Translations under genes and position numbers: made by a program
The notes under the pieces: model-generated
The model's input: the letters and a program-made list of their open reading frames with translations, nothing else
Told to the model about the DNA's origin: nothing
The model's database searches: none
Source: a virus
IMG/VR virus record: IMGVR_UViG_3300030331_000078
Span: 1 to 31,820 of that record
Direction: 5' to 3' (one strand)
DNA: 31,820 nt
Shown here: piece after piece, positions 1 to 31,820 of the stretch
How positions within the stretch are numbered: the stretch's first letter is position 1
Layout: each line of letters opens with the position of its first letter

Positions 1-1143
1 GAGTTTAGAGGAATAATTGGTTATAATCATGCTAGTAATTATTTAAACTTTTTTACTAATGCTACAGAAAAACTCAGGCTCACATCTGATGGCAATGTTG
101 GTATTGGTACAAGCAGTCCTGATGCTCCAGTAACTATTCAACCAACTGCTCAAGGAGTTGGAACAAATGCAGTTCAAAATTGGATGTATTCTCTATCATC
201 TGGAAGTGAGTTTGATTTAAAGCTAAATCAAATTGTTTCATCTGGTCTTGTGAAGCACTCATTTACCCTAAGAAATAATGGTACGTCATATTCTGATAAC
301 CTTGTTCTTGATCGTGGCAATGTTGGTATTGGTACTAGTAGTCCGTCAAGCAAACTACATACAAAAGCTAATTCATCAGGTGGTACAGCACAATCACGAT
401 CAGCAATTATAATAGAAGATGATGATGGTAATGCAGATGCTTTACAATTTTTGAGTAGTGATAGTGGTTTTCAAAGTATATTTTTTGGAGATGCTTCTGA
501 CAATGATGTTGGAAGAATAGCATATAGTCATAGTGGTAATACTATGCGATTTAATGTAAATGGTTCAGAAGCCATGAGAATAGAAAATGATGGGCAATTA
601 AGTGTGGGTGGCACTGGTGGAGGTACTGCAACAATATATGTGTTAAGTTCAGATGCTGATGCTGTATCATTTTTTCAATCATCAAGTAATGACAGCTCTG
701 GTATTAAGGCATTACAAACAAGCATTAATCAAAACGCAGGTAATACTAATTGCCAACACCTAAGAGCAACAACGCAAAATATTGGAACATTTAGATTAGA
801 CGGAAATGGTGCATCAACATTTACATCTGATGAAAGATTAAAGAAAAATATTGAAACCACAAGAGATGGTTATTTAGAAGATTTGGCTAAATTAAGAGTA
901 GTAAAATATAATTGGCATTGCCACGATGAAGAAGATAAAAAAGAATTAGGTTTGATTGCACAAGAAGTGCAAAAAATATTTCCAAAGTTGGTTGTTGAAG
1001 ATGAACAAGAACTAAATGGAATTGAAAAACCTTTAGCTGTTAAACTTTCAGTTTTACCAATGATGCTTTTGAAAGCACTGCAAGAAGCAAACACTAAGAT
1101 TACAGCATTAGAAACAAGAATTAAAGCACTAGAAGGAGCATAA
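1..1143 (+). CDS. Tail fibre protein with C-terminal S74 chaperone (5' end missing)
   Basis: The reading frame is open from base 1 (first residues EFRGIIGYNHAS), so the gene begins left of the window and the ATG at 184 is internal. About 380 residues are visible. The body carries fibre-type repeats with the sequence GNVGIGTSSP, twice, each preceding a new beta-rich stretch. The end is an intramolecular chaperone of the endosialidase/peptidase S74 type: the autocleavage-type serine lies in TSDERLKKNI (Ser codon 826-828), followed by LGLIAQEVQKIFP and a C-terminal coiled coil (about 105 residues). In this family the chaperone trimerises the fibre and then cuts itself off before the conserved Ser. 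Inference: a receptor-binding fibre or tailspike of the virion. It is followed after 2 bases by the next gene, whose AGGAG ribosome site lies inside this gene's last codons. Confidence 0.85.
   Translation, partial: EFRGIIGYNHASNYLNFFTNATEKLRLTSDGNVGIGTSSPDAPVTIQPTAQGVGTNAVQNWMYSLSSGSEFDLKLNQIVSSGLVKHSFTLRNNGTSYSDNLVLDRGNVGIGTSSPSSKLHTKANSSGGTAQSRSAIIIEDDDGNADALQFLSSDSGFQSIFFGDASDNDVGRIAYSHSGNTMRFNVNGSEAMRIENDGQLSVGGTGGGTATIYVLSSDADAVSFFQSSSNDSSGIKALQTSINQNAGNTNCQHLRATTQNIGTFRLDGNGASTFTSDERLKKNIETTRDGYLEDLAKLRVVKYNWHCHDEEDKKELGLIAQEVQKIFPKLVVEDEQELNGIEKPLAVKLSVLPMMLLKALQEANTKITALETRIKALEGA
91..110 (+). repeat. 20-base exact repeat in fibre genes, copy 1
   Basis: The 20 bases here encode the GNVGIGT core and recur without change at 316-335 in the same gene and at 2129-2148 in the second fibre gene. 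The identity at nucleotide level, including third codon positions, suggests recent duplication or recombination between fibre genes. Confidence 0.8.
316..335 (+). repeat. 20-base exact repeat in fibre genes, copy 2
   Basis: Second identical copy of the sequence at 91-110, in the same reading frame, again encoding GNVGIGT and followed by a Ser-Ser-Pro turn. Confidence 0.8.
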
Positions 1144-1145
1144 AA

Positions 1146-1454
1146 ATGGTAACATGGACAATATCTAATATGGATAGACAAATAAAACTTGATGGCAAAG
1201 ATGATGTAGTAACAACTATACATTGGAGAGCAAGTGACACAGATAGTGATGGCAATACTGGCTCATCATATGGCTCTGTAGGTGTAACACTAGGTAAAGA
1301 ATTTATAGCATACAAAGATATCAAAGAAGCAAATGCCATACAATGGGCGAAAGATGCTTTGGGTGCAGATGAGGTCAAGAGCATTGAAGATAACATTGCT
1401 AGTCAGATAGCAGAACAGAAAACACCAACTACAGCAAGTGGAGTATCTTGGTAA
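1146..1454 (+). CDS. Conserved small phage protein next to tail fibres, function unknown
   Basis: A 102-residue soluble protein starting with MVTWTISNMDRQIKLDG. It resembles a small family that recurs beside tail-fibre genes of marine phages (my recollection is DUF7936), with a beta-rich N-terminal half (VVTTIHWRASDTD) and a C-terminal helical part (KEANAIQWAKDALG). There is no signal peptide, membrane segment or catalytic motif. An AGGAG site lies just before the ATG. Its stop overlaps the start of the second fibre gene in a TAATG, so the two are probably translationally coupled. Inference: a fibre assembly factor or small tail component; a direct function cannot be read from the sequence. 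Confidence 0.7.
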   Translation: MVTWTISNMDRQIKLDGKDDVVTTIHWRASDTDSDGNTGSSYGSVGVTLGKEFIAYKDIKEANAIQWAKDALGADEVKSIEDNIASQIAEQKTPTTASGVSW

Positions 1455-2920
1455 TGACAAGAGCAAGTGATTTAGCGAGACTGATAGGAGCAGGTGCTAC
1501 CATAAATGATGGTACGACTATAACTACTGCTGATAATACAGAACAGTTAAGTTTGGTATCTACTGATGCAGATGCAAGTGTAGGACCAGTTTTAAGGATG
1601 GATAGACAGTCTACAAGTGCAGCAGATGGTGACTTATTAGGCAAGGTAAACTTTGTTGGTCATAATGATGCAGGTACACCAGAAGATATATCGTATGCGA
1701 GTATAACAGGAATAATAAACGATGCTTCTGATGGAACAGAAGATGGAAAAATGGCTATAAATACTATTGTTGCAGGCACAGAAAAATCAAGAATATTTAT
1801 AGATGCAGGTGAAACAGTATTTAATGAAGAAAGTGCAGACCTAGACTTTCGTGTTGAATCAAATGACAATGCTAATATGTTGTTTGTAGATGCTGGTAAC
1901 AATATGGTAGGTATAGGCACAAATGCACCACACGATTTATTTTCGGTCAAAGGAACAAGTGGAGCAAGTACTGATATTAACTTTTCAGGTGGTGATGATA
2001 CTAATGACATAAGATTGTTTTTTGGTGGTGACAGTAGTCCTTTTAATGGTCAAATTATTTATGAGCCAAGCAATAATGCTTTTAAATTTTCAACATCAGG
2101 CACAGAAAAAATGCGAATAGACACCAGTGGCAATGTTGGTATTGGTACTACAAGCATGACAACTGGTCTTGAATTACACGGAGCTACTGCTAATGCGTGT
2201 ACAGTTAAGTTAAGAGATACTGGTTCTTATTCATCAGAAACTGGTCCAATAATAGCTTTTCAAGGCAGAGATAATAGTGAGGGTTTTACTAACTTTGCTC
2301 AAATTAGTGGCATATCAAATTCAAGTGACAATGGTATGTTAAAATTTGAAACTAGAACTGGTGGCTCTTTATTTGAAAGGGTACTGATACGAAATAATGG
2401 AAGAATACAAACCTTTAATTGTACAAATTCTAATGGTTCGTTAAATTTAGTTGGGGAAGGTGGTAGTAGTAATAGAGCAGTTTCTTTTCAACACACAACA
2501 AATGGCTCAGAAGTAGGTTTTATCCAAACTAGTTCATCTGCTACAAATTATGACACTTCTAGTGATTACAGACTAAAAGAAAATTTAGATTATGACTTTG
2601 ATGCGACAAGTAGATTAAAACAACTCAAACCAGTTAGATTCAACTTTAAAATAGATAAAGATAATACAGTAGATGGTTTTCTCGCACATGAAGTTTCAAG
2701 CATAGTTCCAAATGCAATAAGTGGCGAAAAAGATGGAGTTCAAGTTTGGGAAAAAGATGATGATATACCTGATGGTGTTTCTGTAGGTGACAACAAATTA
2801 GACGAAGATGGAAACACTATTCCAATCTATCAAGGTATAGACCAAAGCAAACTTGTGCCTTTACTAGTAAAAACCATACAAGAATTAGAAGCAAGAATTA
2901 CAGCACTAGAAAGCAAGTAA
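1454..2920 (+). CDS. Second tail fibre protein with C-terminal S74 chaperone
   Basis: The protein has 488 residues from the ATG in the TAATG overlap, with GGAG 10 bases upstream; an in-frame TTG at 1448 would add two residues but is less attractive. The N-terminus MTRASDLARLIGAGAT is of a type common at the start of phage fibres. The central part is repetitive beta sequence with MVGIGTNAP and GNVGIGTTSM motifs. The C-terminus is an S74 intramolecular chaperone beginning at Ser370 in TSSDYRLKENL, followed by VDGFLAHEVSSIVP and a terminal coiled coil (LVKTIQELEARITALES). The chaperone region is longer than that of the first fibre because of an acidic insert (VWEKDDDIPDGVSVGDNK). Together with the upstream gene this gives two different self-processing fibres. 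Inference: it assembles as a trimer and binds the host surface. Confidence 0.85.
   Translation: MTRASDLARLIGAGATINDGTTITTADNTEQLSLVSTDADASVGPVLRMDRQSTSAADGDLLGKVNFVGHNDAGTPEDISYASITGIINDASDGTEDGKMAINTIVAGTEKSRIFIDAGETVFNEESADLDFRVESNDNANMLFVDAGNNMVGIGTNAPHDLFSVKGTSGASTDINFSGGDDTNDIRLFFGGDSSPFNGQIIYEPSNNAFKFSTSGTEKMRIDTSGNVGIGTTSMTTGLELHGATANACTVKLRDTGSYSSETGPIIAFQGRDNSEGFTNFAQISGISNSSDNGMLKFETRTGGSLFERVLIRNNGRIQTFNCTNSNGSLNLVGEGGSSNRAVSFQHTTNGSEVGFIQTSSSATNYDTSSDYRLKENLDYDFDATSRLKQLKPVRFNFKIDKDNTVDGFLAHEVSSIVPNAISGEKDGVQVWEKDDDIPDGVSVGDNKLDEDGNTIPIYQGIDQSKLVPLLVKTIQELEARITALESK
2129..2148 (+). repeat. 20-base exact repeat in fibre genes, copy 3
   Basis: Third identical copy of the repeat also found at 91-110 and 316-335, here in the second fibre gene and again in frame, encoding GNVGIGT. 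Confidence 0.8.
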
Positions 2921-2921
2921 C

Positions 2922-3131
2922 ATGGAAAAATCAAATATAATACATATAAACGACAAGAAGTATGACGCTAGTAATCTTACGAAAGAGCAGGGTTATTGTA
3001 TAGAACAGATACAAGAATGTCAGACAGAAGCACACAAGTTAAAAAAACAATTAGATAGAGTAACTATTTCTCAGAATGTTTACACCAACAATCTTATACA
3101 GCTTTTGAAAGATAAAGAGGTAAAGGAGTGA
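2922..3131 (+). CDS. Small helical phage protein (DUF6447-like)
   Basis: A 69-residue protein. The N-terminus IIHINDKKYDASNLTKEQ matches the pattern of a small family I recall as DUF6447 (short beta hairpin IxxxGKxYD followed by a helix). The rest is one long polar helix, likely coiled coil, with two Cys. The family is found near tail and lysis genes of marine phages and has no known function. The gene begins one base after the second fibre's stop and its last codons carry the AAAGGAG preceding the next small gene, so it is part of the same late operon. No membrane segment or catalytic residues are visible. Confidence 0.6.
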   Translation: MEKSNIIHINDKKYDASNLTKEQGYCIEQIQECQTEAHKLKKQLDRVTISQNVYTNNLIQLLKDKEVKE

Positions 3132-3286
3132 AGGTATCAGACGTGAAGGCACAAATAGACACACACGAAGCTGTTTGTGCAGAAAGATGGAAAGAAACTA
3201 TATTAAGAATAAAACGTATCGAACATATAATGATAGGTACTGCAGGAACAACAATTATCCTATTAGTGGGGTTATTAGTAAGGTGA
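3128..3286 (+). CDS. 52-residue single-helix membrane protein, XhlA/holin-like
   Basis: A short gene starting at GTG 3128 (or GTG 3143, giving 47 residues). The first GTG overlaps its own GGAG, while the second has AAGG 8 bases upstream, so the exact start is uncertain. The N-terminal half is a charged helix (THEAVCAERWKETILRIKRI). The C-terminal half is one hydrophobic segment (IMIGTAGTTIILLVGLLV) that ends in a single Arg. A charged helix before one C-terminal membrane span is the layout of haemolysin XhlA-type and other small phage lysis-associated proteins. It lies 6 bases before another membrane protein gene and 1.3 kb before the holin. Inference: accessory lysis or membrane protein; it could equally be a small envelope-anchored virion factor. 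Confidence 0.65.
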   Translation: MKVSDVKAQIDTHEAVCAERWKETILRIKRIEHIMIGTAGTTIILLVGLLVR

Positions 3287-3292
3287 GTATAT

Positions 3293-4045
3293 ATGGACCC
3301 TGTAACAATATCATTAGCTATGGGCGTAGCGTCAAAAGCATTTGATGCAATAAAAAAAGGATTTTCGGTAGGGCGTGACATAGAACAAATGTCTGGTGAT
3401 ATCGGACGCTGGATGGGAGCTGTATCTGATGTTGACAACGCTGAGAAACAAGCAAAGAATCCTCCCCTTTTCGGTAAATTGTTTAAAGCTGGGTCTATTG
3501 AAGAGGCAGCTCTCTCTGCTTATGCAGCTAAAAAGAAACTTGAGGAGCAAAGATACGAACTCAAGATGTTTCTAAATATGACCTATGGGCCACAGGCTTA
3601 TGACGATCTATTAAAGATGGAAGGTCAAATACGAAAAGAACGACAGCAAACAATTTACAAACAACAACAGTTACGAAGACAAATAGGTGAGGCTATCACT
3701 TGGTTGATTGTTGTGGGTATTATAGGTGGTTTTTGCGTGTTGATTGCAGGTATATGGATAAAAAAAGCAAAAGCATACGAGTACAAACCTAAAGATTATT
3801 CTAGGCAACAAAAAGAATGGCGTAATCCAAACCTAAAAAAGTACACAACCTGTAGACTTAAAAAAAGAATTACGTCAAGATACACAGACAAAAGAGCTTG
3901 TATCTATGAGGGAGGAAATAGAACTTTTACAATGTTGATTGAAACATGGTGTCCTAAGAAATACAAATGTGTGTATGATCCAAACGGCACTGAACCAGAC
4001 ATAGATAAAGTTATGGAAAGTCTTAGAAGTATAGGTAAAAAATAA
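3293..4045 (+). CDS. Membrane protein with Cys-rich C-terminal domain, unknown function
   Basis: The protein has 250 residues. Residues 1-30 are a mildly hydrophobic helix, and 70-130 a basic, Gln-rich helical region that may form a coiled coil. Residues about 136-156 (ITWLIVVGIIGGFCVLIAGIW) form one clear membrane segment. The region after it is basic and contains four cysteines in TTCRLKKR, KRACIYEGG and WCPKKYKCVYD, a pattern suitable for two disulfides if exposed to the periplasm. I do not recognise a named family. The gene sits in the membrane/lysis block, with its stop overlapping the next start (TAATG). Inference: an inner-membrane protein with one folded disulfide domain, perhaps a lysis or superinfection-related protein; a virion role is also possible. 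Confidence 0.6.
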   Translation: MDPVTISLAMGVASKAFDAIKKGFSVGRDIEQMSGDIGRWMGAVSDVDNAEKQAKNPPLFGKLFKAGSIEEAALSAYAAKKKLEEQRYELKMFLNMTYGPQAYDDLLKMEGQIRKERQQTIYKQQQLRRQIGEAITWLIVVGIIGGFCVLIAGIWIKKAKAYEYKPKDYSRQQKEWRNPNLKKYTTCRLKKRITSRYTDKRACIYEGGNRTFTMLIETWCPKKYKCVYDPNGTEPDIDKVMESLRSIGKK

Positions 4046-4359
4046 TGGCAGCAAAAAAATTACAAGTGAAAAGCAAATACAATGAATATGATTTAGATGG
4101 TGATGGCATAGTTTCTGATGAAGAACTTGCTAATATGAAAGAAATAAAAGAAACAGAAACCGCTCTTCGCAAGAATCTTGCACAACTACGTATGGCTAGA
4201 TACACACTAATAGCTATGGGTGCGTTTACTTTAGCTATGTTTTTTGTTGATGTAGAACGTGTCAAAGCGTTAGCTGATATAAGTAATTTGTTTTATTTAT
4301 CAGGAGCTGGTATAGTGGGAGCATATATGGGAACAACCGCTTGGATGAATAAAAAATGA
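4045..4359 (+). CDS. EF-hand membrane protein with two transmembrane segments
   Basis: A 104-residue protein. Residues 16-27 form a canonical EF-hand loop (DLDGDGIVSDEE) with Asp at positions 1, 3 and 5, Gly at 6 and Glu at 12, so calcium binding is well supported by sequence. A charged helix follows, then two hydrophobic segments at about 53-70 (YTLIAMGAFTLAMFFV) and 79-100 (ISNLFYLSGAGIVGAYMG), and a short basic tail (NKK). A single EF-hand before two membrane spans is unusual for a phage protein of this size. It lies between a one-span membrane protein and the holin, overlapping both neighbours by a few bases. Inference: a class II-holin-like or calcium-sensing accessory lysis protein. The topology cannot be fixed from sequence alone. 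Confidence 0.65.
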   Translation: MAAKKLQVKSKYNEYDLDGDGIVSDEELANMKEIKETETALRKNLAQLRMARYTLIAMGAFTLAMFFVDVERVKALADISNLFYLSGAGIVGAYMGTTAWMNKK

Positions 4360-4556
4360 CAGCATTTATGTTAGCATGTTATATGAACGGTGTAGCTCAA
4401 GGGGCGATATATTTTAGATCGGTTAACGATTGTACGCATTATACTAAGTATTTAAGTGAACAAACATATGATAGTGCCACTGGTGACAAAGTAATATATC
4501 AGTGTATATGTAAAGTTGTACCACAAATAGATGAAAAGAAAGTGAGGGTGTATTAA
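4356..4556 (+). CDS. Small conserved phage protein, unknown function
   Basis: A 66-residue protein beginning MTAFMLACYMNGVAQG and continuing IYFRSVNDCTHYTKYLSEQ. It has four Cys (residues 8, 26, 50 and 52; the last two in QCICKVV) and ends KKVRVY. The mildly hydrophobic N-terminus is interrupted and too weak for a confident membrane call; it could be a signal-like segment placing the cysteines in the periplasm. I know similar short proteins from the lysis regions of marine phages but no function. It overlaps the upstream gene (ATGA) and the holin start (TAATG), so it belongs to the lysis block and is probably coupled to holin translation. Confidence 0.6.
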   Translation: MTAFMLACYMNGVAQGAIYFRSVNDCTHYTKYLSEQTYDSATGDKVIYQCICKVVPQIDEKKVRVY

Positions 4557-4951
4557 TGTTACAAGCACTCATAGGCCCTGTTACAGGGTTATTAGACAAG
4601 TTTATACCAGACGCAGATCAGAAGGCGAAGCTCGCTCACGAGATAGCCACTATGTCTGAAAAACATGCTCAGGAGGCACTGCTTGCTCAATTAGAAATCA
4701 ACAAAGCAGAAGCTGCAAGTGGCTCTATATTCAAGGGCGGCTGGCGACCAGCCGTTGGATGGGTCTGTGCGATTGCTTTTGCCTATCATTTTATCGTAAA
4801 AGATTTAATTATATTTGGTGCAAGTTTTGCTGGTGCAGAACTACCAGAACTGCCTGAATTTGATATGGGCACACTTTTAACTGTTCTTGGTGGCATGCTA
4901 GGAATCGGAACGCTCAGAACATATGAAAAACAGAAAGGATTAACTAAATGA
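4556..4951 (+). CDS. Holin, GTA-type 3TM family
   Basis: The 131-residue protein matches the layout of the Holin_3TM family (PF11351, first described in gene transfer agents). An N-terminal amphipathic part (MLQALIGPVTGLLDKFIPD) is followed by a long helix with QLEINKAEAASGSIFKGGWR. Then come the conserved GWRPAVGWVCAIAFAYHFIV membrane segment, a second hydrophobic patch around IIFGASFAG, a Pro/Asp linker (ELPEFDMG), and a last membrane segment with LTVLGGMLGIGTLRTYEK. The family forms lesions in the inner membrane that release the endolysin. The gene lies about 750 bases before the lysozyme, which lacks a signal sequence and therefore needs such a hole. It ends in an ATGA overlap with the first basic mini-gene. 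Confidence 0.88.
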   Translation: MLQALIGPVTGLLDKFIPDADQKAKLAHEIATMSEKHAQEALLAQLEINKAEAASGSIFKGGWRPAVGWVCAIAFAYHFIVKDLIIFGASFAGAELPELPEFDMGTLLTVLGGMLGIGTLRTYEKQKGLTK

Positions 4952-5067
4952 AAAGAAAAATTAAAAAAGTTATAAAAGGATTAAAAAAAGCATCTGGATT
5001 ACATGCAAAACAAGCTAAAACGTTAACCAGTGTTTTAAAAAATGGTAAGAAAAAGAGGTTAAAATGA
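4948..5067 (+). CDS. 39-residue strongly cationic peptide
   Basis: A very short gene opening in the ATGA overlap of the holin stop. The product starts MKRKIKKVIKGLKKASGLH and ends KKKRLK. Lys and Arg make up about 40 percent and there are no acidic residues, with hydrophobic residues (I, V, I, L) spaced as in an amphipathic helix. This composition is like that of cationic membrane-active peptides and also like short DNA- or RNA-binding tails. Its place directly after the holin and before the endolysin, on both sides tightly coupled, favours a lysis role. I know no named family. The alternative is DNA condensation in the virion. Confidence 0.6.
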   Translation: MKRKIKKVIKGLKKASGLHAKQAKTLTSVLKNGKKKRLK

Positions 5068-5210
5068 GTTTATACAGAAACATACAAGCAAAAAGAAAAA
5101 GAATAAAAGCTGGTAGCGGAGAGAAGATGCGTAAACCAGGCACAAAGGGTGCACCCACAAAGAGAAACTTTGCAAGAGCAAAGCAAACGGTGAAGAAAAA
5201 GAAGGTATAA
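5064..5210 (+). CDS. 48-residue basic protein (DUF6321-like)
   Basis: Starts in an ATGA overlap with the previous mini-gene. The sequence SLYRNIQAKRKRIKAGSG followed by EKMRKPGTKGAPT is highly characteristic of a short family found in cyanophages and other aquatic phages and some bacteria, which I recall as DUF6321. The product is rich in Lys/Arg with only one acidic residue, and the Gly-Ser-Gly/Gly-Ala-Pro turns suggest an extended nucleic-acid-binding peptide rather than a globular enzyme. Function is unknown. It is the second of four consecutive basic mini-genes between holin and lysozyme, and its TAATG overlap couples it to the third. Confidence 0.65.
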   Translation: MSLYRNIQAKRKRIKAGSGEKMRKPGTKGAPTKRNFARAKQTVKKKKV

Positions 5211-5347
5211 TGGTAGCAAAAGTAGCCACTATAAAGAAAAAATTAAAATCAGGTAAAAAACTAGGTTTTAGTGAGAGAGCTAGAGCTGTCAATAAAGGAT
5301 TAATACCAAGCAAGGCAAAGAAAAATGGCAAAAAAAAGAGATCCTAA
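5210..5347 (+). CDS. 45-residue basic protein, unknown
   Basis: Starts within the TAATG shared with the upstream stop. The product MVAKVATIKKKLKSGKKLG runs on to a Lys-rich C-terminus (KAKKNGKKKRS), again almost without acidic residues. No family is recognised. The segment FSERARAVNKGLIPSKAK may fold as a short helix-turn. Its last 23 bases overlap the start of the next gene, in another frame, across a run of eight A residues. Same block and probably same expression as its basic neighbours. Confidence 0.55.
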   Translation: MVAKVATIKKKLKSGKKLGFSERARAVNKGLIPSKAKKNGKKKRS

Positions 5348-5612
5348 AGTAGGGACAGGTAAAAAACCAAAGGGTTCTGGGAGACGACTATACACAGATG
5401 AGAATCCAAAAGACACCGTTGGTATCAAGTTCGCTACAGAAGCAGACGCAAGAGCTACGGTTGCAAAAGTTAAGAGAGTCAGTAAACCTTTTGCGAGAAA
5501 GATACAGATACTTACAGTCGGTGAACAGAGAGCAAAAGTGATGGGTAAGAATAAAGTGGCTAGTATATTTAAAAGAGGTAAAGAAGCCATAAGAAAGGCT
5601 AGAAAAAAATGA
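5325..5612 (+). CDS. Basic conserved protein (DUF5872-like)
   Basis: A 95-residue protein with the hallmark N-terminus DPKVGTGKKPKGSGRRLYTD followed by ENPKDTV, which I recognise as the DUF5872-type family seen in aquatic phages, giant viruses and some bacteria. The second half is helical and basic (AKVKRVSKPFARKIQIL, RGKEAIRKARKK). The function is unknown. The net charge and its Gly-Ser-Gly-Arg-Arg loop suggest nucleic-acid binding. An AAGG lies 9 bases before the ATG, which itself lies inside the preceding gene. The stop shares bases with the next start (ATGATG). Confidence 0.7.
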   Translation: MAKKRDPKVGTGKKPKGSGRRLYTDENPKDTVGIKFATEADARATVAKVKRVSKPFARKIQILTVGEQRAKVMGKNKVASIFKRGKEAIRKARKK

Positions 5613-5722
5613 TGTGGACTTGGTTGCGATTAGCTAAACTTTTTAATAAGATCGGTAATTATTTTTACTATAAACACGTACAATCTTTAAGGCAAAAGCA
5701 GGTAAAAGATGGACTTAGATAA
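5609..5722 (+). CDS. 37-residue Trp/Tyr-rich peptide
   Basis: A short gene with ATG at 5609 (or 5612). The product MMWTWLRLAKLFNKIGNYFY continues YKHVQSLRQKQ. It is an aromatic, amphipathic helix with basic residues on one face and no clear full-length membrane span. Similar peptides with the pattern G(N/D)YF(Y/W)YKH are familiar to me from marine phage genomes, without function. It overlaps the basic gene upstream and, by 14 bases, the lysozyme start. Inference: a membrane-interface lysis accessory peptide. Confidence 0.5.
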   Translation: MMWTWLRLAKLFNKIGNYFYYKHVQSLRQKQVKDGLR

Positions 5723-6167
5723 ATTACAAGAAGAATTAGCAGAAGATGAAGGGTGTAAATATGAAATTTATTTAGACCACCTTGGCTATAAGACGTTTGG
5801 AATTGGGCACTTGTGTAAAGCTACAGATCCAGAAAATGATATGGATGTAGGAACAGAAGTATCTAAAGAGAGAGTCGATGAGTGTTTTAAAGCCGACATA
5901 GAAATAACTATAGAGGACTGTAATATTTTATACAGTAATTTCAATGACATACCAGAAGAAGCTCAACTAATACTAGCAAATATGATGTTTAATCTTGGTC
6001 GTCCTCGTTTAAGTAAATTTTTAAAGTTAAAAGCAGCTGTGGATGATGAAGATTGGATGGAAGCATCTGTGCAAATGATGGACTCGAAATGGGCAAAACA
6101 AGTGCCTAATCGTGCAAAAAGGCTTTGTGAAAGAATGGAGAAGTTATCTTGGCTATTCAAGCAGTAA
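5709..6167 (+). CDS. Endolysin, T4-type lysozyme (GH24)
   Basis: The 152-residue protein has the catalytic triad of T4 lysozyme with identical spacing: Glu14 (in AEDEGC), Asp23 and Thr29 (in YLDHLGYKTFGIGH). The later NMMFNLGRPRLSKF, WMEASVQMMDSKWAKQVPNR and AKRLCERME align in order with the T4 enzyme's NMVFQMG, WDEAAV and NRAKR regions. It hydrolyses the MurNAc-GlcNAc bond of peptidoglycan. The length is close to T4 lysozyme (164). There is no signal peptide or SAR segment, so it should stay in the cytoplasm until the holin upstream opens the membrane. The next gene's ribosome site (GGAG at 6137) and TTG start lie inside its 3' end. Confidence 0.9.
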   Translation: MDLDKLQEELAEDEGCKYEIYLDHLGYKTFGIGHLCKATDPENDMDVGTEVSKERVDECFKADIEITIEDCNILYSNFNDIPEEAQLILANMMFNLGRPRLSKFLKLKAAVDDEDWMEASVQMMDSKWAKQVPNRAKRLCERMEKLSWLFKQ

Positions 6168-7993
6168 AATTAAAACCTGGGATTAATCGTGAAGGCACTA
6201 GATACACTACAGAAGGTGGATATTACGATGGAGATAAAATACGATTCAGGCAAGGCACACCTGAGAAAATAGGTGGTTGGGAACTTATATCTGCAGGAAC
6301 TTATTTAGGTGTAGCAAGATCACTTCATAATTGGGTTAGTTTATCAGGTCAAAATTTTATAGGGGTAGGCACTAATCTAAAATATTATATAGAATTAGGT
6401 GGTGGTTATAACGATGTTACACCTTTACGTGCAACTCAATCATTAACTAATCCATTTACCACTACATCTGGATCAACAACCGTATTAGTAACAGATGCAA
6501 ATGGTGGATTTGTTGACGAAGATTTTGTAACATTTAGTGGTGGTAGTGGAGTTGGTGGTTTGACTATAACTGGTGAATTTCAAATAGATTTAGTATCTGC
6601 TACTTCTTATAATATAACTGTATCTTCCGCTGCTTCATCCTCTGCTACAGGTGGGGGTTCTGTATCAGCGGCATATCAAGTAAATGTTGGCTCCGCGTTT
6701 GCCATACCTCTTACAGGTTGGGGTGCAGGTGCTTGGGGTGCTGGTGCTTGGGGTGTTGGAGAGCCTTCTGTAAACGAAGTGCGTATATGGAGTCACTCTA
6801 ACTTTGGTGAAGATTTAATATTTGGACCAAATGCAGGTAGTATATATCTTTGGGACGCTACAAATGGTGTTACTACTAGAGCCGTTGAATTATCTTCTTT
6901 ATCTGGTGCATCAGATGTTCCTGTATTACAAAATTTAATTTTAGTATCAGATATAAGTCGTTTTGTATTTTGTATGGGTACAAATCCCATAGGTAGTAGT
7001 GCTATTGACCCCACTTTAATTAGATGGTCTGACCAAGAAGATGCAACAAACTGGACTCCATCTGCTACAAATCAAGCAGGTAGTTTAAGATTATCTCGTG
7101 GTACTAAAATAGTTGCAGCTTCGCAAGCCCGTCAAGAGGTGCTCGTTTGGACAGATTCTTCTTTATACTCTTTGCAATACGTTGGTGCGCCAGCCGTGTG
7201 GACAGCTACATTAGTTGGTGAAAACATATCTATATCGTCTCAACTATCTGTATCTTATGCAAACGGTGTAGCGTACTGGATGGGTAAAGATAAATTTTAT
7301 ATGTATGATGGTCGCACACAGCCATTAAAATGTGATGTTCGTAAATATATTTTTAATGATTTTAATACACAACAATACGCACAAGTGTTTTCTGGTACTA
7401 ATGAGTCTTTTCATGAGATATGGTGGTTTTATTGCAGTGCAGGCGTTAATAATATAGACAAATATGTGATATATAATTATTTAGAAAAGATATGGTATTA
7501 TGGCACTTTGGCACGTACAGCATGGCTTGATTCTGGATTACGTGACAAGCCGTTAGCAGCCACATACAGCAATAATCTTGTAAACCACGAAACAGGCACT
7601 GATGATAATGTGACTGGTACAGCAGCGGCTATAACTGCATACGTAGAATCCTCTGATTTTGATATAGGTGATGGCGATAGATTCTCATTAGTAAATCGTG
7701 TAGTGCCTGATGCTTCATTTGACGGCTCTACGGCAGATAGTCCAGTTGCAACCATGACATTACACGCATTAGGTGGTTCTGGGTCTGGTCGTAATTCACC
7801 TGCTTCAGAGGGTGGAGTTAGTAATGCCACTATAACACGCACAGCAACAAGTCCTGTTGAAGTATTTACAGATTTAATAAATATAAGAGTGCGAGGACGA
7901 CAGTTAGCTATGCGTTTTGAGTCCTCTGCAACAGGCGTTACATGGCAGTTAGGTACGCCTAGATTAGATATTAGACCAGATGGGAGACGTTAA
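6149..7993 (+). CDS. Phage stabilization / tail protein, P22 gp10-like
   Basis: The 614-residue protein starts at TTG 6149. GGAG lies 8 bases upstream and the resulting N-terminus MAIQAVKLKPGINREGTRYT is the conserved start of this family, so the TTG is trusted. Next comes YYDGDKIRFRQGTPEKIGGW, typical of proteins annotated as packaged-DNA stabilization protein in podoviruses (P22 gp10 group). Gp10 closes the portal channel below the head. The rest is beta-rich, with a Trp/Gly repeat (GWGAGAWGAGAWGVGEP, about residues 188-205) and a WSDQEDATNW segment that is conserved in such proteins. The C-terminus IRVRGRQLAMRFESSATGVT leads to RPDGRR. There is no membrane segment. It opens the virion block after the lysis genes. 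Confidence 0.7.
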   Translation: MAIQAVKLKPGINREGTRYTTEGGYYDGDKIRFRQGTPEKIGGWELISAGTYLGVARSLHNWVSLSGQNFIGVGTNLKYYIELGGGYNDVTPLRATQSLTNPFTTTSGSTTVLVTDANGGFVDEDFVTFSGGSGVGGLTITGEFQIDLVSATSYNITVSSAASSSATGGGSVSAAYQVNVGSAFAIPLTGWGAGAWGAGAWGVGEPSVNEVRIWSHSNFGEDLIFGPNAGSIYLWDATNGVTTRAVELSSLSGASDVPVLQNLILVSDISRFVFCMGTNPIGSSAIDPTLIRWSDQEDATNWTPSATNQAGSLRLSRGTKIVAASQARQEVLVWTDSSLYSLQYVGAPAVWTATLVGENISISSQLSVSYANGVAYWMGKDKFYMYDGRTQPLKCDVRKYIFNDFNTQQYAQVFSGTNESFHEIWWFYCSAGVNNIDKYVIYNYLEKIWYYGTLARTAWLDSGLRDKPLAATYSNNLVNHETGTDDNVTGTAAAITAYVESSDFDIGDGDRFSLVNRVVPDASFDGSTADSPVATMTLHALGGSGSGRNSPASEGGVSNATITRTATSPVEVFTDLINIRVRGRQLAMRFESSATGVTWQLGTPRLDIRPDGRR

Positions 7994-8187
7994 TGGCTGT
8001 TGACAATACAAGATATGGTATAGGTTTCCGTGCTCCAGCATTACCATTTCCTACTCCTGAATACGACCAACAAAACGCAGAACAACTTAATAATGTATTA
8101 CGTTTGTATTTTACTCAGGTAGATACAGCGTTAAGAAATGCTGTTATATCGGACAGAGCTGAAGCAACAGGGTGGTTTTTAAGCTAA
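7993..8187 (+). CDS. Small virion-block protein, unknown
   Basis: A 64-residue protein, starting in a TAATG overlap with the gp10-like gene. It has a Pro-rich N-terminus (FRAPALPFPTPEYDQQNAEQ) followed by a helix (LNNVLRLYFTQVDTALRNAV). The pattern P-x-P-x-x-(E/Q)YD then a helix ending in a long polar stretch recurs in small proteins next to tail genes of marine podoviruses. No function is known to me. Its stop overlaps the next start as TAATG. Confidence 0.6.
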   Translation: MAVDNTRYGIGFRAPALPFPTPEYDQQNAEQLNNVLRLYFTQVDTALRNAVISDRAEATGWFLS

Positions 8188-8516
8188 TGCCTAATAAATA
8201 TGTAAATGCAAAAAAAGATTTATCTAGCACTAGTGTAACAACACTATACACAGCACCTGCATTAACTACAGGTATTGTTAAATCCATACTTGTGTCAGAA
8301 GATTCAGGCAATGCAGATACTATAACTTTGACAATAACAGATGCAGAGTCTTCTCCTGCTACTTTTAGCTTATTTAAAACAAAATCTGTTAGTGCAAATG
8401 CTACAGTAGAGTTATTAACAGCTCCTTTAGTTGTAGAAACTGGAGAAATATTAAAAGTTACGGCTGCTACAGCTAATAGATTACATGTTGTTGCCAGTAT
8501 ATTAGAGGTGTCGTAA
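8187..8516 (+). CDS. Beta-rich small virion protein
   Basis: The product has 109 residues from the ATG in the TAATG overlap; an upstream in-frame GTG at 8172 is not needed. The sequence alternates in the manner of a beta sandwich: TTLYTAPALTTGIVKSILVS, then TITLTITDAESSP, then ATVELLTAPLVVETGEILKV. Such 110-residue beta proteins with a TxLYTAP start are common among phage tail and decoration proteins. This one sits between two other small virion genes. Inference: a tail or capsid accessory protein; the exact position in the particle cannot be read. Confidence 0.6.
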   Translation: MPNKYVNAKKDLSSTSVTTLYTAPALTTGIVKSILVSEDSGNADTITLTITDAESSPATFSLFKTKSVSANATVELLTAPLVVETGEILKVTAATANRLHVVASILEVS

Positions 8517-8995
8517 TGCAGACTGTAGATAGTAATAATAAATTACTTGATATGTCTAGTATAATGGCTATGGCATCAGATCAATTAGGTTACATGTACA
8601 ATGGTAGCTCTTTAAATATAGAAACAATATTAGCTACATTGGCTAAAGAAACGAGCATGCCTGATACGGATGTGGTGCAGATAGGAAATACTGTATTTAT
8701 TGGTCACACGGGCAAAGGTGATAAAAAATCTAAAATGCACGGAAGACCTCTAAACGTAGACACAAGTAGAAATTTTATACGTAATATGTTAAAATACGGA
8801 GGATATTTGCAAGATAAAGATATTACACATTATTCTACTTATTTTACAGGTGAAACGTTAGTGCCTGCTATAAAAATTATACAAAAACGCTTGTTAAGCG
8901 TAGATACTGATATGTATTTAGGTCAACCTGAAGATGACGACGGATATCTTGTTTACGTAAAATTTGGAAAAGACCCTTTAAAAGAAATGTTCTAA
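8516..8995 (+). CDS. Conserved virion-block protein, unknown (possible distant internal-protein relative)
   Basis: The 159-residue protein starts in a TAATG overlap. The core DVVQIGNTVFIGHTGKGDKK, then RPLNVDTSRNFIRNMLKYGG, then PAIKIIQKRLLSV and DDGYLVYVKFG follows a pattern I associate with small podovirus internal proteins and sometimes annotated as GNAT-like: strand, GNTxF strand, helix, helix, terminal strand. The acetyl-CoA-binding (Q/R)xxGxG/A loop of a real GNAT is not visible, so enzymatic activity is not claimed. Its place just before the giant internal-protein candidates fits a small core or assembly protein. Confidence 0.5.
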   Translation: MQTVDSNNKLLDMSSIMAMASDQLGYMYNGSSLNIETILATLAKETSMPDTDVVQIGNTVFIGHTGKGDKKSKMHGRPLNVDTSRNFIRNMLKYGGYLQDKDITHYSTYFTGETLVPAIKIIQKRLLSVDTDMYLGQPEDDDGYLVYVKFGKDPLKEMF

Positions 8996-8996
8996 T

Positions 8997-11900
8997 ATGG
9001 CTCCAGTAATTAGACCTATAAAAAAGATAATTAAAAAACCAATTAGGTGGATTGGTGACAAACTTAGAGATGTTGGTGATTGGGTTGTTGATGAGATAAT
9101 TGATCCTGTTATAAAGACAGTCGAAGGCACTATAGATGCTTTATTAGACGATCCTGTAAAAACTATAGCTACTATAGCTGCGGTTGCTACAGGAAATGCG
9201 TGGGCTCTGCCTCTTATAGAAGGTGCTGGTGTTGCTGTAAACGGCGGTGACATTGGTGATATTCTTGAAGCAACCGCTAAAGCCTATGTAGCACAACAAG
9301 TAGGTGCAGCCGCAGGTAACTACGCAGGTAAAGCTGCTGCGTCTAGTGCAACTTCAGCAGCACAAGCAAAAATAGTTGGATCTATTGTTGCACAAGGTAC
9401 GTCTAGTGCTACAGCTGCTGTGATATACGGACAAGATCCTGTTGACGCATTTTTAAAAGGTGGTGTGCAGGCTGGTGTGTCTGCAAGTTTAGGTCAATTA
9501 TCAAAGAATACAGATTATCAAAACCTACCACAAGCAGCTAAAAATGTAATAGAAACATCTATAACGGCTACACTATCAGGACAAGATGTAACTCCTGAAA
9601 TGATAGCTGGTGCAGTGACTAAAGCATATGTAACTGCCGAAACAGTAGGATCATATTTAAACAAGACTGAATATGACGAATTTGGAGATGTTCTACCTAA
9701 AGATTTTAACGACGCACAAATTGCAGCTATAACAAATGGTATATTAAATACAGCAAATGCAGCTTTTGCAGGTGGAGATGTGCCAAAAGCTATAATGGAC
9801 TCTGTAATGAAGTATGGAGCTCAAGAGCTTAGCAAAACTATTGATAAAAAAGTTAAAAATACAATAGATAAAGTAACAGGAAATTATGAAGCTACTGCAG
9901 ATAAAGCACAAGATGTTGATGATGCTATAGATTCTTACGAAACTGCTGCTGCTAACTATAATTCCGTTGCTGATGAGATGAAGTCTAGGTTTGATAAAAG
10001 GGCAGACTTTAAAAGAACTGTAGATGAACGTAGAAAAATTTTGCAAGAAACAAATCCTGACAATAACTCTGCTTATCAATCTGCGTTAACCAGATACAAC
10101 ACTGCTGTCAGAGCTTATAACACTTATGCTACAGATTTAGATAAAGATTATGCAGAAAGATATAAGCCATTACTAGATAAATATAAAGCTATGGCGGATG
10201 AAGCACAACAAAACATCGCTACATTTACTAACGAGTATAACACGTTAAAAGATGCGTTAATATCTAGTGGGGATCAGTTGGATGATGCGCTTAAACCTGT
10301 TCAAAGTGCAACTGATAAAGCATTTGTAACTGCCATGATTGGTGAAGATTTTAACCCAGAAGAATATGCAAAATTAAACGGTTTAGACGATGGCGGAGAA
10401 ACAGATGAGGCAGTAGATCCGTACTATCATTGGCTTACTGTAGGTAAAGAAGAAGGTTTACCTATAAACGCAGAACAATATAAGGTGCAATATACACAAA
10501 AAAGAAGTGATTTGTTAAATGAAGCTTTGAGTAAAGCAGGACTAAATTTAAGTAATTTAACCAAAGAACAACAAAAAACTATAATAGATAATTTCGATGC
10601 TAATTACGACGATATACAAACATTAAATTTGATAGATACAGATAGTCTTGGATTAGATATAAGTAAAAATTATTTAATAGACTCTATTAACAACTCCAAT
10701 GCGTCTCAAGAACAAAAAAATAAGTCAATAAATGATGTTAATACGCTTTTTAATGAAAATACGTCAACAGAAGAAAAATTTAACCAAGTTAAGTCTGTTA
10801 CCAATAATGTTAAAATAGATTCTGGTCAGGTAGTTGCAAAAGCAGAGGGCATAACTGATGAAGATATAGTCACTGGTAAAGCTCAAATACATATAGATAA
10901 AAATGGGTTGGTAAATTGGGACGACATTAGTGGATTAGAACTTCCAAAATGGGATTCTATGTATAATACAGTAGTAAAGAAAGTACCACACCCTACAATA
11001 CCTGGCGGATTTACTATAGTAGATGCAGGCACAAACAAGTATTTAAATCTTAACGAAGATGGTAGTCCTATGGTTAATATAACCATACATCCTGGAAATA
11101 CCCTTGAAGATTTACGAAAAAACGACCCTGCTTCTTGGGCTAAACATGTAAATAGTTTGGGGTATAAAGGTGGTCAACTTTTAAATGAAGTAACAAATGC
11201 TGTAAAAGGCACTATGGTAGATCACTATGAGTTAGTAAAAAATATCTACAAATATGCTGCTGAAACAAACACAGGTAAAGATATAATAAATAGTGACGGG
11301 TTTAAAAACCTTAGTGGTATTGCTGCAGAAGCAGGTGGAGAACTATTACAAGCTGCTAACGCATTAGTATTACTTGTAGGTATAAATCCTGAATCTACTC
11401 CACTTGGTAAAACTGCTAGAGAAATGATATCTCTCGGTGGGGATATGAAAACTGATGAATGGAAGGCGGCTAAAAAATCTATAGACGATAGAATAGCAGG
11501 TGCTACAGGGTTTATAGACACAACAAAAGCTATATTTGGTTCTTTAGCTGACAGCCCTACAGTCTTTTTATCAGAAATTATAGGTAAAGAATTATTACAA
11601 GAAGTGCCTGTATTACTTGTTAGTGGTGGCGTGGGTAATGTCGCAAAAAATGTAGTTTTAGAGGCGGGTGAAACATATGCAAAAAAATTAGGAGCAAAAG
11701 TAGGTTTTGGCACAGCTCTTACTCTTGATGCTGTCGAGTCTTTTGGTGGCACGGCAAGTGGAGCTTTTGATGATGCGTATGCAACAGCCTTAAAAGCAGG
11801 TATGTCAGAAGAAGAAGCTTCTGCTTTTGCTCAAGATGTTGCTCTAAGAGCAGGTACTACAGCAGTTATAACCAATTTTGCATTAAATAAAGTTGGTGGT

Positions 11901-14045
11901 GCTGATTTTGAAAAAGCCATGTTTGGTAACAAAAAGGGTGGCTCTATAGCAGAAGCATTTAATGCTTTTAGTAAGAATGTAGTAAAAGAATCTGGAACTG
12001 AAGGTGCTGAAGAGTTTGCTGGTCAAGGCATGGTAGAGTTATCTGTATACGGATTAGATCCAGATAGAGATATAGCTGGTAATCTTACAACAAATACCAT
12101 ACTCGGTGTGCTAGCAGGTGGTGGTACATCTTCTACGTTATTAGCAGGTAAAGGCGCATTTAATCAAACAGGAAATTTTGTGTCAAATGTGGTGTCAAAT
12201 ACTAATTATGAAGTTGATAAAGTATTAAAAGGCTATGATGGCACACCAGAGGGTCTAACAGCCGCAGAAACACAGCTAAATACTCTAGGATTAACTGATA
12301 ATATAGTAAAAACTAATCTACTCAATATAATGAGTCCAAGTGATTATACGAGTAGTGGAGATGTTATAGATGCGTTTAAAAATGTAAAAGATGTATACAT
12401 ACCTAAAAAAGGTGAACAAGATCAATTTGTAGGAAAAACTTCCGATGCAGATTTTGCTACAGAATTTGATACCTATATTGATGCAGGCACTGTGGATAAA
12501 CAAGAAATATTAGATTTAGCTACAGCAGAAGGTATAACACTTACAGATGAACAAATAGCAGAATTAGTGGGTCAAAAGCCTGAAGCAGAGTTTATAACAG
12601 AACAACAAAAGATATTTGATCCTTTGGCTGTAACAGAAGCAGAAGCTAAACAATATCTTGAAGCTCAAGGATATAAACCTACAAATGATGAGGTTAAACA
12701 GTTTGCTAAACAGGTCGCAGAATCAAAACAAAAAGAAGCTATTAAACAGTATGCACAAGATCGTCTTACCACAAAAGATGAAGTTATTTCGTATTTACAA
12801 TCTTTAGGATTTGATACTAATAGACTACCAGCTGAATTTATAGATCAATTTGTAAAACAAGGCTTGCAAACTGATACAGAAAAAGAAATAGCTGAAGCCG
12901 CTGATCCACTTTTTGTAGATAGAGATGAGGTCATAGCACAATTTACAGCCGCTGGACTGCCTGACGTACGACCTGAAGATGTTGATAAATTAGTTGGTCA
13001 ATATAATGAATCTGACCTAGAAAGAAGAGTAAACAGAGCCTTACGTGGTGCACAATATAATGTGCTTAAATATAACATAGGATCTCCATCTACAAAAGAC
13101 ACTCCTGCTACAGGTATATTTAAACAGTTAGAAGAACTAAAAGCTGCAGGTGCTACACAAGATGAGGCTATAAAAGCACTTAGTGAACAACTTAATGTAA
13201 GTATAGATGAATTAACTAGTCAAATATCAGCTGTAGAGTCTGGTATACAAGAGCAAATAATTGACGTAGGCGAACAAATATCTGATGTAGAAGCATCATT
13301 AACAGATCAAATACAAGAACTTGTAGATGCAGGTGCAACTCAAGATGAAGCTATACAAACTCTTAGCGATCAGCTTGGCATTAGTGTAGAAGATCTTACA
13401 AGTCAAATAACAGACGTAGAAACTGGACTTACACAAGAAATAGATCAAATAGCTGATATAATCGGTAAACCTGCAGGTGAAGTGACTGACGTAGATGTTG
13501 ATTTTGTTACCGATCTAATAGCACAACAAGAAGCATTATCTGATCCATCCACGTTTGAACTTACTCCTGAAATGTTGTTATATGATGTTACAGGTGATGG
13601 TAAAGTAGATGCAGCAGATCAAACAGTATTACAAAATGCTCTACAAGGACAAGATGTACAGTTTGCACAAGATTCTAAATTTGCACCAACAGGTATATTT
13701 GGCACTGTAGCTGACACACAAACAGATCTTACACAACAAATAATAGACTCACAAACGCAAATACAAAATTTACTTACACAACAAGCAGAAGATGAAAAAC
13801 AAAGACGTGCCATGCAAGCTCAAAGACAACAAAGAATGCAAAATGTACAACAGTTGTTTGGTGCTCTGCAGCCACAAACAGTTGAAGTAAAACAAGCACC
13901 AATAGCTCAAATAGGTGCACCCTATGATTTTCAAAGTATATTTAGAGATGCTGGACAAGAATCATTTTATAGAACGCCTTACAGAAAAGGTGGACAAGTT
14001 ACAGAAATTAATGATACATTATTAAAACTTATAGGAGATAGCTAA
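8997..14045 (+). CDS. Giant internal virion protein (1682 aa) with dockerin-like calcium motif
   Basis: The basic amphipathic N-terminus (MAPVIRPIKKIIKKPIRWIG) is followed by an Ala/Gly-rich hydrophobic region (to about residue 130), which could insert in membranes. Residues about 295-430 are a long coiled coil. Residues 450-495 contain FNPEEYAKLNGL and DPYYHWLTVGKEEGLPI, like a Tyr/His repeat seen in secreted bacterial proteins. Residues about 900-1050 are another hydrophobic Gly/Ala-rich helical region. Two 38-residue helical repeats occur at 1380-1417 and 1441-1478. Residues 1530-1541 form a calcium loop (DVTGDGKVDAAD) in a dockerin-like setting. The end (DFQSIFRDAGQESFYRTPYR) is conserved in marine phages. 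The size and composition suit an ejected core or tape-measure-like protein. No lytic transglycosylase or polymerase motif was seen. Confidence 0.65.
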   Translation: MAPVIRPIKKIIKKPIRWIGDKLRDVGDWVVDEIIDPVIKTVEGTIDALLDDPVKTIATIAAVATGNAWALPLIEGAGVAVNGGDIGDILEATAKAYVAQQVGAAAGNYAGKAAASSATSAAQAKIVGSIVAQGTSSATAAVIYGQDPVDAFLKGGVQAGVSASLGQLSKNTDYQNLPQAAKNVIETSITATLSGQDVTPEMIAGAVTKAYVTAETVGSYLNKTEYDEFGDVLPKDFNDAQIAAITNGILNTANAAFAGGDVPKAIMDSVMKYGAQELSKTIDKKVKNTIDKVTGNYEATADKAQDVDDAIDSYETAAANYNSVADEMKSRFDKRADFKRTVDERRKILQETNPDNNSAYQSALTRYNTAVRAYNTYATDLDKDYAERYKPLLDKYKAMADEAQQNIATFTNEYNTLKDALISSGDQLDDALKPVQSATDKAFVTAMIGEDFNPEEYAKLNGLDDGGETDEAVDPYYHWLTVGKEEGLPINAEQYKVQYTQKRSDLLNEALSKAGLNLSNLTKEQQKTIIDNFDANYDDIQTLNLIDTDSLGLDISKNYLIDSINNSNASQEQKNKSINDVNTLFNENTSTEEKFNQVKSVTNNVKIDSGQVVAKAEGITDEDIVTGKAQIHIDKNGLVNWDDISGLELPKWDSMYNTVVKKVPHPTIPGGFTIVDAGTNKYLNLNEDGSPMVNITIHPGNTLEDLRKNDPASWAKHVNSLGYKGGQLLNEVTNAVKGTMVDHYELVKNIYKYAAETNTGKDIINSDGFKNLSGIAAEAGGELLQAANALVLLVGINPESTPLGKTAREMISLGGDMKTDEWKAAKKSIDDRIAGATGFIDTTKAIFGSLADSPTVFLSEIIGKELLQEVPVLLVSGGVGNVAKNVVLEAGETYAKKLGAKVGFGTALTLDAVESFGGTASGAFDDAYATALKAGMSEEEASAFAQDVALRAGTTAVITNFALNKVGGADFEKAMFGNKKGGSIAEAFNAFSKNVVKESGTEGAEEFAGQGMVELSVYGLDPDRDIAGNLTTNTILGVLAGGGTSSTLLAGKGAFNQTGNFVSNVVSNTNYEVDKVLKGYDGTPEGLTAAETQLNTLGLTDNIVKTNLLNIMSPSDYTSSGDVIDAFKNVKDVYIPKKGEQDQFVGKTSDADFATEFDTYIDAGTVDKQEILDLATAEGITLTDEQIAELVGQKPEAEFITEQQKIFDPLAVTEAEAKQYLEAQGYKPTNDEVKQFAKQVAESKQKEAIKQYAQDRLTTKDEVISYLQSLGFDTNRLPAEFIDQFVKQGLQTDTEKEIAEAADPLFVDRDEVIAQFTAAGLPDVRPEDVDKLVGQYNESDLERRVNRALRGAQYNVLKYNIGSPSTKDTPATGIFKQLEELKAAGATQDEAIKALSEQLNVSIDELTSQISAVESGIQEQIIDVGEQISDVEASLTDQIQELVDAGATQDEAIQTLSDQLGISVEDLTSQITDVETGLTQEIDQIADIIGKPAGEVTDVDVDFVTDLIAQQEALSDPSTFELTPEMLLYDVTGDGKVDAADQTVLQNALQGQDVQFAQDSKFAPTGIFGTVADTQTDLTQQIIDSQTQIQNLLTQQAEDEKQRRAMQAQRQQRMQNVQQLFGALQPQTVEVKQAPIAQIGAPYDFQSIFRDAGQESFYRTPYRKGGQVTEINDTLLKLIGDS
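13134..13430 (+). repeat. Tandem 61-residue helical repeat inside the 1682-aa protein
   Basis: Two copies of a segment containing GATQDEAI and ending in DLTSQI(S/T)xVE are 183 bases apart (GAT codons at 13149 and 13332). They read ELKAAGATQDEAIKALSEQL and ELVDAGATQDEAIQTLSDQL, so about three quarters of residues agree. A spacer with coiled-coil character separates them. This is an internal duplication that extends a rod-like part of the protein. Confidence 0.7.
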
Positions 14046-14812
14046 TGGCTGACTTTTGGGATGAAATACTAGGTGCTGGTGATACTGCATACCAATATTT
14101 AACCAACACAGGCGATGATGGTTTTCTTGATGATGTGACAGACATATTTCAAAAAGATGATGGTAGTTTAGATTTTAGAAGTATAGCGGGTGGAGTTGGT
14201 GGACTTGCTAGTATATTAGGCTCTGCAGGTGTTATTAGTGGTAATAGTGCTTTAGGTAGGTTTTTAGGTGTGGGTGGTCCTCAAATGACTGGTTATCAAG
14301 GTAAAATACCTACATATACTGCTTCACGTATGCAAGTTCCTGGGACATTTGACCCAAGCCGTAGACCAGGCAGTAGTGGACAACGGTATTTTACAGATGT
14401 GGATTATAGTGGTGGCGATACAAGCGGTGCAGCCGCTGCATTACAAGCAGCAAATTTATCTAACCCTGCAAGGCAAACACCTTCCATACCCACTCCAGTT
14501 CCACAAACACAAACTATGGCTGCAGGTGGTATAGCAGGCATGGCTCCACCTAGATTTCTTAGAAGTGCCACAGATGGTATGTCAGATGAAATACCTGCAA
14601 TGATAGATAAAAAAGACCCAGCAGCATTAAGTGGTGGTGAGTTTGTTGTGCCAGCCGATGTGGTTAGTGGTATAGGTAATGGTAATTCTGATGCAGGGGC
14701 AAAGAATTTATATGAAATGATGGATAAAGTAAGGCAAGCTAGAACAGGCACTACAAGACAAGCTCCAGCTATTAATGCTGATAAAATGCTTGAATCAACG
14801 ATGGAGGCTTAA
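14045..14812 (+). CDS. Virion-block protein with conserved C-terminal motif, unknown
   Basis: A 255-residue protein starting in the TAATG overlap of the giant gene. The N-terminal third is acidic, then comes a hydrophobic Gly/Ser stretch (GGVGGLASILGSAGVISG). A low-complexity Pro/Gln/Ala linker (TPSIPTPVPQTQTMAAGGIA) follows. The C-terminal part MSDEIPAMIDKKDPAALSGG, continuing EFVVPADVVSGIGNGNSDAG and KNLYEMMDKVRQAR, is a well conserved block in marine phage virion proteins. No enzyme motif is seen. Inference: a small internal or assembly protein that works with its giant neighbours. Confidence 0.6.
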   Translation: MADFWDEILGAGDTAYQYLTNTGDDGFLDDVTDIFQKDDGSLDFRSIAGGVGGLASILGSAGVISGNSALGRFLGVGGPQMTGYQGKIPTYTASRMQVPGTFDPSRRPGSSGQRYFTDVDYSGGDTSGAAAALQAANLSNPARQTPSIPTPVPQTQTMAAGGIAGMAPPRFLRSATDGMSDEIPAMIDKKDPAALSGGEFVVPADVVSGIGNGNSDAGAKNLYEMMDKVRQARTGTTRQAPAINADKMLESTMEA

Positions 14813-14814
14813 TT

Positions 14815-15723
14815 ATGGCGAATGGAACAACAGATACAACAGGCATGACTGCTACAACTAGTGCTGGAAGCACATTAGGCAAACAAATAGGTACAGAATC
14901 GGCTCTTTCTAACTATGTTGGACCATATGTTACAGAAATGCTTGGTAGAGGTCAGGCTCTTGCAGGTATGCCATATCAAGCATATCAAGGACCTCTTACA
15001 GCAGGACAATCTGATTTACAAAGTAAAGCATTTAGCGGATTAGCAGGATTAACAATACCTACAGAACAGATGGGTGCATTTACACCAACAAGTTTTACTG
15101 AAGAAGGCACATCTCAAAAGTTTATGAATCCGTATTTAGAGGCAGCTTTACAACCTCAAATAGACGCAGCAAGAAGACAAGCAGAAATACAAAGAGTTCA
15201 GGATGCAGGTAGATTAACTAGAGCAGGTGCATTTGGTGGTTCAAGACAAGGTGTTATGGAAGCTGAAGGTAACCGTGCATTATTAGACAGGATAGCCAGC
15301 ATCACAGGCACAGGATATGCAAATGCTTTTGATAAAGCTGTGCAACAATTTAACGTTGAAGAAGACAGAAGACGAGCTGCTCAAGATATGGCTAACCAGT
15401 TTGGGTTGGGCACATTACTTAAACAAGCAGATATAGGTGCATTACAAAGAGGTATTGAATCTGAAGGTATTGCAGCTGATAGGGCACAGTTTGAAGAAGA
15501 AAGAGACTTCCCATATAAACAAGTACAATATATGCAGTCATTATTGCAAGGTCTACCTCTTGCAGCACAATCATATACGTATCAACAACCTACAGGAATA
15601 AGTGAATTATCGCAGTCTATAGGCGGAGTTCAAAAACTATATGATGCAATATTTGGTGGTGATAAAAATACAGGCATTACAACAAATCAAATGGACGCAA
15701 TAGATACAGGTGATGTGGAGTAA
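14815..15723 (+). CDS. Internal virion protein candidate (302 aa), conserved in marine podoviruses
   Basis: GGAGG lies upstream of the ATG. The core MNPYLEAALQPQIDAARRQA followed by EIQRVQDAGRLTRAGAFGGS and RQGVMEAEGNRALLDRIASI is a highly recognisable block in aquatic podovirus genomes. Next come a long charged helix (RAQFEEERDFPYKQVQYMQS) and a hydrophobic stretch near LLQGLPLAAQSY. The region is almost entirely helical and Gln/Ala-rich, as in T7 gp14/gp15-type ejected proteins, although no direct similarity can be shown by eye. Gene order among larger helical proteins supports a role in the internal core. Function is otherwise unknown. Confidence 0.6.
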   Translation: MANGTTDTTGMTATTSAGSTLGKQIGTESALSNYVGPYVTEMLGRGQALAGMPYQAYQGPLTAGQSDLQSKAFSGLAGLTIPTEQMGAFTPTSFTEEGTSQKFMNPYLEAALQPQIDAARRQAEIQRVQDAGRLTRAGAFGGSRQGVMEAEGNRALLDRIASITGTGYANAFDKAVQQFNVEEDRRRAAQDMANQFGLGTLLKQADIGALQRGIESEGIAADRAQFEEERDFPYKQVQYMQSLLQGLPLAAQSYTYQQPTGISELSQSIGGVQKLYDAIFGGDKNTGITTNQMDAIDTGDVE

Positions 15724-15726
15724 AAA

Positions 15727-17649
15727 ATGATAGGCGCAAATTTAGGTTCAGACGTACAAAGAAGAGTAGATGCTTATAAAGATAATCCTGCAGCATTACA
15801 AAAAAGATACATGCAAAGCCAAGAATTAGTTGATTTACTTGCTATGCAAAAAATGAAATCTGAAAAAGATGCGTATGCTCGTGATATGAGAATGAAGATG
15901 GAGAATAAACCAGCAACTATTGCGCAACAATATGAAGCAGAATTAGCAGGTCGGACTAAAGATGATATATTAAAAGGTGTTAGTGGGGTTCTTAGAAACA
16001 AGCAAGCTAAAGCACAATCAAATATAAATAAAGTAGCAGAGAGTGGTATAGCTAAAGCACCTGCACCTAATATGAAAAAATTGGCAGGTGGTGGTGTAAT
16101 TGGTTTTGCCGCAGGAGATCAAGTGCCAACTTCTTTATCTAAACTGATTGAAGAGAAAAAAGCAGAGTTAGAAAAAAGTTATAGAGCTGGAGATATAGAC
16201 TACGCAGAGTATTCAAAAGAGTTAGCAAAATTAGATGCACCTGCAAAGATAGGACCTGACAGTATAGCTAGAGATGTTTTAGGTAAAGATGGTATAATAA
16301 GTAGTCTAGTAGCAGATCAAAAGTATGACGATCAAAGTATGGGTCTTGGTTTTGGAGCATCTAAAGGTGAAAAAATACAACTTTCTCCTGGGCCTTATAC
16401 CACTGCTCTTACTAATGAGTTACAGAAAAAAACTCCTATTGGCCAATTAATGAAGCGAAACATAAAGAATAGAGCTAGTGAAATGGGTGGTCCTGAAGTT
16501 GCTTTAAAAGGCTCTCCAGCTCTTCCTATTGACGATGAATTTGAGGATGAGCCTTATGAACCTGAAAAGAAACAAGGTATAGCCGCATTAGATGTGCCTC
16601 AAGTAAAAGCAGCAACTATTGATCCAAATTTAGTTAAGTTTGATCCTAATAAAGTAAGTTACACTGCTCCTGATCGTAGTAGTGATATGAAAGATAAAGT
16701 AGCGGCAGGTATAAAATCTTTAATAGCTACAGATAAAGAAGATTTAAGAAAATATCTTGACGTTTCTGATGCACAGAAAGCACAGATAGATCAATTTGCA
16801 ACTGACAGAAAAGGTATAACAGCTAATTTACTTGATCCTGACAGACTTAGACGAGATAGAATATCTGCTGGTTTATTAGCCCCTGGTGGAGCTACACTTG
16901 GTGAGTCTTTAGGAAATATAGGACGAGGTATTTTAGGTGCAGAGGCTGCACAAGATAAAACTAGAATATCTGAATTTGATGCTAATAAAGCCCTATTTGA
17001 TAAAGAATTAGCACGAAGCCAAGGTATTAAGAAAGAAGCTGTGTTAGAAGAAGGAAAACGAATACGTCAAGGTATAGCTTCAGGACAATTATTTAGTGCA
17101 CAACAAGATAAAAATCTTAATGAAGATGCAAGAAATATATTAAATGCTGATATATCTAATGCTAGAAGTCAGGATGCTGCTGATTTACGCAAGATGACAT
17201 ACGGATTGGCACTAGTTAAAGAAGAAAACAAAGTTAATATAGCTAATCAATTAGCTACGAATACTGCAAGGGCAAACGAGTTAAAAGCAGAATTAAATAA
17301 AATAACTAAAGAATCTATGAACGTAAGTAAACTGCAAACTATATTAGGTTCTGTAAATAAAGAAATATCAAGGGCTGCTAAATCAGCAACAGAAGCGTTT
17401 AAATCTGAATTAGAGATGGCACAGTTAACACTGCAAGCAGCTTCAAAAGATACAAATAGTCCAGAATATAGAGCAGCATTAGAAACTCTTAACGATGTAA
17501 GAGGCAGACAGAAGTCCTTATATGACCTAATGGTAAGAGATCTTTCACAGCAAAGAACCGACATACTTAGAAGGTTAGGAGGTGCTGAAGGGACTAAATT
17601 ATCTAAAAATGTACAAAAAGCTTTAAATATAGCAAAAGGCTCAATATAA
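15727..17649 (+). CDS. Helical virion protein (640 aa), internal core candidate
   Basis: The protein begins three bases after the previous stop. The first 110 residues are a charged helix (RRVDAYKDNPAALQKRYMQS; DLLAMQKMKSEKDAY). A Gly-rich switch MKKLAGGGVIGFAAGDQ lies at residues 116-132 and resembles short Gly motifs in neighbouring genes. Residues about 330-620 are predicted by eye to be long coiled coils with many Lys/Glu/Ala/Gln residues. The central part has the block DRLRRDRISAGLLAPGGA, then LGESLGNIGRGILGAE, a hydrophobic interruption typical for proteins of this set. No catalytic motif is seen. Inference: an ejected internal protein or a scaffold-like rod, not an enzyme. I cannot assign a family. 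Confidence 0.6.
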   Translation: MIGANLGSDVQRRVDAYKDNPAALQKRYMQSQELVDLLAMQKMKSEKDAYARDMRMKMENKPATIAQQYEAELAGRTKDDILKGVSGVLRNKQAKAQSNINKVAESGIAKAPAPNMKKLAGGGVIGFAAGDQVPTSLSKLIEEKKAELEKSYRAGDIDYAEYSKELAKLDAPAKIGPDSIARDVLGKDGIISSLVADQKYDDQSMGLGFGASKGEKIQLSPGPYTTALTNELQKKTPIGQLMKRNIKNRASEMGGPEVALKGSPALPIDDEFEDEPYEPEKKQGIAALDVPQVKAATIDPNLVKFDPNKVSYTAPDRSSDMKDKVAAGIKSLIATDKEDLRKYLDVSDAQKAQIDQFATDRKGITANLLDPDRLRRDRISAGLLAPGGATLGESLGNIGRGILGAEAAQDKTRISEFDANKALFDKELARSQGIKKEAVLEEGKRIRQGIASGQLFSAQQDKNLNEDARNILNADISNARSQDAADLRKMTYGLALVKEENKVNIANQLATNTARANELKAELNKITKESMNVSKLQTILGSVNKEISRAAKSATEAFKSELEMAQLTLQAASKDTNSPEYRAALETLNDVRGRQKSLYDLMVRDLSQQRTDILRRLGGAEGTKLSKNVQKALNIAKGSI

Positions 17650-17658
17650 GGAGCAATA

Positions 17659-20600
17659 ATGAGTGAAATAGAAACACTTAGTAACTGGATTATTGCTAAT
17701 CAAGATAAAAAAGGCACTCCTGACTTTGAGGTTGTAGCTAATGCTTTAATAGAGCTATCTGATACATCTGATCCGTTAGTTGATGATGTTTTTAAACTAC
17801 AAGAACTTCCTGAAGAAGCCCCTATAAAAACAGATTTTATTGATGAAATAGAAGAAACTGTAAAAGGTATTGGTGGCGGTGCTGTTAATATATTAGAAAG
17901 TGCTGCTTTAGGTGCTATAACTCCTTTTGGCGAAGATACAGAATCTGAATTACGTGAAACTATACAATCTATAGGTGGGGCTGCAAAGTCTTTATTTGAA
18001 GCTGATAAAGGCTCAGAGGATTTAGTAGGTCGTAAATTTGGTGAAGCTCTAGGATCGTATGCAGGTATACTTGGAGCTGCTGCAATTCCTGGGGTTGGTC
18101 TACCTGCTGCCGCTGCTTTGGCTATAGGTGCTGGTGCTGGTGAGGCAAGTGAACGTGCCCGTGCAGGAGGTGCTACAGAAGATGAACGTGCTAAAGCTTC
18201 AGGTTTAGGTGCTCTCGTAGGTGCAACAGAACTTATATCTCCGATAAGAATAGTTCGTGCATTTAAGAAAGGCGTAGGTGATGACGTAGCAGAGACTATA
18301 TTTACTAAAGGTAAAAGAATATTACGAGAAGCTGGCGTAGAAGGCACACAAGAATTTTTAGCTGGTGTAGGTCAAAACCTTATAGAACAAAATATTTACA
18401 ACCCAGACAAAGGCACATTTACAGGAACTGGAGAAGCTCTTGGTTATGGTGCTGGTGTAGGTGGTTTTGTGCAAGCTGTTATGGAAGTTATCGCACCATA
18501 CAGAGCAAGAGGTAAAACTACAGAAGGAGCACCAGATGAGGCAGAACAAACAAAATTACTAGAAGATAAAAGAAGATTACAATTAGAAGATCAAAGACCT
18601 ACTGTAGATTTTGGACCTAGATTAGAAGAAGGTCAGATACAAGGAGAACTATTTGGTGATTTAGTTAAAGACATAGAAGGTGATCCAAATGTAGTTGAAC
18701 CTGAAAAATTAGTTACAGACACAGAAATAAAAGCCATAGTTGATAAATATCTTCCGAATAGAGATAAAGATGGTAAACCGATAGGAACAGAGGCAGAAAT
18801 ACAAGAAGGGTTTAGTAAAGCTGCAGCAGAAATAAATAATTTAGAACAAAAACGAAAAGAAGAAGCAGCTAAACCAAAAGCAAAAGTAAAAGACGACATC
18901 CCTGTGCAACGAGATATGATTGAAGAGCTCGAAGATGCACAGCTAAAGGGTTTAATAGACGCAGACGAAACTGCACAACTAAGAGATATGTTATCTAAAG
19001 ACGAAGAAGCTGCAATAAAACAATTAAAAACAAAAAGTGAAACATTAAATAATATAGAGCTAAAACAAATAGCTACTAGGTTAGAAAACAAAAGAAAAGC
19101 AGAAACAGCTACAAAACGAAACACTATATTAGATGAAATATTAGCCACCTCTGACACAGCTAGCCAAGTTAATACAGAAAAAACATTTTCTAAGGCGTTA
19201 GCAGATGCTGGTATAGCTAACACTACACCTAATCCACAAGAAAAAGCAAAAATAGCTCGTAAAACTTATGAAATAGAAGAAAGAAAAAAAGGTGTTGCAG
19301 ACGAATCTCCAGAATTTCAACGAGCAGCTAGAAGATTCGGTAAAGAAAGAGTACCAAAAACTGAAATACCTTCATTAGAAAAAGAAGTAAAAGCAAAAGC
19401 CGTATTGCCTAAAAAGCTAAGTGCTACCGCATCTCAAGACGTTGCTCCTGTTACAGAAAAGCCTGCCGTAGAGCCTGCCGTAGAGCCTGCTGTAGAACCT
19501 GCTGTAGAACCTGATAATCCTGTGTTAGAACGTGCGTATAAAAAAATGTCCGAGAACAAACCGTTGACGGACGAAGAGGTAGCAGAATTAGCTAAAGTAG
19601 AGGTCCCAGGAACTATTAGTGAAAAACCCATAGAACCTGATGAAAAACTCCCATCAGGAGAAACTAAAAAAGAATTTGGAGAAAGATATAGGAAAAACTT
19701 TGCAAGGGCAGTCTTTGAGGGTGCAAAAAAGAAAAAGAAAAATTTAAGTGATAGATTATCTAAAGTACAAAAAGGTAATGACAGAGGTCAATATGGTGTA
19801 TTAAATAGACAGCTAGACGAACTTATGGAAAGTGACAAGTCTATTATTGATAACGGACTTCAAATCACTAGAAAATTAGATGAGATGGATGCTTTTGTTA
19901 AAGCTAGAGAGACTGGAGTCGATACAGCTGCGCGTACTGAGTCAAAAACACGTGAAAAGAAGTTAACAGGTGATACTAAACGTAAGAAGGCCCGACAAAA
20001 GCCGTCAGATGATATAGGTGAAACTCTTGGATTTACTAAGAAAGATGTAAAAAGACAAATATCTAAAAAAGTTGACCCGAAAAAACTTGCAGAGCGTTTT
20101 GAAAAGGGGCAAGCAACAAACATAAAGAAAACTGAAGCAAGAGACAAAAAACAATCTGTTGAAGCCTTAAAAGAACAAGGTATTACTAAACCTACAACAG
20201 AACAAATAACTAAAGAAACTAAAAAAAGAAAAGAAAAAGTACAGTCTAAGAGAGATACAAAGTCAAAAATAGATGCTGTAACAAAAGATATTAAGTTAAC
20301 AGAGAAGCGTAAAATAAATGAAAAACAGCTAGCTACTTTTGTACAGGAAGATGTTACTCAAAAAGATAGAGATAAAACTAATGTAATCAAGCCCACTGCA
20401 GCAAGAGTAGCCGCAGATAATATTGAATTTTATATGAAAGAGTTTCCTAATCAGGATGCGACTACACAGTTATCTACAGAAGAATTACAGACAGTATTAG
20501 ATTTAGTAAGTAACCCACCTTCATCTGCTGATATAGCTAACCCTAGCAGGGATAAAACAGGTAGAGCTGCCGCATATGTTTATTTTAGTAAACAAGGAAA

Positions 20601-23600
20601 CCCTAGAGATGTATTAGATGTTGTGGCTCACGACATATTTTTTGCACCTAAACAACAAGATGCGTCAGACTACGAAAGCAAAGCTAGTAGAGAATATTTT
20701 TATAATTCTACAGAACAAAATGCTTTATTAGCTAGAAAATGGATAGACTCTAATTTAGGTAAAAGCCAAGTAAAAATACAAGAAGGTGAAACTGTCTATA
20801 AATTAGATTTTACTAATGTTGATTATGAAAAGAATACTCCAAATATAGATAAGTTAAAAAAGCTTGGGTATACAGATAAAGAAATTAGAAAAATTGTACC
20901 TATAAATCCAGAAACAGGTAAGCCAATACCTAGATTTGATAGGAGAACAAAGCCTAAAAAGAAAGAAGTAAGTACACCAAACATAACTTTTGTGCCTGCA
21001 AATAAAACTTTATACGATCTTATACAAAAAGAAGCTAATAACTATTTAGCTATGGATTCTAATGAAGCCTTGGTATCTTTGGGTGTAAGTAGAAGAGGTG
21101 ATGCGTTTAAGGCTGAAACTTTAAAAACAATACAGGAACAAAGAGAAGCCACAGCACCAAACGCTGTTATATATAACACTAATGAAGTAGTAAGTGGTCA
21201 TCTGCCTCCTGATGCTAAAAATCCAACTCCTGAAATAAAAGGTCTTGTGTTTGTTAAAGATGGTAAAGAGGTTTTTGGACCATTCCCTGAAGGTGTAAAT
21301 CACCCATTAAAAGATGTAAAACTAAAAGACTATAAATTTATAGAAACATCTGCTGTCAATGGACTTGACATACCCGTGCATCCTGTAGTCAATAGTTTAT
21401 TATCGCAAGGTAAACTGCACGAAGCGTTGGTTGCGTTAGGTAATTCTACTGCAAATAAGCGTGTGGCTCAAATAGCTCGTGCATTGTCTAAAGTATCAGG
21501 CACTACCAAAGTTAAAGTAGTAAAGAATCTTACAGCTGATAATTCAGGTAAAGAAGTTTCTGGTAAGTTTGATCCAAAAACAAATACAATATTCTTAGAC
21601 GCAGACACTGGCATCAACTCTCACGTTATACTACACGAGATGACGCATGCGGCTACGACTGAAGCATTGGCAAATAAATCAAGTCAAGAAGTAAAAAAAC
21701 TAACTGTCTTATTTAATTCTGTAAAAGGTATGTTAGACACTGCTTACGGAGCACAAAACTTAGATGAATTTGTAGCAGAAACATTTAGTAATCCTGAGTT
21801 CCAACAAAAACTTGCTGGTATGAATTATAAGAATACCAATGGGTTACAGACATTTTTTAATACCATAGGTAACTTTGTGCGAAAGCTTCTTGGTATGCAA
21901 ACTAAAGATATAAATACTGCACTAAATGAATCTGACCAGTTAATACAAGACATACTATCCCCTGCACCTAAGTTTAGAAATGCAGGTGAACTGCTACTGT
22001 TAAATGGTAAAGAAAGAATAAAAAGAGCAGGTGATTATATAGCTAACAAATATGAACAGACAAAGTCAGGAGAGACTAAACAACAGTTCCAAGAAAGATT
22101 AACAAGTGTTCTTAACAGTAGAGCGGCAAATAAATTAAAAACATGGATTTTAAGATCCCTGCCATTAAAAGCAGTTTCAGATCAAAATGGCGAGTTAAAT
22201 AAAAAAGCTATAGCTAGATTAAAAGAAGAATTAAACAACGTTACTACAGACGCAGAAAAGAAAGCCATACAAGAAAAATTAGCTATACTAAGAAATAACA
22301 CAGCCATGCAAATCAATGATGCCATATTAGATTTAGAAGGAGAGTTGGGTAAAGCTGACAAAGAAGTAGAAGGCACATTAAAAAAGCTAGAGCCTTGGAT
22401 AGTAAGTGCTAAAAAGAGTGGTAAGTTAGAAGCATGGAATGATGTAATACATGATAGCACGATAGAGGGTGTAGATCCTACAGCACCAGAAGATACTTAT
22501 AAGAACGATCCTGAGAAACTAGCAACTTATAAACAACTTAAAACCAAACTTTATGGACTCGGTGGAGATGCTGTAAGAAATTACATAAATCTTAAAAATG
22601 CGTACGAAACTCAATTTGAGCAGTTAAAAAAAGTATTAGAAACAAGAATGGCTGAGTTAACAGATCAAGCTACTTTTTCTAAATTTAAAAAAGATGTATT
22701 TAACAAGATATTTGATAAAGCTGCAATTAGACCTTATTTTCCTCTATTCCGTAAAGGGGACTATTGGTTACGCTATGAGATTCCTGTTACAAAATCTGAT
22801 GGCACAACAACCACAGAGTTAGTTGTAGAGGCTTTTGAAGGTTCTCAAGCTAGATTAAGAAGAATGAACGAGTTAAAAGAAGGTAAAATAGCATCAAATA
22901 TAGAACCTTATACTAACGTAACAACATCAAGTTTTAATAATGTACCTCCTACTTCTTTTGTAGGAGAGGTAATAGACTTACTTAAAAAATCTAACGTAGA
23001 TCAAACAACACAAGATGGTATTTTAAATTTATTTATAGATGTATTACCTGAATCTAGTTTTGCAAAAGGTTTTAAGAAACGAGAAGGTATATTAGGTGCT
23101 AAAAAAGACGCATACGAAGTGCTTAGAGAAAAAGGCTTTGACATCGGGCGACAAACTGCACGTATGTTATATGGTGCAAAAATTGCAAAACTACAAAGAA
23201 AATTAGAAGATGAAACTAAAGCATTTAGATTTGATAAAGAAGGTGAAGCAAGAGTTAGAGTTCAGGCAGAGATGTCAAAGAGAGCAGACTTTGCTAGAAA
23301 TCCTCCACCAGATCATATGGCATCTTTAGCTAACAGACTCGCATTTATAGGCACTATTGGATTTAACGTATCTTCAGCTATAGTTAACTTCTCTCAAATA
23401 CCTCTCATGTTTTATCCTGTGCTTGGAGGGCAGTATGGTTTAAAAGAAGCTAATTCTGCTTTAGGATTATCTACAAGATTGTTTGTAGGTAGTGGTCTAT
23501 CTCGTAAGATGAAGACTTTAAACGGAGATAACGTGGATGCTAAAGGCTCTGTGTCTATAGATAACTATTTTGAAGCTGATGGTGCAAACTTAGTGGTTAG

Positions 23601-25008
23601 AAAAGATTTAGAAGCCATATTAAACAAGACACAAGACGGCAAACAAAAATTAGAACAACTAAACAAAATTATACCATTAATAGTACAAGCACAAAATCAT
23701 GGTCAATTAGGTCGATCTTTATTTTATGATACTTTAAATATTGAATCTGCAGGGAAAACAAGAACTGCTTGGGATACTATAAACGCTTGGTCAGCGTGGA
23801 CTTTTCATCATATGGAGAGAATGAATAGACAAGTAGCACTTGTTGCTACTTATAATTTAGAATTAGATAGATTAAATAAAAAACCAAATTCTAAAGAACA
23901 AGACCTCTCGCCTACAGAAAAGCAAGAGCTCGCTGCAAAAAATGCCATATATTTAACTACAGAAATGAACGGTGGTGCTACTCTATCTACCACATCAGGT
24001 ATTGCTCAACAAGGAATTGGTAGAGTAGCTATGATGTATAAAGGTTATGGTATGCAGATGTATTATACTATGTATACACGTGCTAGAGATGCAATAAGAA
24101 AAGCTAGCGACCCTGATTTAACAGCAGAAGAAAATAAACAACTTAAAAAAGCCGCTATGAAACAAGTATCAGGAATACTTACGTCTTCATTCTTATTAGC
24201 AGGTGTACAGGGTATGCCTTTAATAGGAGGAGCATTATTTATAAGAAATTTACTTAAAGACGATGATGAGGAAGACGCAGAAACAGAATTACGTACATTC
24301 ATAGGAGAAGGTTTTTACAAAGGTCCAATAAATTATTTTGGTGGTGTAGACGTAGCTTCACGTATTGGTTTATCTAACTTGTTATTTAGAGCAAATCCAT
24401 ATCGAGATCCTGATGCAAGTTTAACAGATCAGTTGGGAGAATTACTTACTGGACCTGCAGGTAGTATGGCTAACCAAGTTTACAGAGGTATACAAGAGTT
24501 AAAAGAAGGTGAATTAGAAAGAGCAGCTATGAATTTTGTACCAGCCGCTATACGTAACATGTATAAAGCTACTATCAAGTATCCAACAGAGGGTGGTATA
24601 TTAACAAGACGTGGCGATGTTATATATGATGATTTAAATGCTTGGGAGACGGGAGCACAATTTTTTGGGTTTGCTCCTGCAGAATATACAAAAACACAAG
24701 AAATGAACAGAGTTACTAAAACTCAAGACAGAGATATAGTTAGCCAAAGCACTAAACTACTTAGAAAATATTATGTGGCAATTCGTATGGGTGATGACAC
24801 TCAAGATATTTTAGAGGATATATTAGAGTATAACAGAAAATTTCCTTCTGTTGCCATAACTCCAGACTCTATACTTAGATCTATGAGAATGCACATGAAA
24901 ACTTCTCTGTTAATGGATAGAGGTATAACTTTATCTCCTAAATTAAGGGCGTATCTATTGGCACAAAGAGATGAGTGGTCTCCAGCGTCATTGTATGATG
25001 AAGACTAA
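17659..25008 (+). CDS. Giant polyvalent-type virion protein (2449 aa) with zincin metallopeptidase motif
   Basis: AAGGAG precedes the ATG. In order: a hydrophobic Gly/Ala region at about 80-280 similar to the 1682-aa protein; a Lys/Glu-rich linker region (300-950) with four PAVE units at 602-617; a mixed region to 1290; then a zincin site, ILHEMTHAAT with His1326, Glu1327 and His1330, and a downstream LDEFVAETFSNPEF with Glu1370 or Glu1374 as likely third ligand. Further on are helical regions and a membrane-like C-terminal part (about 1900-2200; NFSQIPLMFYPVLGG, VSGILTSSFLLAGVQGMPLI) ending in an amphipathic helical tail. Such multi-domain proteins are known as phage polyvalent proteins, injected with the DNA. 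Inference: ejected peptidase-bearing protein that may cut host or virion proteins. No RNA polymerase or SLT motif was seen. Confidence 0.7.
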   Translation: MSEIETLSNWIIANQDKKGTPDFEVVANALIELSDTSDPLVDDVFKLQELPEEAPIKTDFIDEIEETVKGIGGGAVNILESAALGAITPFGEDTESELRETIQSIGGAAKSLFEADKGSEDLVGRKFGEALGSYAGILGAAAIPGVGLPAAAALAIGAGAGEASERARAGGATEDERAKASGLGALVGATELISPIRIVRAFKKGVGDDVAETIFTKGKRILREAGVEGTQEFLAGVGQNLIEQNIYNPDKGTFTGTGEALGYGAGVGGFVQAVMEVIAPYRARGKTTEGAPDEAEQTKLLEDKRRLQLEDQRPTVDFGPRLEEGQIQGELFGDLVKDIEGDPNVVEPEKLVTDTEIKAIVDKYLPNRDKDGKPIGTEAEIQEGFSKAAAEINNLEQKRKEEAAKPKAKVKDDIPVQRDMIEELEDAQLKGLIDADETAQLRDMLSKDEEAAIKQLKTKSETLNNIELKQIATRLENKRKAETATKRNTILDEILATSDTASQVNTEKTFSKALADAGIANTTPNPQEKAKIARKTYEIEERKKGVADESPEFQRAARRFGKERVPKTEIPSLEKEVKAKAVLPKKLSATASQDVAPVTEKPAVEPAVEPAVEPAVEPDNPVLERAYKKMSENKPLTDEEVAELAKVEVPGTISEKPIEPDEKLPSGETKKEFGERYRKNFARAVFEGAKKKKKNLSDRLSKVQKGNDRGQYGVLNRQLDELMESDKSIIDNGLQITRKLDEMDAFVKARETGVDTAARTESKTREKKLTGDTKRKKARQKPSDDIGETLGFTKKDVKRQISKKVDPKKLAERFEKGQATNIKKTEARDKKQSVEALKEQGITKPTTEQITKETKKRKEKVQSKRDTKSKIDAVTKDIKLTEKRKINEKQLATFVQEDVTQKDRDKTNVIKPTAARVAADNIEFYMKEFPNQDATTQLSTEELQTVLDLVSNPPSSADIANPSRDKTGRAAAYVYFSKQGNPRDVLDVVAHDIFFAPKQQDASDYESKASREYFYNSTEQNALLARKWIDSNLGKSQVKIQEGETVYKLDFTNVDYEKNTPNIDKLKKLGYTDKEIRKIVPINPETGKPIPRFDRRTKPKKKEVSTPNITFVPANKTLYDLIQKEANNYLAMDSNEALVSLGVSRRGDAFKAETLKTIQEQREATAPNAVIYNTNEVVSGHLPPDAKNPTPEIKGLVFVKDGKEVFGPFPEGVNHPLKDVKLKDYKFIETSAVNGLDIPVHPVVNSLLSQGKLHEALVALGNSTANKRVAQIARALSKVSGTTKVKVVKNLTADNSGKEVSGKFDPKTNTIFLDADTGINSHVILHEMTHAATTEALANKSSQEVKKLTVLFNSVKGMLDTAYGAQNLDEFVAETFSNPEFQQKLAGMNYKNTNGLQTFFNTIGNFVRKLLGMQTKDINTALNESDQLIQDILSPAPKFRNAGELLLLNGKERIKRAGDYIANKYEQTKSGETKQQFQERLTSVLNSRAANKLKTWILRSLPLKAVSDQNGELNKKAIARLKEELNNVTTDAEKKAIQEKLAILRNNTAMQINDAILDLEGELGKADKEVEGTLKKLEPWIVSAKKSGKLEAWNDVIHDSTIEGVDPTAPEDTYKNDPEKLATYKQLKTKLYGLGGDAVRNYINLKNAYETQFEQLKKVLETRMAELTDQATFSKFKKDVFNKIFDKAAIRPYFPLFRKGDYWLRYEIPVTKSDGTTTTELVVEAFEGSQARLRRMNELKEGKIASNIEPYTNVTTSSFNNVPPTSFVGEVIDLLKKSNVDQTTQDGILNLFIDVLPESSFAKGFKKREGILGAKKDAYEVLREKGFDIGRQTARMLYGAKIAKLQRKLEDETKAFRFDKEGEARVRVQAEMSKRADFARNPPPDHMASLANRLAFIGTIGFNVSSAIVNFSQIPLMFYPVLGGQYGLKEANSALGLSTRLFVGSGLSRKMKTLNGDNVDAKGSVSIDNYFEADGANLVVRKDLEAILNKTQDGKQKLEQLNKIIPLIVQAQNHGQLGRSLFYDTLNIESAGKTRTAWDTINAWSAWTFHHMERMNRQVALVATYNLELDRLNKKPNSKEQDLSPTEKQELAAKNAIYLTTEMNGGATLSTTSGIAQQGIGRVAMMYKGYGMQMYYTMYTRARDAIRKASDPDLTAEENKQLKKAAMKQVSGILTSSFLLAGVQGMPLIGGALFIRNLLKDDDEEDAETELRTFIGEGFYKGPINYFGGVDVASRIGLSNLLFRANPYRDPDASLTDQLGELLTGPAGSMANQVYRGIQELKEGELERAAMNFVPAAIRNMYKATIKYPTEGGILTRRGDVIYDDLNAWETGAQFFGFAPAEYTKTQEMNRVTKTQDRDIVSQSTKLLRKYYVAIRMGDDTQDILEDILEYNRKFPSVAITPDSILRSMRMHMKTSLLMDRGITLSPKLRAYLLAQRDEWSPASLYDED
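19462..19509 (+). repeat. Four 12-base units encoding PAVE
   Basis: Four in-frame copies of the 12-base unit (first two identical, last two identical with two third-position changes) code for PAVEPAVEPAVEPAVE in the linker of the 2449-aa protein. A unit that can slip makes a length-variable linker. Confidence 0.85.
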
Positions 25009-25226
25009 GTAAGTCGCCAAACACGTACGCCTAGCTTTTCGTCTTCTACACGTATTTGCATTTGATACTCCCAACCTCTGTCGTTCATCACATCTCTAAT
25101 TTGACTTAGTGCTTCCTGGACGTTAATCGAGAGGATAAACACAGAGGAACCTACTACCATGTCATTCCAGTTGACTACAATACGAACCCCATCAGGATTG
25201 AGGTCATGCTTCTTCAGTATTGCCAT
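25005..25226 (-). CDS. Small conserved phage protein at the 3' end of the replication arm
   Basis: A 73-residue soluble protein (MAILKKHDLNPDGVRIVVNW; ending LGVRVWRLT). The ATG lies inside the end of the primase-helicase gene (23-base overlap), so translation is probably coupled. The pattern of a short beta hairpin, a helix (VQEALSQIRDVMNDRG) and a final strand with a VRVWR motif is familiar from marine phages, but no function is known to me. The stop codon overlaps that of the convergent late gene by three bases. It may be a replication accessory factor on account of its position. Confidence 0.65.
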   Translation of the reverse strand: MAILKKHDLNPDGVRIVVNWNDMVVGSSVFILSINVQEALSQIRDVMNDRGWEYQMQIRVEDEKLGVRVWRLT

Positions 25227-28014
25227 CTATCTTCTCTATAGAACAATCTACTATTATAACCCACGTTGCAGGTAGATTCATATGTGTCCCTTTACTCAAT
25301 CTCATCTTAGATCTAGTAGCTCCTAATTTAGTCGTAAGGTCGTGTACAAAAGAGTTATAGTTTATCTGTTGTTCACCACACCAAGCTTTTAATGGTTTTG
25401 GTAATAAGTATGCACGTTTTAAATCTGTTTCGTATCGTGCAACTAACTTACCTCTTGGTACGGCTTCGGGTATAATCAAAGAGTCTTTATCTATATCTTG
25501 TTGTTTGCGTAAGTCGTCAGTGCTTTTTATCCACAGCACATTACTCCAGTGTTCATGTATAAAATCATTAAGCACTTCCTCTACAGATACATTCATATCT
25601 TCTACTTGACGCTTGTTCTCTGATAATTGTGATACTCCCCACTCAAATACTTTTTTAGGGTCGTAATCTACGAGACCTAGTTTATTAGCTATCATAATCC
25701 CAGTGACTGTTGCTGATACTAATATAGACCAAAATCTATTCTCTGCTGTAAGACCTGCTTTTTTATCCACACGCTGTTGTATCTCTCCTAGTAACTTCTT
25801 AACAGAAGATGTATTGTTCATCAGGTATTGGACATACTCTTTACCTGCGTGTCCGTAGTTCTCTTGTAAAGCTGTGCTAAACACATCAGTTTCTTCTTTT
25901 GTTTCAAAGTGCATACGCTTTACACGACACTCTAATATTCTTTGTGCCTCTGCCTTTGGCATAGCTTTTGTAATACTTATACGCTCTATCATACTTGTAT
26001 TACCAGTGGTAACAGCAAGCAATCTCCACGATTCACCTCTGTGTCTTTCTGTGTTACTACCACTAGCCATACGACCTCGTTGTCTACCACCCGTCAGTTG
26101 ATAAGCTATATTACTTAGTTCTCGCCCGTGTGTATTAGTCAACTCATCCATATATAACGGTAAGTTATGGTATATCTCACCTCTGTTCATCTTGGTATTA
26201 TATGTATCTCTTTCATGTATTATTAAGTCATCAGGTCTACCCCAAACAGATACAGCGGCAGACATGGCTGTAGTTTTACCAACGCCCGAATCTTTACTGT
26301 ATATATGTAACCCTGCACAATTTATGGGTGAGAACTGCATCAACGGAGAGCCAAACGACGTACCAACTACAAACTGATGTAGCTCAAACCCATCTTTATT
26401 GTAAAAATTTATGGCTTTCTTCCAATCTTCCATAGTACCTTTTGGCTCGAAAGACGGGAACAATCCTGCTGTCTGTGTAGATGGAGGATTAAATTCAACC
26501 TTATCTTTAAATATTTCCTGATTGCCAAGTATGAAAGACTCACAATCTTCACTAGTCCAACCAAACTGTCTGTGTGCTTGATCTGCAACACTATTGGCTT
26601 GTAACTCGTTTACCCATGTTGTCGTGTACTGCATTAGCTCATCCATTTTTGTAACTGCTACACCTTGCATGGACATGTACTTTCTAAACTCCTCCCTAGA
26701 TGTAACAGCAGTTAGTGGTAGAGTAAACTCTCTTACTCCGTCTTTCGGTAGATGCAATCGCATAACGATAGCCTCACCAATTTCTACATCACGCAGTCTT
26801 CTAACTACGTATAAATCATTGTGGTATATAATCTTTTCATCAGGATCTCCGTCTGCGTTACGAGTCCTTATGTACACTCCTCCGTTCGCACCTCTAAAAT
26901 ACGGTCTAGGATATGCAGGTATTGTGTATATGTTAGTCGGAGAGTTCGGTAAATTTATTGCAGGTGCTTCCACTATATTATCTTCTTCTGTAGCCTCTTT
27001 TACTCTCTGACCCAAAACTATAGGAGATTTTATCTTACCCCAATGAATACAATTAGTACATATTTCAGGACTATATTCATCAAAAGTGTTACATAGATAC
27101 GGGCCTTTTATGGCTTCTACTTTCCTGTTAGTATCTTCTGGTGTGTAGTCTGAGTGATGCCTGGATACAATATGCGTGGCTTCTTTTCCATCTATACAGT
27201 ATTTAGCTATGGATAAACCTGCTCTCCACAAAGGCTCACTTATCTCTTGTTGGTTCTTAATTATATTCTTTAACTGACCACAACCTTTACCTGCCTTTGT
27301 TTTATTTACAATATCTAAGAATACACTCTCTTTGTCACTTACAAAATCGCTATCATTACGCACATACTTCTTGGGTATCTCTATAGGCTCATTACCAAGT
27401 AACTCACTAAACTCATCAAAATCTACTGATGGTGGCACATCAAACCCGAAGAAAGTTACTTCTGTAGGTGGATCTGTTTTATGATTGTGCGTCTTAGGTA
27501 TACGCAGTACACGGCAGATATCAGCAGTCACAGCCACATCTGCTAACAAGTTATGCTGTATACACTTAGCTTTCAACACCCGCGAAACTTGTAGCCAATT
27601 TTCTTTACCCACACTTTCAGTTAAACCCCAGTAGACATGCACTCCTCTACCCGAGTTTACAGTCAAAGGTTTAGGTAGTTTTAATTCTTTACAAAATCTA
27701 CGTAATGCAACTATGGCATCACCTTGATTGGCATAGTCCTTACTTGGACCACAATCTAAGTCGAGAAAAAAAGACTTAAGTTCTTTTACGTTATCTGCTT
27801 TCCTAGAGCCATCTTTATCGTATGTGGCTAATCCAAAATAAGAGTCGTAACCTTTTGCATCAAAAGCAACGGCTCCTTCAATTAAATGTCCGATAGTGGG
27901 ATAAAATTTCTGCACCCTACGATCGTCTTTTGATCGTATAGCTAACAAGGCATAAAGACCATCGTCTGCTAATACGTTTTTTAAAAATACATCTGTTTCC
28001 ATATCATCCATCAT
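25204..28014 (-). CDS. Primase-helicase: AEP-type primase, zinc motif and P-loop helicase
   Basis: The product has 936 residues from the ATG at 28014; in-frame GTGs up to 28035 would add seven, and the GGTGG before the ATG may act as ribosome site. The AEP primase core is visible: metal-binding FFLDLDCG (Asp85, Asp87), SGRGVHVYW (His126) and RVLRIPKTHNHK (Arg168). A Cys cluster CNTFDEYSPEICTNC, ending HWGKIKSP, lies between the domains as in related phage primases. The helicase part has Walker A SKDSGVGKTT (Lys580), Walker B LPLYMDEL (Asp623, Glu624), and a sensor-like LLAVTTGNTS. Role: priming and unwinding at the phage replication fork. It begins 36 bases after the terminator of the preceding operon, so it may need readthrough or its own promoter. 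Function is confident; helicase subfamily less so. Confidence 0.85.
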   Translation of the reverse strand: MMDDMETDVFLKNVLADDGLYALLAIRSKDDRRVQKFYPTIGHLIEGAVAFDAKGYDSYFGLATYDKDGSRKADNVKELKSFFLDLDCGPSKDYANQGDAIVALRRFCKELKLPKPLTVNSGRGVHVYWGLTESVGKENWLQVSRVLKAKCIQHNLLADVAVTADICRVLRIPKTHNHKTDPPTEVTFFGFDVPPSVDFDEFSELLGNEPIEIPKKYVRNDSDFVSDKESVFLDIVNKTKAGKGCGQLKNIIKNQQEISEPLWRAGLSIAKYCIDGKEATHIVSRHHSDYTPEDTNRKVEAIKGPYLCNTFDEYSPEICTNCIHWGKIKSPIVLGQRVKEATEEDNIVEAPAINLPNSPTNIYTIPAYPRPYFRGANGGVYIRTRNADGDPDEKIIYHNDLYVVRRLRDVEIGEAIVMRLHLPKDGVREFTLPLTAVTSREEFRKYMSMQGVAVTKMDELMQYTTTWVNELQANSVADQAHRQFGWTSEDCESFILGNQEIFKDKVEFNPPSTQTAGLFPSFEPKGTMEDWKKAINFYNKDGFELHQFVVGTSFGSPLMQFSPINCAGLHIYSKDSGVGKTTAMSAAVSVWGRPDDLIIHERDTYNTKMNRGEIYHNLPLYMDELTNTHGRELSNIAYQLTGGRQRGRMASGSNTERHRGESWRLLAVTTGNTSMIERISITKAMPKAEAQRILECRVKRMHFETKEETDVFSTALQENYGHAGKEYVQYLMNNTSSVKKLLGEIQQRVDKKAGLTAENRFWSILVSATVTGIMIANKLGLVDYDPKKVFEWGVSQLSENKRQVEDMNVSVEEVLNDFIHEHWSNVLWIKSTDDLRKQQDIDKDSLIIPEAVPRGKLVARYETDLKRAYLLPKPLKAWCGEQQINYNSFVHDLTTKLGATRSKMRLSKGTHMNLPATWVIIVDCSIEKIDGNTEEA

Positions 28015-28049
28015 ATAGTTAATCGCCACCACCACCCCCTGAAAAATCT

Positions 28050-28079
28050 AAAAAAGAGGGGTAGTGATGACTACTGCCC
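28050..28079 (-). terminator. Rho-independent terminator after the SSB-like gene
   Basis: Read on the minus strand, GGG-CA-GTAGT, a CATC loop, then ACTAC-CCC is followed at once by TCTTTTTT. The stem has 5 plus 3 base pairs interrupted by a 2-base bulge, with a T-run of six. It lies 55 bases after the SSB-like stop and 36 bases before the primase start, so it would end or attenuate the operon started at the promoter near 29480-29508. Confidence 0.6.
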
Positions 28080-28082
28080 TAA

Positions 28083-28121
28083 CCTGACAATTTGTAGGAA
28101 AGGAGACTACTGCTAGAGCAG
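28083..28121. promoter_or_regulatory. Two short inverted repeats in the SSB-primase gap
   Basis: Positions 28083-28098 read CCT-g-ACAA-t-TTGT-AGG, an inverted repeat with one bulged base. Positions 28110-28121 read CTGCT-AG-AGCAG, a perfect inverted repeat with a two-base centre. A related GACTACTG occurs twice in the gap. Short dyads of this kind are candidate operator or protein-binding sites; the loops are too small for good RNA hairpins. No convincing -35/-10 pair was found here. The gap 28036-28133 contains no gene. Confidence 0.3.
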
Positions 28122-28133
28122 GTTACTTAGAGA

Positions 28134-28799
28134 CTAGTCGTCCCAATTATCAACTATAGATGCTAAATCCTCTGCGTCTTCTTTTGGTGCAGGAGCAGAT
28201 TTTTTCGCCACCTTTTTCGGTGCTTCTACGGGTTCGTCATCAAACGGATTATCTTCACCTTTCTCATCAGCTTGAAACCCATCAACAACATCAAACGGAT
28301 TATCCTCCTTCATAGGTTTAAGATCAACAACTTGCACTGCTCTCAACCTTAGTGATACACCGTTATCACGCACATTATATGGCACACAAACTACAGCCAC
28401 GTTAACAATACTCCCGTTTGTTAACATAAAATCTTCAGGTAGTTTAACACCTTTTGCATCATAATGTGCAGGTTTTCTTGTAGGTTCATTATCATAAGAA
28501 CCTTTTAGTTTAGCCTTATGAGTGTATGAGCCGTCTTCATCTTTCTTAAATGGCATAACAAACTTTTGAGGCCAATTTGCTTCTTTCTTAGAGTCATAAG
28601 CTAACTTCATCTGCTTATATAGAGCCTTTGCTTGCTCTTCTGTCATACGAAACTGCAATGTGTATGCAGATCCCTCATCAGTCGGGTTACAAGGAACTGA
28701 TCTTTGCTCAACTGTATCGTACTTATATGTACGGTTTATCCTCGGCCACATTGCCTCTACATTACTAATATTATAGTTCATAGTTAAATTATTTGACAT
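28134..28799 (-). CDS. Single-stranded DNA-binding protein (phage SSB-like, acidic tail)
   Basis: A 221-residue protein. The beta-rich N-terminal 150 residues (NVEAMWPRINRTYKYDTVEQ; PCNPTDEGSAYTLQFRMTEE; SIVNVAVVCVPYNV; GVSLRLRAVQVVDL) are compatible with an OB-fold of the T7 gp2.5/DUF2815 type. The C-terminal tail is acidic and unstructured, with two DNPFD motifs, a KKVAKKSAPAPKEDAE linker and the end DLASIVDNWDD, as in SSBs that recruit polymerase and helicase through an acidic aromatic tip. GGGAG lies 7 bases before the ATG. It is the last gene before the terminator at 28050-28079. The role in replication and recombination is well supported by context; the fold itself is inferred. Confidence 0.75.
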   Translation of the reverse strand: MSNNLTMNYNISNVEAMWPRINRTYKYDTVEQRSVPCNPTDEGSAYTLQFRMTEEQAKALYKQMKLAYDSKKEANWPQKFVMPFKKDEDGSYTHKAKLKGSYDNEPTRKPAHYDAKGVKLPEDFMLTNGSIVNVAVVCVPYNVRDNGVSLRLRAVQVVDLKPMKEDNPFDVVDGFQADEKGEDNPFDDEPVEAPKKVAKKSAPAPKEDAEDLASIVDNWDD

Positions 28800-28811
28800 G
28801 CTAAATCTCCC

Positions 28812-29048
28812 TTATATGTCATCATCAAAATTAACAGCACCTGCCTCCATGAGCACAGGTTCCTCTTTTTTCTTCTCTGCTTTTGTTAGTGCATTGGCAA
28901 CGTCTTCAATATTAAACCTATAAGTGCTACCCACTTTTATGTAGGTATCTTGTGGTATATCTTGTTGACGAACCCATGCACGGATTGTCGATATGGAAAC
29001 AGAGAAGTGCTTCGCCACATCTTCGATTGGTACGTATTTTCCTACCAT
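28812..29048 (-). CDS. Small helix-turn-helix protein, MerR/excisionase type
   Basis: A 78-residue protein with EDVAKHFSVSISTIRAWVRQ, then QDTYIKVGSTYRFNIEDV: a winged-helix HTH of the excisionase/MerR fold (HTH_17-like), residues about 5-55. The rest is a Lys/Glu linker and an acidic end (AVNFDDDI) like the tail tips of SSBs. There is no integrase in the window, so an excisionase role is not supported. A transcription or replication-initiation factor is more likely. Its start overlaps the stop of the upstream gene (TAATG), and its stop lies 12 bases before the SSB-like ATG. Because it is co-transcribed with the SSB gene, it may be a replisome accessory or an autoregulator. Confidence 0.75.
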   Translation of the reverse strand: MVGKYVPIEDVAKHFSVSISTIRAWVRQQDIPQDTYIKVGSTYRFNIEDVANALTKAEKKKEEPVLMEAGAVNFDDDI

Positions 29049-29449
29049 TATTTCTTCCTCACTACTATTGAATATTCCGTATCTTGATTCAACCCTTTGG
29101 GCATCAGATCGGGGTTCTCCTCGAGGAACTGCTTTACATTAGTCTGATTAAGACGCTTATCGAAAAACTCAGGGACTTTGTGCTCCATGATAAATTCATA
29201 CATGGATTCCCAATCGCTCGTCCAAAATTTAGTCTTAGTCGTTCTAAAAAACGATCCTTCAGGAGTTCTAGCACTCTCAACATTTTGCTCTGTGCAATAG
29301 TCGAGTAGTCCTTGTCGGATTTTATCTTGTTGTGCAACAAGTTTAGCATCCTTTTCTTTAAACTCAGCAGATAAAACGGCACGTGCATTTCTTATTTTTA
29401 TGAAAGCTCCAGTCAGTTTATCTACCGACACTTTGTCGTTTTCAGTCAT
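29048..29449 (-). CDS. Conserved phage protein next to SSB, function unknown
   Basis: A 133-residue protein, GGGAG six bases before the ATG. The first half is a long charged helix (VDKLTGAFIKIRNARAVLSA; EFKEKDAKLVAQQDKIRQGL), the second has FRTTKTKFWTSDWESMYEFI, then NQTNVKQFLEENPDLMPKGL and the end YSIVVRKK. This helix-then-(F/Y)WTxDWxSMY layout is a conserved family in marine phage replication modules, unassigned as far as I know. It is the first gene of the short operon from the promoter at 29480-29508, ahead of HTH and SSB genes. Inference: a DNA or SSB-associated factor in replication. Confidence 0.65.
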   Translation of the reverse strand: MTENDKVSVDKLTGAFIKIRNARAVLSAEFKEKDAKLVAQQDKIRQGLLDYCTEQNVESARTPEGSFFRTTKTKFWTSDWESMYEFIMEHKVPEFFDKRLNQTNVKQFLEENPDLMPKGLNQDTEYSIVVRKK

Positions 29450-29479
29450 ATTATTCTCCCTTATGATACTGATATATTA

Positions 29480-29508
29480 TATATAGTGTCTATATATTAC
29501 TTAGTCAA
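29480..29508 (-). promoter_or_regulatory. Sigma70-like promoter for the HTH/SSB operon
   Basis: On the minus strand TTGACT (29508-29503), a 17-base spacer and TATATA (29485-29480), within a longer TATATATAAT run, lie 31 bases before the ATG at 29449. This leaves a leader of about 25 bases with GGGAG. The -35 box overlaps the last codons of the SNF2 helicase. The fit to a host housekeeping promoter suggests expression of the following three genes by host RNA polymerase, early in infection. Confidence 0.6.
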
Positions 29509-30877
29509 GTATTTCTTTGTAAAGATCAGTAATTTTTGTGTGTATGTTTATTCTATTGTCTAATAGTCTGTAAACGTGTTTTTCTGCGTCAGAACCTTGT
29601 AGCTGGACGACAGTGCACTTGTGTTTTTGTCCAGACCTGTGTACACGTGCATTTGCTTGTGAATATGTTTCTAACGAACTGACGGGGGACCACCATATGA
29701 CTGTGTTGGCTGCTGTTAACGTGACACCGTGTGCTGCAGATGCTGGCTGTATTACTAATACTCGTGGATTCGATGCTTCTTGAAATTGTCTAAAGATGTT
29801 TGTACGTGCTGTTGCACCCACGCTACCCTGGATCACCTCTGTAGATATGCCATCGCTACGTAACTTATCTGTCAATATATCTATCACATGTCTGAAAGGC
29901 ACAAAGATAAGAACCTTTTGACTGGATTCGTCAATAACTTCTTTTAATACTTTATATCTGTGTTTGATATCGAACTCTAATGTTTCACCATCATCTGTAT
30001 AGACAGCACCTGCTGATATTTGTAGTAACTTGTTCATACCTACTGCGGCATTGACTGCCGTCACCTGTTCACCCGTTACATCAAGCACCAATCTTTTTCT
30101 TAACATTTCGTAATACTTCTTTTGCTGACGAGTAAGTTCAACGGCACGTTTTACATATGTCATGTTTGGTAGATCAAGACACTCGTCTTTTGTAAATCTT
30201 ATCGCAGGTTGTAGGACTCTGTGCACTGTGCTTGTTGCATTTGCTTTTGGTATCCATTTAAAGTTAGTTATCTTTGTCATAACCATATCTCTAAATGTAC
30301 TGCCGTATCTTGGAACTGCCGTAGGGTTGACCATCTTTGCTAGTCCGTATGCGTCCACTGGACTCTGTGCTGCAGGTGTGCCTGTCATCATCCACAGCCA
30401 CGTGTTATCACATAATAATTTGTTAAGGACCTTCCAACGTCGTGTCTGTGCATTTTTATAATGTGTAGCCTCGTCTACAATTATTAAATCAAAGCCACCA
30501 TTCTTTATAGATTCAGATACTATCTCTACACCATCGTAGTTTATTATTACATAATCTGTGTTTTGCTCTATTACGGATTTTCTTTTCTTGGCATCACCAT
30601 GTGCTACAGCGACAGTTCTGTGTGGAGCAAAATTAAATAAGTCATTTCTCCAAGCACTATCCATAATAGATAAAGGACATATAACTAATACACGATTTAC
30701 CTTGCCTTGTTGTATCAGGAAGTCTGATGCCCATATTGCACTAGCCGTCTTGCCCGTGCCCTGTTCGTTAAAACAAAAAGACTTTTTGTGTTGTGTAAAG
30801 AATAATGCTGTCTTGCGTTGATGTTTAAATGGTTTGTATTTACCCGAAAAGGTATATTTTTGCTGTATTATTTGCAA
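29501..30877 (-). CDS. SNF2-type superfamily 2 DNA helicase/ATPase
   Basis: The product has 458 residues from the TTG at 30877. The AAGGAG six bases upstream decides the start, and no ATG is available; an upstream in-frame TTG at 30937 would give 478 residues. All key SF2 motifs are present: GKYKPFKHQRKTA (Q-like), motif I NEQGTGKT (Lys43), motif II IVDEATHYKN (Asp135, Glu136), motif III MTGTPAAQS, and motif VI NARVHRSGQKHKCTV (HRxGQ, about 413-417). The HRxGQ and DEAT boxes are typical of SNF2-like phage helicases, which remodel or unwind DNA during replication or recombination. It follows a 107-base non-coding gap. Between motifs III and V there is no large insertion, so it is a compact form. 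Confidence 0.85.
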   Translation of the reverse strand: MQIIQQKYTFSGKYKPFKHQRKTALFFTQHKKSFCFNEQGTGKTASAIWASDFLIQQGKVNRVLVICPLSIMDSAWRNDLFNFAPHRTVAVAHGDAKKRKSVIEQNTDYVIINYDGVEIVSESIKNGGFDLIIVDEATHYKNAQTRRWKVLNKLLCDNTWLWMMTGTPAAQSPVDAYGLAKMVNPTAVPRYGSTFRDMVMTKITNFKWIPKANATSTVHRVLQPAIRFTKDECLDLPNMTYVKRAVELTRQQKKYYEMLRKRLVLDVTGEQVTAVNAAVGMNKLLQISAGAVYTDDGETLEFDIKHRYKVLKEVIDESSQKVLIFVPFRHVIDILTDKLRSDGISTEVIQGSVGATARTNIFRQFQEASNPRVLVIQPASAAHGVTLTAANTVIWWSPVSSLETYSQANARVHRSGQKHKCTVVQLQGSDAEKHVYRLLDNRINIHTKITDLYKEILD

Positions 30878-30984
30878 TGTCTTCTCCTTGTTGCAACAGA
30901 TAAAATCTGCGTTTTTCGTCTTTTTTCTAGGGTACAATCACACACGGGGGTTCCGTTTCGTGGCTGTACGAGCTTCCTAGAGCC
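30878..30984 (-). other. 107-base gap before the helicase gene
   Basis: No gene is visible here, apart from a possible 20-codon extension of the helicase. On the minus strand, CAC-GAA-ACGG-AACCC-CCGT-GTG could form a weak hairpin without a T-run, and CAGAT-TTT-ATCTG is a small perfect hairpin near the helicase ribosome site (30897-30909). No clear -35/-10 pair was found. Confidence 0.35.
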
Positions 30985-31233
30985 TTATTTTTTCTTCTTC
31001 TTGCCGTTTCTGCTCCTATTTTTGGATGGACTCTCTAAAAAGTAGCCATCTTTGTTTTTGCCACCTTTGCTTAACATTTTCTTGTGACTAACATCTTTAC
31101 CTTTTCTATTCACACCTTTTTTATCCAAAGCACGTCTTGCTCTTTGTCTTTCCATGCGATTAGGATGCTCACCTCTTTCTTTTTGTTTCTTATATTCTTT
31201 TTTGTAAGGTCTTGGTGATTTAGTGTAAGCCAT
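30985..31233 (-). CDS. Small basic protein, HNH-like half motif
   Basis: An 82-residue strongly basic protein. The first half (SPRPYKKEYKKQKERGEHPN; ERQRARRALDKKGV) is a charged helix. The second half GKDVSHKKMLSKGGKNKDGY, continuing LESPSKNRS, matches the Asp-x-x-His ... GG-x-N ... N pattern of HNH nucleases, without the CxxC part that holds the second zinc in many relatives. It ends in a run of lysines (NGKKKKK). The start overlaps the upstream nuclease stop (TAATG). Inference: a DNA-binding or nicking protein of the replication module; nuclease activity is uncertain because the motif is partial. Similar short proteins are common in marine phages. Confidence 0.6.
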   Translation of the reverse strand: MAYTKSPRPYKKEYKKQKERGEHPNRMERQRARRALDKKGVNRKGKDVSHKKMLSKGGKNKDGYFLESPSKNRSRNGKKKKK

Positions 31234-31820
31234 TAGTTACTCCCATTATGTATGCACTCAAGTACAACACAGTGTCGTTTACATAGTCCACTTGGGTGTG
31301 CGTTCCAAACATTATTGCTATGTGCTACTTCCATACGCTCATAGCTACCTAACCATTTTTTCCATAATGCAGGGATCATATCGTCTGTATAAGTTTGTTT
31401 TATAAAGTTATTAGATACTACGAACAATAACCCTGCATTAATAGTTTTTATTTTAGGGAAATATTTAAAAGTAGCAAGTGCCATTAATTCTAATTGACCC
31501 TTGTCTGCATACTTTGCTGATCTACTTGTTTTGTAATCTACAATCCATGCTTTGTCACCGTTGATAATTACCAGATCAACTATACCACGCCACCAAACTT
31601 GTTTAGACGAAAAGCTACAAGGCTCAAGGCCCCTAGTGAGTCCCATCTTCATCTCACAATGTTTCTCACCATTTCTAGCTTTCAAAGCCTCAAGCACTGG
31701 TTTCATAAAATTAAATTTCTTGGGTATCGGCTTGCCATCGTTAATAAAATCTTCGGCAACGGCATGAGCTTCTGTGCCATAACGCATGGCATCAGTGTAT
31801 GGCTCTTTATAATCTCTTGC
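31233..31820 (-). CDS. PD-(D/E)XK nuclease, RecB/Cas4-like (5' end missing)
   Basis: The frame stays open to the right edge (residues before the internal Met read ARDYKEPYTDA), so the true start lies outside the window; 195 residues are visible. Motifs in order: DAMRYGTEAHAVAEDF (conserved GTxxH His), GIVDLVIINGDKAWIVDYKT (Asp82, Asp95 and Lys97 of the fragment), then DKGQLELMALATF (QLxxxA motif), then a C-terminal CKRHCVVLEC near the end. The three clustered Cys are as in Cas4/AddB-type nucleases that hold an iron-sulfur cluster with a further Cys, which would be in the missing N-terminal part. Role: exonuclease for phage replication or recombination, perhaps host DNA breakdown. It is the most upstream gene of the replication arm seen. 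Confidence 0.8.
   Translation of the reverse strand, partial: ARDYKEPYTDAMRYGTEAHAVAEDFINDGKPIPKKFNFMKPVLEALKARNGEKHCEMKMGLTRGLEPCSFSSKQVWWRGIVDLVIINGDKAWIVDYKTSRSAKYADKGQLELMALATFKYFPKIKTINAGLLFVVSNNFIKQTYTDDMIPALWKKWLGSYERMEVAHSNNVWNAHPSGLCKRHCVVLECIHNGSN

Follow-up and report, generated by a model that had tools for sequence, protein, structure and literature searches.

The DNA analysed here (the window, 31,820 bases) is the entire IMG/VR virus record IMGVR_UViG_3300030331_000078. It contains a giant open reading frame (ORF) encoding 1682 amino acids, for which the PHROGs collection gave no convincing family match. Near the C-terminus of this giant, the translation of positions 13581-13650 (plus strand) reads YDVTGDGKVDAADQTVLQNALQG, which includes a predicted calcium loop. 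The gene of a tail stabilisation-like protein and several small ORFs lie upstream of the giant; three ORFs (14045, 14815, and 15727) and the gene of a 2449-aa protein (17659) follow it, after which the coding strand switches (Table 1). This order, from the stabilisation protein through the small ORFs and the giant to ORF 17659, recurs at the loci compared (at least 11), not all of which are complete.

Table 1. Features of the giant ORF, its dockerin-fold module, and the neighbouring genes in the window
Feature	Position	Strand	Basis
Tail stabilisation-like protein (phrog_3287), upstream of the giant	6149..7993	+	PHROGs match
Giant ORF, 1682 aa, which includes the module and probably encodes an ejection (internal virion) protein	8997..14045	+	ORF list, SU10-like gene order
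Coiled-coil-like repeat, copy 1	13129..13243	+	74% DNA identity with copy 2; coiled coil by eye
Coiled-coil-like repeat, copy 2	13312..13426	+	DNA repeat; coiled coil by eye
Entering helix (predicted)	13413..13463	+	Module model residues 2-18
Dockerin-fold module, 76 residues	13440..13667	+	Profile match, Dockerin_1 32.5 bits, predicted fold
Degenerate loop 1 (IGKPAGEVTDVD), lacking an acid at positions 1, 3, and 5; Gly2, Thr9, Asp12 kept	13461..13496	+	
Helix after loop 1 (predicted)	13488..13532	+	Module model residues 27-41
Intact predicted calcium loop 2 (DVTGDGKVDAAD), 12 residues	13584..13619	+	Translation and conservation
Helix after loop 2 (predicted)	13611..13643	+	Module model residues 68-78
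Conserved SKFAPTGIF stretch after the module	13674..13700	+	Thr in 76/81, Gly in 77/81
Conserved C-terminal tail of the giant, YDFxSIF...PYxxGG...LLxLIG	13875..14042	+	
Three ORFs (14045, 14815, 15727) of the putative ejection block	14045..17649	+	
2449-aa protein, distantly related to SU10 ejection protein gp24	17659..25008	+	hhalign 84.7%, E 6.7e-6, 207 columns

The module is flanked on both sides by long predicted helices, and the coiled-coil-like repeats lie upstream of it. Giants with the module that are complete at both ends range from 1169 to 3129 aa (60 ORFs), and the distance from the end of the module to the C-terminus of the giant is 117-165 residues in the 79 ORFs that reach their stop.

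A putative ejection block resembling that of SU10

In SU10 (PMC9509320), the needle gene, gp19, and gp20-gp24 come after gp17, the nozzle gene, and lead up to a strand switch; gp20-gp24 are present in the virion and gone after genome release. The block in the window occupies the same place as gp20-gp24, after the nozzle or stabilisation gene and before the strand switch, and its last gene is related to gp24. The giant differs from its SU10 counterparts in being larger than any of gp20-gp24 and in having no detectable sequence relation to gp17-gp24 (hhalign, best value 2.6%, with gp24). ORFs 14045, 14815, and 15727 likewise gave no match to gp17-gp24; only ORF 17659 aligned, with gp24. ORF 14815 showed a weak match to phrog_4287, annotated as 'DNA ejection protein' (E 0.0047). 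The product of ORF 17659 also matches the C-terminal part of the DarB-like phrog_10089 (E 6.6e-55), which ties an 'antirestriction' name to a protein of the ejection block.

From the SU10 gene order, the gp24 relative, and a SU10-type portal, which exceeded the cut-off in 16 of the 22 records searched, we take the giant, with moderate confidence, to be an internal protein that is ejected. Because the giant lacks a sequence match to gp17-gp24, this assignment is positional, and the term 'virion protein' used for it in the original prediction is likewise a reading of the gene order alone. Stretches containing GG (MAAGGIAG, LAGGGVIGF) were seen in the neighbours 14045-14812 and 15727-17649, and PYxxGG in the C-terminal tail of the giant; they are possibly a common signal in the proteins of the block.

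Recruitment of relatives

Two sets of relatives were assembled. For the first, 105 relatives were found and 80 loci were kept; its recruiting patterns include loop 2, which biases loop conservation in this set, and a second set was therefore recruited through the C-terminal tail of the giant. The tail-recruited set comprises 80 loci, of which 58 have an aligned loop 2 (60 copies, 47 distinct loop pairs). Some loci of the two sets share a record or come from near-identical records. An alignment of 81 rows covers 81 of the 84 non-redundant modules, the remaining three (L058, L124, and L148) having been left out as truncated. Profile scans for cohesin and Dockerin_1 were run over 50 records and those for the portal over 22. 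The module profile found one module per ORF in 81 ORFs of the first set. In two loci of the tail-recruited set, L120 and L142, the same giant was seen to contain a further copy of the loop (DVTGDGRITSAD, DWNGDGRITSSD).

The module spans two repeats of a predicted dockerin fold

The isolated module scored 32.5 bits against the Pfam profile Dockerin_1 (PF00404; cut-off 22.9), which bears out the dockerin likeness put forward in the original prediction; the whole 1682-aa protein, at 19.5 bits, stayed under the same cut-off. Among the 81 non-redundant modules, 72 matched Dockerin_1 at E≤0.1, and in the 50 virus records the profile was found over the cut-off in 12 and at E≤0.01 in 39. Many relatives show one Dockerin_1 match that covers both halves of the module (profile positions 9-56), the first of which consists of IGKPAGEVTDVD and a helix. 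When a profile of the module was compared with the PDB, the best E-value was 2.8e-6, and the top rows were mostly dockerins or cellulosomal enzymes.

A model of the whole C-terminal part reached a pTM of 0.31 and returned a mixed list of PDB matches, which is why the module was modelled alone. The resulting model, based on the 81-row alignment, had a pLDDT of 92.3 and a pTM of 0.78. In a Foldseek search of the PDB, its best 15 matches were dockerins or their complexes, at weak E-values of 0.23 to 1.4, and no match was obtained at E≤0.001. Dockerins made up 20 of the 23 rows of a VIA realignment, with Z-scores of 4.6-6.6, values that, being under 8, can reflect a common arrangement; the other three rows had Z-scores of 2.2-2.3. 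The dockerin alignments span both loop-helix units of the predicted model. BFVD contains several entries named 'Dockerin type 1', and two of these phage proteins (A0A8S5NQH0 and A0A8S5M688) were weak structural matches (E 0.25 and 0.67, respectively).

As modelled, the module is composed of two tandem F-hand-like units in a dockerin fold. The original prediction had recorded only one repeat: a single intact loop is indeed present, but it is preceded by a first repeat that had gone unrecorded because it is degenerate. The lone calcium-stabilised turn in a rod that was proposed on this basis is ruled out, as the profile and fold matches cover two repeats. An EF-hand pair shares the layout of the calcium loop and the helices before and after the loops; an ordinary EF-hand (PF00036/PF13499) is nevertheless ruled out, since EF-hand families matched at most 6 of the 81 modules at E≤0.1 and loop position 12 is occupied by Asp instead of Glu.

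One calcium site is conserved and the other replaced

A loose calcium-loop pattern occurs once in the real giant and was matched by 43 of 20,000 residue-shuffled versions, so that chance alone is an unlikely origin; the matter is settled by conservation. All 47 distinct copies in the tail-recruited set have Asp1, Asp5, and Asp12 in loop 2. Position 3 of loop 2 is occupied by Thr in 26 of the 47 loop pairs, by Asn in 19, and by Asp in 2; position 9 is occupied by Asp in 34 and by Thr in 13. The calcium ligands are likewise kept in 81 of the 81 aligned modules, Asp12 among them, in an alignment whose most divergent members share 23% identity with the window; position 3 is here T in 61, N in 18, and D in 2 modules. 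Both Asp codons occur at all three sites in 52 distinct DNA loops, indicating that Asp is conserved as protein. The F-hand layout originally described is therefore real with regard to the loop and its three Asp residues, which were not lost in the relatives, whereas position 3 is Thr and not Asn or Asp.

Loop 1 presents a different set of residues. Among the distinct tail-recruited copies, position 1 is V, I, or L, position 3 is K, R, or Q (apart from one I and one T), and position 5 is mostly A, T, or P. An acid at position 1 or 3 was found in no ungapped copy, and a single Glu at position 5. Asp12 was nevertheless retained in 44 of 45 ungapped copies, and in the 81-row set Gly2 is found in 81, Thr9 in 79, and Asp12 in 80 modules. 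As judged from these residues, one calcium site is firmly maintained, whereas the other is replaced. Loop 2 would then probably bind one calcium ion, and loop 1 would be a calcium-free turn that keeps Thr-x-x-Asp and probably serves as a helix cap. As one of the two calcium sites is replaced, the module, whose predicted fold serves bacteria in docking cellulose-digesting enzymes, is for the phage probably a calcium-stabilised building block rather than an enzyme plug.

The same pattern, with the ligands of loop 2 under strong selection and those of loop 1 gone, would also suit a folding switch triggered by calcium. The module would be loose in the low-calcium cytoplasm and lock on meeting millimolar calcium, whether in the periplasm or in sea water, and locking would aid the one-way passage or the assembly of the ejected protein, as RTX domains fold on secretion. 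The location of the module towards the C-terminus of what is probably an ejection protein is consistent with this idea, as is the calcium-driven folding described for RTX domains. However, there is a single site, the direction of ejection and any unfolding are purely presumed, and such a switch appears unlikely to us.

Search for a cohesin-type partner

As suggested by the Dockerin_1 match and the predicted dockerin fold, the module could anchor the giant by docking to a cohesin-like partner, either within the virion or on the host. However, no cohesin recognisable by the PF00963 profile was found in any of the 50 virus records searched, which are often fragments. In PMC4728124, the cohesin contacts of Clostridium thermocellum dockerins are placed at F-hand positions 11, 12, 18, and 19, which by our own conversion are loop positions 10, 11, 17, and 18. 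In the 81 modules, loop 2 mostly has I/Q/A and N/A/T rather than Ser-Thr at positions 10-11, and mostly E/Q and Q/D/T at 17-18, with no Lys-Arg pair in the helix; since contacts vary between species, this comparison covers the C. thermocellum type only.

The small protein encoded at 8172-8516, which is all-beta by eye, was considered as a hidden cohesin and rejected. A phmmer search of the PDB with this protein returned no cohesin (best match 5cyx, E 0.039), and its gene does not track the module: 31 of the 62 module-bearing loci have it, as do 7 of the 12 module-less ones. The protein was also detected in cultured relatives that lack the module, in two by tblastn (L170 and L171) and in four by profile. 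Roseobacter phage CRP-901 encodes a relative with 60% identity, and a gene at this location in that phage is annotated as a putative immunoglobulin domain protein. Taken with the missing cohesin and the contact residues that are not kept, these results speak against the docking to a cohesin-type partner that the original prediction had considered, and we regard it as improbable.

Relatives without the module and distribution

In a looser count of the tail-recruited set, 60 of 80 proteins matched the module profile (including L148, which has only the first half of the module) and 20 did not, although this share is not a fair estimate because the tail query was built from module-bearing proteins. 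The 20 include L118, which keeps the loop by motif, and several short fragments (six frames of at most 317 aa), and modules without the Asp residues in the most divergent members could escape the profile. The module is thus not indispensable. Module-less tail-bearing relatives that are long enough to judge have acidic or Gly-rich repeats, or a plain helix, at its place. Within the C-terminal 230 aa of L128, L140, L147, L154, and L156, Pro-Asp, Val-Asp, Thr-Asp, or Gly-Thr repeats were seen to replace the module.

The Thr-Asp, Pro-Asp, Gly-Thr, or plain helical stretches of these relatives could mean that the module serves as a passive spacer in which calcium is incidental, and that inserts of several kinds can stand in for one another between body and tail. 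The retention of the ligands in every aligned module, even at the lowest identity in the alignment, is unexpected for a passive spacer, which we consider improbable.

Scans of genome contigs revealed no host or prophage relatives. A cultured carrier was not found either, as tblastn searches with the whole giant, the module, and the module of L007 gave no match in 50,697 phage records. A distant giant (L123) gave one short N-terminal match to cultured phage records (MW202545). The module was absent from five cultured relatives of the stabilisation gene, in a search part of which ran without a positive control. The phages carrying the module are an uncultured group.

Other EF-hand-like loops

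One classic EF-hand loop (DLDGDGIVSDEE) was noticed in a 104-aa protein with likely two membrane helices (by eye), which is encoded at 4045-4359 (plus strand), shortly upstream of the genes for a 3TM holin (4556-4951) and for a lysozyme (5709-6167). Relatives of this protein were found in 11 loci; it is a possible calcium-binding membrane protein of the lysis cassette. EF-hand-like loops that were weak and below inclusion were also seen in small proteins of the Pelagibacter phages HTVC027P (L173:4877-5152, DLTGDGEVTKAD) and HTVC023P (L169:5119-5499, DKNKDGKISGED).

Discussion

With type I dockerins (PF00404; PDB 1ohz_B, 8x39, and 4dh2), the module has in common the F-hand loop with Asp12, the two repeats, the predicted fold, and the profile score. 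It differs in that loop 1 has no calcium ligands, the contacts of the C. thermocellum type are not kept, no cohesin was found, and the module lies inside a giant phage protein, whereas dockerins are found in secreted enzymes. Because two features of cellulosomal dockerins failed, we use the term dockerin-fold module; it is not a cellulosomal dockerin. Dockerin-like proteins in phages are already known, and the novelty here is a variant with one calcium site replaced. Gene 40 of phage VvAW1 was identified by BLASTP as encoding a dockerin-like protein (PMC3558961), and it shares with the module the description as a dockerin-like domain in a phage. Among the papers listed in searches on dockerins in phages, virions, or viruses, we recognised none describing this module.

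We consider it fairly probable that the module is a one-calcium, dockerin-fold structural cap or spacer in a probable ejection protein, with calcium binding, virion location, and role all putative. As a calcium-stabilised cap or spacer, it would end one coiled coil and, during assembly or once ejected, supply the C-terminal part of the giant with a folded unit. To read it as a cap, stabilised by calcium, that breaks up the coiled coil is the most economical, and the preference of the original prediction for a calcium-stabilised structural element is retained in this reading.

It seems rather unlikely that this SU10-type phage group as a whole equips an ejected protein with a calcium switch made from a repurposed dockerin, with one site lost and the other frozen. 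If it did, the switch would be loose during synthesis and storage and would lock on contact with external calcium, and the calcium of the periplasm or of sea water would drive or time DNA delivery.

The module offers a first structural entry point to the giant proteins of the presumed ejection block in an uncultured phage group. It suggests that a dockerin fold may work without cohesin even though one of its calcium sites is consistently dead, and it reduces calcium control of ejection proteins to a simple question that concerns one 76-residue domain and one site.

Follow-up and report, generated by a model that had tools for sequence, protein, structure and literature searches.

A predicted zincin metallopeptidase at a fixed place in a giant, putatively ejected phage protein that may cut itself after entry

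What the peptidase domains of giant ejected phage proteins do has stood as a question since at least 2017. It is raised again by the window analysed here, a 31.8-kb virus fragment (IMG/VR record IMGVR_UViG_3300030331_000078, 31,820 nucleotides), in which one gene encodes a putatively ejected virion protein of 2449 residues (Table 1). A first-pass annotation, made from the sequence alone, had taken this to be a phage polyvalent protein with a peptidase domain and had read its HEMTH and DEFVAE motifs as a zincin signature.

Table 1 Features of the giant gene, its protein and the two genes before it, in window coordinates
Feature	Residues	Nucleotides	Strand	Remarks
Giant polyvalent, putatively ejected virion protein		17659..25008	+	2449 aa, ATG start
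Two preceding genes, probable smaller ejection proteins		14815..17649	+	302 and 640 aa
Conserved Gly/Ala-rich N-terminal region	~70-300	17866..18558	+	Matched in ~54/92 complete relatives; invariant columns inside
Variable middle, presumed payload and linkers	~301-1249	18559..21405	+	Low conservation
Zincin metallopeptidase domain (predicted)	1250-1437	21406..21969	+	AlphaFold2 pLDDT 86.6; PDB profile and structure matches; Pfam zincin families matched by members
HEMTH: His1326, Glu1327, His1330	1326-1330	21634..21648	+	Invariant in 87 sequences
DEFVAE	1369-1374	21763..21780	+	Glu1370 (nt 21766-21768) invariant in 87 sequences
LPD39 (PF18858), partial match	1584-1668	22408..22662	+	34.9 bits against a cut-off of 27, E 1.6e-8
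tail-700/PLxRFG C-terminal module (NF032893)	1692-2430	22732..24948	+	315 bits against a cut-off of 100, E 1.1e-93

The protein is encoded among virion genes: the window also has tail fibre, virion structural and ejection-type genes, and a 68-kb contig of a relative has terminase, portal and major head genes. An AAGGAG lies just 5' of the giant gene's ATG and overlaps the stop of the preceding gene. The shorter of the two preceding products has a weak PHROG match to 'DNA ejection protein' (E 0.0047), and the relatives L001 and L005 keep the same order of two smaller genes followed by the giant one. The giant gene closes a probable ejection-protein operon. Replication genes converge on it from the other side, a layout similar to that of Vibrio phage PG11 and crAss cr55_1, where the giant gene is likewise the last before convergent genes. 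From gene order and relatives we infer, on good grounds, that the protein would be ejected with the DNA. A search for a host via genome contigs found none. The product of the convergent gene at 25204-28035 (minus strand), 943 aa long, matches DUF927 and PHROG primase/helicase entries, and the gene is retained in six related contigs. Upstream in the same operon (8997-14045) lies a gene for a 1682-aa protein, another giant virion protein, with only sub-threshold Pfam matches and no PHROG match.

The polyvalent assignment is supported by the LPD39 match above its cut-off, by the tail-700/PLxRFG module, which passes the NCBIfam threshold, and by a gene order resembling known ejection cassettes. 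Having LPD39 together with a zincin, the protein belongs with the large multidomain proteins with LPD-type domains and an MPTase described by Iyer et al. 2017. Its C-terminal module is mostly helical in the predicted model, and PHROG matches the protein to a DarB-like tail. The resemblance to DarB is limited to this tail: Pfam and NCBIfam searches of the 2449-aa protein found neither the DNA methylase nor the helicase domains of DarB-type antirestriction proteins. No N4-type RNA polymerase domain was found in the window or in six related contigs, with the positive control, LIT1, recovered. The 'linkers' of the first-pass annotation fit the poorly conserved middle, in which no Pfam domain was found in the window protein. 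In one relative the corresponding half has an ADP-ribosyltransferase (ART-PolyVal) domain, which suggests that effector domains can be accommodated in this variable half. The 'membrane-like helices' came down, by hydropathy, to a single strongly hydrophobic stretch (residues ~135-160) inside the Gly/Ala-rich N-terminal region.

HEMTH is the only HExxH within any long ORF of the window. Our first domain search used HEMTHAAT as its pattern, which biased the conservation figures; they were replaced by motif-independent recruitment with the C-terminal region alone as query, giving 64 ORFs with enough upstream sequence. An HExxH is present in 63 of these, 1028-1209 aa from the C-terminus. Given a chance expectation of ~0.003 per 700 aa at the protein's composition, its retention, by these counts, is beyond chance. 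An exception among the relatives is L149 (1-5250): LPD39 and the tail are present, and upstream of them neither a zincin nor a JAMM motif was found.

Across 87 non-redundant domain sequences, whose identity falls to 22%, invariance is confined to His1326, Glu1327, His1330 and Glu1370; the way in which segments were picked partly fixes the three HExxH columns but leaves the Glu1370 column free of that bias. The site thus combines an HExxH and its conserved general-base Glu with a downstream Glu. For the third zinc ligand the first-pass annotation had named Glu1370 or Glu1374. Since the former is invariant and the latter is Glu in only 80/87 sequences, Glu1370 is most likely the ligand; Glu1374, replaced by Asp, Trp or Tyr in 7/87, was rejected. 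Four invariant residues on a drifting background, together with the retention in 63/64 recruits, argue for an active site.

Queried with the single protein sequence, Pfam and the PDB yielded nothing useful, whereas the 87-sequence profile succeeded. An AlphaFold2 model built on the same alignment (pLDDT in Table 1) has a helix, three strands, the HExxH helix, a further helix and a helix bearing Glu1370 (119-128 of the model). Residues 1250-1437 are therefore predicted to have the zincin core topology, an N-terminal helix, a three-stranded sheet, the HExxH on one helix and the ligand Glu on a later one. Against the PDB, the domain profile matched a phiKMV-type internal virion protein (9sfn, E 1e-13), PhiM1 gp48 (8vb2, E 1.8e-7), a virion RNA polymerase (11fw, E 3.7e-4) and gp10 of 23sg (E 0.0017), with anthrax lethal factor next (E 0.002). 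Foldseek against the PDB returned no match at E <= 0.001 for either a 1200-aa model or the domain alone, and a structure search of a viral library returned 18 at that threshold. Structure comparison with VIA-align ranked 8vb2 (Z 9.8) and N4 gp50 (Z 8.0 and 7.7) on top, followed by Spartan and lethal factor; because Z <= 8 is weak alone, the kinship with zincins and ejection proteins rests on the concord of profile, structure and residues. Structural rows for N4 and PhiM1 beyond the zincin (rmsd 13-24) were excluded. Members of the alignment matched the Pfam families DUF6782 (23/87), Tox-MPTase4 (8/87), SprT-like (7/87) and lethal factor (4/87), and no Pfam model exceeded its cut-off for the window's own zincin subgroup. 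Profile-profile probabilities were 99.2 for N4-like C1 domains, 98.9 for a crAss protein and 97.4 for a phiKMV-type protein; control segments gave 0.1-1.3. The closest solved relatives are thus phage ejection proteins: PhiM1 gp48, the phiKMV-type internal virion protein and the N4 virion RNA polymerase. Of the checks proposed with the original zincin reading, profile search and predicted topology support it as far as they go, as does the conserved HExxH in homologues.

Zincin-like MPTase domains in phage polyvalent proteins, N4 included, were published by Iyer et al. 2017 (PMC5512222), and relevant passages of that paper also propose self-processing of such proteins, after injection as well; both ideas have thus been known since 2017. 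The domains described there share with ours the HExxH and downstream Glu, the zincin core and the setting in a giant multidomain protein beside LPD domains. PhiM1 gp48 (8vb2, PMC11440229), a tetrameric ejection protein, and phiKMV-type 9sfn contain the same domain with HExxH and downstream Glu, but they are about half the size of the window protein and their tails are unrelated to its tail by profile. Domain C1 of N4 gp50 (9pnr, 9pnt; PMC12633501) is a related zincin, likewise encoded by the final gene of its ejection cassette and followed by a large helical C-terminal part; however, gp50 has an RNA polymerase, which the window protein lacks, and the two C-terminal parts are unrelated by profile (0.4%). 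The giant protein of crAss-like cr55_1 has a homologous zincin, and its gene adjoins another giant gene in the virion cluster; its C-terminal part, again, is unrelated by profile. A common origin of the window tail with N4 C2, phiKMV or crAss tails was unsupported by profile comparison.

The nearest relatives by tail are the DarB-like/PLxRFG (tail-700) giants of Lastavirus, Parlovirus, Sinorhizobium phage PBC5 and others. They share the tail (profile 100), the operon position and a metallohydrolase motif equally far from the C-terminus. They differ in that several carry methylase, helicase or lysozyme-type payloads, which the window protein does not, and in the metallohydrolase itself. Known phages with the tail-700 tail, found without a zincin query, have zincins of other types, equally far from the C-terminus. 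In PBC5 (L090, 5977-14526) there is no zincin; an HNHP...S..D site lies 1126 aa from the end, and Agrobacterium phage Atu_ph08 (L186) has such a site likewise. Among 47 scorable relatives of the PBC5 tail, 24 have zincin and 23 JAMM-like motifs (pattern counts, in which single cases may be wrong). In one pair the motif type differs between tails that are 67.7% identical, and upstream similarity is confined to the last 80 residues before the tail.

The position immediately preceding LPD39/tail-700 thus nearly always holds a metallohydrolase motif, yet of differing types, even between tails 68% identical, which suggests that hydrolysis at this slot is under selection. A stronger version, in which the slot is a dedicated metallopeptidase place and unrelated metallohydrolases are swapped in because the payload must be cut free after entry, is possible but rather doubtful. 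The comparative finding of metallohydrolase-type replacement in one slot looks new; neither it nor the zincin identity of the PhiM1 'endolysin-like' domain is stated in the relevant literature passages, which does not in itself prove novelty.

The JAMM-like E...HNHP...S..D domain occurs at the zincin place, ~1113-1126 aa from the C-terminus, in PBC5, Atu_ph08 and L187-L214. Its site consists of an invariant Glu, two His, a Ser and an Asp, and profile searches for a JAB fold in it brought no confirmation. Serratia phage Parlo (L092, 4770-16064) has two zincins of different types in one protein: that at residue 1195 (HELVH) is of the window's type, and the other, at residue 2557 (HEAFH), occupies the slot ahead of the tail.

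Starting from the predicted fold, the invariant site, the domain order and the fixed position, we infer the rest of a possible mechanism: ejection, zinc binding, catalysis, timing and substrate. Zinc would be held by His1326, His1330 and Glu1370, with Glu1327 as the general base, in a domain with the variable payload half on its N-terminal side and the conserved LPD39/tail-700 half on its C-terminal side. The 2449-aa protein would probably be packaged whole, ejected with the DNA and refolded at or in the host envelope; only then would the zincin cut its own chain, or other copies, near the payload/tail junction and free the payload from the tail. We favour this post-entry self-cutting tentatively, at somewhat under an even chance, because the place rather than the type of domain is conserved and because it divides the variable payload half from the conserved tail. 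With the site kept amid drift and other metallohydrolases at the same place, the idea is directly testable.

Several points weigh against it: (i) The relevant parts of PMC12633501 describe recombinant N4 gp50, which has a related zincin, as purified and imaged in full-length form; in PhiM1 virions the alignment follows one gp48 chain from ahead of the zincin as far as residue 911. (ii) No gene split at the slot was found among relatives with a complete slot region. (iii) The JAMM-like domain found no confirmation in profile searches. (iv) An action on nucleic acids has been proposed for RadC-type JAB domains. (v) L149 lacks either motif. With N4 gp50 at full length and the PhiM1 chain continuous across its zincin, self-cutting is not spontaneous; something would have to set it off, for instance refolding once the protein has been ejected. 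The full-length N4 enzyme is reported in PMC12633501 to be less active than the isolated polymerase; by analogy, and as an idea only, a cut between the polymerase and the C-terminal part could in principle switch the polymerase on.

Alternatively, the zincin could serve as an effector against a host protein once inside the cell, cleaving for instance a component of defence, the envelope or transcription, and have no part in self-processing. Secreted effector proteases, anthrax lethal factor among them, and toxin families such as Tox-MPTase4 share its fold, and host targeting is among the possibilities listed in the relevant passages of Iyer et al. (PMC5512222). We nevertheless consider this unlikely, in that the zincin is fixed at one place beside the structural tail in nearly all relatives, whereas it is the effector-like half that varies. 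Action during assembly, with the zincin trimming its own protein or the neighbouring giants before or in the head, is improbable: phage P1 DdrB carries such a domain and is, according to PMC5512222, processed before packaging, but the same source describes N4 vRNAP as packaged unprocessed, and in PhiM1 virions the chain of the related protein runs unbroken through the zincin.

Slightly less probable again is a structural or otherwise non-peptidase zincin relative, its metal site kept for stability or for another reaction. The relevant passages of the PhiM1 and N4 structure papers report no activity for the domain, radical-SAM-related enzymes are cited by the N4 authors as another place where HExxH occurs, and the N4 domain shares in contacts that hold the polymerase. 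Against this, the only invariant residues are the four of catalytic type, general base included, while the rest of the domain drifts, and other metallohydrolase types occupy the same place.

Least probable of all is that the domain cuts cell-wall peptides as the ejection channel crosses the periplasm, a role in keeping with the endolysin/exotransglycosidase-like description of the PhiM1 domain in PMC11440229 and with phiKMV-type records labelled 'internal virion protein with endolysin domain', but at odds with profile and structure matches to protein-cutting zincins rather than cell-wall enzymes and with a separate lysozyme-like gene in the window (5709-6167). The relevant passages of PMC11440229 do not describe the PhiM1 domain as a zincin. 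Judging from its match to the zincin profile, with HExxH and downstream Glu, the published endolysin-like label of the PhiM1/phiKMV-type domain is probably wrong; with that domain indicated as a zincin and not an endolysin, the choice of substrate to test changes. The same match, HExxH and downstream Glu included, is seen in the 'endolysin-like' domains of 8vb2, 9sfn and the phiKMV-type phage PZH3 (L107, 4759-8772).
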